Assembly (NCBI RefSeq): GCF_032854445.1
Contig: NC_088301.1
Location: 19,153,808 to 19,217,807, forward strand
Source of the DNA: Liolophura sinensis
Lineage: Eukaryota; Mollusca; Polyplacophora; Chitonida; Chitonidae
Direction: 5' to 3'
Length of the DNA: 64,000 nt
Shown: piece after piece, positions 1-64,000 of the stretch
How positions within the stretch are numbered: position 1 is the first letter of the stretch
How the letters are laid out: every line of letters starts with the position of its first letter
Notes under the pieces: model-generated
Told to the model about the DNA's origin: nothing
Database searches by the model: none
What the model saw: the letters and a program-made list of their open reading frames with translations, nothing else
Program-made: the position numbers and the translations under genes

Positions 1-184
1 AAATTTTAATACCACTGTTGGCAAATTCAGAGACCAGCAGAGGATATGCTATGACATCCCATTGTTCTGTATTAAGCCACTATTTATAGTCTACTAATGT
101 CAAAATCAGCAGAGCTATTTATTCCAACCATCAGCCAGTGAAATACACCCAGGAACAAAGGCAGTTCAATGGGAGATAACTCAC

Positions 185-293
185 AATGACAAATCCAAGG
201 AAAGGGGAGAGAACCATGGAGGCATCATACACAGCTCCTGCTAAGTAAGCGGAGGTTTTCTTATCAAACTCATATTTGTCCTGGATGAATTTA
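185..293 (-). CDS. MFSD1: MFSD1-like exon 9 (TM8); last exon in window
   Basis: Acceptor GTTTTCATTTCAG and donor ATT|GTGAGTTA; phase 2 to 0. Encodes KFIQDKYEFDKKTSAYLAG, then AVYDASMVLSPFLGFVI, aligning with the F-EKFGF----A-----Y---APMSP-FG segment of MFSD1. The next exon is beyond position 1; nothing further is seen in 1-184. Confidence 0.88.
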
Positions 294-3200
294 CTGAAAT
301 GAAAACAAACAAGTTAAGTATTTCTTAAACAGCTAGTAGGCATAATTGAATGCTTATTCCTTGAAACTTATGCCATTCATTTAGTAAGTGTTAAAACCCT
401 GTACACAAGCTGACAAAGTTAAAACAGTTGCAATGAGCTTTCTCTTACTCTAAACCAATGTATCACTTCATAAAATTACCAAGCAAAATTTGAGTTGAGC
501 ACAAATTGAAACTTAATATGTCCAAGCAATCCTACAAAGATCGATGTGTAGATTACCATATCACAGGGCCTCCACACAATGAATCAGGAGCCTCTCACCC
601 CACTCTAGTCGCTGTGAATTTGTCTAGCTCGTGCTGGCAATATAGCCCAGTTTCCACCCACTCAGATATTCTTGACTAAGACATAAAACACCAATAAATT
701 TTATTTATTTCTGTGATTCATGTTTTATGCTGTACTCAAGAATATTTTTATTACCTATACGGTGGCAGCCAGCATTTATGGGGGGAGGAAGCCGGGCAGA
801 GTCCGTTGCTGGCAGACCTTCTCATGTAAGACTGCCCAATCAAATAAATAAATACTGGTTTATCTGATATAGTATGTACACATACCTTGCATCAGCCACA
901 AAGGGAAAGACTCCATTGTAGAAGAACATAATGGTCAAAGCCAGGAGCCAGTACGACAGGGAAAAGTGTTTTATGTCTGTCACTTTCTGAAAAACATCCA
1001 CAGTAAGAAAAAACACTTGATTCAAAAGTCATTCACTACCTGGCCGACCGAGACAATACCAGTTTACATGGTTAATGCTAAAGCCTACATGTCTGAATGC
1101 ATGTGTAAGGGAATACTTGTGCTTATATCAAAACATCATAAAAACAAAACTAGATTCGGTGAAATGTTACCTACGGCAAATTTATTCAACCAAATGGTAC
1201 ATAAAGCCTGACAGTATCTGCATCGTTTGACATACTTGCTTTAATAATAAACAAATCCAAGTTTGGCAAGTAGATCTAGTGTAAACTGGGATCTGGATGT
1301 CCTAAATACCCCTCTTCAATCCCCGAAAAACTTCCGAAAATAAATCAAAACAGTGTGAAATATACACACTGAAAAACAGAATACTACAATATCACGATAA
1401 CAAAATGTGACTTTAACGTGCCAATTTAGCTATGTAATGCATGGAAAACATTACCCTAATTCTTCAAACTTTTCTCACATGAAAGAGCAGCTATCACTGC
1501 AATTCGTGTACACGTATAACTTGATTTGTTTTATTTTATTTTGATTCGTTTTTTTATGCCGTATTTAAGAATATTAAGTAGGAAACCAGGCAGAGCCCGG
1601 GGGTTACCCACAACCATCAGCAGGTTGCTGAAGGACCTTCCTACATACAGCCAGAGACTTATATCTTGTTTTCGGAGACTATATTACATTGGTTGGATTG
1701 GCCAATTTTAGGCTTTCACAAAAAGTACAATTTTATCAGTCTATACAGAATAATGCCTTCAAAATATGATTAAATAAACAACTTGCAAACATGTGAAAAG
1801 GTTGAAGATAAAAACAATAATCGGACTGTCATTATTATGAAGCATTTTCAGATGATATAAAACATATACACACAGATTCAGCAAAACTGGCACAATACTA
1901 TAGCAGGAGTTGCATGGACAAAATCTGTGTACATGAAAATCCATTAATGCACTACATACCTGAATACGAGTAATTAGGAAAATAATTACCCAAATGTAAT
2001 TAAACTTCAGCATGCACATGTTCAGATGATAAACAAGATGAATGCTAAGTTTCATGGAAATAGATTCTGTACTTTAGGAAGAGCTACAAGGACAAAACCT
2101 GCATACATGGGAAGGCATTATTATGCAAAGCCCTAATTAAGCATGTTCAGGGTTTTTATGAAAATAATCACCCAACCTTCATTAACCTTTAAGCATGCAC
2201 AAGTTCACATAATAGGCCAGGTGCACTGAAAGTTTTATCAAAATCAGTACAGTAGTTTGCAGATAAACAAACCAGCAGACAAACAGATGGACAGACAGGG
2301 TGATTCCAGTATACTGCCCACAACTTCGCTGAGGGGGAGTATAAAAATTTGGGCACTACTGTGGTACCATCCAAGGCACACTGTACATGTACTTACTAGT
2401 ATGGTCTAGTATGGCATGTTTTGTAGATATTTATTTATTTGATTGGTGTTTTACGCCGTACTCAAGAATATTTCACTTATACGACGGCGGCCAGCATTAC
2501 AGTGGGTGGAAACAGGGCAGAGCCTGGGGGAAACCCACGACCATCCGCAGGTAGCTGACAGACCTTCCCACGTTTTGGAGATATAGAGGATACTTTGTTC
2601 TTCATTCAGTACATACAGGATACATAAGGGAAGACTGTGTACAAGGCGTAATAACATACTTGTATCTGGCCAAGTCTGACAAAACCCAGGGACTTACCTA
2701 AAAACTGGTCACCAAGAACTTTATCATGCATCTATACTGTATATGTATATTTTTTAATATTTTGTTCAAATCGTTATACTCACCAATTTTTTCGATTCTA
2801 TCTTCAGGTCTTCTGCCTGACCTAGTTGTCGTACTCCGACCACGTCCAAGATGCTGACAACAAATGCTGAGATGAAGCCCAGCCCACAGAGCATAGCACC
2901 TGGGGATGAAAACCCAGTCAATGATGAACCAGAGTAAGTGTGTGTACACTGAGCATGATAACTTGTGAAAACTGGTACAAGAAAAAGAGAAAGGCTGTGC
3001 AGGAATTGCACAAAATCCACCTACATACACATCATGTGATCATGCCAGTATCTAAATAAACCACTCTCATACAAAAGAAGAAGATTCTGAACTGCGTAAT
3101 ATTTAAACCACATTTCTGTCCTCCTTGTCCTGTAGATCTTATTTGTTGAAATGTTTTGTGTATACCACTAGCAGTACATGACAAGTACCTGTAGTATAAA

Positions 3201-6200
3201 CCTGTATCCCAACACAACCTGGGTATATGTGCGTCAATCCACACGTGAATACCTACAGCCAGCTGCGCTCCCTTTGCACCCCCGCTACACATACAGTACT
3301 TATGCCCACTGTTTGCACGTTACACATCTCAAAGTGTGAGAGAAGATTGTCGTACTATCCTTAAAGGCGTTGCTGTTCCTTTGTTACCATATACTAGGCC
3401 CTTCCTGGGAAGGGAACTTATAGACAATAAACTGTTTGTGTCTGTGTGGCCATTAGTGCAGCCAAACATTTGCTGAAGATCACTTGTCTGGCACCAATAT
3501 GGTGTGCGTATCTGTCTATCACATATGGGTGTTTTTGGGGAGTACCCCAATTCTTCAACTTTTCTGCATGTGAAAGAGCAACTTTCAGTGCAGTTTATGC
3601 ACATTTATAATGAGATTTTGGAGAAAAAAACTACACTGATTGGACTGGCCAGTTTCAGGGCTTCACAAAAAGTATAATTTTATCAGTCAACACACAACAA
3701 TGCCTTCAGAATATGCTTAAATAAACAAGTTGTAAAGATGCGAAAAGGTTGAAAAATTACAGTGACTTAAATTTGTCAAAGGGCAGTGGTTAACATCGAG
3801 CACTCTGGTTTCCTTCACCCATTCAAATGCCCATCATTGTATAACTGTAAAATTATTGGATATGGCATTAAACAAACGTCAAACAAATATACAAATATAT
3901 CCCTGTAAGGACAGATCAGACGTATCACATGCATACTCTATACCTCCCCATAGAGTCCAACTGAGTCCAAACCTCCTGCGCAAAGCTCTGTGTAAGCAAG
4001 AAGTTAAGGACGCTGCCAAGCCTGGAAAAGGCAAGGGTGAAGCCGAAGGCCATGGCTAACTCCTTGTTCCTGAACCAGAAGGCCTGTGATGCGATTCTGA
4101 ACAACTGGAAACACAGACAAATTATAACTGAGGGGACAACGGCAGCTACATACACCCAAAATGTTCTTAAAACTATTGCCAACCACAGAGCATTCTCTGA
4201 ATGTATTTGTATGGACAAGCATGGATCCCAACTAATACAGTTGTACTCTTCTATAAAATGATAATCACAGTCATGTTTTAAACCATACACTTTGCAGGTC
4301 TCAGTTATAGTTTTGTAATATCACACAAGTTAAATACTTTTATGTAAAAATAAATCAGTAAATGAATGTTTTAGACGTACCATATAATGACTTAAAATTT
4401 CACCCCCAACATCGCGTTTTTAGAGGGTAATTAATGTCATTAAATATTACTTTTAAAACTTACACCTTTCAAGTAAAATATCAGCCTAGTGTCCAAGCAA
4501 ACCTGAAAACACCTTTTGTGGAGATTTGCGATAGGCCAAACTTTTTGGTCATTTACCTTGCTGTAATTTCTCAAAAGTTATTTTATGGAAACCCATGAAT
4601 GCCATAACTGACAAATGTTACCAAACTACATCAACATGACTAGCCTATTAAAATTTACTTCTGATAAATTTGTTTGACTGATGCATTTTAGAATAACTGA
4701 ACAGAAAAGCTTAACCAATGGATGAACTACAAACATAGCTGGTCTACTCACTGGTTAGAGAGCCATTTCCCGATCCAAATAAGAGACGACCTGTTAACAT
4801 GAGAGGTAACATGGCTGCCGTGCCCTTCATCTCCGCACCAAGGGCAAACGTACATGACCCGAGGACACAGAGGAAAGAAAACAGGAACACACCGACTGGG
4901 GACAGAACAAAATACGGAAATGTAAGTGCGTCTACCTTCAACTCCGCACCAAGGGCAAACGTACATGACCCGAGGACACAGAGGAAAGAAAACAGGAACA
5001 GACCGACTGGGACAGAACAAAATACGGAAACGTAAGTGCGTCTACCTTCAACTCCGCACCAAGGGCAAACGTACATGACCCGAGGACACAGAGGAAAGAA
5101 AACAGGAACACACCAACTGGGACAGAACAAAATACGGAAATGTAAGTGCATCTACATGCAACAGTACTGGTAGAGCTAGACGTTTTTTGTATTTAGTGCA
5201 GGGTTAGATCTAGGGCCTTTCTGTGTCTCTTCACAAAATCAAAGGAACAATTTAAACAAAAAAAACAAAAACACAGCATTTTTTTTCAAACAATCAAAGA
5301 GAATTATTAAAAGTTGAACTTGGGGGCTTCATCTTTCAAATTTATCAACGATGCAGTTCACCATTTCTTACTAAGGGAAGGTAATTCCATAATAACAAGA
5401 TCTATAAAAATATCATGCTCCTAAAATCACCTTGGAAATTATATGTAAAAATTGGCGAAAATCTCTGATCAGGAGAATTCGCTGCTTTGAACGAATGGCG
5501 CAATAATGGTGGGACAGAAAGGTGGTACAAGGCCGGGTAGCGGCTGAAAATGTGGCAAGATCGCAACACGCATATGCGTAAAAAAAGCTGAAAGGAAACA
5601 ATACTGAAAAGCTAGATTTGTTGTTTAAGAAAATTCAGTCTACACGACGAGATGAAACACCAGATACCGGTCCAGAAGCAACAATGTCTGGCAGAAGTGC
5701 AGACTTCTCCAGTGAGAATTGTACAAAAACCACTAGACCATCAGGACGGTCATATATGCCCCTATAAACTATGAATAAGCGCTTATGAATGCCTATCTTT
5801 TATAAGCAGGGTATTATGAGGACATAGAATGTCAAATACACAGGTACAGATGTTTTTCCAGGATGCTTATGGCCAGGTTTACCCTGTGAAATATATGTGA
5901 ATGCGAAGTATACCGGTGCATTTATGGTATATGTGTACCTACATATATATATACATATCTTCAGTGATAATTATCATGTTTTACAGTTATTTAGACATAT
6001 TATTTAGCCATCTTTTGTCTGATAAATATACACAGATCTGCTCTACGAATCATTCCCGTAAACACTGTGCAACTATTTAGCACATAAAAATATATATATA
6101 TATATATATTTCTGACTCACATCTGTTTCCTAGTTTATCAATGAGGAATCCGGCTCCTATCACAACTACAGCATTCCTGTGAAGGAAAAGAGAAATTAAT

Positions 6201-9200
6201 GGTTTTATGCATCTTGCTCACCCAGCATCCATGAACATCCTAACAATCCAATAAAAAATCTCTGTGTTAAAGGATAAATGAAAAGGCAATACATGTAAAT
6301 ATGGTAAATGACCTAAAGTTTCGCCCTGGGATCTGAAAGTGTATCCCAGGATTCACTGCGTTAGTTGTGGTTGTTGCTGACTAAGCGCTGCAGGAGAGCA
6401 TCAGGGGTGGTCAGGGGATTATATGGACAGTTCAAGAATGTAATAAACAAGCTCACGCTTCACTGAGCAGTCAGTCTATGCTCCTGCCACCAACATGTTT
6501 TCCTCAGCTTTAATCATAGTAATTTTGGTACATGCACTTTGCAACAGGCTCATTGTTTTATTATCGTTATTTTGTGATATCAGGTCTGGGCAAAATTGTA
6601 TACAGGAAATCATAAAATATTTTGTTTAAAAAGCCAGTGACAGTGTTGTGCAAACTGCTAATGTGATAACAACTCACAAATCCTGTCTCCCGATATGCCA
6701 GCCTCGCACACAGTGCTACCAAAAAGGGGTGAAAGTAAATCGTGCTAGTTTCCAGAAACCTCGTGTGGAGTATGATTTCTGTGTCTAATGGAGGTTCCTA
6801 ATACAAAAGCACAGAAAAACAGTTCCGACTGTAAAGAAACAAAATGTGCCTGTAGACTGACATAATACATTTGAATTACATGGACACGGGAAGCTATTGA
6901 CAGATTTTTCTCAGTGAAATTTGTATTTAGCCAAAATACATTTATATTCGCTGCTTAATGAGGCTCTCAACAGACAAAAGTAAGCCTAACCAAAATAATC
7001 GGTTCATCGGCAGTGTACATAGTGTATGAACATTACTTGTTTGGTGTGGTCATGTTTTGAGACAGTGTCTGGAATTTAAAGGTTTGTAATGGACATCGCC
7101 TGTCTTAATACTTTCTTCGATTTCATTCATGGGTATGTAGGCCTAGAGATGCGCTTGTAGGTCTACTAGTCAGGAGACCTGCACACCTCGCTGTCACTGA
7201 CTTTTGAACCCTTGTGGCGACTATTAGCAGACAGAGCTGCCGAGTGCCATGCAGGGTACTCAGACATGATTGTGGTGAACCAAGAAAATAGCTGAAATTT
7301 ACTATCATAGCCCAAAAAGGCCGGGGTCCAGGGGCCGCCTAGGACCCGGAAGCTAGAAAAATCTGCGGAAAACAGGTAAATTAATCGAAACTGAACAAAG
7401 AAAAAGCGGAATTCCGCTAAAAAGCGGAAAAAAATCATGTCTGGGTACTGAAATGGGTCAGTACCCTTCTCTTCTGTCATCTTGTGGCCAACTCAGATCA
7501 TGCTGAAGTAAACAACAGCAGCTCATGTGCGAAACTTGAGGTCATTTACCGCATATAACAGTTGCCTTCACATTGAAGTAAAACCAGCAGAGGTACATAT
7601 ACACAGGTACGTAGCTTTTCCCCTACCCTGCTAGTTCTTGAACTTGACACCCGAAGAGAACAACACACGTGTAACATGACTCAGCTGGCAAACCATGAAA
7701 ATCATGGATCCACCTCTAAATTAAGAATCATCTAGTTTTACTTCTACCGTCAATGTTGCCTTCACTCTACGTACATGTAGGATTCCTTTTTTGTTTCGCA
7801 AAGACTATGGGCATACATGTACCTAAATACAAACAAACTTACAAGTCAACCAAGAAGCTGCCACTACTTACGTCCAGGCATAAATGGCATAGAGCAGATT
7901 GTAGTCATCAGCTGACATCCCCAAGCAGTCCTCACAGGTACAGTGAGTGGTGTTGTCCAGGGTTGAGTTGGTACAGTTCAATATCTGATAATATCAAATG
8001 ACAAGCATAGGGTCAAATAAAGGGCTTGATTTTTACACCCTTTTAAGGCCTATTATCTGGCATATAATATGGAATTGCTGAAATATATCTATATATTGGC
8101 ATTGGGATCCTTTGAGTGAAATTTTCATGTATGACATACGGTACAGTACAGCCTGATCCTAACTATCAATCCTACAGCCAATGACGGTCCCCAATGGTCA
8201 GCGTACGATATGCTGACCATGTATCTTCATACGCGTGTCATGGCGTGATCATCTGGCCATCATATGTGGACCCTTGGCCGACCGTCGGCAGACTGTCAGC
8301 CAATGATCATCAAATGTTTTAACGGCTAAATATGGATCGAATTCCTGTAAACCGTCATGCCTCGCATGAACAAGGTGATGGCTTGCAGTGTATTTACTTT
8401 CACACAAAGTTAGTACAAATTTCGAGCTTTAACACCTCACTGTTTGAGACCTCTAATGTTTTGGTCCCCCACAAAGAAGACACCACATTGCTCTGGAGGA
8501 CAGAGGATTCAAGTCTGTACTGGTGTCTTCAGCACATGATATTTTGTATATGAATACATTAAATAAATTACTTCACCAATTATTAAATAACAAGCCTACT
8601 TAGAGGCATTTAAGGCAGAGTTATGCGCCGACAAATATTTGTATATGCAACACATTGCTTCTCTCTGAAGTCCACACTGTACATGACGGCTCTATACAAC
8701 CTTGGCGGTGTTTTAGAATTTGGAAATTGACTTGAGTTCTTTGGCATGTCAGTTGGTAAATTTACCACAGTTTCATGTTGGATACAAAATTACACATGAA
8801 TATTTGACTTTGGCATGTGTGATGTCAATCAGCATGCAAGCAAATACACAACAAAAGGCACTTAAAAAAACCTATATTGAAAATGTATATGTAAAGAGTC
8901 ATATCACAAAATTGTTGATCCTATCGGTTATTAATTTTTGTAAGCACAAAAACATGTTTACTATCCTTTATATACATGTAAGAACACATGCGATGTAGGC
9001 CCTAGGCCTATATATACATGTATCCGAAATCTTGCAAACTATAAAATGTATTACATATTTTGACAATATTTCTCTACTCATTGATGTATTAATTATAAAA
9101 GTACAGTAAAGAAAGTCAAAAAAACAAAACCGGAGATTTTTGGTACCCATAAAAAATCTATCAGCACAATTCCACTCCAGTTTCTTGCTATTACATTGTC

Positions 9201-12200
9201 TGTGCAAATGTTATGTTTAAAATCGGAACCAAAATTTACAGAGCAAGTCGCATTATAACTTTAGAATCACTTTAACAATTTACATAATACAGGTACAAGT
9301 CTGGCATTTGGGAGTAGGATTGATGGTTAGAACCCGTCTGTCCTATACACAAGAATATGAAGATCATATTTAGAGATGACTGGTTAAGTACATCACTATG
9401 TTTCACATGAAGATCATATATAGAGATGACTGGTTAAGTACATCACTATGTTTCACATGAAGATCATATATAGAGATGACTGGTTAAGTACATCACTATG
9501 TTACACATGAAAATCATACATAGAGACAACTGGTTAAGTACATCACTATGTTATACATGAAGATCATATTTAGAGATGACTGGTTAAGTACATCACTATG
9601 TTACACATGAAGATCATATTGAGAGATGACTGGTTAAGTACATCACTATGTTACACATCCTTATTTTGATCCAAGCATATTATTAAATATAATGTGAGAA
9701 ACTGAATTACAACTGTCTGAATTCAAGTAAATGTTTTAACACTGTCTAGAGATTTTTTTCTAATTTAATCACAAAAAAAAATCTCACCCCTTGGAATTCT
9801 GACTGTAGAACACTGGGCATATCAAAGCAAAAATAGGACCCAAATGTCAGCATACAGGTGAAAAACAGGACCATGTAGCGGTACGCCACTGTAAGTAAAA
9901 GTAAAATGAAAAAGATGTCAGGGTACACATCTGGCGATGGTTCATGGGCCGTCTAGACCCTGGAAGCTCTGGCTTTTCAGATAGCCAATGGGAAGTTGTC
10001 GGTGATGTCTGCTGTTTAAATTATGATGTAAAATCTCACGATATTAAAACTGTTGGCACTATCATAAAACAAGGCATTCAGAGTATACTGATAGCTTGTG
10101 GGATTGAGCAGTTTGTAAAACTGTATAATGTACAAGTCGTGTGATCATAAAACAATGCATTCAGAGTATACTAATAGCTTGTGGGATTGAGCAGTTTGTA
10201 AAACTGTACAATGTTCGTGTGATACATTCAAATATTGACCTGTAAACCAAAATAAAACAGAATGATTGACACTGTGACACACGTATATTATTCACTAATT
10301 ATATAGTGCTAACATGTTGCCGCTAAATCAACAAGGCCAAAATTATTATACTGTCACAGCTATGACTGTTTATTGTATGTGTAAGGATTGCAGAGCAATG
10401 ATTTCATACATTATGGAGTTGTAAATCACTGTGGTGGTAAGACAACACAAAGTGAGGACTTTTTGCACAGATGCACTGCAGAGGCCTTTGATGTGCAAAT
10501 CGTGAGCTGCATTTGGCAATCCATGTACTATATGGGTGGCAACTACAACCCTGTGAATGGCTGAGGAAATGTTGAGCTATAAGGTAAAAAAAACTTCCTA
10601 GATCCTTAATATGCAAATCGCTACTGATGACTGGCTATTTGTGTACTATGAGTGGTGACTGCAACTCTATGATTGGTCAAATACTTTAAACAAACTGGAC
10701 ACTGACGCCGACATAATCTGATCCCCATCTCACGACACTACTCCTTACTTCATACAGGCGACCTAATTCAGTTGGAAATTGTAAACCAGAAGAATCAAAA
10801 AACTGAAGGTCAATAAGCAAGAGGACAGAGGTCTCCGAAACTCTGGCCATTCAGATAGCCAGAGACATGTTTCACAGGTGAAGTGAAATGTACCTGTTTG
10901 ATATGAAGCTGTGAGAAAATGTACAATGCGTTGTAAAATGTAGCCCTATGTTATTCAATACCTTTAATAATTTGAGTATGTTAAAAAGATTGCAATACAG
11001 CAGGAGGAATGCCTTCAAAAAGATAAATGGCCAATCAGATGGAACTCTTCAAGGGGTCACTGTACGTACTAGCTATCTGGAAGGATCAAGGAAAGTTTAG
11101 AGGAGGGGGGTGGCATTCAAGCTCCTCAATCCCCCCCCCCCAATGTTTGGATGTACATGTATATATGTATTTATTGAATGAAATGTTTGCTTTCTTCTAT
11201 CATTATGATATCACCAGTAGTAGGTCGATTAAACTGAATGTTGAGGTCTATTTTCAACAATTTCTGATATTTACCTGCCTCAATGTTTAATTGTTTACAT
11301 TCAAAAATATGACAGGTCCATTCCACAAGGCACTTTGCAGAACGAAGTGGATTCATAAAACCAATCTAAAAGAGCTGCACACGCCAATTTCTGTTGAGGA
11401 TTAAAGAAAATATGATGCCTTCAATCATTCATACACCTTTAAATCCATTTCAGACTAATAGGTGAAGAAAATGCATGTACCCCCATTCTGGAGTAGATTT
11501 AACGGCCAGCTTTATTCCACAACGTGCCTTACAATGTGCCTTGTGGAATGCACGAATCACATTTTTGAATTCAACAATTAAACATTGAGGCAGATAAATA
11601 TCAGAAATTTTTGAAATAGACCTCAACATTTAATTTAATTGAACTACACCAGCACAAATTCATAATGTAGATGTTGTTTAATAGTGTTTATTTATTTATT
11701 TATTTGATTGGTGTTTTACGCCGTACTCAAGAATATTTCACTTATACGACGGCAGCCAGCATTATGGTGGGTGGAAACCGGGCAGAGCCCGGAGGAAACC
11801 CACGACCATCCGCAGGTTGCTGACAGACCTTCTCACGTACGGTCGGAGAGGAAGCCAGCATGAGCTGGACTTAAACTCACAGCGACCGCATTGGCGAGAG
11901 ACCCCTGGGTCATTACGCTGCGCTAGCGCTTTAACTGACTGAGCCACGGAGGCCCCCTGTTTAATAGTAAAAATGATGATGAAAGCTTCAAATTCAAATG
12001 GCTATATAATATCAGTTAAAGAGTCAAATGGCTATATAATCCAAGAGTACCCTGGCCGTCAATAATTTTGGGCGAGATTGTATGCTTATATGACTGTTGC
12101 GCCTGAAGTACAAGGAAGCGCAGAGGCACTGACATTTATGAACAACGTACAGCTGTACATTTACAACTTTGGATGTTCAACTTTCATTATCAACATGTAT

Positions 12201-12293
12201 AAATTCTGGACATTTCTTTCCAGTCAAATAAAAAATTTTACGACTACAGGTATAGATTGGTTTCTCACTGGTTTCTGCGTTTAACCAGGCCAT
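185..12293 (-). CDS. MFSD1: MFSD1-like major facilitator (partial; nine coding exons, 3' end outside window)
   Basis: Major facilitator superfamily protein resembling vertebrate MFSD1, which in vertebrates is a lysosomal dipeptide transporter working with GLMP. Exons in transcript order: 12242-12293, 9788-9888, 7872-7984, 6121-6176, 4752-4895, 3944-4104, 2784-2899, 886-986, 185-293. Together they cover roughly the N-terminal 320 residues of a protein usually about 460 long. Seen landmarks: TM1 with FGSYFCFDMPSVLQ, the MFS motif A region GAGFLIDKLGNR, FWFRNKELAMAFGF after TM4, and FSLSYWLLALTIMFFYNGVFP near TM7. Frames join cleanly from exon 1 to exon 5 and from exon 7 to exon 9. Exon 6 contains a one-base frame break, and the exon 6 to 7 join does not close, so a tiny exon may be missing. 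The remaining exons must lie left of position 1. The gene is head-to-head with PRKCSH. Family assignment is secure; function is by homology. Confidence 0.88.
541..838. repeat. SINE family A fragments (plus then minus copy)
   Basis: Degenerate plus-oriented copy at about 541-700 (GGGCCTCC head remnant, AGGAGCCTCTCACC, tail AAAACACCAATAAATTT) meets a minus-oriented partial copy at about 700-838 (TTTTATGCTGTACTCAAGAAT). Both lie in an MFSD1-like intron. Confidence 0.65.
886..986 (-). CDS. MFSD1: MFSD1-like exon 8 (TM7)
   Basis: Acceptor TGTTTTTCAG and donor AAG|GTATGTG; phase 0 to 2. Encodes KVTDIKHFSLSYWLLALTI, then MFFYNGVFPFVADAR. The pattern (L/V)TDxKxFSLxxWL followed by VFPF is diagnostic of MFSD1. 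Confidence 0.9.
1459..1810 (+). repeat. Dispersed repeat D, copy 1, split by a SINE A fragment
   Basis: 1459-1527 and 1673-1810 match the copy at 3542-3765 (CACATGAAAGAGCA; GGATTGGCCAATTTTAGG; AAAAGTACAATTTTATCAGT; CATGTGAAAAGGTTGA). The intervening 1528-1665 is a minus SINE A fragment, so the SINE inserted later. Confidence 0.65.
2425..2580 (-). repeat. SINE family A, minus, 5'-truncated
   Basis: Begins TTTATTTATTTGATTGG, continues GTGTTTTACGCCGTACTC and ATACGACGGCGGCCAGC, and stops near CCTTCCCACG, lacking the tRNA-like head. Confidence 0.8.
2784..2899 (-). CDS. MFSD1: MFSD1-like exon 7 (TM6 and central loop)
   Basis: Acceptor TTTTCATCCCCAG and donor TTG|GTGAGTAT; phase 1 to 0. Encodes GAMLCGLGFISAFVVSIL, then DVVGVRQLGQAEDLKIESKK, aligning with TM6 and the charged loop before TM7 of MFSD1. 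Entry phase does not fit the exit phase of exon 6, so a short exon of length 2 modulo 3 may lie between 2900 and 3943. Confidence 0.82.
3542..3765 (+). repeat. Dispersed repeat D, copy 2
   Basis: Uninterrupted copy: TTCTTCAACTTTTCTGCATG through GGACTGGCCAGTTTCAGGGC to GCGAAAAGGTTGAAAAATTA. Other copies lie at about 1459-1810, 19203-19460 (minus) and 38128-38335. I see no coding capacity or terminal repeats. Confidence 0.6.
3944..4104 (-). CDS. MFSD1: MFSD1-like exon 6 (contains a one-base frame break)
   Basis: From the acceptor GTTTCCAG, read in the phase set by exon 5, the exon starts IVQNRIT, which aligns with AVAQNTYA of MFSD1. After one surplus base at about 4083-4084 the matching frame becomes AFWFRNKELAMAFGF, then TLAFSRLGSVLNFLLTQSF. 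Removing that base makes the alignment gap-free in this stretch. An acceptor 23 bases upstream (CCCCTCAG, exon start 4127) would instead enter the downstream frame directly, adding about eight residues. The donor is probably GAG|GTATAG. So this is an assembly indel, a real lesion, or a rescued exon. Confidence 0.75.
4752..4895 (-). CDS. MFSD1: MFSD1-like exon 5 (TM3-TM4)
   Basis: Acceptor CTGTCCCCAG and donor CCA|GTGAGTAG; phase 1 to 1. Encodes GVFLFSFLCVLGSCTFALG, then AEMKGTAAMLPLMLTGRLLF and GSGNGSLT, corresponding to TM3, TM4 and the GxGGESL-like turn of MFSD1. Its upstream half, with its acceptor, is repeated twice more just 5' of it (about 4936-5150). Confidence 0.85.
4825..5150 (-). 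repeat. Three tandem 110-bp copies of MFSD1-like exon 5 acceptor half
   Basis: CTTCATCTCCGCACC (4825), CTTCAACTCCGCACC (4936) and the same at 5046 mark units of 110-111 bp. Each holds, on the minus strand, a CAG acceptor and a sequence encoding GVFLFSFLCVLGSCTFALG. Only the 3'-most copy continues into full exon 5. The two extra copies end at GAGTTGAAG|GTAGAC, a weak possible donor. Confidence 0.8.
5161..6120. other. Intron 4 of the MFSD1-like gene
   Basis: No gene seen. A stretch near 5840-5960 (GATGTTTTTCCAGGATGCTT ... GAATGCGAAGTATACC) recurs at about 22205-22320, marking another dispersed repeat. A TA microsatellite lies at about 6089-6110. Confidence 0.4.
6121..6176 (-). CDS. MFSD1: MFSD1-like exon 4 (motif A)
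   Basis: Acceptor CCTTCACAG and donor T|GTGAGTC; phase 2 to 1. Encodes NAVVVIGAGFLIDKLGNR, the end of TM2 and the MFS signature loop G-x-x-x-D-(R/K)-x-G-x-(R/K) between TM2 and TM3. This motif governs conformational switching in the superfamily. Confidence 0.88.
7872..7984 (-). CDS. MFSD1: MFSD1-like exon 3 (luminal loop and TM2 start)
   Basis: Acceptor TTATCAG and donor C|GTAAGTAG; phase 0 to 2. Encodes ILNCTNSTLDNTTHCTCEDC followed by LGMSADDYNLLYAIYAW. The LLY-A-YAW part matches the MFSD1 start of TM2. The loop before it is longer than in human. It holds four cysteines and two NXT sequons, fitting a glycosylated luminal loop. Confidence 0.85.
9350..9660 (+). repeat. Tandem repeat, about 52-bp unit, six copies
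   Basis: Units run CATGAAGATCATATTTAGAG, ATGACTGGTTAAGTACATCA, CTATGTTACA, nearly identical throughout. In an intron of the MFSD1-like gene; no coding function. Confidence 0.9.
9788..9888 (-). CDS. MFSD1: MFSD1-like exon 2 (TM1)
   Basis: Acceptor CTTACAG and donor GGG|GTGAGAT. Encodes AYRYMVLFFTCMLTFGSYF and then CFDMPSVLQSEFQG, the first membrane span and start of the first luminal loop. FGSYFC-D-P--LQ matches the conserved MFSD1 pattern. The exon ends in phase 0. Confidence 0.88.
10062..10215 (+). repeat. Tandem duplication of about 79 bp
   Basis: CATTCAGAGTATACTGATAG ... TTTGTAAAACTGTATAATGT is repeated with few changes 79 bp downstream. Confidence 0.8.
11687..11957 (-). repeat. SINE family A, full-length, minus
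   Basis: Read on the minus strand: tRNA-like head GGGGGCCTCCGTGGCTCAGT with A box, AGCGCTAGCGCAGCGTAATG, B box GTGAGTTTAAGTCC, body CCGGTTTCCACCCACC, then GAGTACGGCGTAAAACACC and a TAAA-type tail. Inserted in intron 1 of the MFSD1-like gene. Good reference copy for the family. Confidence 0.9.
12242..12293 (-). CDS. MFSD1: MFSD1-like exon 1 (start codon)
   Basis: Encodes MAWLNAETSEKPIYTCS plus one base. The donor is C|GTAAAA, and the leftover C joins TG of exon 2 to make Leu, giving TCSLAYRYMVLFF directly before TM1, as expected for MFSD1. I chose this start because it is the only upstream ATG I found whose phase fits exon 2. The N-terminus is short (about 17 residues before TM1) and shows no dileucine sorting motif, unlike the human protein. 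The first bases, read on the minus strand as AAAAGATGGCC, resemble a YY1 site over the start codon. Confidence 0.7.
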
Positions 12294-12722
12294 CTTTTGT
12301 CTCTGTCTGCTGCTGACTTCACAGAAATGATGAACGGCAAATGTCAACACCCCCGATCACCGCTTTGCCGCCATTCTTTTGCTGACTGTCAGCTGACTAA
12401 ACCCGGGACTTGCTTTAAATCCCCGAGTAATTATGACGGCCATCATTCATAACTTATTGATATTTTCATCGATGTGTAATTGCGAAATTTTGACTAATAT
12501 ATACATAAATATAGACATTGTTCCACGAACACTTTTATTATGACAGATTTTGACGTTATTATTATCAAATGAAAATATCAAACCAAAATACATGTGACAG
12601 AGACTTTTTTTAAGATTTGACGAGACCCGATTGGCGGAGCCTTGTTTGGAGGACTTTAGGGGCCAATCAGAAAATGACCACTGGCAACATATAGCGTGGC
12701 AAGGAGCTCGGGAGAATCTGAC
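12294..12722. promoter_or_regulatory. Probable bidirectional promoter between MFSD1-like gene and PRKCSH
   Basis: Only 429 bp separate the two divergent start codons, so both 5' UTRs and promoters must share this stretch unless there are untranslated upstream exons. A CCAAT box lies at 12663-12667 within GGCCAATCAG, about 55 bp before the PRKCSH start codon. I see no TATA box. A GCCGCCATTCTTTT stretch near 12369-12382 is a rough YY1-like sequence. Transcription starts cannot be placed from sequence alone. Confidence 0.55.
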
Positions 12723-12831
12723 ATGGAAATTTTGGATATTACGTCTTTGTTCCTTCTCTTGGTGCCATGTCTGTGCCAAATTTTACCAGCTTTAGCAAAC
12801 ATTCCAAGACCGAGAGGGGTGGCTATTTCAA
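12723..12831 (+). CDS. PRKCSH: PRKCSH exon 1 (signal peptide)
   Basis: Encodes [20 protein letters not shown] then [16 protein letters not shown]. Hydrophobic core at residues 8-20; likely cleavage after Ala25 (PALA|N). RPRGV is the conserved mature N-terminus of the family. An in-frame ATG at 12696 would prepend nine polar residues; I prefer 12723 because it gives a normal signal peptide. Donor A|GTAATG, phase 1. Confidence 0.88.
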
Positions 12832-15800
12832 GTAATGCAATCAGAAGCGTTTTTGGATACTTAGTCAGTCGCCGACTAGCACGTGTTATGTATATGTTAC
12901 AACAACAACACGGGTTAAAGAGTTAAAGGATTTCTAGTGAAATCATAAATGTTGTCTTGCACTATTTATATTCACACACTAAACATTTGTGCTGTACATT
13001 AATGTTACAACAATGCTATGCTTTGTGGCAATACGCTATCAAGCAGTGACGAAATTACAAACAATGCTAGAAAAGACAGTAAAAGTGTTGAACAACTCAG
13101 GCGAATCTACATAAAGCAATCAGTTTATACTACTGAAGCTAGTATCCTCACTCTTGTCTCACAAGATACATATTTGTGGTATATTCAGCGATCACACAGT
13201 AGGCCCATAGTGGTTGAACAAAATGAGGTAAGCTGAGAATTTTCCTATCTGGATTTGGAACCTCCATAGCATTTCCTACATGTCATTTTGTCAACCAGTA
13301 ATCCCTAGTCAAGGGGATCACACTTTTGTTGGACGACAATCGCCTTCCGTTTTGCTCAAATCTGTCAGTTTAAAACCGGAAAGACAGCAAAGCTTGGAAG
13401 AGTCAGCCATGTATCCCTCCTCCATGCTTTGCCAAGTATTTTCCAAGACGGAAACTTTCTGATCCTCAAGATGATAGCTGTTCTTCACATATGAAAATGG
13501 TTCACTGTGCATCATAGACGAAATGTCCACATCATGGAGAATAATCCACTCAGCAAAGGTTAGAGATGGCGAACATGGCAGTCTGTTTGCAGTTTGTTCT
13601 GGGTCGTGAATTAGAAATACTGGGTAATACCATAACTTGAGTCAATTGTGGTCCATTAAAAGTGTGATCCGTGCAGCCAGGAATTGCTGATTGAGAAAAT
13701 TCTTTGTAGAAAATGCTACGAAGGCTTTAAGTACATATAGGAAAAAAACCAACATTACTGGAAGGGACCTCCGTTAGGCGTTAAACCGGTCGCATACAAT
13801 ATTTAATTCATTAGGCTAATGTAGACACAGATAACCTGTGAAATGTCACCTTTTGAGGAAACTTTCACACAGTCCACTAAACTTGCATGGCCCTGTATTA
13901 ATAGCATAGATGATTGGGTTAAACTGTTCTACCTGTCACATGTTAGAGGCAATCAAATTTTTTTACTACTCCAAACAATTCTCCATCTGTACAAATCTGT
14001 CTCAAGGATCTAAATTTATTACTTCTTTCACACAAATATACAAAACAGCAACTGCGGATAAAAATGTTGATTTCTGAGATTGGCTTGATATGCTAACATT
14101 TGACCCAAAATATTGCAGAAATTTCCACAAATGTAATAAAAGACATGTGAAAGGTATTTTAGTTTGAATTTACCCGTTACTTGTAAAAATTACCTGTGTG
14201 GGACATTTGGACCCCCGCAGTTTAATCGCATCATTTGTGGGACCCCAGACACCTTGAGTAAGCAACCTTACAATGCGACTGAAGTTCTCTAACAAAATGC
14301 ATCACACCCTTTACAGCATTCTGATTGTTACTGCGATGCGTCGCAAATGTCCTGTCCCATCTGTTTCATCTCACTATAATGCTGGTTGCTGACGAAATAA
14401 GGGAAATATTCTTGAGTATGGGGTAAAACACCAGTCAACAACCTTATGCACTGAACTTATTTGTTGTTAAACCAATAGACAGTTGATTGTTTTCAGCTGA
14501 TGACAATACCAACCTTAATTAAATGCATTTTCTGCAGTCGAGAAAAAAAAACACATGCATGTAGGGGATAAACCCAAAGCCTGTCCTTTATACCTTTTAA
14601 TGACTTTAATGCAGTCTACTTTAATCTTTTAACATAATTTGTGAATCTTAATTACTTCCAAAAATGTCACACATTGTAGATTCTGTAAGAGAATTATTAT
14701 ATTTTTATTTAATACTTTCGTATTTTTTAGAGGCTGGAGCATATGACCCAACCAAAGATTTTACCTGCTTCGATCATTCGAAAGTTGTCCCATTTGAGTA
14801 TGTCAATGATGACTACTGTGATTGCCCTGACGGGAGTGATGAACCAGGTGAGCATACTCTGTGGTTAGAAAGGTAAGTGTCAGCAACCTGCGGATGGTCG
14901 TGGGTTACCCGAGCCCGGTTTCCTCCCACCTTAATGCTGGCCGCTGTCGTATAAGTGAAATATTCTTGAGTACGGCGCAAAATACAAATCAAATAGAAAG
15001 ATAAGTTTGTCTTATCAGTACCGATAAACAGGTGAGTTTGTCCTGTGATTAGACAGGTGAGTTTATTCTTTGGTTAGAATGGTGAGTTTATTCTGTTTTT
15101 AAACAGGTGAGTTTATTCTGTTTGTGGACAGGTGAGTTTATTTGTTGGTTAGACAGGTGAGTTTATTCTGTAGTTAGATGACTTAGTTTGTTCTGTGGTT
15201 AGACATGTGAGTTTGTCTGTGGTTAGACATGTGAGTTTGTCTTGTGGATAGACAGGTGAGTTTGTCTTGTGGATAGACAGGTCACTTTGTCCTTTGTTTA
15301 GACCGGTGAATTTGTCCTATGGCTAGATTGATGAGTTTGTTTTGTGGGTAGACAGGTGAGTTTGTCCTGTGGTTAGACCAGTGAGTTTATTCCGTTTTAG
15401 ACAGGGGAGTTTGTCATGTCCTTGGACAGGTGAGTTTATTCTGTGGTTAGACATGTGAGTACATGTTTACATTAATATTTGTTTTCTATTGAATCTCTAA
15501 CAGTGAAATAACGGAGTCCGATGAAAATTATGGCCCTCACTAAGCATGCCATTGTCATCTGGCTGGACAGTTCAGTTGGTAGAGCTTAAAGGCTAGTTAT
15601 TGAGTCCCAGTCAAACTAGTATTTTCACTAAAAGTCCTACTGTGATCTGTGAAGAATGTTAGGCAACTAATGTTGGTCACATTTAATATTAAAACATTTA
15701 CATTAGACTAACAATGGAGAAAATTTTATCGTTAAATGATTGTTAAGTTGAGAACTTTCTAAAGCAAAATGTCATTTGTGTCCCTGGAACATGGGGAGTA

Positions 15801-18800
15801 ATATTTTTGAGCAGCGCATTCAAGGCCAATCAAATAAATTTTAAAAAGTATTTGCGAAAGTTGATGAATTGACAGTGTATTGACATGTAATTACTTTTTT
15901 GCAGGTACCTCTGCCTGTCCTAATGGATGGTTCCACTGTACTAATGCCGGACACATTCCCCTGAACATTGTCTCCTCCAGAGTCAACGATGGCATCTGTG
16001 GTATGGTATTGCCCTAGTACATGTACCCTAACTCTTTTACAAGGGTCTCGGTAGCCAAATGTTTAGCATGCCAGCGTGCAGCCTCTCAACCATACAACCA
16101 TTGTGAGTTCAAGTTAGCTCATGCTAGCTTCCTCTCCAGTCATATGTGGGAAGGTGTGACAACAATTTGCTCATGCCCTGACTTTTGTGAGGTTCACTTC
16201 ATATTTCACACATTGTCTTGAAATTTAAGAAATTGAAAACTGGTGTTTTATGTGATTCTTCATATACAAACTGTTTAAAGGACAAGGCCTGTGAATTTTG
16301 ACTGGGTTTCAGTTGTTTCTAGATACGTTTTCACAACACATACCACCGGTGTCCATGTAAATCAGTTTTAACAGAAGTGAGTAATTGAGTAACCCAACAT
16401 CGGAAGTGGCGCATGTGGTGCATGTAGGCAGTGCAACAACAACGTTATACTATACTGTCAGCATGCCTACACTGTCTTGTGATATAATGCTGCTATGTGT
16501 TCTAGCTGTTTGCCAAAATATATATGCATCGGTCTTATAAAAGACTTGTTCCCAACACCTGCATCATTCATACACTGTAGTCTGGGTATCGGTAGTGTTG
16601 TTCACATATAAACCTGCATAAATCCAGATCTTGCCCAGAATGGACCCAGGATGACATTTAAGACTGTAACGTGCTGTGTAGAGTTTGTAATGTTTTGAAT
16701 GTTAATTTGCAAACAGCTAGATGTATATCGCAGCGCGTCAAATCGTTTTAATTAGGCATACACGTACATAGGTTTGAAACATTGGGCTAGACAGCATTTG
16801 ACGTGCTGAGTTTACATTCATACTATAAATCATTTGGTGTATGGTACAGCATTTTATATTGGCTGTATTTCATTAGTGCAGGAAACCTAGCACTAGGAGG
16901 CTTTGGTTTCAGGTCTGCTCGTTCACATTGCACTCGTCAGTCATCTCATAAACTGAATTGACAAACCCATTCCCAGCGTGTTTGAAATTTGTGCTTTAGT
17001 AGTTATGGGTGAGATTGGTGAGATGGGTGGGTTGGACACAGAGTGATTTTAGGTACTCGAATGTGTGGTAAGAAAATGTAATACCTTATTTACAACTTTG
17101 TGTAGGCCCATATGTTAAATATAAAGGTTTTATACATATTATCACTCACCTTTTGGAAATCTTGCTTCCACTGCACTCTATCATTTTATATTTTTTCATC
17201 TGATCGTAAGTTACATGTGCCCTATATCCATAAAACAAATTGCTGGGAACTGATAATTTCAATATAAAATCTCTCAGTAAAGTGACTAACCTTGTCTCAT
17301 GGTGATTGAGAAATGAAAAAAAAGAAAGAGTACAACAGCGATAATTCCTATACAATTGTCAGATATCGTGCGATTTGGTAGAATAAGTGTTGACAATGTT
17401 TTGTTCAAATGTTCAAATGACGTTTGTTAAAATTACTGACACTAAGTGCCTACATGTGCCTTGTTGAATGACATAAAAACAACAGCTATGCAGCTAGTGT
17501 ATATTAAGCCAAGTAAACCGTACAGGGCTTCCGCCAGCAAAAATAATCAGCTATCATAAGACAGTGTACTATAACGCCTGTAGCTGTATGTAGGCCTACA
17601 AGATCGGTTAGACATTATGAGGAAGATGTGAGTTTCTGTATAAACAGCAATTCATACATTTCATACAGTACACACCCCTTGATGGATGTACTTGTAAGTA
17701 CAAGTAAATGTTCGATATAAGGGAAGCATATATATTTTAGCAAATATCTACGGCACGGCTCTGCCTTATTGCCAGACTCTGAGAGCAGACAGTAGTATTA
17801 TGTTGTTGTTGTACTGTTTATATGCACCACATGCGTCACTTCCGTTTTAGGGTTAATTAATCACTCGCTTATATTAGAACTGATTTACTTGGGCAACGAT
17901 TTTATGTTTATGAAAGGGCATCTAGAAACAACTGAAACCCAGTCAAAATTCATTGGTCTTCGCAAGATTCAAGATACAGCGCTATGATGGCTGAGTGTTG
18001 TCTCTTTGGTGACGCTCCATGCTAATTTTAACATGAGGTTACACATAGAATAATTAAAAAGAATTAAATTATGAATTGAACTTATGAATTATGTTCCTGG
18101 GTGTGTTTGGGTCCCAATATTGCAAAAATAATGATGTCCTGCTTTTAGATGGAGTGTGATGTAAACACCATCATTGCCATGTTAAAAGATAGGCATGTCA
18201 TGCATGTAGCCCTACTGCACCATTAAAGTAGCGACGTCATTTTGCACTGGGACGTCGTTCTGTTGTCATAATGACATAACTGTACGTGGGAAGGTCTGTC
18301 AGCAACCTGCGGATGGCCGTGCGTTTCCCCCCGGGTTTCCACTCGCCATAATGCTGGCTGCCATCGTATAAGTGAAATATTCTTGAGTAGGGCGTAAAAC
18401 ACCAATCAAATAAATAAATAAATCAATAATGACGTAACTCAGTAACAGCGTATTAAAGTGGATCCAGTTTTTTAGGGGTGAATCAGAATATCTCCTTGTC
18501 TCATGCCTATGTTCGTATGTTCAATTTAACCTACATGTATGTTTTTTTCCTGTTCAGATTGCTGTGATGGTTCAGATGAGTATGAGGGCATCATTACCTG
18601 TTCCAATACCTGCAAGTAAGTGCCATGTAAATCAGATCAGAGTTAAAGAAAAAGGCGACATAGAATTTAAATAAGCATCAGGTGAATGCGGGGTGAGGGA
18701 ACTCGCCCTCATATTCGTGCTACCAGCCGCAACCACGTGATGGAAGCCTACATGCTGTCGACCAATAGTAGTAATCTTAAGTGTAGCCTGCTGTAAGAAA

Positions 18801-21800
18801 TTGACGTGTTTGTTTGGGACATTCTTGAACATTGCACTACACTCATGAAATGGACACTTCCTCTACTGTTTTATATACATGAGGGGGAGGGGATTCCAGC
18901 AACCTATGGGAGGTCGTGGGTATCCCCTGGGCTCTGTCTGGTTTCCTCCCACCAGGCCTGACCACCATTGTATAAGTAAATTATTCTTGAGTACGGCATA
19001 AAACACCAGTAAAATAAATATATTGATGAGACAATGTATTGCACTTGAGGATGGCCACGAAGCTACAGCTATGATGTATCTCTGTGTGTGCCTGCATGCA
19101 TTGTTCACATGAAATTTTTCTGTAGCGGAATTTTTGAGAACATCATTGAAGTAATCTTGTACTCTTAGGTATTCCAATATTAGAAGCTGTGTGGAGTGGG
19201 AAAACTGAAAACCTGTGTTCACCTCAAATATTTAAATGCTTTTACCATAATCCTTCAATCTTTTCACATGTTTGCAAGGTTATTATTCAAGCATATTCTT
19301 AAGGCTTTATTCTGTGTGGAGTGATAAGATTATACTTTTGGTGAAACCCTGAAATTGGCCAGTCCAACCAAAGTAGTTTTGTCTCCAAAATTTCGTTATA
19401 AATGTGCATAAATTACTCTGAAAGTTGCTCTTCATATGCGAAAAGATTGAGGAATTAAGGTAAACTGTGTGGAAACAAATGTATAAACTATGATATTGTA
19501 TTTTGACTTTTTTCCACTGTTTTAAAATTCTTGTGCATGTGCTTTTTGGAATTCAGGAGATTTAAAATGACATATTTAAATCTAAATTGATTTTTTAATG
19601 AATCTTTCCTGAATAAAGATAGTGGATTTATATCTGTCCATGTACAATCATAGACATATGCAAATAAACCTTTGTGTGATACAGAGAATTGGGCAAACAG
19701 GCAAGGGAAGAGGCAGAGAAAATGAAAATATTAGTGGACCAAGCTATGAAAGTGAAAGTGGATTATATAGAGCAAGGCAAGAAAGCCAAGGAGGAGAAAA
19801 AGGTTTGTTGGAGTTTTAGATATGTATGCTTTATTCATTTTTCTTTAATGCTTTTGTTGATGACGAGGCCTTTCGTTAACTTGTTAGACTTTTAGCAAAG
19901 GCATTTTCATTTTGTTACCAGCTTTAGAAATGTGAAAAAATGGCATGATGGTAACAGCGGTTTGTCTGAGTACAAGTGCATGTGACGTATGCACAATGAG
20001 CAGTGATGATCTCCAAGTCTCGTTCGTATGACTTGTTTGATTACAAGTATTACCTGAGCTCATTAAGTTAGAAACAAACACTTTAAAAACAGAAGTCCCC
20101 AGTCTTGAACTTTAATATGGGTTGTTGAAGAGGTCTGAGAATATTTCTTTACAGGAGAGCTTACAAGGCAAAAAGAACACGGATGTGAATTCTTGTAAAA
20201 TATATCCAGTTTGAAATTAAGAGGCAGGGAAAATGAAGATATTGGTAGAACAGGTTATGAAGTGAAAAGGCAATTTTCAGATTTCTCCTGTTTGTAGATC
20301 CTTGCCAATGAGCAGTTGATGGCACTTGCATGTATGGTACTAGCTCAGTGCTTTATTTGTATGTAAAGACCTACTGTAGTATACTTCACACTTTTCCTTC
20401 TAGAATCAAACTTTTGATCAGGGGTGCGTATTATTCAGTGCTCAGGAAATCTGAAAACCAGAAGCAAATATGGCGACACAACGCTGCTGGCATTTACTCT
20501 AAAAAAAATGTTATAAAACAAACAACAAAAGAAATGAATTCATGATATATAGCTGAGCTTTTTTAAAGCGAATTGGCTTAACACATATTTGACATCAAAC
20601 CAAGGTCACGTCAAAGCCTCAAGTAGGTCTTACTTCAGGTCACTTAGTAGGAAATCACCTGATATAATTCTTTTGATGTCCACGTCCTTGTCATCATTTT
20701 AATGTAGTCCTTGTTCATACTCTCAGTACCCTAACCTGCATAACAGATGAGTTATGTCCCTTTCTTGTTCTGGTTCTGTGTCACTGGCAGATAATAGCTC
20801 ATTGTCCCACAAAATGTTGTCTTCGGTACCATCCCGCTCATCAGAAATGCTGCATTTCTTGAAGGACTACACAGTGATGGCTGTGTCCAACTGTTCCCAG
20901 GCTGTCAGAATCCATTCACATAGGTGTGGCAGCTCAGGCTTTTACCTCTTCACCCTTTTGGTGAAAGTATGGCTGTCTCTGGCCGACCAATCGGTCCAAA
21001 ATTTCACCTTCATCGGCTTGTTCACGGAGACATCCAGGAGCTGCTGCATAGAGCTCATCCCACCGGGTGTATAATAGCAACTGTTGTGTTCTGGGCGATC
21101 TTTAACTTTTGTTTGATATTGTCTCTATGGCAGCGAAATGCATCAAGATCTAGCAAACTCTTACGGCATTGTAGCCCTCTGGGCCGTTTGCCCCACTCAT
21201 TAACCAACCAATCTGTCATCATGCTGTCATCAAACCAACTGTTTTCTTGTACTTCACAATAATGCCTTTGGGAAAGTTCTTTTTTGGCATTGTCTTTCTT
21301 TTGAACAATACAAAAGGGTGAAGTTTGCCTCCATCAGCCGTACCGGCCAACATAATGGTGAAGTAATTTTTTTCATTACCAGTCGTTTTGATTGACATCT
21401 GATCGGCATTCCCTATTTGGCCAGACGAATGGTAATTATTTTTTCATTGCCGGATCATAAAATGTTGAAAGTTGAACAACCTCTCTTAGTAATCAGCAGG
21501 TAGTTTCTGGGCAACTTTTGTCCTCATGAATTTAAAAACCCATGACACAGAGGCCTTGAAATTCTATGCACCAGGGGTTATCTTCGCTAGGGAGAGAGTC
21601 TTGATCTGTATTTCTGTGGTGGAGACTTTCCTTGTACCGTTCGTCACAAACTCCACAAGGGCTTGTTCAGTTCTGGGAAAATGCGGCAACTGACTTCTGC
21701 TCATGTGCTTTTTGCTAGAATTTTGCTTTCTGCCAGTTCGACATTAGCTTCAGACGTAGAATATTCTCTCCCCGCTGCTCGGTTCCCACGTGCTTCTGCG

Positions 21801-22040
21801 TGATGCTTATCTACAAGTTTTTCGCGTGTGGTGAATGTATATCGTCGTGGCATGATTCGCTTTTTTTAACAGAGAAGCCAATAACTTAGAAAGCTTTTAT
21901 AAGGATACAGCAAACCAAATGATGATCAGTGCAGCTGCTATCTTGTTTAGCACTTGCAGATTGGTATAGTGAATTTTACGCATAAACTAAGGAAGTTATC
22001 TCTAAATAGAACAGAACATGCACAATACATTATTTACATG

Positions 22041-22093
<53 letters not shown>

Positions 22094-23231
22094 GGTATGG
22101 CTTTATCATGCAACCAGCGAGGTACAGCACTGTGGAGTGTCCCTGTGTGTCAGCATGCAGCACTCAATGTTGTTTCAACAGTTTGCCTCTGATCATGGCT
22201 GGACAGAGGTCATGTACACAGCTACAGATGTTTTTCCAGAATACTTACGGCCAAGGTGACTATGCGAATAATACATGAATGCGAAGTATGCTAGTGTATT
22301 CACGGTATAATCTTTGATCAACATTGCGTGCAAATCTCTTTGCCCGATGCAGGAATGTTGTGGCCAGTAGTTGGCTCTTTATCAATGTGCCCGTTGGTTC
22401 CCTCTGGTGTGTTACAAAAATGAATGAAAAATTCTCAAGTACCACAAAAAGTTCAGATGTAATAAATAAATAACGCAAATAATTCATGATTGTAATATAT
22501 TCCTTCATAGATGATCACATTATTATTTGTCTCTTAAAGCCTTTTCATTTTTACTATTTTGTCTTTTATTTTAATAAATTACTGACATTATTCTTCAAGA
22601 AACTTTGGAAAGTGGCATTTCTGTAACAGCATTTTGTTTGTACATGTGATGTAAATGCAATGAGCAGTGATGATCCCCAAGTCTCGTTCGTATGACTTCA
22701 CTACATGTAGCTTGATTACATCAAGTGTTATCTGAGCTCATTAAGGCGTTTATCGAAATAAAGGTTCAAAAAAATTATCCGTTGTTGAGCCTTCATAGGG
22801 GTTCTTCTAGGGACCTGAGAAAGTGAAAAAATATTTTTTTACTTCTCTGCTCTGGCTGTTTCTGGATCCTTGGTGACAATAAACAGTCAGTTTTAACTTT
22901 TAGGTTATTTGCAGTGTTTTACGTTAGTGTGTGGTGACCTCGTTTTGGATTAAACATCAAACGGATTTCAACATCAAACCAGTGGCTTACTCTGGTTTAA
23001 TTTTTGAGTGTGGCATTAAACAACAATCAAATAAATAAATAAATTTGCAGAATGATTTTCTTGTCTGATGATCATGCATAGCTGTTTCTTGAGGACTTTC
23101 ATCTTTCTGGGACTTTCTCTCCAAAAAAAGAAATGGAAGTGTTCAGTGTTTCAGAATATACCTATGTTGATTAAGTGCAGAATTGTGATGCACTACATTG
23201 TATAGTCAGTGATCATTGTCTGTTAGTTTCA

Positions 23232-23272
<41 letters not shown>

Positions 23273-26200
23273 TTTATATATACTGTATATACATGTAAAG
23301 ACTTTTTGTGTGAATATGTGTATACATGAGGGACTCGAGGAAGATTGGTTTTGTAAATTTATTTATTTATTTGATTGGTGTTTTAAGCCTTACTAAAGAA
23401 TATTTCACTTATACCACGGCAGCCAGCATTATGGTGAGAGCAAACCGGGCAGAACCCGGGGGAAACCCATGACCATAGGCAGGTTGCTGGCAAATCGTCC
23501 CAATTATGGCCGGACGGTTATGTAAATAATTGATCTCTCTCAGAAAACAAATTATTATTATTTATTATTATTATTATTATTATTAGACTAGTCTTCAGCT
23601 ACTGCAGTTTGGAGTGTTAAAATAAAAGCAACCTGTGCTTACACAACACAGATTAATTCAGATATTTCCAGATGTGGAAGAGTTCAATATGAACTTGAAA
23701 TGCATCAGACCCAACTATATAATGGTGAAGGTGAGAAAATACTGTTAAACCAGCGATAAATTCATGTTAGCTTATATGGGAGGCTGTGCTCCTAGGGACT
23801 GTTGTTGTCTTGGCAGTAAACAGTCCTGGTAATCAGGTTAACTTGTTGTTGTCGGGGTGGGGGATAACGCAAGATACAAAACCATTGAACAGGCAAGAGA
23901 TTGGCGATAGGTATGCACAAGCCAGCCCAGTAACTTCCTGTTTTGATGAGGTTGGTAGTAGACATGAACAGTGAGCCGTGATGATCACCAAGTCTCGTTC
24001 GTATGACTCACGATGATTACATCAATTATGATCTGAGCTTACTGTAATGTTTCACAATCCTCAAAGTCTTTAAGATAATTTAAAATATAAACCAGGAAAG
24101 ATGTTTTCTAACAGTAGCATTCCAATAGCCAGCTAGCGGAAAATCTTCAGCCTGTAGCAATTTACTATCCTTTGTCTGCTTGAAGTGGAGAGTTACTTGT
24201 AGCTTAAAACTAGCAAACCCCAGGCATAACACAAGTAAACTCCTGTCTTGCCACAAGCAAACTGCATGCACGCTAATGTATGCCACCAGGATATTGGGAC
24301 AGAATTCAGTGTATTGTCTTTTCTTTGTACTGTATTTCTCTTTATTTACTTACTTATATATATAGTTATTTATTTATTTTTTTGTTAAAAAGGCAAGACT
24401 GGTCCAACTTGAAGGTGATCGAGACAAAATGGATGCAAAGAGAAATGACTTAGAAGGTAAATTTGTCTTCATTGGTCACATACGCTGTACTTCAGTTCAG
24501 CTGGCTTTATAACTTTTCGTTCATCTCAAGATAATTTTAAAATACTTTCATAAATTATTAAACTTGGGTTGTATTTGGGACCTTTGTCAGCTCAGAGAAG
24601 TAAATAAATATGTTTGATATAGGCATTGTGAGAAGTGGAGATGGGATTGTTGTAATTTTACTTTGTTACACACAAATTGACGTTGTATTTAATGGTTTGT
24701 CACTAAAGTGGACTTGTTAATGACATTGATCATTTTAACTTAGTGGCAGCAAGCTTACTGCATTAAATATCTGTTTCATTGAAATTCTGCATTGGAAATC
24801 ATACTCCCATTCCTAATAACTTACAGTAAAAACAATAGAAAAAAATTTAATCGAAACTGAAAACACCAAGCAGAAAGTGTTTTCAAAATGATGCAGTTTT
24901 ATTGACCATGAAAAGCACCTGCAACTCAAACTTCACAAGACATTTGTCCACGCCTGGGTGCTAATTTGACCCACGGCTGCTGTGTTGCTTTTACCAACAA
25001 CTGTGGCTGTCCTACCTGTTGGAAGTATTGAATACAAATCAATTTGCTTGGTATGGTGGGTTGACATGTACCTGTCTCATTTCATATGTGCAGTCACCGT
25101 GGCCAAAGTCGGTATCACGCCAGTGTGGCACAATAACTCAGGAGCCTCTCACCAATGCGATCGCTGTGAGTTCAAGTCCAGCTCATGCTGGCTTCCTCTC
25201 CGGCCGTACGTGGGAAGGTCTTGCAGCAACCACTGGGTGGTTGTGGGTTTCATCCGGGCTCTGCCCGGTTTGCTCCCACCATAATGCTGGCCACCGTTGT
25301 ATAAGTGAAATATTTTTGAGCGTGGCATAAAACACCCATCAAATAAATCATGCTGGCTTCCTGTCTGGTCGTATGATCTTGCAGCAACATGCAGATGGTC
25401 CTGGGTCTCTCCCACCACTAAGCTGGCTGCCGTCATATAAATATAGTGAAATATTCTTTAGTACGACGTAAAACAGCAATGAAATAGACATGAATATATG
25501 CATTCAAGTGTGTATTTGTGCGACCTGGCTGTGTACACATTATGACAAAATCGGGCCAATTTTACATGTGTCCAGCCACAACATGCAATCATGTTAACAG
25601 GCATAAAGTGACAAAATGTGACAAATTTATCAACAGGGAAGGACAAAATCTGGCCAGTTTTACATGTGTCCAGCCACAACATGCAATCCTGTTAACAGGC
25701 ATAAAGTGACAAAATGTGACAAATTTGTCAACAGGGAAGGACAAAATCTGGCCAGTTTTACATGCATCCAGCCACAACATGCAATGATGTTAACAGGCAT
25801 AAAGTGACAAAATGTGACAAATTTAGCAACATGGAAGGACAAAATCTGGCCAGTTTTACATGCATCCAGCCACAACATGTGATCATGTTAACAGGCATAA
25901 AGTGACAAAATGTGACAAATTTATCAACAGGGAAGGACAAAATCTGGCCAGTTTTACATGTGTCCAGCCACAACATGCAGTGATGTTAACAGGCATAAAG
26001 TGACAAAATGTGACAAATTTATCAACAGGGAAGGACAAAATCTGGCCAGTTTTACATGCATCCAGCCACAACATGCAATCATGTTAACAGGCATAAAGTG
26101 ACAAAATGTGACAAATTTATCAACAGGGAAGGACAAAATCTGGCCAGTTTTACATGTGTCCAGCCACAACATGCAATCATGTTAACAGGCATAAAGTGAC

Positions 26201-29200
26201 AAAATGTGACAAATTTGTCAACAGGGAAGGACAAAATCTGGCCAGTTTTACATGCATCCAGCCACAACATGCAATGATGTTAACAGGCATAAAGTGACAA
26301 AATGTGACAAATTTATCAACAGGGAAGGACAAAATCTGGCCAGTTTTACATGTGTCCAGCCACAACATGTGATCATGTTAACAGGCATAAAGTGACAAAA
26401 TGTGACAAATTTAGCAACAGGGAAGGACAAAATCTGGCCAGTTTTACATGCGTACAGTCACAACATGTGATCATATTAACAGGCATAAAGTGACAAAATG
26501 TGACAAATTTTGCAACAGGGAAGGACAAAATCTGGCCAGTTTTACATGTGTACAGTCACAACATGCGATCATGTTAACAGGCATAAAGTGACAAAATGTG
26601 ACAAATTTTGCAACAGGGAAGGACAAAATCTGGCCAGTTTAACATGCGTAGAGTCACAACATGTGATCATGTTAACAGGCATAAAGTGACAAAATGTGAC
26701 AAATTTAACAACATGGAAGGACAAAATCTGGCCAGTTTTACATGCGTACAGTCACAACATGTTAACAGGCATAAAGTGACAAAATGTGACAAATTTAGCA
26801 ACATGGAGTTACAAAATCTGGCCAATTTTACACGTATAAACAAGCAAAACGTGACAAATTTAGCAACATGGATTGACCAGATTTGGCCAATTTTACAAGC
26901 ATAAACAAACAAAACGTAGCAATGTGGAGTGACAGTCTGGCCAATTTTACAAGCATGAACAAGCAAAATGTGACAAATTTAACATATGCGACATCCATGA
27001 TATTTTACAAAATTTGAAACTGATGTACGGGAGTGTCAAATACTTGGTGTGACGATGTCCGATTTTACCTGGTGTTCCCAGAAAGTGTCGGTAACCAAAC
27101 AGGATATGTACAACTGTTGTGGGATTACTGATTGTCACAAAATATAAAATACTAATCATGTATTAAGTATAATAATTATTTTTTCAGCCAGGAAGAATGA
27201 GGCAGAAGCTCCAGAGAAAGAGGCCAAGGACAGACACCAAGCTGCCTGGGAAGGTAATACAGGGATTATTCTGTGGAATAGAAAACTGTGAGCGGGGGCC
27301 TCCGTGGCCAAGGTGGTTAGCATACCAGCAGGGCACATTAACCAAGTGGCGCTCTCACCAGTGTGGCTGTGAGTTCAAATCCAGTTCATGCTGGCTTCCC
27401 CTCCAGTCATACGTGGGAAGGTCTGCTTGCAACCTGCAAAGTGTCATGGGTTTCCCCCAGGCTGTGCCCGGTTTCCTCTTAGATGTACCATTATGCCCCC
27501 GGGCTCTGCCCAGTTTCCTCCTACCATAACGCTGGCCGTCGTCGTATAAATGAAATATTTTTGAGTACAGCATAAAACGCCAGTCTGGTGCATGAATACT
27601 ACTCCTTGTGCCAAACATAAACATGTACTGACTGTATTGTAAATTTATCTACTTTCAGCTGAGAAGGCAAAACGACAGTCTGAAAAGGAGCAGAGCAAAG
27701 CCGAGGCTGCGTTTAATGAAATGGATTTGAATAAGGACAATGTGTAAGTTATGAGTAAGGACAGGGTGTAAGTTATGAATTAGGATGATATGTAAGTTAT
27801 GAGTAAGGACAGGGTATAAGTTATAAATTAGGGCGATATGTAAGTTATGAGTAAGGACAGGGTGTAAGTTATGAATAAGGACAATGTGTAAGTTATGAGT
27901 AAGGACAGGGTGTAAGTTATAAATTAGGGCGATATGTAAGTTATGAGTAAGGACAGGGTGTAAGTTATGAATAAGGACAATGTGTAAGTTATGAGTAAGG
28001 ACAGGGTGTAAGTTATGAATTAGGACGATATGTAAGTTATGAGTAAGGACAGGGTGTAAGTTATTAATTAGGGCGATATGTAAGTTATGAGTAAGGACAG
28101 GGTGTAAGTTATGAATTAGGACGATATGTAAGTTATGAGTAAGGACAGGGTATAAGTTATGAATAAGGACAATGTGTAAGTTATGAGTAAGGACAGGGTG
28201 TAAGTTATGAATTAGGACGATATGTAAGTTATGAGTAAGGACAGGGTGTAAGTTATGAATTAGGACGATATGTAAGTTATGAGTAAGGACAGGGTGTAAG
28301 TTATGAATTAGGACGATATGTAAGTTATGAGTAAGGACAGGGTATAAGTTATGAATTAGGACGATATGTAAGTTATGAGTAAGGACAGGGTGTAAGTTAT
28401 AAATTAGGGCGATATGTAAGTTATGAGTAAGGACAGGGTGTAAGTTATGAATAAGGACAATGTGTAAGTTATGAGTAAGGACAGGGTGTAAGTTATGAAT
28501 TAGGACGATATGTAAGTTATGAGTAAGGACAGGGTGTAAGTTATTAATTAGGGCGATATGTAAGTTATGAGTAAGGACAGGGTGTAAGTTATGAATTAGG
28601 ACGATATGTAAGTTATGAGTAAGGACAGGGTGTAAGTTATTAATTAGGGCGATATGTAAGTTATGAGTAAGGACAGGGTGTAAGTTATGAATTAGGACGA
28701 TATGTAAGTTATGAGTAAGGACAGGGTGTAAGTTATGAATTAGGACGATATGTAAGTTATGAGTAAGGACAGGGTGTAAGTTATGAATTAGGACGATATG
28801 TAAGTTATGAGTAAGGACAGGGTATAAGTTATGAATTAGGACGATATGTAAGTTATGAGTAAGGACAGGGTGTAAGTTATGAATTAGGACGATATGTAAG
28901 TTATGAGTAAGGACAGGGTGTAAGTTATGAATAAGGACAATGTGTAAGTTATGAGTAAGGACAGGGTGTAAGTTATGAATTAGGACGATATGTAAGTTAT
29001 GAGTAAGGACAGGGTATAAGTTATGAATTAGGACGATATGTAAGTTATGAGTAAGGACAGGGTATAAGTTATGAATTAGGACGATATGTAAGTTATGAGT
29101 AAGGACAGGGTGTAAGTTATGAATTAGGACGATATGTAAGTTATGAGTAAGGACAGGGTATAAGTTATGAATTAGGACGATATGTAAGTTATGAGTAAGG

Positions 29201-32200
29201 ACAGGGTGTAAGTTATGAATTAGGACGATATGTAAGTTATGAGTAAGGACAGGGTATAAGTTATGAATTAGGACGATATGTAAGTTATGAGTAAGGACAG
29301 GGTATAAGTTATGAATTAGGACGATATGTAAGTTATGAGTAAGGACAGGGTGTAAGTTATGAATTAGGACGATATGTAAGTTATGAATCGGGACAATGTG
29401 TAAGTTATGAATCAGGACGATGTGTAAGTTATGAATCAGGACGATGTGTAAGTTATGAATCGGGACAATGTGTAAGTTATGAATAAGGACAGTATGTAAA
29501 TTCTGAATCGGGACAGTATGTAAGATATTAATAAGGACAATGTACTTTATGAATATGGACAATTTGCACGTTATGAATATGAACAGTATGCATGTTGTGG
29601 ATAAGGACTATATGCACATTATGAGTAAGGACAATATAAGCTATTAATAAGGACAATATAAGCTATTAATAAGGACAGTATAAGCTATAAATAAGGACAA
29701 TATAAGCTATTAATAAGAACAATCCTTGGCAAATTCAGCCCTAAACTTCAGATAGTACAAGTTGTAAGGACAGAAGTCTAATGCTTAGATAATGTCACTG
29801 AGAGTCTATCACGACACTGAGAGGACTAATAGCAAAGCAGTGAAGTTGACACTGAAAACCCCCGGACGTACTCTGAAAAAGAAAGCTGTGTGTTGTATGA
29901 CAGGCCTTGTAATTTGTGAGACAGACTTTGGAGGGGGAGGGGGAATAAACAAGAGAGCTGCCAGGCAGGATCCCTTGTTCCTCTTCCCTGTTCCCCCTTC
30001 CCTTTGCCCAGTTCCAAAAAATTACAAAGAAGTTTGCATAGTTTTCATTTCATTCATGTGTATTTGCCCAGGAAACACAAACTCCAGCATTATGACAAAC
30101 TTTGATTCCTGAATAACTATTTCGGTTACAAAGATTCTTTTACATGGGGCAATCAGGATTGTCCATTTTTTATGGTTTACCACAAGTTTACAGTGAACTC
30201 TAAAGCATTGGGATCTATATGTACTCCTTGAGAAATCATAAGGATTGTGGATTTGACTTAAAATAGTTTATTTTCAGCCTGGACAGGGGAGAAAGATTGA
30301 CCAGTGTGATTTTGGTTGACAAAGATCATGACAATAAAATATCAGGGAAAGAATTAAAGGTATTGGGGATAATGTGATGGAGAAATCTCAAGTCTTCTTC
30401 CCCTGGTCTGTAGGAGAAAGCTTGTGATGACTCACTCTTCCCATCTTGTTCCTTTTATTTTTTAGATTCACTGTTTAGATCCAGATATATATATATATAT
30501 ATATATGTGTGTAACCACAGGCATGATATTTATTCCATGCAGTAGCACCCTTCCCTCCCATTTTTAAGTTGCCACAATGCCCATGTTAGTTGACATTCTT
30601 GTAAGTGAAAGAATTTGAAGGCAGTGTAATGGGGCCCTCGGTCTAATGGGGCCCTCGGACTAATGGGGCCCAACAGCTCACACTGTTGAGGCACTCGCTG
30701 ACTGCGATTCGTTGCGTTTGGCTGCAGCTTTGTGTGAAGAGCTTTGTCAGGTACCTTGTGAACAGTTGTTCACTCTGAGAACTTAGAATTAAATGCTGCA
30801 TTGAGGGCGGCATTAAATACCAATCAAATAAATTTATACTATCAGTAGTAATGTGATAGTGTGACGCAAATGGTGTGCGGAGATATGCTAGAGTTTCGGG
30901 ACGAACATGACAAACTGTACGCAGGGATTAATTGGATCAAATTTTTGTGTGTTCAAAAGGATTTACCAAGTGCATATCGTTGTGTTTTTTTGGAACGGGT
31001 TGGTGTCATTTTTCAAGCACAAGGTGTATATTAGTGAATGCTTTCCACCCCTGTGGCCGCCTATCCTCACCAAACCTTTTCTATCCTCACCAGATGTTTT
31101 CTATCCTTGTTGCACATTTTCAGCGTCGATTTACTAGAGGTGGTGGCTCACACAGAATTTGATATTGATGGAAATGGAGTAGTGTCTGATGATGAAGCTA
31201 AGGTATGATCAGTTTTATTTGTTCATTTCCATGTTTTTTCCTCATGGGTTGCAGTTGAAATCAGTGGTACCTGTATCAATAATTTAATCATTAAACATGC
31301 CAAAAAAAGAACGTGTTCAGAAATTGTAGTGACATAAACAAACTGATTTTCAGTTTGTTGTGTATTCGTTAACATGAATAATTTTTTGAAAAATGTTACC
31401 AGTTGAAATTAAACTGGGAGGAGCATTGGATTTTCCACATTAATTTAGGTTGATGCTCACGTATATGCATAACAAAGCAGAATGCAAAATTATGGCCCAG
31501 GTTAATTCTCTCAATTAACATCCTGATTTTGATACAGGAATATATGGAGGAGCAAGATCAAGTCGATTTGACAACTTTTGTTGAGAAAATGTGGCCCAGT
31601 ATAAAGGATATTTATAGACCATTATCAGAAGCAAAACCCCCAGGTACAGAATCTCCAGAAGACCAGGAAGTGGCGCCACCTGCAGGAGATATCCCTCCTC
31701 CTGAAGACATTAAAGAGGAGGTAAATCATTAACACTTTCCTAGGAACAGTTTACATGTGCACCAGTTTGTCTGCATCGTTTATTTCATATTCTGCACATT
31801 CTTGAGTTTCACAAGCATTTTTTCTTTATTATTGTTATTATGATTATTATTATTTCAGCTTTTTTCAGTTTTTATCTCACAATTTTCAGAGAAAAATGGG
31901 GGTGCTGTTGTGATTTTGTTTTCTTATTTAATACCTCTGTTACTTTTAGTGGTAAGAACGTTGAAATAATGAATTGTGTAATGTTTTCTCTGTTTATGTG
32001 GGAAAACGTTGGCTCAGGTATGCTGGAAATATGTTCACGGTTGATTCTTTGTTCTTGTATCAAGTAATAAAAACACTTAAAGGAGGTTGAGTTAAGGATG
32101 TATGAAACAATAATGTATTTTGAAAAATCAGGGTCAGATATTATGGCGCGGGGGATAACTTTGAAACTTATGCCTATGTACAGTATGTGTGTACATGTAT

Positions 32201-35200
32201 GTTTCACGTCTCGGTACGTTATACGGACTCTTTGCAGAGACTAAATGATGCTACTTTCAACTTGTGATATGTTCGCTCAGAAATATTGAGAGAAATGATT
32301 TTCCTTGCTAGTGCTTCAAAGTATTTGAGGATAAATGATTTGAGGTAAACTCGAAAGAAAGGAGAAACGCCTGTATGTTTTTTACAAATGAACTTGCATG
32401 AGGAGAGGTAGACCAGAGTACTGCAGCTCTCCATCCTTACATAGTATCATCCAGAGTGTACACGTATTAAGAATGTGTTTACTAAGATATACATTTAAGT
32501 GCATGAATCCTGTTACCTAGACAACTGGTCTGACATGACCTGACCTGACCTGACCTGACCTGACCTGACCTGACCTGACCTGACCAGTTTCCCTACCTGA
32601 TACTCTCCCTTGTACATAGACTCTGACAGCATGGACTCGTCTTGCCACAAGAAGACACAGTATATAGTACACACTCCTAAGGACTCAGAGTCATAATATG
32701 ACTGGAAAATTGTTAAGTAAAGTCCAAGCATACATACATACATACATATGCGTACCCTTACCTACGGGTAGCGTATGCATGTGGCCGCTTCGGTGGCCCA
32801 ATTGTTAGAGCTTCTGCATCAGCATTGGGAGAGACAGGATGAAACCTGCAGCGGGTGATGCCAGAGCCTTTAAAAATGGTGTTTGTTGCTGCTGCGCTTG
32901 GTGTTTAGCCCTGAGAGATTAGAGGAAAGAAACAGGAGTGGTTGGCTCGGTGTCTGTATAGTGTCACTGGGTGGGGTGTCATGTCTGGTGTCTTCGGCAT
33001 GATACTTCAGTGTTAGCATGGCATGGACCCTTCTAAATCTGATATACAAGGAGACCAAGTATATGTAAAATAATTAAACATGTACAACGTAGAGAGTAAA
33101 ACCAGGCAACTGGTGAAATACGGCCTCTTGTCAGTTTACCTCAGCCAGGGTTTTATTCTAACTGGTCATTAAATGCATAAATAGTAGTAATTGACACCCC
33201 CCCCCCCCCCCTCCCCCCCCCTCCCATCCAGCACCATAGCGTAAGCAGAATTTGGTAAAAAAGAATGGGATAATAATTGTAATTCATTAGATGTCACTGG
33301 TGTAGAAATACTCAAAATGCAGTGGTGTCATCACATTTAACATACATGTACAAGCACATTAAAACAATGCAAAGGAACCTGGCCTTGGGGATGCTTAGTC
33401 CACCAGCAAAACCCTGGTGTATGCAGGAATACAATATAATTAAAGACGTACAGCATAGAAAATAAAATCAGAGCATCGACGACAGTGTGGTAGCTGGAAA
33501 ATGTTCACGTGTAATCAGTGTGCACACACCTTATGGCTTCTCATCATCATATGACTAAAAAATTGCGATGTTAAACCCCAGTCATGTATACATGTATATA
33601 TATATGCATGTGCATTAACCCAGAAACCTGTAAAACTTTTGTGTTTTTTTCTGATTTAAGTTTTAAAAAATAGTCAATATAGAAGGTCAGAGGCTGATTT
33701 GTAAAGCAGACAGAGTGATATGATACTCACAGCAACACACAAACAGCGCAAAATGGTCCTGTGTTCACCTGTCGCATGCAGGGGAAATTAGCTTGTGGCA
33801 GGTTGAATGCATATGTGCCTGTTGCTTATGGTATGTAAGAAATCTGCTTTAAACAATGCATTTCATGAGAATTAAAGATCATTAAGATAGCTTTTCGATG
33901 ATCAAAATTACAACTTAGATAAGTATATGAGCATTGTCCTTTTGGCATAGTTTGCTCCTGACCGTAAGACGTGAATTAACAATTTTGCAGGTGAATAATG
34001 AATTGATGTCATAAGTGAGCTGTTGTCATGACAACCCATACAAAATGTATGGGTTGTGCAGAGGTTTGACATTCATTCCATTTGGTTCACAAGATATTTT
34101 GTAGTTCAGGCTGACAATTGCATATAGGAATTGCTAATAATATGGGATAATAGACCAATAAGACAGTGGCGGAGGCGCGTGCGCGTGCGCATTGAATTTC
34201 ATTATACCTGGGGCTTCTTAGTCAGCAGAGCAAAACTGTTAAGATTGCTAAATAATGAATGGCAGTACGTCATTGTGTACAAATGTCAGTGAAAAGTTCT
34301 TGAGATTAGAGCTTTAATAATAATCAAATAAAACTATAAACAAATAGAAAGTCGAACAGAACGTCAGATATATAAATAAATACTAAATCAAGAATCCAAC
34401 CAATCAGATTATTACTTGCATGAATATGCCCTGTGGAATTTTAAGCAATGAGAATGCTTGAATGAGTTTATGTTGCATAGTGCTGCATATGGCTTGTATT
34501 AGCATAATTAATTGCATGAGTTCTAAGCAGAAGTATGCCCTGGATTTATTTGATTAATTGGGGCCTCCGTGGCCAAAGGGGTTAGCACGCTAGAACTTCG
34601 CAATGATCCAAGCCCCTCCCACCAATGAGGTTGATGTAAGTTCAATTCCAGCTCATGCTGGCTTCCTCTCCAGCCATACGTGGGAACGTCAGCCAGCAAT
34701 CTGCTGAAGGTTGTGGGTTTTCCCTGGGCTCTGCCTGGTTTCCACCCCCATAATGCTGTATGCCATTTTATAAGTGAAATATTCTTGAGTACATCATAAG
34801 ACACCAATTAAATAAATAAAATATCTGATCAATAAATGTTACCTCAGAAATTCTGGTGATGAAATACAACTTTAAAATACTTCGAACCAAAACAGAAGAA
34901 CTCCCACCTGATATTTCTTGATATATTCTTCAGTTAGTACTTTTATCTCATTCATGAAGCACTCCTTAGATTCTTTGCCTTTCCTATATTCCTTAATTTT
35001 CACGCATTTTTCTTTCCTCTGGTTAACACTCCATCTGAGTTTATATGCTTGTTGTTGTGGTTTAATTTTATATGAACAGTTTTATTATTTGTCTGTGATA
35101 ACTTTCATGTTGTTTTACCTGTATATTGATGTCCTTTGTGAACTGTCTATAGTGTGTCGTTTAAAACACCTGTACACCTGTGGATAGGGATGATTTTAGT

Positions 35201-38200
35201 AACTGTATACATATGACAGTGTGGAGACTTAGTGTAAATATGATATTTTTGATTAAGATGCCCTGATTAATAAACTATTAAAATTTGTTAAATTTGAATA
35301 CTCCAATCCTTCTGACAAGCACACCACAATTGCAGTTGTTTCATCAGTTTTACTAGCAAGTGTTTCTAACATCAGAATGATGGAGAGAAATTGCATCACC
35401 TAAGAACATGTGAAATAGGGCTGTTAAGAATGAGTTTTCGTGCTTTGAAGTCACAACAGAGTTCATGATCTTCCACAGTGTGAAAAACGCTCTCACCAGA
35501 AAGTATATCTCATATGTGAAAAAGAAATTCAGTCAATACTAATAAAATAACAAAAGATGCATTGTGAAAAACCTATCATTTCCACTTCTGACACCAAATT
35601 TTGCATTGAAGAATCAGTTTATTGAGCCCACTTCTGACACCCAAGTTTGGCATTATTCAATCAGTTTATGCCACGCACTTCTGGCACCATACATGTATTT
35701 TGCCATGTGCAACCAGACTTTATAAATACCACTTCTGACACCAAATTTTGGTGTATGTTAGGTACCTCCTCCACCAACCTTTGATGATGAGGATGATGAT
35801 GAGGAAGATGATGAAGACGATGAATATGATGATGAACATTATTCTGATGAACATGATGAGTTTAGAGAGGAAGTGAGTAACAGCAAATTTTGTGGAGTGA
35901 CCTTTGCTGTCATTGTGAAAGCTTATAATGTGCTAGGGTATGGTCATCCTGCAGTATTTTAGATGTGCTTCCAGTGCCTTTTTAAGGACTTTCCTGCCAA
36001 TTCCATCCCCACCTATAATCTCTTCTGTCCTCATCAAATTAATTTAACTGTATTTCACCTGAAGATTGATTTTTAAAAACGCATTTGTATATGCAATAAA
36101 GCGTCTTTTTGGTGCCAACACTTTTTTAAGTATTGCTGATAAAAAATCAGTCACAAAAGAGAACTGGTGAGTCACCCAACAAGCCAAATGAGTCACTTGT
36201 AAAATGGTAAACTTCAGGTGAAATACAGCATACTGATGTTCTTTTCCCTGCGATCATTTCAGTTTCACTTTCACTTTACTGTACGTCGACTATTTATGTT
36301 ATTCTCCCCTGCATTATTGCAGCTATACAAACTTTCTCTGCTGCTTTTATTTCATTATTCTCATATACAGCAATCATTATCATACACAAGTGTTAGTTCA
36401 CCAAACTATAAACTTCCTCAAAATTACAGTTGTACTAATATTGTTCTCTCTGTGGGAACAGGCAGTTGTGTCTTCAGTTGTCATTCATAATTTCCTTCCA
36501 GTCATTGTGGGCAGTATGTCTGGTTTTTAGTTTACCTATTTAAAGTACAGCAGAGGCTTACATTATACCCAACTCCTCAGCATCAATCAGTTTTATCAAT
36601 GTTGAGTTATTGAAATGTTAAGTGTGATACAAGTGTCTCGGAATGTACAGCACACATTGAGCCAAAGTTCTTGCATACATTTAGAGCCCGATAATATGAA
36701 GGTCTTCCATTGTTTTCGTATTAATTACTGTAAATTACAAAATTCAGGATGGTCTCTTGTGTATTGGGATCGATGGTAAAGGCAAAGAGAAAACACTAAA
36801 ATGAAGTGTATATTAGGTGAAAGACCATTAAACACTGTCTATGAACATAGCTGAATTTATCCAATCGAGTAGAATGGTTTTAAAACATCATAATCTACGG
36901 TGGCCTGTAGTGACCCAGAGGGTACCATTGACATCACATCCATGTTTTTTCCTTGGAATAGTTTGAACCAAATAGGTCCATTTGGTGAGTGCATTCATAG
37001 ATTACAAGTATACAATTATAATGATGAAACCAAGTAATGTATGTATGCTAAGTGGCAAAATCCAGACATGACATCACTGGTCTGGATAGGGTCAGGTAAA
37101 GTATCCACAGAATCAAAAGTTCCAAATGCAGTTTTCTTGGTTGAAAAAAATCTAAAAAAAAAGTCCTAATATTTTTTTGACAGTTTTTATTGGGCTTTCA
37201 TCTATACTTATTGTACGGTTTTCTTTGCCTTTAAGGTAAATGTTGAAGGAAGTATCTCAGAGAAAACTTTATGTAGTACCTGTATTTATATGCTCAGGTT
37301 TTGCATACATATGTTAGTGCAATATAACAAAGGGCATATTTCGTCATTGGTTCCCTGTGTATTTTATTAAAAAATTCAGTACTTGGCCTCATTTTTTTTT
37401 TCAGAATCCATATATTATGTATAATATATTCACATGAAGACCTGCTCTCATGTGTTTTCTACAGACGAGCTTTTTGATAACCATGTCATTAAATCCATTT
37501 TTAATAGTTCTTTATTAATGTGTATTATGATATTTAAGGCTCTGTATCTAACCTTAGGGGCATCATCAATGGGTTTTGCAAGAAAATAATCTAACAGCCT
37601 TGAGTAAAATTCCTCTAAATATGCCTTCTAACCTTCATTTGTGGCTTTTCATGAAGTGTTTCTGCTTTCCTGTAAAACTGTGAACGTTTTAAATTACTGA
37701 TTTATGGGCGACTCTTGTTGGTTTTTAATGTTATGTACATGAATTTATGTCAGAGTTACCCTAGTTCTTGTAAAATTTGGCACACCTGGTCTTCTCATTT
37801 TAACCGATATACCTGTATATGTAATTGTAGCAGGAATATGGTTTCTTTTTTCTCATATGGTTAGACCAAAAATCTAATGAACAACATACTCATATCTTTA
37901 CTTTCCCAAAAAGCTGGTGAAAAAAAATGTAACATTGTACTTTCAACACCACTAAAATCTGTTACAAAAATAAGAAGAATTAGGGGTATGTTTATTTGAC
38001 CTGATTGACCCATGGAGTGCAGCTTACCTCTATAAGATCTTACCTCCGTGTCATCTGCTGACTAATAAGTATACATTTACATCATTCCACCATTTATTGT
38101 TCAGGTGATTTCATAAGTTTTGCTCACCCTAATTACTCGACTGTTTCGCCAATGAAAATCTTTCAGTTATGCACTTTTTTAATTTGCTTTAGCAACAGAA

Positions 38201-41200
38201 CGACACTGGTTAGGCTGACAATTTCAGGACTTAGCAAAAAGAACAATTTTATCAGTCTGCGCAAAATCATTTTCTCAGAATACAGTTGAATAAAGACCTC
38301 GCAAACACGTGCAAAGGGTGAAGAATCACAATAGTATCATGGCCACATCATGTAGATGTAGACATGTACAGGGGAATATTTTTTTTTTTTTTTTTTTTTT
38401 AAATGTGTTGCTGTCAGGCTACATTTGACGGAGTTATAGCCCTTTCCATTGCAAATCATTGGAAAATAACCTTGTCTTGAAGTCTAAACATAAACACATT
38501 GTTCTTGAATGTGAGAATTATCCTATCCGTGATAAAGTAATGATTACCATAGCTGAAATTGTATAAAGTTTTACCTCCAGGCTGTTTGTAGGTCATGTTA
38601 ATGTGTTTTTAATGTGAGAAGATATGCTCAAGTGGAATTTTGGATTGGAGATTATGCAGGAAATCTTCAACCTTTTCAACTTCAAAGCATTTTTTTCTGT
38701 GGAATATGTGCATGCATTCATTATTGTTTGTGATTTTGGTATGTTTGTGTCACTAATTACAGATTATTTCTCTACACCCCATAGTTCTCAGAATGTTTCA
38801 AAATATTGCTCACAGTGTCGAAAAATTAGGGTAAATGTCATCACCTGATGATCTCTGTCTCTCACCTGTTGTTGTCACATGTTATGTGACGTCGGTTCAA
38901 TCCCAGCATAGGACATTGAATTTGGCTGGAGATCACCTGCAGTACGACATACATGAAGGTCACATGTGGAAGAGATTTTGCCTGTGATTAATTCAGCAAG
39001 TTTTGATGATTTACTACTGCAGCTGCACCACAATGCTGGAAGTCGTTGGTATGGGGTAAAAAAACAATGAAATACTGCATCTGTTGTTCTTGTTTTCCCA
39101 GACCAGAAAGCTGGTGGCCATCATACTAGGTGAAACCTGTGAAGTGTATGGTCAAAAAAAGTATACTAATTTTGGACTTTAATAAATTTTCCCACATTTC
39201 TGCTCGTTAATTAATCGAAGGTGGAGAGGAGGGGTAGTTACGTCATCAGTTCTTGCTGTAATTACCAATAGAAAGTTGTAAAGCAATCTTTAACATGCAC
39301 ACATGACTTAGGATTTCAGTGGTTGCATTTTAGATTTTTGGGGTGACATTGAAAATCTGAATATGATCATGGTACTTGTTTGACGGAAGACTAACTTGTG
39401 ACATTTATTGCCGCTTGCAGGCACGAGGGGATGATGGGAAGAAGGAAGAGGCTGAGGAGGAGAAAATGCCTGATTATAACGAAGAAACCAAATTACTGAT
39501 CCAAGGTAACACTGCTTTTCACTACTCCATCACACCTGTCCAAAATGAAATTTTTCCTTGTTCACGAACAAGATACTTATTAGTTTTGTGATAATGGGTT
39601 TAAAAGCTCGATATACATTGATATTACCATCTGTATACAATAAAGTCACACTGGAAGTCCTTTTCACAAAATAATTTTAAGATATATTCTTCTAATTGTA
39701 ATCCAAGCAGCATGAAATCAATAAAAGTTTAACCACTGAGTCTGTGCTGCAGTTGCTGCAATTTCAGCCTAGTTTGTGCATCCATCGACTAAGTTCAAAA
39801 TTGCATCTTTCTGAAAATAAAGGCTTACTAAAATTATGAAACCCTGGTGAAATATTTGAAGGAAAATGGCAGAAATAGCATCTTCAGAACTTCATACTCA
39901 CATGAAGATGTCTACTAGGACAGAATCTAATGAAGGTGCCATGTTTAAAGATGCCATGTTTAAAGATGTAGTTATGACCTTTGACTTTTTTCAATTTGTT
40001 ATTTCACATTTATGGTTTTCAGAGCTGAGTCAGAAAAGCTTTATTTCCGATAAAAATCCATCCACTGTTATTATTTTTCAGTTGCTGATGAAGCAAGGAA
40101 TAATTTTAATGAGGCCGATGAAGAACTGAAAAAGTTAGACAAAGAAATTAGGTGAGTGGTTATATTATACATCTTTCAATAATAGTTTAATCTGTATCTT
40201 TGCATGAGTGAGCTGGGTACATGCAGATGTTTGCCTTTATAGGTGGAATCTTCTCCACTGAATGTGGGTCATATTGCTTTATGTTTTTCATCTTTTTCTG
40301 TCTGATAGTTACACTATATTTCATTGAACAAGTCTGAATCCTGTACTCAGTGTTGGTCAAGTCTACAAGATCGCCACGATATGGCTGAAATATTGCCGAT
40401 GTGGCGTTAAGCCATAATCATTCATTCAAGTTTACAAGATTTGAAAAAAAGCTCCTTCAGTTTGCCCTTCAGCAGAACTGCCACGGCCTTGACCTTTAAA
40501 TAAGGAGGTTTGTAAGGCACATTGTGAAATTCTTGTAAAGGTATTAAACATGGTATGTAAATGGTATGTAAATGTAAATAAAAGTAGGAGTAAAGGGTTA
40601 CACTGATTGGCACAGGTGACCCAGGAGTCTCTCAAAAATGCGGTCATTGTGAGTTTATGTCCAGCTTCCTCTCCGGGCATATGTGGGAAGGTCTTGCAGC
40701 AGTGTGTAGATAGTCGTGGGGTTCCCTGGGCTCTGCCCAGTTTCCTTCCATGTAGACACCAGACGTGACACCTCACCCAATCACATTACACTGACACAGC
40801 TCTGTTTCCTGCTCAAACTTCTCAATGCTGAGCACCAAACAAGGCAGCAACAAGTACCATTTTTTTTTTAAGTGTTTTGTATGACACCACCCAGGTTTTG
40901 ATCCAAGGTCTCCTGACTTCAAGACGGACGCATCCGGTTCGGGAGCGGTAGATCCAGGGTCAGTCCTGGGTCAAGTCAAACCTAAGACTTCAAAAGAGGA
41001 TTTAAAAAAGAATTAATCTTGCACAAATACACCGTCATATAAGTGAAATATTCTTTAGCAGAGCCTAAAACACCAATAAAATAAATAAATAAATCATAAA
41101 CAAATATAGGAATTTTTCCACGAAATATCTTTTTCCCGATCGGAGGTGTTTATACTTGTTTGTTTTATGCAATACAGGTATGTACAATATGCCCAAGTAC

Positions 41201-43252
41201 AGTATGCCCAAGAGTATATATACCGTCCCCGTTAGCACAGCTGGCAGAGCGCCCGCTTCGGGAGCGGTAGATCCACGGTTAAACCTGGGTCGAGTCACAC
41301 CTAAGACTTTAAAAAAGGAAGTTGTAACTTCCTCGCTTGGCGTTCAGCGTGAAAGGGATAGTGCAACGACTGGTTGACCCATATCAGTATAATGGCTCAG
41401 GCGTGGTCGCTTACTTGCCTTCGGTAAGGCGTCTCAGTGAAGCAGCGCTAGATAAAAGAGCGGTGGAAATCCGTCCTGCAATAAGGAGGCGCATTACATG
41501 CACTCTAATGATTCCTTCGTTGTCATATGACTAAAAATTTGTTAAGTACGACGTTAAACCCCAAGCACTCGCTCACTCATTCAAGGCAGACTCTCTAGCC
41601 ATTCGGCCAAGGAAGTAGGAAACAAACATGTAGATCAGTAATTAAGTATTCTGACAATACTGATATCATTCATTTCTTTCTCTTTGCAGTGATATAAAAG
41701 GATTCTTAGAGTTAGACCTGGGTCCAAATGCAGAATTTTACTTTTTGAGAGAAAAATGTTACGAAATGACGGACAGAGAATATGTATATAAATTGTGTCC
41801 CTTTGACAAGGCGACACAACGTCAGAAGAGCGGTGGGGCTGAAACTACTTTAGGGTGAGTTATGCATGCGCAGGCAAAGCCAGTGTGAAGCGTTTTGGGG
41901 ATTTTAAGATGATTGGCTGTAAAACCTGTTTCTTTACTAACTTTTGTTGGCACAGGGCTTTAATGTCTCCTGACCGAGACCACAAACTTAACCAGTAAGT
42001 TTGTGTTCAGAGTTATAACAATGGTAGGTTTTAGTTGGATTTCCAGCGTTTTTCTTTCTGTCTTCTCCGGGGCTCGTCTCGGTTTCTTCCCATCACAAAG
42101 CTGGCCCTTGCCATACATGTGGAATATTCTTGAGTACGGCGTAAAATCAAATAGATAAATAAATATAAAATGACTGCGGTATTATTGGTGAAGGAAACCA
42201 GATTAAACCACTGACCTGAGGTGGGTTACTAACAACTCTCCCACCATTGACTTTTTGGTACAATGCTCTGACAAGGAGCTTTAGCTTTTTTTTTTTTAGT
42301 TCATTTATTGGATGATGTAGCTTACAGTACCACAAAGGCAAATAAATCATTGCAGCTGCATATTGGAGGACAAGTGCATATTGGAGGACAAGTTTTATTC
42401 AAAGATATTGAGTATTTGGGACTTGAAAGCACGTAATATTGAGTTCATTTCCTTTGCACATTCAGTTTTTCCAATCACCTTGATACTACAGGTACAATGC
42501 TGTTCTGCAAATTCAGTGAATCTCTGACTCATATCTATGGGTCTGACTAGGATTAAAACAGATAGCACTAGTATGCCACTGAACCCCTGTATTCCTATTA
42601 TCTCCTCAGAAACTGGGGGCACTGGTCCGGCCCAGCTGATAATGTGTACTCCAGTATGAAGTATGATAGAGGTCAGCATTGCTGGAATGGGCCAGACAGA
42701 TCTGTGGAGGTGAGTTCTGTAAAGGGAGGTAACATAGTCAGAGCATGTGTCAGGGACTGGTGATGTAGTTGATCTACCTAGTTTGCCCAAATACATGTAA
42801 ATTCATGAAATATTATGGTTTGTGCTGAGGCTTCAAATGTGTACATATTTTATGTTAGTCTGCTTTACTTGCATATTAACTATTTAACTATTTAATCTGT
42901 ACATTAGTTTCCATAATTATTTTAACTGTTGACACTGCCATATCTGTGAACTTAACGAGACCTTTTAGTGACCTATGTACTACATGTATTATCCAAAGCT
43001 GCACGGAATATGCAGACTGAGGTTTGTTGTGTTATCACTGTTTTTCTTGCACCAAGTTTTATTTAACATTTTGACCTGTCTTCACACCTTTTTTTTCTGC
43101 AGGTAATATTGCGCTGTGGCCTGGAGAATATGCTCACAGGTGCTTCTGAGCCAAATCGCTGTGAATACCAGTTCATTTTCACAACGCCCGCTGTGTGTTC
43201 TCAAAGCACAATGTCGGATGACGCTACACATGCGCCACATGTCGAACTTTAA
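12723..43252 (+). CDS. PRKCSH: Glucosidase 2 subunit beta (ER glucosidase II regulatory subunit)
   Basis: Non-catalytic partner of glucosidase II alpha. It retains the enzyme in the ER and binds mannose arms of N-glycans while the inner glucoses are trimmed in the calnexin cycle. Coding exons: 12723-12831, 14731-14847, 15905-16000, 18558-18615, 19685-19802, 24393-24456, 27188-27253, 27659-27743, then 30278-30359 or 31124-31202, 31538-31720, 35762-35872, 39421-39505, 40082-40151, 41690-41854, 42610-42709, 43103-43252. With the second alternative exon this gives 551 residues (human about 528). Order of parts: signal peptide 1-25, two LDLa-like modules about 45-120, coiled coil about 125-225, EF-hand pair about 228-265, acidic linker about 330-362, MRH domain about 415-535, terminus HVEL. 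All phases close. Introns hold snoRNAs, SINEs, satellites and a transposon. Confidence 0.95.
14731..14847 (+). CDS. PRKCSH: PRKCSH exon 2 (first LDLa-like module)
   Basis: Acceptor TATTTTTTAG; donor CCAG|GTGAGC. Encodes [20 protein letters not shown] then [20 protein letters not shown]. The acidic NDDYCDCxDGSDEPG signature is diagnostic of the subunit and binds calcium in LDLa folds. Phase 1 in and out. Confidence 0.95.
14875..15000 (+). repeat. SINE family A 3' fragment splitting the intron 2 donor array
   Basis: GTCAGCAACCTGCGGATGGT ... GAGTACGGCGCAAAATACA. It sits between the first donor-like unit at the exon 2 border and the rest of the array. Confidence 0.8.
15003..15465 (+). repeat. 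Minisatellite of splice-donor-like units in PRKCSH intron 2
   Basis: About 18 units of 24-28 bp of the form ACAGGTGAGTTTATTCTGTG GTTAG. At least eight contain exact CAGGTGAGT. The real exon 2 donor region (CCAGGTGAGCATACTCTGTG GTTAGA, from 14844) is clearly the same unit, so the array grew from the splice site. Confidence 0.9.
15905..16000 (+). CDS. PRKCSH: PRKCSH exon 3
   Basis: Acceptor CTTTTTTGCAG; donor GTG|GTATGG. Encodes [20 protein letters not shown] and then [12 protein letters not shown], matching family residues ACPNGxFHCxNxGxxPxxIxSxRVNDGxCD at the junction of the two LDLa modules. Confidence 0.95.
16275..17970. mobile_element. 1.7-kb element with about 190-bp inverted ends (non-autonomous DNA element)
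   Basis: Left end GAATTTTGACTGGGTTTCAG TTGTTTCTAGA, then GGAAGTGGCGCATGTGGTGC and GCAACAACAACG, recurs inverted at the right end (to about 17965) with moderate divergence. The interior has no transposase-like frame. Lies in PRKCSH intron 3. The class is unclear; target-site duplication not resolved. Confidence 0.7.
18285..19022 (+). repeat. Two SINE family A 3' fragments flanking PRKCSH exon 4
   Basis: 18285-18422 (GGGAAGGTCTGTCAGCAACC to AATAAATAAATAAAT) and about 18893-19022 (CCAGCAACCTATGGGAGGTC to GAGTACGGCATAAAACACC). Both lack the tRNA-like head. Confidence 0.75.
18558..18615 (+). CDS. PRKCSH: PRKCSH exon 4 (second LDLa-like module)
   Basis: Acceptor CCTGTTCAG; donor CAA|GTAAG. Encodes [19 protein letters not shown]. 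DCCDGxDEY closes the second LDLa module before the coiled coil. Phase 1 in, 2 out. Confidence 0.95.
19203..19460 (-). repeat. Dispersed repeat D, copy 3 (minus)
   Basis: Reverse complement of the 3542-3765 copy, with the blocks TTCACATGTTTGCAAGGTTA, GAAATTGGCCAGTCCAACC and GTTGCTCTTCATATGCG. Confidence 0.6.
19685..19802 (+). CDS. PRKCSH: PRKCSH exon 5 (coiled coil start)
   Basis: Acceptor TGATACAG; donor AAG|GTTTGT. Encodes [20 protein letters not shown] then [20 protein letters not shown], a charged helical segment. A decayed second copy of part of this exon lies at about 20219-20272. Confidence 0.93.
19995..20064 (+). ncRNA. Intronic C/D-box snoRNA, copy 1 (18S guide, SNORD30-like)
   Basis: C box GTGATGA at 20003-20009, D box CTGA at 20054-20057, and a perfect 7-bp terminal stem, AATGAGC with GCTCATT, joining the two ends. 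An AAGTCTCGTTCGT element precedes an ATGA that can serve as D' box, and a TGATTA follows as possible C' box. The guide is complementary to ACGAACGAGACU, which I recognise as a conserved 18S rRNA segment. The fifth base before D' pairs with an A, so 2'-O-methylation of that A is predicted; from memory this is the human SNORD30 site. It lies in the sense direction 193 bases into PRKCSH intron 5, the usual host arrangement. Confidence 0.85.
20219..20272 (+). pseudogene. Decayed partial duplicate of PRKCSH exon 5
   Basis: GAGGCAGGGAAAATGAAGAT and the following bases match exon 5 from GAGGCAGAGAAAATGAAAAT onward. Read in the exon 5 frame this gives [13 protein letters not shown] against [13 protein letters not shown], followed by a one-base deletion. 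No usable acceptor is seen. It lies after snoRNA copy 1, consistent with duplication of an exon 5 plus snoRNA unit. Confidence 0.7.
20752..21853 (-). pseudogene. Decayed pogo/Tigger-type (DDE) transposase
   Basis: Read on the minus strand from an ATG near 21853, the first part gives [18 protein letters not shown], like the N-terminal helix-turn-helix of pogo-class elements. Further on come [17 protein letters not shown] (around the first catalytic Asp), [19 protein letters not shown] and [10 protein letters not shown] (around the second Asp). Stops and frameshifts separate these blocks, so it is dead. It sits in PRKCSH intron 5 between snoRNA copies 1 and 2. Terminal repeats were not located. 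Confidence 0.75.
22041..22096 (+). repeat. CA/TA compound microsatellite
   Basis: About sixteen CA units run directly into about ten TA units, beside the transposase remnant in PRKCSH intron 5. Confidence 0.95.
22659..22742 (+). ncRNA. Intronic C/D-box snoRNA, copy 2 (18S guide, SNORD30-like)
   Basis: C box GTGATGA at 22667-22673, D box CTGA at 22732-22735, terminal stem AATGAGC with GCTCATT (7 bp, perfect). The CCAAGTCTCGTTCGTATGA block is identical to copies 1 and 3, while the rest has diverged and is 14 nt longer than copy 1. About 60 bp of 5' flank also resembles copy 1, so the copies arose by segment duplication. Confidence 0.83.
23231..23585 (+). repeat. TA microsatellite, SINE A minus fragment, ATT microsatellite
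   Basis: TA run at about 23233-23265 with a T tract, a minus SINE A fragment at about 23353-23520 (TTTATTTATTTGATTGG onward), and an ATT run at about 23550-23585. All in PRKCSH intron 5. Confidence 0.8.
23968..24045 (+). ncRNA. Intronic C/D-box snoRNA, copy 3 (18S guide, SNORD30-like)
   Basis: C box GTGATGA at 23978-23984, D box CTGA at 24033-24036. The terminal stem has changed but still pairs: ACAGTGAGC with GCTTACTGT gives nine pairs including one G-U. The guide block CCAAGTCTCGTTCGTATGA is unchanged. Conserved guide plus a re-paired stem argues that the copy is or was recently functional. Confidence 0.82.
24393..24456 (+). CDS. PRKCSH: PRKCSH exon 6 (coiled coil)
   Basis: Acceptor TTTTTTTGTTAAAAAG; donor AAG|GTAAAT. 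Encodes [21 protein letters not shown], heptad-like helix. Phase 0 in, 1 out. Confidence 0.88.
25125..25490 (+). repeat. Two SINE family A copies head to tail, both incomplete
   Basis: First copy from TAACTCAGGAGCCTCTCACC to the AAATAAATCA tail near 25349; a second partial copy begins GCTGGCTTCCTGTCTGGTCG and ends GTACGACGTAAAACAGC. Inside PRKCSH intron 6. Confidence 0.75.
25535..26980 (+). repeat. 98-bp satellite array in PRKCSH intron 6
   Basis: About 13 near-identical 98-bp units containing AACAGGCATAAAGTGACAAA, ATGTGACAAATTT and AAAATCTGGCCAGTTTTACA. Units degrade and shorten toward 26800-26980. The many 60-72-codon minus-strand frames here are repeat by-products. Divergence is lowest in the middle, as expected from unequal exchange. 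Confidence 0.93.
27188..27253 (+). CDS. PRKCSH: PRKCSH exon 7 (coiled coil)
   Basis: Acceptor TTTTTTCAG; donor AAG|GTAATA. Encodes [20 protein letters not shown] plus W and E, close to the human EEAEKPEREAKEQHQKLWE. Phase 1 in and out. Confidence 0.92.
27293..27585 (+). repeat. SINE family A, near full-length, plus
   Basis: Head GGGGGCCTCCGTGGCCAAGG, B-box region GTGAGTTCAAATCC, end GAGTACAGCATAAAACGCC. It carries an internal partial duplication of the CCGGGCTCTGCCC block. In PRKCSH intron 7. Confidence 0.88.
27659..27743 (+). CDS. PRKCSH: PRKCSH exon 8 (first EF-hand start)
   Basis: Acceptor ACTTTCAG; donor AATGT|GTAAGT. Encodes [20 protein letters not shown] then EMDLNKDNV. The last residues open a calcium loop (DLNKDNV) that is finished by either alternative exon. 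Its last bases and donor are the seed of the satellite that follows. Phase 1 in, 2 out. Confidence 0.93.
27744..29560 (+). repeat. Satellite built from the PRKCSH exon 8 splice donor
   Basis: Starts exactly at the donor. The basic 24-bp unit is ATGAATAAGGACAATGTGTA AGTT, matching the last bases of exon 8 plus its donor. Most of the array is a 48-bp dimer alternating ATGAGTAAGGACAGGGTGTA and ATGAATTAGGACGATATGTA, about 36-38 times. Nearly every 24-bp step carries GTAAGT. Decayed units (TTAATAAGGACAATATAAGC) continue to about 29720. A long minus-strand frame across it is an artefact. Confidence 0.95.
30278..30359 (+). CDS. PRKCSH: PRKCSH exon 9a (alternative EF-hand exon)
   Basis: Acceptor GTTTATTTTCAG; donor AAG|GTATTG; 82 nt, phase 2 in and 0 out. 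Encodes [19 protein letters not shown] then KISGKELK. Joined to exon 8 it completes loop 1 as DLNKDNVLDRGE and supplies loop 2 [12 protein letters not shown], both with canonical ligand positions. It is a homologue of exon 9b one residue longer, with a different loop. Joining 9a to 9b would give a stop within 13 codons. Expression must be shown by RNA. Confidence 0.8.
30480..30835 (+). repeat. TA microsatellite and an unclassified SINE-like element
   Basis: TA run at about 30484-30506. Then triplicated TAATGGGGCCCTCGG (30627-30670) leads into CAACAGCTCACACTGTTGAG and ends GCGGCATTAAATACCAATCA with an A-rich tail, like other SINE 3' ends here. It lies in the intron between alternative exons 9a and 9b. 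Confidence 0.5.
31124..31202 (+). CDS. PRKCSH: PRKCSH exon 9b (EF-hand exon, canonical form)
   Basis: Acceptor TTGCACATTTTCAG; donor AAG|GTATGA; 79 nt, phase 2 in and 0 out. Encodes [18 protein letters not shown] then VVSDDEAK. Joined to exon 8 it gives loops DLNKDNVVDLLE and [12 protein letters not shown] spaced exactly as in the human protein, so I take it as the ancestral form. Confidence 0.9.
31538..31720 (+). CDS. PRKCSH: PRKCSH exon 11 (linker)
   Basis: Acceptor TTTTGATACAG; donor GAG|GTAAAT; 61 codons, phase 0 both ends. Encodes [20 protein letters not shown], then SIKDIYRPL and a Pro/Glu-rich tail. DxxxFxxxxWxxIKDxYR is shared with the vertebrate subunit. (I number 9a and 9b as exons 9 and 10.). 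Confidence 0.93.
32530..32590 (+). repeat. CCTGA pentanucleotide repeat
   Basis: Ten or so perfect ACCTG units in PRKCSH intron 11. A short ACAT repeat (CATACATACATACATA) follows at about 32729-32747. Confidence 0.95.
32779..33060 (+). repeat. SINE-like family C, copy 1
   Basis: tRNA-like start GGCCGCTTCGGTGGCCCAAT TGTTAGAGC, then GAGGAAAGAAACAGGAGTGG and GTGTCACTGGGTGGGGTGTC. A related stretch lies inverted at about 40752-40935, and a looser match at 53800-53900. Confidence 0.5.
33040..33600 (+). repeat. Dispersed repeat E, copy 1, with poly-C tract
   Basis: GGTGAAATACGGCCTCTTGT ... GTTTTATTCTAACTGG ... TCATCACATTTAACATAC ... TTAGTCCACCAGCAAAACCC matches 44660-45060. A C-rich tract lies at 33197-33230. 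Intron 11 of PRKCSH. Confidence 0.65.
34560..34823 (+). repeat. SINE family A, near full-length, plus
   Basis: GGGCCTCCGTGGCCAAAGGG head, CAATTCCAGCTCATGCTGGC body, GAGTACATCATAAGACACC end and AAATAAATAAAA tail. Intron 11. Confidence 0.85.
34824..35574 (+). other. Rest of PRKCSH intron 11
   Basis: AT-rich; no gene, RNA gene or repeat I can support. Confidence 0.3.
35575..35761 (+). repeat. Four tandem units ending at the PRKCSH exon 12 acceptor
   Basis: CACTTCTGACACCAAATTTT recurs four times at 46-60-bp steps, the last copy running straight into TGTATGTTAG and exon 12. Confidence 0.75.
35762..35872 (+). CDS. PRKCSH: PRKCSH exon 12 (acidic stretch)
   Basis: Acceptor TGTATGTTAG; donor GAA|GTGAGTA. 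Encodes VPPPPTF followed by about 30 mostly Asp/Glu residues ([18 protein letters not shown] at its core). The human subunit has a comparable poly-Glu tract here. Phase 0 both ends, 37 codons. Confidence 0.9.
35873..39420 (+). other. PRKCSH intron 12
   Basis: No coding exon seen. Contains dispersed repeat D copy 4 (about 38128-38335), a T tract at about 38379-38400, and a degenerate SINE-like stretch at about 38850-39075 (GACGTCGGTTCAATCCC resembles a B box). Confidence 0.5.
39421..39505 (+). CDS. PRKCSH: PRKCSH exon 13
   Basis: Acceptor TTGCCGCTTGCAG; donor CAAG|GTAACA. Encodes [20 protein letters not shown] then EETKLLIQ; KMPxYxExT marks the start of the C-terminal region in this family. 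Phase 0 in, 1 out. Confidence 0.93.
40082..40151 (+). CDS. PRKCSH: PRKCSH exon 14
   Basis: Acceptor TTATTTTTCAG; donor TTAG|GTGAGT. Encodes [20 protein letters not shown] then KEIR, the helix before the MRH domain (human AAQEARNKFEEAERSLKDME). Phase 1 in, 2 out. Confidence 0.93.
40620..40935. repeat. SINE A plus fragment followed by family C minus fragment
   Basis: 40620-40750 keeps CAGGAGTCTCTCAAAAATGC to CTGCCCAGTTTCCTTCC; from about 40752 the sequence matches inverted family C (ACACCTCACCCAATCACATT). Confidence 0.5.
41006..41579 (+). repeat. Composite repeat copy 1 ending in SINE family B
   Basis: A SINE A tail (about 41035-41095), a linker (CCACGAAATATCTTTTTCCC GATCGGAGG), then full SINE B at 41225-41577: tRNA-like CCCCGTTAGCACAGCTGGCA, GCTTCGGGAGCGG anticodon-arm-like hairpin, CCTGGGTCGAGTC B box, tail GACGTTAAACCCCAAGCACT. 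The whole block recurs at 46023-46606. Confidence 0.88.
41690..41854 (+). CDS. PRKCSH: PRKCSH exon 15 (MRH domain, first half)
   Basis: Acceptor TTTCTCTTTGCAG; donor TTAGG|GTGAGT. Encodes [40 protein letters not shown] and [15 protein letters not shown]. Contains the conserved CYE, EYVYxLCPF and the Gln expected to contact mannose. Phase 2 both ends. Confidence 0.94.
41956..41994 (+). CDS. PRKCSH: Possible 39-nt cassette exon in PRKCSH (MRH loop)
   Basis: TTTACTAAC, a perfect branch-point match, precedes acceptor TTGGCACAG; the donor is CCA|GTAAGT. The 39-nt exon is in phase 2 at both ends, so it can be used or skipped freely, inserting about 13 residues ([13 protein letters not shown]) between exons 15 and 16. 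The insert resembles the neighbouring WIGPDHDKFS segment of human MRH, hinting at exon duplication. The family alignment is gap-free without it. Confidence 0.45.
42055..42165 (+). repeat. SINE family A 3' fragment
   Basis: TCTCGGTTTCTTCCCATCAC to GAGTACGGCGTAAAATCA with AAATAAATA tail, intron between exons 15 and 16. Confidence 0.7.
42610..42709 (+). CDS. PRKCSH: PRKCSH exon 16 (MRH domain)
   Basis: Acceptor TATCTCCTCAG; donor GAG|GTGAGT. Encodes [20 protein letters not shown] then [13 protein letters not shown]; WxGP, MKYxxGxxCWNGPxRS are MRH hallmarks. Phase 2 in, 0 out. Confidence 0.95.
43103..43252 (+). CDS. PRKCSH: PRKCSH exon 17 (MRH end, HVEL terminus)
   Basis: Acceptor TTTTTTTTCTGCAG. 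Encodes [20 protein letters not shown], then [12 protein letters not shown] and a short tail ending HVEL before TAA. Arg (ILRCG), Glu and Tyr (RCEY) of the mannose site are present. HVEL is a variant of the ER retrieval signal (human HDEL). Confidence 0.95.
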   Translation, partial: VILRCGLENMLTGASEPNRCEYQFIFTTPAVCSQSTMSDDATHAPHVEL

Positions 43253-44230
43253 ACCTGTCTATCTGTCTGTCTTTGTGTTTTCATTCTCACCTCATTAAGT
43301 TTTTTTTGATAGTGCTTAATCAGTTGTAGCTGACAAAGTATTTATTTCAAACTATTGGCATTTTCACGGCATATTTTTAACATTGTTATACATTAAAAGG
43401 TTGAAGCATTAAGTACTATGGGATGTTGTCTACGACTTCTGAAGTATTCATTTAGAATGCTTATTCTGCCTACTCTTTGGCGTTTTTATTCTGGCTCAAA
43501 AAGAGTAGCTCAAAAATAGTAGCTCAAAAAGAGTAGCAGCAAGTATTCATTACTGAGTCGGGACTGCATTTTGAAGTGGAAGATGCATTTCATATAGATG
43601 GATGCTCTCAGGTTAAATGTCCCATTTCTAGTTTTCCATCAACATTTGGGAGAGGCAAAATAACAGTAGGGAGTGATTGTCATTTAAGTGCATGTCTAAG
43701 ACTAATTTTATTGGAAAAAATACTTCAGTTTAAGCTGAACTAAAGTTGATACTTTCAGCAGATGGCATTGTAAAGCCAAGCAAAGGTGTTTAAAGATATT
43801 CAATTTTTACCTGATATATTAAAGTTAATGACTACAGCATTAAAGTCAGTCTGCGTGTCTTGTGCATCTCACATTATGGTATTAGATAGGTTCTTATATA
43901 ACTTGACATTGTTGAGTATCAATATCCTGAAAAATTATAGGGTCAAGTTGGATTTATGCCTAATACCACCAAAATGAACAAAGCAGACTTTTGTTATTTT
44001 GCTCTTGAGTGCAAAACAGTATTGTAGAGCATGTTTTTTGTGCTGAATGCATTCCAGGATGAGTATTTATTGAGCAAAGGAAACAGTTTTTACCAGTTGT
44101 CATAGTGGTAGTAAAACACATAAAAGTGCTTGTAGCGAGATGCCAGAATATTTAACATGCTGTTTCTGTTTCAAATTGTAAACTCGGATAAAAACTGATT
44201 AAATAATAAATGTTCTTCTTGGTCAATATT
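43253..44230 (+). other. PRKCSH 3' UTR and polyadenylation signal
   Basis: No open frame of note. An AATAAA hexamer at 44205-44210 followed by a T/G-rich stretch (TGTTCTTCTTGGTC) is the best cleavage signal, giving a 3' UTR near 970 nt. Earlier sites cannot be excluded. Confidence 0.5.
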
Positions 44231-44384
44231 GTATTGGTGTTATGTGTGTTTTATATATACATCACCTTCGCTCTAAAAACTAGGTATGGGTAGGGATGGT
44301 ATAGTGATTGGCATTCGTTGTGTTGTCATTATGTGTTAACTATTTAATTGTTGTACTGTAAAATTTTTCTCGTATAACATGACT

Positions 44385-44680
44385 GGTCTTCCAGCAACCT
44401 ACGGGTAGTCGTGGGTTTGCCCCAGGCTAAGACCAGAGGAACGGCGACAGTGTGTTAGACGTACAGCATAGAGAGTAAGACGAGAGCAACGGCGACAGTG
44501 TGATAGATTTACAGTATAGAGAGTGAGACCAGAGCAACAGCGACAGTGTGATAGACGTACAGCATAGAGAGTAAAACCAGGGCAACGGCGACAGTGTGAT
44601 AAACGTACAGCGTAATGAGTAAGACAGGAACAACGGCGACAGTGTGATAGACGCACAGCATAGAGAGTAAGACCACCTTA
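44385..44680 (+). repeat. 48-bp minisatellite, about five copies
   Basis: Units of the form AGTAAGACCAGAGCAACGGC GACAGTGTGATAGACGTACA GCATAGAG. It seems to be an amplified piece of dispersed repeat E, in which GTACAGCATAGAGAGCAAGA occurs once. A SINE A scrap precedes it. Confidence 0.85.
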
Positions 44681-45140
44681 CCGGTGAAATACAGCCTCTT
44701 GTCAATTTACCTCAGTCAGGGTTTTATTCTAACTGTTAATGTAAATGTATAAAAAGTAGCAATTTACACGCCCTCTAGCTTCATGGCTTAAGCTGAATTA
44801 GGTAAAAAAAAAATATGTAGTGATGTTAATTGCAATTTAAAAGATGTCCCTGGTCTAGAATTACTCAAATTGCTGTGTTCTCATCACATTTAACATACAA
44901 TCACTTTAAAACAATGCAAAGGGACCAGGCCTCGGGGATACTTAGTCCACGGGCAAAATCCTGGTTTATGCAGGAATACAAAATAATCAAACACGTACAG
45001 CATAGAGAGCAAGACCAGACCAACGGAGACAAGAGTGATAGCTGGCAAATGGTAGCAACGTAACCTGTGACCTCTTGCCAGTTTACCTCAGTCGAGGTTT
45101 TATTCTAACTGTTTATGTAAGTGTATAAATAGAGGCAACT
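44660..45140 (+). repeat. Dispersed repeat E, copy 2
   Basis: Matches 33040-33510 over CCGGTGAAATACAGCCTCTT, GGTTTTATTCTAACTG, TCATCACATTTAACATAC and TTAGTCCACGGGCAAAATCC. Part of the start repeats again near 45060-45130. Confidence 0.65.
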
Positions 45141-45454
45141 TACACGACCCCTAGCACATACCGTTCCCTCTTTCAGTCTTACCGTTATTGATTTCCATTT
45201 GTGGCATGCACATGTATTTGTGGGAAATTGGAATGTGCGTCACTTCAGTAAATTCCTCATTCGTCCAACCGTAAAACTGACTGCAATGTTTTGCAGAGCA
45301 ATGTTGAAGGTTTAGAACAGCCAAATAAATGAATACGATTAAACAAAATGACCTGTGTGACAAATGCTATGAGAGACTGAATAAATGAATGTCTGAATGC
45401 AGTTTCACGCCCTACTGTCCGTATCTTTGATATATTCAATCTAATTGAAATTTA

Positions 45455-45670
45455 TTTATTTGATAGAAGTTTTACGCCGTACTCAAGAATATTTCACTTA
45501 TACGACGGCGGACAGCACTATGGTGGGAGAAACCGGGCAAAGACTAGGAAAACCCACAGGTTGCTGGCAGGCCTTCCCACGTACCCTCAGAGAGGAAGTC
45601 CGCATGAGCTGGTCTTGAACTCAGAGCCATCGAACTGTCTAGAAGCTCCATGGTCATTGCGCCGCGGGAG
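45455..45670 (-). repeat. SINE family A, minus, diverged
   Basis: TTTATTTATTTGATAGAAGT, ACGCCGTACTCAAGAATATT, GAAACCGGGCAAAGACTAGG, ending near GTCATTGCGCCGCGGGAGTC; the head is degraded. Confidence 0.75.
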
Positions 45671-46022
45671 TCCAACTAATAAAACTTGGCACCAATACAG
45701 CATTCCCAGATAAAACAGCAACAGGTGATAGGTGAATTAATAAAACTGCAAAAAGTACATCTAAACGTTTACGCCAGTGTAATAGGCCTACGTTAAGACA
45801 GTGATAATACAGCAGCCGGTTGATTCATATCATGAGGATTACCGTCTGTCGCCACACCAGTCACAAATCTCGTATTGTGCATACAGTTCATCGATCTTCA
45901 TGTCCATTCTCGCTTCTCGCTACAGACTTTACCAACAGGATAATGTGTGCCCAGCTATATCGTCAGTAAGTGAGTATGTCTTAGCTGAATAAAACCATTT
46001 TAACACCCACTTAACTGCGGGT

Positions 46023-46606
46023 TTTCATAAAGAGTTAATCTTGCACAAATACACCGTCGTATAAATGAAATATTCTTTAGCAGAGTCTAAAACACCAATA
46101 AAATAAATAAATAAATCATAAACAAATATAGGAATTTTTCCACGAAATATCTTTTTCCCGATCGGAGGTGTTTATACTTGTTTTATGCAATACCGGTATG
46201 TACAATATGCCCAAGTACAGTACGCCCAAGAGTATATTATACCGGCCCTGTCAGCACAGTTGGCAGAGCACCCGCTTCGGGAGCGGTAGATCCACGGTTA
46301 AACCTGGGTCGAGTCACACCTAAGACTTTAAAAGAGGAAGTTGCAGCTTCCTCGCTTGGCGTTCAGCATGAGAGGCATAGTGCAACGACTGTTTGACCCA
46401 TATCAGTATAATGGCTCGGGCGGGTCAGCTTACTTGCTTTCGGTAAGTCGTCTCAGTGAAGCAGCACTAGACAAAAGAGCCGTGGAAATCCGTCCTGCAA
46501 CAGGGAGGCACATTACATACACTCTAATGATTCCTTCGTCGTCATATGACTGAAAAATTGTTAAGTACGACGTTAAACCCCAAGCACTCACTCACTCACT
46601 CATCCA
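46023..46606 (+). repeat. Composite repeat copy 2 ending in SINE family B
   Basis: Same order as 41006-41579: SINE A tail, linker, then SINE B from about 46243 (GGCCCTGTCAGCACAGTTGG) to GACGTTAAACCCCAAGCACT. Most differences are single bases. Lies between PRKCSH and the FkbM gene. Confidence 0.88.
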
Positions 46607-46778
46607 AGAGTATAGAGCACATTCTAAATTAAAGATGGTTTTTAATGTCCACAATACTGTTGAAAATGGCATGGCTGAAGAAAAGTACAAAAAAATTGTT
46701 CCTCCAGTGAAGCACGTGTACAACAGCACTCATCATATGAAATTCTGTTGTGAAAATCGTCGCTAAGACAGTCTTATA

Positions 46779-47780
46779 CTAGCCCTGTCTTCTTACCCAT
46801 AGTATTTTCGATGGCCATTTCTCGAAATCTCCGATTTCCAACGGATGGAGGTCCATTCTAGAACGTTTCGGGACAAACCCTTTAATTTCCAGTTCCTCCA
46901 GTGCGATCTGAATGGGTTTCCTGAGATTCTCATTGTATGTGAAACTCATGAATATGCATTCGATGTGGATGATTTCAAAAAGATGACTGCCTGCGAGAAC
47001 CATCGGCTCTTTGCCGCCAATATCTATCCGAATAACGGCCTTGTTGACGTCGATAAACTTAAGGAGGTCGTCAAGAAAGACATTTTTGACGACTCTGTGG
47101 TTCTTGACGTCTTTCACGGTGATGAATTCCCTGGGAATGTGATGTGGGTAGGCGCCTGCAGCGTTCTTAGCGGGCACAAAGATGAAGGAGTAACCCCTGA
47201 CGGTGGTCAACGCAGCTTCTACAAGAGTCACTTTGTCCAGAAAACGGTTGGTATAGATGCTCTTCTTGAGTCTGCTCACTGTGCTGTGGCAAGCGTCCAC
47301 CGCTAGCACCTTACGTCCCATAGCCGCAGCGGTCAGCGTGAACACACCCAGGTTCGCACCGAGATCTAGTAAACCGAGTTCCTTGTCTCGATTTAGAATG
47401 GTTTCTAAATCATGGAGCTGATCAGATTCCCAAGTCTCGTACATCTTCAAAGACTTGGATACCACCTCGTCCCTCGCCAAGTCATATATGCATATCTTGA
47501 CCTTCCGGCTGGCGGCCTTGAAAGGCACACAGTTCACGTCTTCCATGGCTAGATGGTCCAAGATCTCACCGACATCGCGAAAAGTCTTGCCTCTTAGTTT
47601 CGCCAGCCCGGTGGATAACAACGCCTTGACTTTGGGCGCCTGTAACTCTGGTGCCTTTCTCTTTGGTTTTTCGTTCTCTTTGGAGGACGTCAGAATGTAG
47701 TAAACTATGAGAACAGTAAGAATGTACAGCAAATGCCAGACCTTTACACGCCTGAGGAATCTGAATTTGAATGACGTCAT
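46779..47780 (-). CDS. FkbM-family methyltransferase, type II membrane anchored, intronless
   Basis: A single 333-residue frame. Residues 15-31 (WHLLYILTVLIVYYILT) form one membrane span preceded by basic residues, so a Golgi or ER type II topology with luminal catalytic part is likely. Residues 137-147 LLDLGANLGVF are the SAM-binding glycine motif and VLAVDA (158-163) the acidic strand after it. LDDLLKF---NKAVIRIDIGGKEPMVLAG (236-264) matches the FkbM C-terminal signature, though the usual ID-EGHE appears as IDIGGKE. FkbM enzymes methylate oxygen atoms of sugars or other small groups; the substrate is unknown. No intron in about 1 kb contrasts with its neighbours and suggests a retrocopy or a naturally single-exon family. 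An ORF on the opposite strand is a shadow. Confidence 0.88.
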   Translation of the reverse strand: MTSFKFRFLRRVKVWHLLYILTVLIVYYILTSSKENEKPKRKAPELQAPKVKALLSTGLAKLRGKTFRDVGEILDHLAMEDVNCVPFKAASRKVKICIYDLARDEVVSKSLKMYETWESDQLHDLETILNRDKELGLLDLGANLGVFTLTAAAMGRKVLAVDACHSTVSRLKKSIYTNRFLDKVTLVEAALTTVRGYSFIFVPAKNAAGAYPHHIPREFITVKDVKNHRVVKNVFLDDLLKFIDVNKAVIRIDIGGKEPMVLAGSHLFEIIHIECIFMSFTYNENLRKPIQIALEELEIKGFVPKRSRMDLHPLEIGDFEKWPSKILWVRRQG

Positions 47781-49457
47781 GTTTCCACCGGTATTCGATG
47801 ACTTCAGGAAGTTCCACGGCGACTGCTGACCACCAAATCAGACAAGATAATGTAACTGACGTGTTTGTCTGATACAAACAGAAAGAAGCACCCACCGCTA
47901 CGGTATGCCCATAGAGCAAATGCTCTTCAGTTCATGTAGTTTAAAAGTGTGTTTGGCCACGTGGATCGGCCCACAAGACTGTAGACAGGGCAAGCACCTC
48001 CAGGTCTTCTCCTTGTCACATCTGTTATCAAGACACTATACATGTACTGTGTACTCTGTACGTGTACTACTTATGATGTCTGGGTAAATTAGTCGCACAA
48101 CGTTGCATGGTCAACCGTCACTGTCATGAAGTTGAAACTCCACAGCCTATCGGTGTCAGAAAGACCACTATATGTTGTGGAGTTCGTCGTTAAGTATGAC
48201 TGTAAAGGTCTGTGTTCACCACGAAGTTGATGTAGGCCTACAAATGTTACCAGCGATGTAACAATGGAGTTTTCTCGATCCAGGTGACACCATTGCAGCC
48301 GTCACAATTTTTAAAAAAAATCAATCGCATTCTCGAGAGAACGTTAATAGACGAGACTACAAGATGTCTCGACGAAGAAATCAGAATTAGTTTTATATTT
48401 TAGAGTACCAGTGCTTTTGAGATTAAACTTCACATCTCGTCATTTCACATCTTGTGCGAGATGTCTACTAAACAGCATAATAATGTGTATATAATGTACA
48501 TTTTCCGTTACAAAATATCAATTGCTCGATGAAATGAAGACTGGCTAATTGATTTTCATGGGTCGTCTGCTCATACGAGAACGGCTTCACATCTCAGGCA
48601 TGACCTTTAAAATCTTGTTGAAGAGAGTTCAAGCCCAACAAATGTCAACTTGTGTTTTCTGTGAATGGAATATATCGCTCAGCCCGACTCGATTTTTGGT
48701 GGAATCCATAACAGGACGTTCATAATACTGTTAACACTTATGATGTTTTTTTTTTAAATTACATGCATGTACACCAGTAAGAAAAAGGCTCCCTCATCTA
48801 ATTTGGGTTGTCTTAAGTTTGTCATAAAACAATTAATCCATCCATCAGTCAGTTGAAGTTCTACGTGTGAAGGTCTGTCAGCAACCAGGGGATTGTTGTC
48901 GGTTTTTCCATGACGCTGACGTACGGTTTCCTCTCACCATGATGCTGGCCTCAAGGGAAATATTGTTGGGAACGGCAAATACTAATCAAATAAATAAATA
49001 TAATTTTGAATCGTTGACATTTCCCTGTTACTTATTTTCATCTGGTATTTTGACTTACGAACTTGTGTGCAACATTACCCAATTCAGTACCAGTTAATAA
49101 AACATCAATCAAATAAATATATAAATCAAATCAAATAGTCCCAAAGCACAATTAAATAAAACCTATCAGAGAGGACTAATCCGATGATGTTACCTTGTCA
49201 GAAACTTATTTAAGCGGTTCTGGATTCAGACAGCATATGCAATAACTACAATGGAATTCACCTTGCTATTTCAGCAAACCCTTATACCTGAAAACTACAG
49301 GTGACTTGATTGTTGTTTGATTCGATTGTGAAGAATAGGTGGTAGATGTGGACAAAGACTTCCAACTTTTAAACTGTTCTGCGCTATTTAAATTTAATAT
49401 AAAACATGAATAAAAACAGTAATTTAAAACCATTGCCATTCGTCGACTGCTTTGATG
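47781..49457. other. Upstream of the FkbM gene; no gene seen
   Basis: Contains a diverged SINE A fragment at about 48865-48995 (GGTCTGTCAGCAACCAGG to CAAATAAATAAATA). A palindromic CRE-like TGACGTCA overlaps the FkbM start codon just inside the gene (47772-47779). Otherwise unassigned AT-rich sequence. Confidence 0.45.
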
Positions 49458-49927
49458 GATTTATTTATTTAATTGGTGTTTTACGAAAAACTCAAGAGTA
49501 TTTCACTTATACCACAGCAGCCAGCATTATGGCGGGAGAAAACCGGGCAGGGCCCGGGGGAAACCCAACACCATCAGCAGGTTACTGTCAGATCTTCCCA
49601 CGCGCCACGAGCCAGTCACTTTGAACTCGGGCGAAGAGCCAACGAATAAGGTTTTATTTATTATTTATTTATTTGATTGGTGTTTTACGCCGTACTCAAG
49701 AATATTTCATTTATACGACGGCGGCCAGCATTATGGTGGGAGGAGACCTGGCAGAGCCCGGGGGAAACCCACGACCATCCGTAGGTTGTTGACAGACCTT
49801 CCCACATACGGCCGAAGAGGAAGCCAGCATGAGATGGACTTGAACTCACAGCGACCATATTGGTGAGAGGCACCTGGATCATTACGCTGCGCTAGCGTGC
49901 TAACCAACTGAGCCACGGAGGTCCCCC
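49458..49927 (-). repeat. Two SINE family A copies in tandem, minus
   Basis: A head-less copy at 49458-49608 and a full copy at about 49653-49927. The full copy ends CCACGGAGGTCCCCC, the reverse complement of the tRNA-like start, and keeps A and B boxes. Confidence 0.88.
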
Positions 49928-50699
49928 AGCGAATAAGGAGGGTAATAATGCCGGCCAACCAAGGGGATGGGGATTTAACCCCGCCTCCTGACAGGGAGCT
50001 TGGTTTTAATATCCCCTCGATCTAACTGTTCGTTGGACCTTGGTGATAAAGAGCAGATATGATGCTCGTAGAGTTTTGCTCTCAGTGAAGACCAACTTGT
50101 TTTTATCAATATGACTTGCAATTCTATGGCATATCACACTTGGCAAAGTTCATCAGTAACTTGCCAAAAGCCGCTAGTTTACTGCAGATACTCCAGGTTT
50201 ACTCCACCCATATGATTGTCGCGTAAATGAAAAATTCTTAACAATGACAGAAGGAACATTGTTGTATTAGATAAATGAATAAATAAAAATATCTGCGTGT
50301 AAAACAAGGGAGGTAACTCAAAATAGTACTATTTATGTCTTTTGTTACACAACTACCTCCCCTGCACTGACATGTAGTTCAGACGTATTTTCTGTGTAGT
50401 GCGGTGAGATAATTACTGTTCTGTGTAGTTTCAGTGTGGTTGCTGTGTAATAAGTTGTGATAATAACTGCCACGAGTACTTACAACATAAGTCTAGTTGG
50501 TGTGTAATACAATGTTATAATCACTTGTGTGAGTTGTTACTATATATATATATGAGTTGCTATATAATACAGTTTGACGATTAGTGTTGTTAGGGTACAC
50601 TTAGGCCTAGTATTCATTGCAACACCATGAGAAAGACATTTAACACGATTGTTCATGTTTGATGTAAGATTTAGTACAGTGCAATTTTATATATACTCT

Positions 50700-52110
50700 G
50701 ACACTCACGCTTGTTTAGTTACTGTGGAGCTGAATGGTGTGGCACAGCGCTGCTTGTGTAGTTACTGTGGAGTTGAATGGCGTGGCACCGCTCAGCTTAT
50801 GAAGTTACCGTGGTGTGGCACAGCTCTGCTTGTGTAGTTACTGTGGAGTAGAATGGTATGGCACCGCTCAACTTATGAAGTTACCGTGGCGTGGCACAGC
50901 TCTGCTTGTGTAGTGCCTGTGGAGTTTAATGGTGTGGCACCGCTCAGCTTATGAAGTTACCGTGGTGTGGCACAGCGCTGCTTTTCTTGTTACTGTACAG
51001 TTGAATGGTATGGCACGGTGCTGCTTGTTTAGTTACTGTGGAGTTGAATGGTGTGGCACAGCGCTACTTGTGCAGTGAGAGTGGAGTTGAATGGTGTGGC
51101 GCCGCTCTGCTTATGAAGTTACAGCTGTGCTGGTCTACGTTGGAGTTAAATGGTATGGCACAGCGCTGCTTGTTTAGTTACTGTGGAGTTGAATGGTGTG
51201 GTATCGTTCTGATAATAAAGTTACCGTGGTGTGGCACAGCTGTGCTTGTCTAGTTACTGCGGAGTTGTATGGTATGGCACAGCGCTACTTGTTTAGTTAC
51301 TGCGGAGTTGAATGGTGTGGCACCACTCTGTTTATGAAGTTATCGTGATGTGGCCCAGCTCTGTTTGTCTAGTGAGTGTGGAGATGTATGGTATGGCACA
51401 GCGTTGTTTGTTTAGTTACTATGGAGTTGAATGATGTGGCACCGCTCTGCTTATGAAGTTACCGTGGTGTGGCATACCTCTGCTTGTGTAGTGACTGTGG
51501 AGTTGAATGGTATGGCACAACGCTGTTTGTTTAGTTACTATGGAGTTGAATGATGTGGCACCGCTGTGCTTATGAAGTTACCGTGGTGTGACACAGCTGT
51601 GCTCGTCTAGTTACTGTGGAGTTGAATGGTATGGCACAGCGCTGTTTGTTTAGTTACTATGGAGATGAATGATGTGGCACCGCTCTGCTTGTGTAGTGAT
51701 AGTGGAGTTGAATGTTACTGTTGTGCTTATGTAGTTATCGTGGTGTGGCACAGCTCCACTTATGTAGTTATCGTGGTGTGGCACAGATCCACTTATGTAG
51801 TTATCGTGGTGTGGCACAGATCCACTTATGAAGTTACAGTGGTGTGGCTTAGCTCCTCTTATGAAATTACCGTGGCGTGGCACAGCTCCACTTATCTAAT
51901 TACCGTGGTGTGGCACAGCTCCACTTATGTAGTTACCGTGGTGTGGCACAGCTCCACTTATGAAGTTACCGTGGTGTGGCACAGCTCCACTTATGTAGTT
52001 ACCGTGGTGTGGCACAGCTTCACTTATATAGTTACCGTTGTTTGGCACAGCTCCACTTATGAAGTTACCGTGGTGTGGCGCAGCTCCACTTATGTGGATA
52101 CCGTGGAGTT
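50700..52110 (+). repeat. Minisatellite with two unit lengths
   Basis: To about 51715 the repeat is a dimer of about 76 bp: GTTACTGTGGAGTTGAATGG TGTGGCAC plus GAAGTTACCGTGGTGTGGCA CAGC. From about 51740 only the 36-bp half remains, about ten times. Because 36 is a multiple of three, a 174-codon plus frame survives by accident. Decayed units trail to about 52650. Confidence 0.92.
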
Positions 52111-52649
52111 TCTACACTGTCGAGATGTTGTTTATCTTCATTTTGTGTAGTTGCTACATGCTTATGTTGTACGGTGTTTTTTTTCTTTTGTTACTCGGCT
52201 TTTGTGTCAACATTACTTTGGTCTGTATGCTGCCAGCCATTCCCAGTTCCACCAGTTTTTTTTCAGTTTTGTTTGTTGTATAAACACTATACCGAACACA
52301 CTAGACATGGTACCTTATCTGAGGCATTGTCGACCACAGTACGTCAATACTTAAGATGGCCGTTAGATGAGCGACAAGCTAGAAAATACCAAGACTGGCC
52401 ATTTTACTTTCAGGCATGGCTAGAGTTGGACATGGCAATGACACAACACTGCTTACTTTGTTGATATTTGGTATGGCCTATTACAACACACTGATTTTGT
52501 ATAGTTACTTTTTGCCGTGAGGTGAGGCCTGATATAGCACTGCTTTGTGTACATAGTTTGTTGCTATTTGGTACAGTCTGATATAGCACTGCTCGCTGCA
52601 GTCACCTTGTTGCTATTTGGTGCCGTGTATAATGATCTCGCTTTGCATA

Positions 52650-54100
52650 AATTTTGGTTGCCATATGACAAGTTGTGTAATACCAGGCACCTTTGTAAAA
52701 ATGTATAATTGCTGTACAGTTATTATGTTAGATTTCTAAAACATTTCAGCTGTTAGGCCTATCCCAACCAACGAAATGCAGCTGGGCGTGCAACAACGAC
52801 ATTGCTTCAATGCACGTTCGAATGATGTAAAATAGTGGCCATCGGCACAAAAAACGAGCACATTGTTGACAAATAATTCGCTTGACAAAACGTGGAATGT
52901 TTATTGTGTTTTCTTATGTTACAAAAAAGTAGTCAGGAATGTCAAGAGTGAGACCGGATTGATGGGAATTCCGTACAGTGATTGATCATGGCCATGCAAA
53001 TGCTGACAGACCGATATGGCAAGGCAAGTACTTTTATGATGAATAAAGCGTTTTCTTTTGAAAAAAAATTTCACGTTGTCTGACAAAATTTTGGCCACAT
53101 ATGGCAAAGACCGCATACTTTTATCCACCTGGCTTTAAGTCTGAGACCAAAAGCGAATGTGTTTTGACAGAGTCTGTTCTCTCTTCAGATCACCGGTTCC
53201 CACAGGGGCCATTTTTCGGAATGTTTTACACTAATAATCTCGTGGAATCTCGTTTTTTGCTGCGTTATGTCAAGTCGAGGTTTTTCACACATGATCACGC
53301 TCTTGGGAGTTCTTGAACAAGGCTCATATTTCACTTCACTCTTTCCTAACAACGCAACATTAAATGTCGTGTTTTCTTTTTATTTTGGATTGATCGAAAT
53401 TTCCGAATTATACAGCAGAGGGATCAGAAGGAAGCAGCCATATTGGATTGCAGGAACCTGGCTACATCCCAGCAGAAATCGAGACTCTATCATTATAGAC
53501 GTCAAGAGATGTTTGATTCTTGCTGTAATAGCTTTATTTTAATGATTTAGTTGTTTGAATTTTCTAAACATAAAACGTTTAGTGAACATTTGATTGTCGA
53601 TAAATGACCGAAGCGCTGCGATGATCTTGGGAGTCGGAGGGTATGTCAACCTGGACACTTGAGTTCAATCCACAGTTTGGCCTTTATGTTTCCTTTCCAG
53701 ATGGAGATCAACACACGGCAAGAGGACAGATCAAACACTGGACAGAGTGTCTAGGTGGATTAACAAAAGGAGTGTTGGCCTTCCAGTGAAGCAGCACTAT
53801 ATATGGTTGCATCAGGACCGTTCCGCTTCAGTGAGGCACAATGCTATGCTGAAGACACTTGACACCCACGCAGTCACATTATGCTAATACCCGGCCGACC
53901 AGTAGATGGTCCATTCCTATTATGCTGAACGCCAATTGAGGTAGTGTCACGATTATAATTGTTAAACTTGTTATTTGGATTCGGAATGGAACCCCGAATG
54001 TTCCACATAAAAGGCCGGGGCTTATCCGCTACGCCACCGCATACCAGACAAAATAAGGCCATTTGTTCTGACCCTGTTTTAACTTGCCCAACAAGGGTAC
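52650..54100. other. No gene seen; family C-like fragment
   Basis: About 53800-53900 resembles family C (CAGTCACATTATGCTAATAC). The longer frames around 53100-53540 have no recognisable domain. Confidence 0.35.
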
Positions 54101-54102
54101 AG

Positions 54103-54108
54103 ATCATT

Positions 54109-54186
<78 letters not shown>
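54103..54186 (+). repeat. TTTA tetranucleotide repeat
   Basis: About 20 perfect TTTA units, abutting the 3' end of a minus SINE B; probably that SINE's expanded tail. Confidence 0.95.
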
Positions 54187-54187
<1 letters not shown>

Positions 54188-54440
54188 GTGTGAGTGCTTG
54201 GGGTTTAACATCGTACTTAACGACGAAGGAATCCTTAGAGTGCACGTAATGTGACTCCTTGTTGCAGGACGGATTTCCACCGCTCTTTTATCTAATGCTG
54301 CTTCACTGAGACGCCTTACCGAAGGGAAGCAAGTCGCCCCCCCGAACTGATGGTCAACCCTTCTATACCCTTCATGCTGAACGCCAAGCGAGGAAGTTAC
54401 AACTTCCACTATTAAAGTCTTAGGTGTCACTCGACCCAGG
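54187..54440 (-). repeat. SINE family B, minus, head-truncated
   Basis: GAGTGCTTGGGGTTTAACAT start, GATTTCCACCGCTCTTTTAT, GAACGCCAAGCGAGGAAGTT, ending at GTCACTCGACCCAGG, just short of the tRNA-like part. Confidence 0.85.
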
Positions 54441-55099
54441 TATTTAGTTAGAGGAGAAAGCAGGAGTGGTTTGCATAAACTGTAGACCTTTGGAAAATTA
54501 CTGCCAAACTTTCCCACGTGCGACGTATTGCACGCCATACAGGCGAATGTTGGACGGCAAAAGCGCCTCCTCCACAGTCCCCCAACCAACACCACCCCCC
54601 ACCCCCACCTCCATCGACGAACGCCGTTGACTGTTCATTGTCACCAAGGCCGCACAAATAATATGTTTCAAGGTTTGAAGACATTATCAGAGATTTCTAG
54701 GACGATATCTCAGGCCTTGGGCGGAAGGTTCTAAGGTATAAATAAATGCCTTTCAAGAAGTGAGGTTTAATTAGTCTACCGCAATGCCGTAAGCGTCTAT
54801 TTTTCATCATTAATATCGCTGACAACTTATTTTTGCTGTGGAGCAATTTGATCCCTGGCTAGCTGAATGGATTACCTCGGCAATGTCGGCTGACTCGGTT
54901 GTCAAGGCTTGGTCACTGGGGCTGGCCATCTCGACGGAAGAGTTCCAACTTATATTAGTTAGTCAACGTTCGAACTAACAACGACATATTCTTCCCTAGA
55001 GGGCTGTAAAGTGTGGAAAACATCCCAGTCGTCGAAGACCGGTTTCTCCACTGCAGTATCGCACCATGGCTGTATGAGACTGACGAGTCACAGAGACGA

Positions 55100-55530
55100 T
55101 CGTACACTTTCTCAGTTCTATACAGCAGTGTAACCCAAAGTAAAGAGCTGTACTGCAGTCTAATCCAAAGTAAAGAGCTGCACTGCGGTGTAATCCCAAG
55201 TAAAGGGCTGTACAGATGTGTAATCCAAACTAAAACAGCTGTACAGCAGTGTAATCCAAACTAAAAGAGCTGTACAGAAGTGTAATCCAAACAAAACAGC
55301 TGTACAGCAGTGTAATCCAAACTAAACAGCTTTACAGGAGTGTAATCCAAACTAAACAACTGTACAGCAGTTTAATCCAAATTAAACAGCTTTACAGAAG
55401 TAATCCAAACCAAACAGCTGTGCAAGAGTATAATCCAAACTAAACAGCTGTACAACAGTGAAATCGAAAGTCAACAGCTGCACAGAAGTGTAATCCAAAC
55501 TAAACAGCTGTACAACAGTATAGTCCAAAC
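55100..55530 (+). repeat. Tandem repeat, about 29-bp unit, about 14 copies
   Basis: Units ACAGCAGTGTAATCCAAACT AAACAGCTG with moderate divergence. The downstream MITE begins inside the last unit. Confidence 0.88.
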
Positions 55531-55769
55531 TGTTAATTTTAACAGAAAGTCTGTTGTCCGAGTGATGCTAGAATGGATTCTGTTACTATAACACAGATTT
55601 TTTTCGTCTTCAACATAATATCCTGTTGGTCTAATAGAATTTTTATGTTGAATCAGTAGAATATGTGTGTTATATTTAACAGAACAATCTGCTACAATAA
55701 CAAAACACATTCTAGTATCACTCAGACAACAGACTTTCTGTTAAACTTGACAGATTAATTTTTTGAGTG
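55531..55769. mobile_element. MITE, copy 1 (left tip missing)
   Basis: Inverted ends TTTTAACAGAAAGTCTGTTG TCCGAGTGATGCTAGAATG and, at the right, the matching CATTCTAGTATCACTCAGAC AACAGACTTTCTGTTAAA. The right tip ends TTTTTTGAGTG next to TA. The left 18 bp are lost into the tandem repeat. Confidence 0.8.
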
Positions 55770-58085
55770 TATAAGTCACATCATATATTTACGATTTGAG
55801 AGATTATTGACTGTAATTGGAGATAATTAAACACATGTCATTCAGAACTTCAACGTAATGCCTTATGCCGACTTTTTCTTCTCGAAATCTATGGTAAATT
55901 CAGAGGAATATAACCTTTCATGGTTCTGTGACTAAAAATGATATCCGAGAGTCGAAATTTTGTGATAAAAATACGAAATTTGGAAACAAGAAAGCCAAAA
56001 GAAAATCGAAATTTTGGCATAAGATTTCAACTATCCTATGTCGAAATTTCAACCATTTCTCCTCCTCACCCTCTCTTTGTTTTTTACAATGACCTCCATA
56101 GTTTTATGTACTGAGCGGTTAATTATTTACATACATCTTGTTATCATAGTGGTTAGTTTTACAAATCATCCCAACCATTTGTTGAAGATCTGGGTGTGGA
56201 TTTCTGCTGCATAAACAAACGAGATGGTAGAAACAGACTGACGACCAGATGATGATTGCCAATAAAGGAAGCATGTGAAATAAGATTCTTTTATGGTGCA
56301 ATTATGGTTTTATGATTAAGGTTTCCCATGTTGACATAAGTGAATCAGCGCACATGGACTAGAAAACGGCCAGATATTCGCGAACTTCCTGCCTGGAGGG
56401 CCATGGAAACCGGCAGATCTCAGAAGCGAGTGGCAATCGTGCACGGTGACTGACTTTGCTAATCTGGTAGGAACCGGCCTCATCTGGCGATGATCCAAAA
56501 CCGTCCTGGGTGCCAGGCTTCACTAGGTTTTAATCTCACGTGTGTTTATATATAGTGGGACCAGTCACCTATAATTAGTCCGCCATCTTCCATACTGCCC
56601 GCAGCTCTTTAGCTTTTGAACTCGCTGTTTTAGTTTGTGATGATATAGGGCACACCCCTGGAGGCCACTGCATTCAAGAGGAAAATTCCGAACCAGCGGA
56701 GCCCATTCTAGTCCAAAACCCCCTCAATGGGGTACAAAAACCAATTAGCGACCAGCTTTAAGTCGATTTTTTCAGTAAAAGCTTTCACAAAGAGTCCCCG
56801 TACATTAACTTAGGTCACTGCAAACGGCTTTCAAAAGCACGTTAAAAAATATTTCAGTGCTTGCATTTTCAAACAGATTTTTCTTTTACAAGCAATGCCC
56901 GATGGGATAACTACCGGGTGCCACAACACACGACTTTTAACGCGAATTCATCCAATAATTATTGTCTTGCACGTCCTCGGGCTACTAACCATTCCTTTCA
57001 CAGTCGTTCTTCACAGCGATCGAATTTCATCAGTATGTCTTGGACAATTTGCAAAGTTTTCTTGTGAAATGAGGCATCCTGCCAGTCAAACTTTCTATTT
57101 TTGTTCTTTGACAAAAAATTATATTCACTTTGTTCGATGGTGTGATTTTTTATGGAAGTCACATGCTATAGGCTACGTGCATCATACAATCAAAATACGC
57201 GCGTGAGGAAGTGCCTCTCTCGTTCGATGGTGCATTTTTGCACCTTATACATTCAAAAAACACGTGTGGCGGGGTGTCCCTCTGCACTATATTACGTGAT
57301 TCACCTGTAATGATTCACGAAGTCAAATGAACAAGTTATCTCGTTAAGATAACATTTTCGTATATTTATGAAAGAAATCTAATTACATGAATTACATGGA
57401 TTACATGACCTTTGAAATCACTAGTACCAATATAGACTTAACTTTGTCCTGTTCTTTATATGTTCAAAATGTTTCAGTAGCCACAAAAAGATAGTAGTAT
57501 TAAGATGCTTTGTTCTACACAGAGCTTTGATACATCTCGTCCACTACTGAGAAGAAAGCTCTGCGGTTCTGATATCGAACAATTGAGGTGGTTATTAATG
57601 CCACCAAGGCCTTGACCAATGCTCAAGCGTGGACTTGCAACAGTTAATAATATCCCTGGTAACCAATAAAGAACCAGTCTCTGTTACTGGTCATCACAAG
57701 GACTATAGTAATAAACGATCCTAGGATGAGGGAAATGGTAAATTGACATTGGGTACTAATAAAACGTATCAAACCGAGCTACATCGTGCGTAAAAGCCAA
57801 GCCTTTGATAACGACGGAACCAGTCTGTCAGATGGAACGTTATTTAAGCAGGGTAACAATGCTCGGGTCGTCTTGATTTAGCACACTATGCTAGCTGCTT
57901 TAGAATGGGACGCGCAGTGACGATTTATGGTACCAGAACTAGGTCCTTCCTATCACTTTCTCTCACCACTGACCCATTAAACACGGCGTCCCTTTGATGT
58001 TCTTTTGAAAATTTTGACCGCATTGGACATGTCTTGCCAGGAGGATACTGTGATAAAACGTGAACGGTGACCATGGAGACTGTTT
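55770..58085. other. No gene seen
   Basis: Unassigned sequence. The open frames near 56861-57206 show no family resemblance. Confidence 0.3.
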
Positions 58086-58210
58086 TGAACGGTTTTATTT
58101 ATTTATTTATTTATTTATTTATTTGATTGGTGTTTTACGCCGTACTCAAGAATATTTCACTTACACGACTGCGGCCAGCATTATGGTGGGAGGAAACCGG
58201 GCAGAGGCAG
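58086..58210 (-). repeat. SINE family A 3' fragment, minus
   Basis: Seven TTTA tail units, then GATTGGTGTTTTACGCCGTA to GGGAGGAAACCGGGCAGAG; the rest is absent. Confidence 0.85.
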
Positions 58211-58292
58211 TTTTACTTTGCCGTTAAACTTACAAGACATTTGGAAGGCAGTACCTATTTATCATGACTGTTACTGAACAGCATTAGACCTA

Positions 58293-58555
58293 CTCTCAAA
58301 AAATAATCCCTTAAATTTTCACTGAAAATCTATTGTCTGAGTGCCAGTGACGATAGAATGTATTTTGTTATAATAGTAGATTGTTCTTTTAAATATAGCA
58401 CACATATTGTGCTAATCCAACTTTAAGATTATATTAGGCCAACAGCAAATTTTTGTTGTATATGACACAACGTTATGTTATGATAACATAATACATTCTA
58501 GCAACATTCAGACAACAGATTTCCTGTTAAAATTAAGAGATTACTTTTTTGAGAG
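58293..58555. mobile_element. MITE, copy 2 (complete, TA-flanked)
   Basis: 263 bp with about 65-bp inverted repeats starting CTCTCAAAAAA and ending TTTTTTGAGAG, flanked by TA on both sides. That is the layout of a Tc1/mariner-type non-autonomous element. The same family as 55531-55769. Confidence 0.85.
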
Positions 58556-58559
58556 TATA

Positions 58560-61500
58560 GATTAAATGTTAGAAGGCTAGGTTGTCTGCTGGGAGAGTGT
58601 GTCCTGGAGCGGCCTGACCTGTACACGTAATATTACACAGATCGGATGTGTGTTCTTATACTGATATAGAATAATCTGTTCTTTTAGCGTGTGTGTGGAA
58701 ATGTCTGTTCATGCAATTAGCCTGTCTAGACTGTATTAATGGTAGTCCTACATCTTATCGATGTTAAACAGAACGTCAAAAGAATCAGCGACTTCTGATC
58801 GGTGAAAACCGCTAAAAGGCTTACACAAGGCTTTCTCCCACATAATGCATGTAATGGTGATTTGTGTCCAGGGTGTATTTAAACCTAATTACACTGTGTT
58901 ATAATAGTATCAGTCTTTCAATATTCATGCATAAGTATAAGCCGCTCATGTGTCATACTTGCGGAAGTATAAGCCTATTTATTTATGTAATTAGTGCTTA
59001 GGTTTGACCCACATATTATTTTCCTCGCTTGATCCTTTGATGACCCAGTGCTCTAAGTTGCCTGTCCATAAAGGAACAATAAGCACGTGATGGACGACAT
59101 TATGTGTTCTAATCGTGAAGCTGACCATTTTTGCGTCAAGTTTAAGCTGAGGAAGGCTGAAAGAAGTTTACCAGTCTAAACTTGGTAGAGCCTGCATGTA
59201 ACTCTCTGCACTAGGTTCAACTGAAGAGTAGGCCTATATTGTACCGGGGTATTGACTTTAATATACAGGGTCTATCAAGTTTATCGTGGTAAAATCCTTC
59301 AGCCTTCATCAGCCTTAATTTGGGGAGAAAATACTCCAATTTATTATTATTACTATTAGCAGCTATTATATATACACGGTCTCCAAGGTGATGCCTCAGC
59401 ATGGCATTGTTTGACGTACATCAATTTTGGACATTGAGAGTTTTATAGTAGTTTTCCCTACGAGCATTCAATGACCTGTGCTTTATAAAAACGCACTCGG
59501 TATTTTAGTAATTTTATATTATTGAACAAAACTATTGAAGGCAATCTAATGCTCATATTAACGAGAGAATGATTTCGTTGGATAATGGTCTTCTGCGCGC
59601 GTTTACTGTTACATCGGACTTCCGGTTTTGGCGTACAGTAATTCCTCCAGTGTAAAAGAGCTCCATCTATCCTCTCGTGTATCGTGTGCGTACTATGGGA
59701 TCACCAGTCCACATCTTTTTGAATCTGCGCAATCTGATGGTGTACAGGAAATATTTTGGCATGGTTTTCCGGTTTAGAGACGCGAACTCGACCACTGACT
59801 GGCGACCTGAACCTAGCTATTAGAAGAAAACTGACACTCTGCTTTGTCAATGTGGCTTCGATGAGTGTAATTTGGACACCAAGGACAGTAATTATTTCTC
59901 CATTAGGTTCTAAAGTTGATTCACTAGGCATTACATTAAAGCAAGTTAAGGTGTCGAGTAAGATTAAATAACAAAGATGTGAGAGATCATATATTACATG
60001 TATTAATAAAAAAATATTGCTGTTCACATTTCAAACAGGTATTTTATTATTTGAATATTTTAGTACATGTAAGAAGAGTATTTTAAGAGGAACAAAATAA
60101 TCAGATATGTGCAGGCCTATAGCAGTTGGTGATGGATTGAACATTTGTGTACAGGCTTGTTTTTCTGACACCTCCGACAATTTTTATAAATATTGTAACC
60201 AGTTCGTCTACTGATTTCGATTTCTGTTTTCCGTCGCCAGTCATTGGATACAGATACTTCATTTAATTTGGATTATTGTACGGTTTCACATACCATGTCG
60301 GATTTTAAAAAAGACGGTTTTCATTATTGTGCGATAGTAATGAATGAAAAATCGCCGTTTTAAAATGCTTTAGAATTTCTCAATGGCTGCTAAGGTAGGA
60401 TTATAGAGGCGACAGAACAGCACTGGATCAACATGACTAGCACTGCAAATGCTATATGTAAAGAAGTTTTGCTCAGTGACGTTGCGACTAAGAGCATCGA
60501 ATAATACCTAGCGACAAGGAACCAAAATATTGGTGCTGCGTGCATGGTGTTACTCAAGACGGGACGAAGTCTAAATTACGGTGTTTATTCGTAATCATTA
60601 GATACCAGCTCTGTTGGATATCCGTTCCTCTCCAGAGCCCTATAATTGTTCTCAGGTATGGAATTACACTCTCTTGCAGTTTCTAGTGAACAGTCTTTGT
60701 ATGCCCTTCTGCACAATTATCCCTTGGAGCCTGTCGCGGTTCCACCTGTTTTCTCCAGTGATCAGGAAAATGAGGGTGCTAATAACTAGCTACTGGCTGT
60801 GGTACCAAAGATTCCAAAGAGTTTCTCTGTATCTTGTTTTGCGGCATCTATCCACGCTATTATGTTCGCGGACAATCGTTCTCGAGTAGCTCATGGCGTT
60901 CATTGAAAGTACTTTAGTTCTGGGCAACAGCAAAACATGTCTGGGTAATTATATGTATGAAACCTTTTTCATAAACTTGAGAAGTATCAAGGCCTGAGAT
61001 TATTCTGTATTGTGGTCTGTATGATTAGTGTGTCACGCACTCATATACTGTCCCTGGCTATAAATTGTCTATCGGCTGTGAGAGTCAACGGACAAAAGGT
61101 ATAGCCTTTGGCCGATGAGGTCGCGCGTTCGAAACCAACTCCAGCTCTGGAGGGTGCAGCCTTTCGAAGGAAATGATCGATGTTCTTTCATCGTTTGTCT
61201 TATTAGTGTAATATTCTCAAGTACGGCGTTTAAACTGCAATCAAATAAAAAGAAGTTTAAAAACCATTAAATGATACGACACACTTTGGGTATATGAGAC
61301 TGACATGCATCCGTATTGAGGAATAGTGTAAATAAATCTAAGCCCTTGAAACAACTCTGGAACTGTTTTCAGAGCTCACCTGTTGTCCCGGAAATCGACT
61401 AGAAATCAAGAAGTCATAAGCCGTCTGTAAATTAGCAGCCTCGATCATGCCACAAATCGTTGCAAATTTATACTTTGCAAGCGGAATTTGTATTCGTTGT

Positions 61501-62135
61501 GTTATCGAGAAAGTCCAAAATGTCTTCCTTTTGATCCGAATTGCAGAGGAGCACCATTAGAGAGACGTTTCCTTCAAGCCCGGGGAGAGATACTTATAAA
61601 ACCACGAGATTCATCGCTCTTGTAATTTGAGAGAAAGTATTGAGGAATACTGCCCAATGGGGACAAAAGCCATGATTCATGCAAGCAAAACATCACATCA
61701 GAAAAACTAGATAATTCCAAAGAAAATCACTTGATTAAATGTCAATCTAGCACTTCCTGTCTCCGGGCATGCTGCTAAAAACGATTTGAACTCCTGTAGA
61801 GAAGGTGTTTTTAACGCTATAGGCGTCTGTGAAAAAAACAAACGTTCAAATAGCGATGGTTAGAAAAAATGTAAAATTCCTGTTACGCCATAGGTGGTGT
61901 TTAGCACCTCTTTCGCTCAAGCCCACAATCTTTAATTGAAAACTAATCGAGCAGGTTTCGCAACACTTGCCTAAGGGGAAACAGCTTTTAAAAAACAAAC
62001 TGTGGTAACATGATGTCCAGTATGGTAGCTGGAGGGCTGTGGGTAAGCTCTGGCATGCAACGCTGATTGAAACAGACCATTGTTAGCAAATCTTCGACTG
62101 ATCATTTTCATTGATTATTTGATTGACTGACTGAT
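58560..62135. other. No gene seen
   Basis: A stretch at about 61080-61250 has GGTCGCGCGTTCGAAACC (B-box-like) and ends GTACGGCGTTTAAACTGCAA with CAAATAAAA, so it is probably a degenerate SINE. The rest is unassigned. Confidence 0.35.
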
Positions 62136-62139
62136 TTCT

Positions 62140-62300
62140 TTCTGTCTTTGATTGCTATTTTACGCCGTACTAATTTCACTTGTACGACGCCTGCCAGCAT
62201 TATGATGGGAGAAACTTGGGTAGAGGCCAGGGGGAACTCGCGACTATCCGCAGGTTGCTGAAAGACTTTCCCACGTAGGGGATTGATTGATTGATTGATG
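62140..62300 (-). repeat. SINE family A fragment, minus, and GATT run
   Basis: CTATTTTACGCCGTACTAAT to GGTTGCTGAAAGACTTTCCC, followed by GGGGATTGATTGATTGATTG. Confidence 0.75.
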
Positions 62301-62649
62301 TAATAATTATTTCTCCTTGGAGACAATATAAGAGGGTATGTACTTTCTCGAACTCGACTTTGTGTTATTCCATACATGTTAGTTTATTATAGTACAACGC
62401 ACGAAAACGGCTTCGTTCTTCATCAATATGGATAAATGACACTCATAGACAACGACAAATGGTTAAGTATGAAAAGCAGGTCGCGTGTATTAACAATATT
62501 TAGGTGTGGAAGGGAAGGGAGGGGGAGGGTCTCAATATTGTATACGGGCACGCTATGTACAACCTTGTCCTAGATCACTCTTACTTTTATTCCTGTGGGT
62601 ACAGCGGCTGATGACGCCTGATAGATACCATTCCGGTCTATTTCCACAG

Positions 62650-62834
62650 TGTCTGAGGCGGTCCAGCGAGCTACAGATGGGAACGACACCTGGTTTGTCT
62701 GTGGTAAGCTATCCACAATACAACACGGAAATTGACGCGAATGGATCCGCAAATGGCCCGGTGGAAATGACATGGTTCATCATTGGCCTGCTATTAGGAA
62801 CCGACTCCGGCGTAATTGTACCTGAGAATAGTCT
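62650..62834 (+). CDS. Candidate single exon, not recognised
   Basis: Flanked by acceptor TTTCCACAG and a very good donor GTCT|GTAAGTATT. The frame open through the whole exon gives QMGTTPGLSVVSYPQYNTE, IDANGSANGPVEMTW and FIIGLLLG, a short hydrophobic stretch near the end. Codon use is less AT-rich than the surroundings. I do not recognise the product, and no partner exon is visible before the window ends. It could be a first coding exon (ATG at 62677 or 62689) or chance. Confidence 0.25.
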
Positions 62835-63159
62835 GTAAGTATTCCAAATCCGAACACATCCGCCAAGTTATTGGACAAATGCGTTGGTTTTACCCTACTT
62901 ACGGGCTTTTCTGCTCCTTTCCCATTACCGCGTCATATTGGAATTCCTGAGTCAAATTGAAGATCTTACATATATGTTGCAATACACAGTGACGATCTAC
63001 GTGTTTGGCGAGTCTTTTTCTATAGCCATAAAGATAGCCACAAACTAACGTGCGTACTCTAAAAGCAAGATAAAGAACAGTTCCTTTTAGTAATGCAACA
63101 ATGTTGCGAGATGTTGTTAAATTTATCTATGTGTACCTTTATTTATTGTATTGCTATTT

Positions 63160-63400
63160 AACGCCGTATGTGTAATGTGTCTTCTTGTTGCAGGACGGAT
63201 TTCCACCGCTCTTTTATCTAGTGCTGCTTCACTGAAGACGACTTACCGAAGGCAAGTAAGGCGCCCCACCCGGACCATTATAATGATGCCGCTACAACTT
63301 CCTATTTTAAGGTTTTTGGTGTAGTCCGCACAGGATTAACAGTGGATCTACCGCCCCCAAAGCGGACGCTCTGCCAACTGAGCCATCGGGGCCGGTCGTA
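63160..63400 (-). repeat. SINE family B, minus, with tRNA-like head
   Basis: GACGGATTTCCACCGCTCTT body, GTGGATCTACCGCCCCCAAA, and GCTCTGCCAACTGAGCCATC, the reverse complement of the tRNA-like A-box start. The original tail is lost. Confidence 0.82.
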
Positions 63401-64000
63401 ATCTGGGTGGAGCATGAAGTACTAAAAAGCGCACGATTGAATAAATATGAGGTAATTTGTTACACTTCTACCACAACACAAGGAAAACGTATACACAGAG
63501 ATAAACTTTGGGTTAATCGGTACGTGTATGCGGGACCCAAATATGACATCTAGGCGTCGGGATCGACATACGTATACTATTGGTAAACCATAAAGAGGCG
63601 TTCCAAGCCGATGATTGCAAGACCCACTTTCAAGGCAGCCTTATGTTACTGAAGAAATGTGTAAAAAACAAATGGGGTAAATGGTAACAGGTAAGAAAGA
63701 AAGTGTTTCAGTTACCAGTTTTCAATTAATGAAGGAAGAAACGATAAGATTTATGTAAAATTTCAAACCGGTACCTTTAGCTAGTGTTGAAATAAAAAAA
63801 ATTCTTACAAGTGATTTTTACATGCATTTATCAACCTCGAATTTACCCTACAGAGCACACACATCGACATAAATATATTCAGTTTAAACCATGTTATTCA
63901 TAGTTTAAATCACATTCGAGAGTACCGGAGTTGGTCAGCTGATTGGTAGACATTATGAAAGTTGGCCAGTCAAGCCAGCTCTGGTCCCCCCGGGGAAAGA
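63401..64000. other. No gene seen
   Basis: Unassigned sequence to the right edge. Confidence 0.3.

Follow-up and report, generated by a model that had tools for sequence, protein, structure and literature searches.

A candidate pair of alternative EF-hand exons in the glucosidase II beta gene (PRKCSH) of the chiton Liolophura sinensis

Part of an EF-hand can be exchanged by alternative exons, as described for exons 19a and 19b of alpha-actinin 1 (ACTN1) (PMC4435478, PMC9741552), and EF-hand splicing of actinins is reported to be limited to chordates (PMC9177970). The latter study names actinins, P/Q-type calcium channels and OGDH as duplicated-exon cases among calcium-binding proteins. In OGDH, exons 4a and 4b are mutually exclusive and alter a calcium-binding motif, with one of the forms being calcium-insensitive (PMC7969005). 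Splice variants have been described for mammalian PRKCSH as well, including one of seven residues in the alpha-binding region, and among the variants described in these reports we found no swap of an EF-hand pair (PMC12732852, PMC10987803). EF-hand swapping by alternative exons is already known from alpha-actinin 1, and what is new here is a candidate pair, exons 9a and 9b, in PRKCSH. A first-pass annotation of the locus had known of no such pair in this gene; among the openly accessible papers listed in literature searches, likewise no title or abstract opening describes one, and the word PRKCSH is absent from the main texts of PMC5740500, PMC9741552, PMC9177970 and PMC7969005.

The chiton pair resembles ACTN1 in that part of an EF-hand would be exchanged through alternative exons. 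Unlike ACTN1, of which one form has lost calcium binding and a brain form holds both exons, both chiton forms keep their ligands, as judged from the sequence, and double inclusion breaks the frame. The exons of the P/Q-type calcium channel are called 37a and 37b; they belong to a plasma-membrane channel, whereas PRKCSH is a soluble ER protein. The likeness to OGDH is that a calcium-binding motif changes with the choice between mutually exclusive exons, exclusivity in the chiton being predicted from the frame. The OGDH exons are, however, not an EF-hand pair, and in birds and mammals distant branch points keep them exclusive, the intron measuring 118-131 nt (PMC7969005); the intron between 9a and 9b has 764 nt.

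The window, i.e., the whole stretch of DNA that was analysed, spans 64 kb of the Liolophura sinensis assembly. The genome of "Liolophura japonica" has been published as 609.5 Mb in 632 scaffolds, together with RNA-seq of five tissues, namely digestive gland, foot, gill, gonad, and heart (PMC11068029); the species identity in that paper is the subject of a later correction (PMC12441733), and the name L. sinensis used here follows NCBI. The DNA is from a mollusc, as first proposed. The identification of the gene as PRKCSH (glucosidase II beta) was confirmed, as the joined exons of the window reproduce exactly its top protein match, NCBI "glucosidase 2 subunit beta-like isoform X2 [Liolophura sinensis]" (P0002). 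The coding span, on the plus strand, opens with the ATG of exon 1 and closes with the stop codon of the final exon (12723..43252). The P0002 exons, which include 9b and leave out 35762-35872, are exons 1-5 (12723-12831, 14731-14847, 15905-16000, 18558-18615, and 19685-19802), exons 6-8 (24393-24456, 27188-27253, and 27659-27743), 9b (31124-31202), E10 (31538-31720), and, 3' of E10, 39421-39505, 40082-40151, 41690-41854, 42610-42709, and 43103-43252. In Pfam, P0002 has the domains PF12999 (155.2 bits), PF13015 (80.9), and PF07915 (39.1), every score lying above its own cut-off. The last exon ends in HVEL, an ER-retention-like C-terminus. HDEL is usual in the PRKCSH family, and we take the HVEL that the chiton protein has instead to act like it in ER retention.

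We searched the assembly (609,464,459 bases, 632 contigs) for further copies and scored the best genome candidates. Fifteen of 18 PRKCSH matches fall inside the window's gene, which is the only full PRKCSH gene found among them, and the 3 matches elsewhere are all partial, so that a second PRKCSH gene as source was rejected. Partial PRKCSH-like matches include C8:41500962-41501279, covering residues 398-502 at 38% identity within a 319-codon open frame, and C3:10595947-10597528, covering residues 54-82 (66%) and 93-117 (72%).

The candidate pair lies on the plus strand between exon 8 and a common downstream exon, E10 (31538..31720; exon 11 in the first-pass annotation). Exon 8 (27659..27743) covers the first six positions of EF loop 1 and holds two bases of the codon for position 7, ending in ...DLNKDN plus these two bases at the donor TGT/GTAAGT. 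Exon 9a (30278..30359, 82 nt), the candidate alternative exon, finishes loop 1 (DLNKDNVLDRGE) and goes on to code for loop 2. Exon 9b (31124..31202, 79 nt), with DLNKDNVVDLLE in loop 1 and a loop 2 of its own, is the standard exon, since P0002 is reproduced letter for letter when 9b is used. They supply 28 and 27 residues, respectively, and either joins E10 in frame, both forms coming together again at EYMEE. The coordinates, lengths, phases, and AG/GT borders originally assigned to the two exons were all reproduced, as was the claim that each finishes loop 1 and carries a whole loop 2. The predicted frame logic also stood up: 9a alone or 9b alone keeps the gene open between exon 8 and E10, giving 515 aa with 9a and 514 with 9b (552 and 551 when the acidic exon at 35762-35872 is added), while translation of the joined exons meets its first stop at codon 278 with both exons included and at codon 249 with both skipped. 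The both-exon stop precedes six exon junctions and the neither-exon stop five. As gene anatomy, the exon pair is real. That it is a "duplicated" pair, as had been proposed, is made plausible by position, phase, and length, but support from the sequences themselves is scant (8 of 27 residues and 33 of 81 bases identical).

Exon 9a is no chance frame. Taking as candidates all phase-compatible AG..GT segments of 40-150 nt in the 64-kb window, we obtained 9883 on the plus strand. An open frame is present in 2010 of them, loop 1 is completed by 42 of the open ones, and just 2 of those 42 go on to a full loop 2, namely 9a and 9b. None of the 7431 minus-strand segments completes loop 1 and carries a full loop 2, and no such segment arose in 150 simulated 64-kb windows (Markov-1). 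A looser pattern again gave only 9a and 9b in the window, against a simulated mean of 0.17 per window (100 windows, highest 5); the chance test is post hoc, because both EF patterns were written with the exons already seen.

A canonical EF loop has acidic or polar ligands at positions 1, 3, and 5 and E at position 12, and its position 8 is hydrophobic; glycine at position 6 is usual, but binding does not need it. Both loops of the 9a form show this ligand pattern as a sequence motif. In an alignment with 119 homologs (P0003-P0121, the best 120 of 5248 significant matches minus P0002), 9a retains ligand-type residues at five positions of loop 2 (1, 3, 5, 9, and 12); position 12 of loop 1 is still E, and position 8 is hydrophobic in loop 1 and loop 2 alike. 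Around these, nine aligned columns hold a 9a residue found in none of the 119 homologs. One of the nine is loop 2 position 6, which is glycine in 116 of the 119 homologs and N in 9a; at loop 1 position 6 the canonical glycine is absent from both forms, each having N. The net charge of loop 2 is -1 in 9a and -5 in 9b, and the link between the loops of 9a is one residue longer, without the conserved H..EF. With Pfam EF-hand_1 (cut-off 25.4), the spliced modules score 33.4 bits for 9a (two stretches) and 31.3 for 9b. When drift from 9b was simulated, which presupposes that 9a descends from a 9b-like exon, the frame survived together with the two loops in 0.045% of the trials at a base identity of 60%, in 0.005% at 50%, and in 0 of 20,000 at 45%; the observed identity is 41%. 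The retention of ligands while PRKCSH-specific residues around them are gone suggests selection for calcium binding in 9a, since selection for calcium binding alone would be expected to leave such a pattern.

We consider it probable that 9a and 9b form a long-standing alternative pair in chiton PRKCSH, each productive mRNA holding one of the two. Exon 8 would give the first half of EF loop 1, with 9a or 9b giving the remainder, the link, and loop 2, and the swap would exchange the calcium-binding module of glucosidase II beta with the other parts of the protein unaltered. Exon 9a would be spliced into mRNA, most likely as a minor or tissue-limited form, and regulators would choose between the exons. 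Exclusivity would come mainly from the frame: given early stops ahead of six and five junctions, mRNAs with both exons or neither are expected to be removed by nonsense-mediated decay. The charge of loop 2 and the changes in the link suggest that 9a alters calcium affinity and module contacts. The animal could, in other words, swap a calcium-binding module via splicing. To our knowledge, the role of the PRKCSH EF-hands is unsettled. If 9a is used, a direct comparison between two natural forms could show what these EF-hands do, and splicing could switch the calcium sensing of a widely conserved ER quality-control protein. In that case an ER protein of a mollusc would also have an EF-hand-swapping exon pair, beyond the actinin, channel, and OGDH genes that PMC9177970 gives as examples.

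The sole protein of this species that we compared, P0002, contains 9b, which counts against use of 9a. It fits the strongest rival explanation, in which 9a once served as an alternative exon but has dropped out of splicing, being silent now and intact only because this happened recently, so that one working exon 9 is left. We regard this as unlikely, though far from negligible. Among the 119 homologs (again the best 120 of 5248 matches minus P0002), none has a 9a-type exon and all 119 are of the 9b type, which also speaks for silence, and the extra residue of 9a is found in none of them. The homologs were clustered at 90% and the swap concerns only 27 residues, so that 9a forms could hide within a cluster; the P0002 cluster has a second member, probably the NCBI isoform X1 of this gene, which may carry 9a. 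The best 120 matches include no other named chiton, and the next best identity is 57%. In a region search with 9a, P0002 was the one protein of 15 candidates with E up to 0.001; a fragment-length search gave 201 candidates, none of them at E up to 10. A further point for a silent exon is the weaker donor of 9a. Scored with matrices built from the 14 acceptors and 13 donors of chiton PRKCSH, it reaches 5.0 compared to 8.4 for 9b, and the two rank 8th and 1st among the 117 GT sites of the region. The acceptor of 9a is the stronger one (11.5 versus 6.0), and the splice-site scores thus do not decide whether 9a is used. A cryptic acceptor at 30466 outscores the acceptors of both exons, and an AG 11 nt upstream of the 9a acceptor could act as a competing site. 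What argues against the silent exon is that frame, both splice borders, and ligands are intact in 9a despite divergence to 33 of 81 identical bases.

The intron between 9a and 9b measures 764 nt, which makes crowding unlikely as a cause of exclusivity, and we rejected it as enforcer; a minor-spliceosome intron was rejected as well, the donors GTATTG and GTATGA being ordinary-looking. The AG-free stretch upstream of 9b is 30 nt and gives no pointer to a distant branch point. Looping-out of 9a or of 9b by RNA pairing between the flanking introns was discarded, as the duplex energy of the pairing was matched by 57 of 60 and 60 of 60 shuffles and its local complementarity by 17 of 200 and 50 of 200, respectively. 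Pairing that would loop out both exons was matched in energy by 1 of 60 shuffles, but it offers no exon choice, besides being equalled in local complementarity by 78 of 200, and was dropped. No known structured RNA matched at the Rfam gathering score within the window. With crowding, branch point, and pairing finding no support, frame plus decay would be the remaining evident enforcer.

A tandem array of 48 bp x 41.3, each repeat being two 24-bp units, occupies 27728..29703 on the plus strand and begins 16 bases inside exon 8. Its 24-bp units copy the 3' end of exon 8 together with the donor (AATAAGGACAATGT/GTAAGTTATG and variants), and since the exon-derived part of the array lies in the conserved EF loop, exon 8 most likely seeded the array. 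There are 64 GTAAGT in these approximately 2 kb, the exon 8 donor included, and 17 in the remainder of the window's plus strand; their spacing is 24 in 54 intervals and 48 in 9. Every one of the 63 distal GTAAGT is preceded by an in-frame stop. The array may be a passive expansion. In a more far-reaching and quite doubtful reading, PRKCSH would be a tunable ER calcium module with two functional EF-hand pairs, its output or exon choice being further set by a donor array of variable length, in which each of some sixty copies of the exon 8 donor would lead to an early stop if used. If true, this would tie a minisatellite to the splicing control of glycoprotein quality control; a literature search for the donor array turned up nothing. 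The gene has a second intronic tandem array at 25544-26832 (98 bp x 13.2).

Returning to the origin of 9a, we find it improbable that the exon was captured from another EF-hand gene, to serve now as an alternative exon or go unused, rather than being a duplicate of 9b. The similarity between 9a and 9b is near-random, in keeping with capture: shuffled codons are expected to share 26.7 of 81 bases, and 6.2% of shuffles are as high as the observed 33 (41%), so that the sequence hardly supports descent from a 9b-like exon, while position, phase, and length do support it. An exon profile of the family (119 homologs) gives 51.2 bits for 9b and 0.8 for 9a, and the spliced 9a module weakly matches calmodulin-type hands (best calmodulin row E 0.17), as a captured exon might. 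On the other hand, 9a shares with 9b its phases and the cut inside loop 1, and nearly its length, and its best solved-structure matches are to glucosidase 2 subunit beta (E 2.9e-5), a score to which the common flanks add. Least credible is 9a as a poison exon that lowers PRKCSH output through inclusion alongside 9b, for although the resulting stop at codon 278 with six junctions downstream would serve this end, a poison exon has no need to preserve either the open frame or the complete pair of EF loops.

The acidic in-frame exon at 35762-35872 is skipped by P0002. Among the proteins of other molluscs and of Lingula there are pairs that an insert at a comparable site sets apart, and inclusion or skipping of an exon there may therefore be old. 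Among 14 protein pairs, compared with a view to whether the second member of the P0002 cluster carries 9a, single-insert pairs whose length ratio is 0.928-0.929 (those of Sinanodonta and Lingula) fall in separate clusters, and the corresponding ratio for the chiton acidic-exon form is 0.933.
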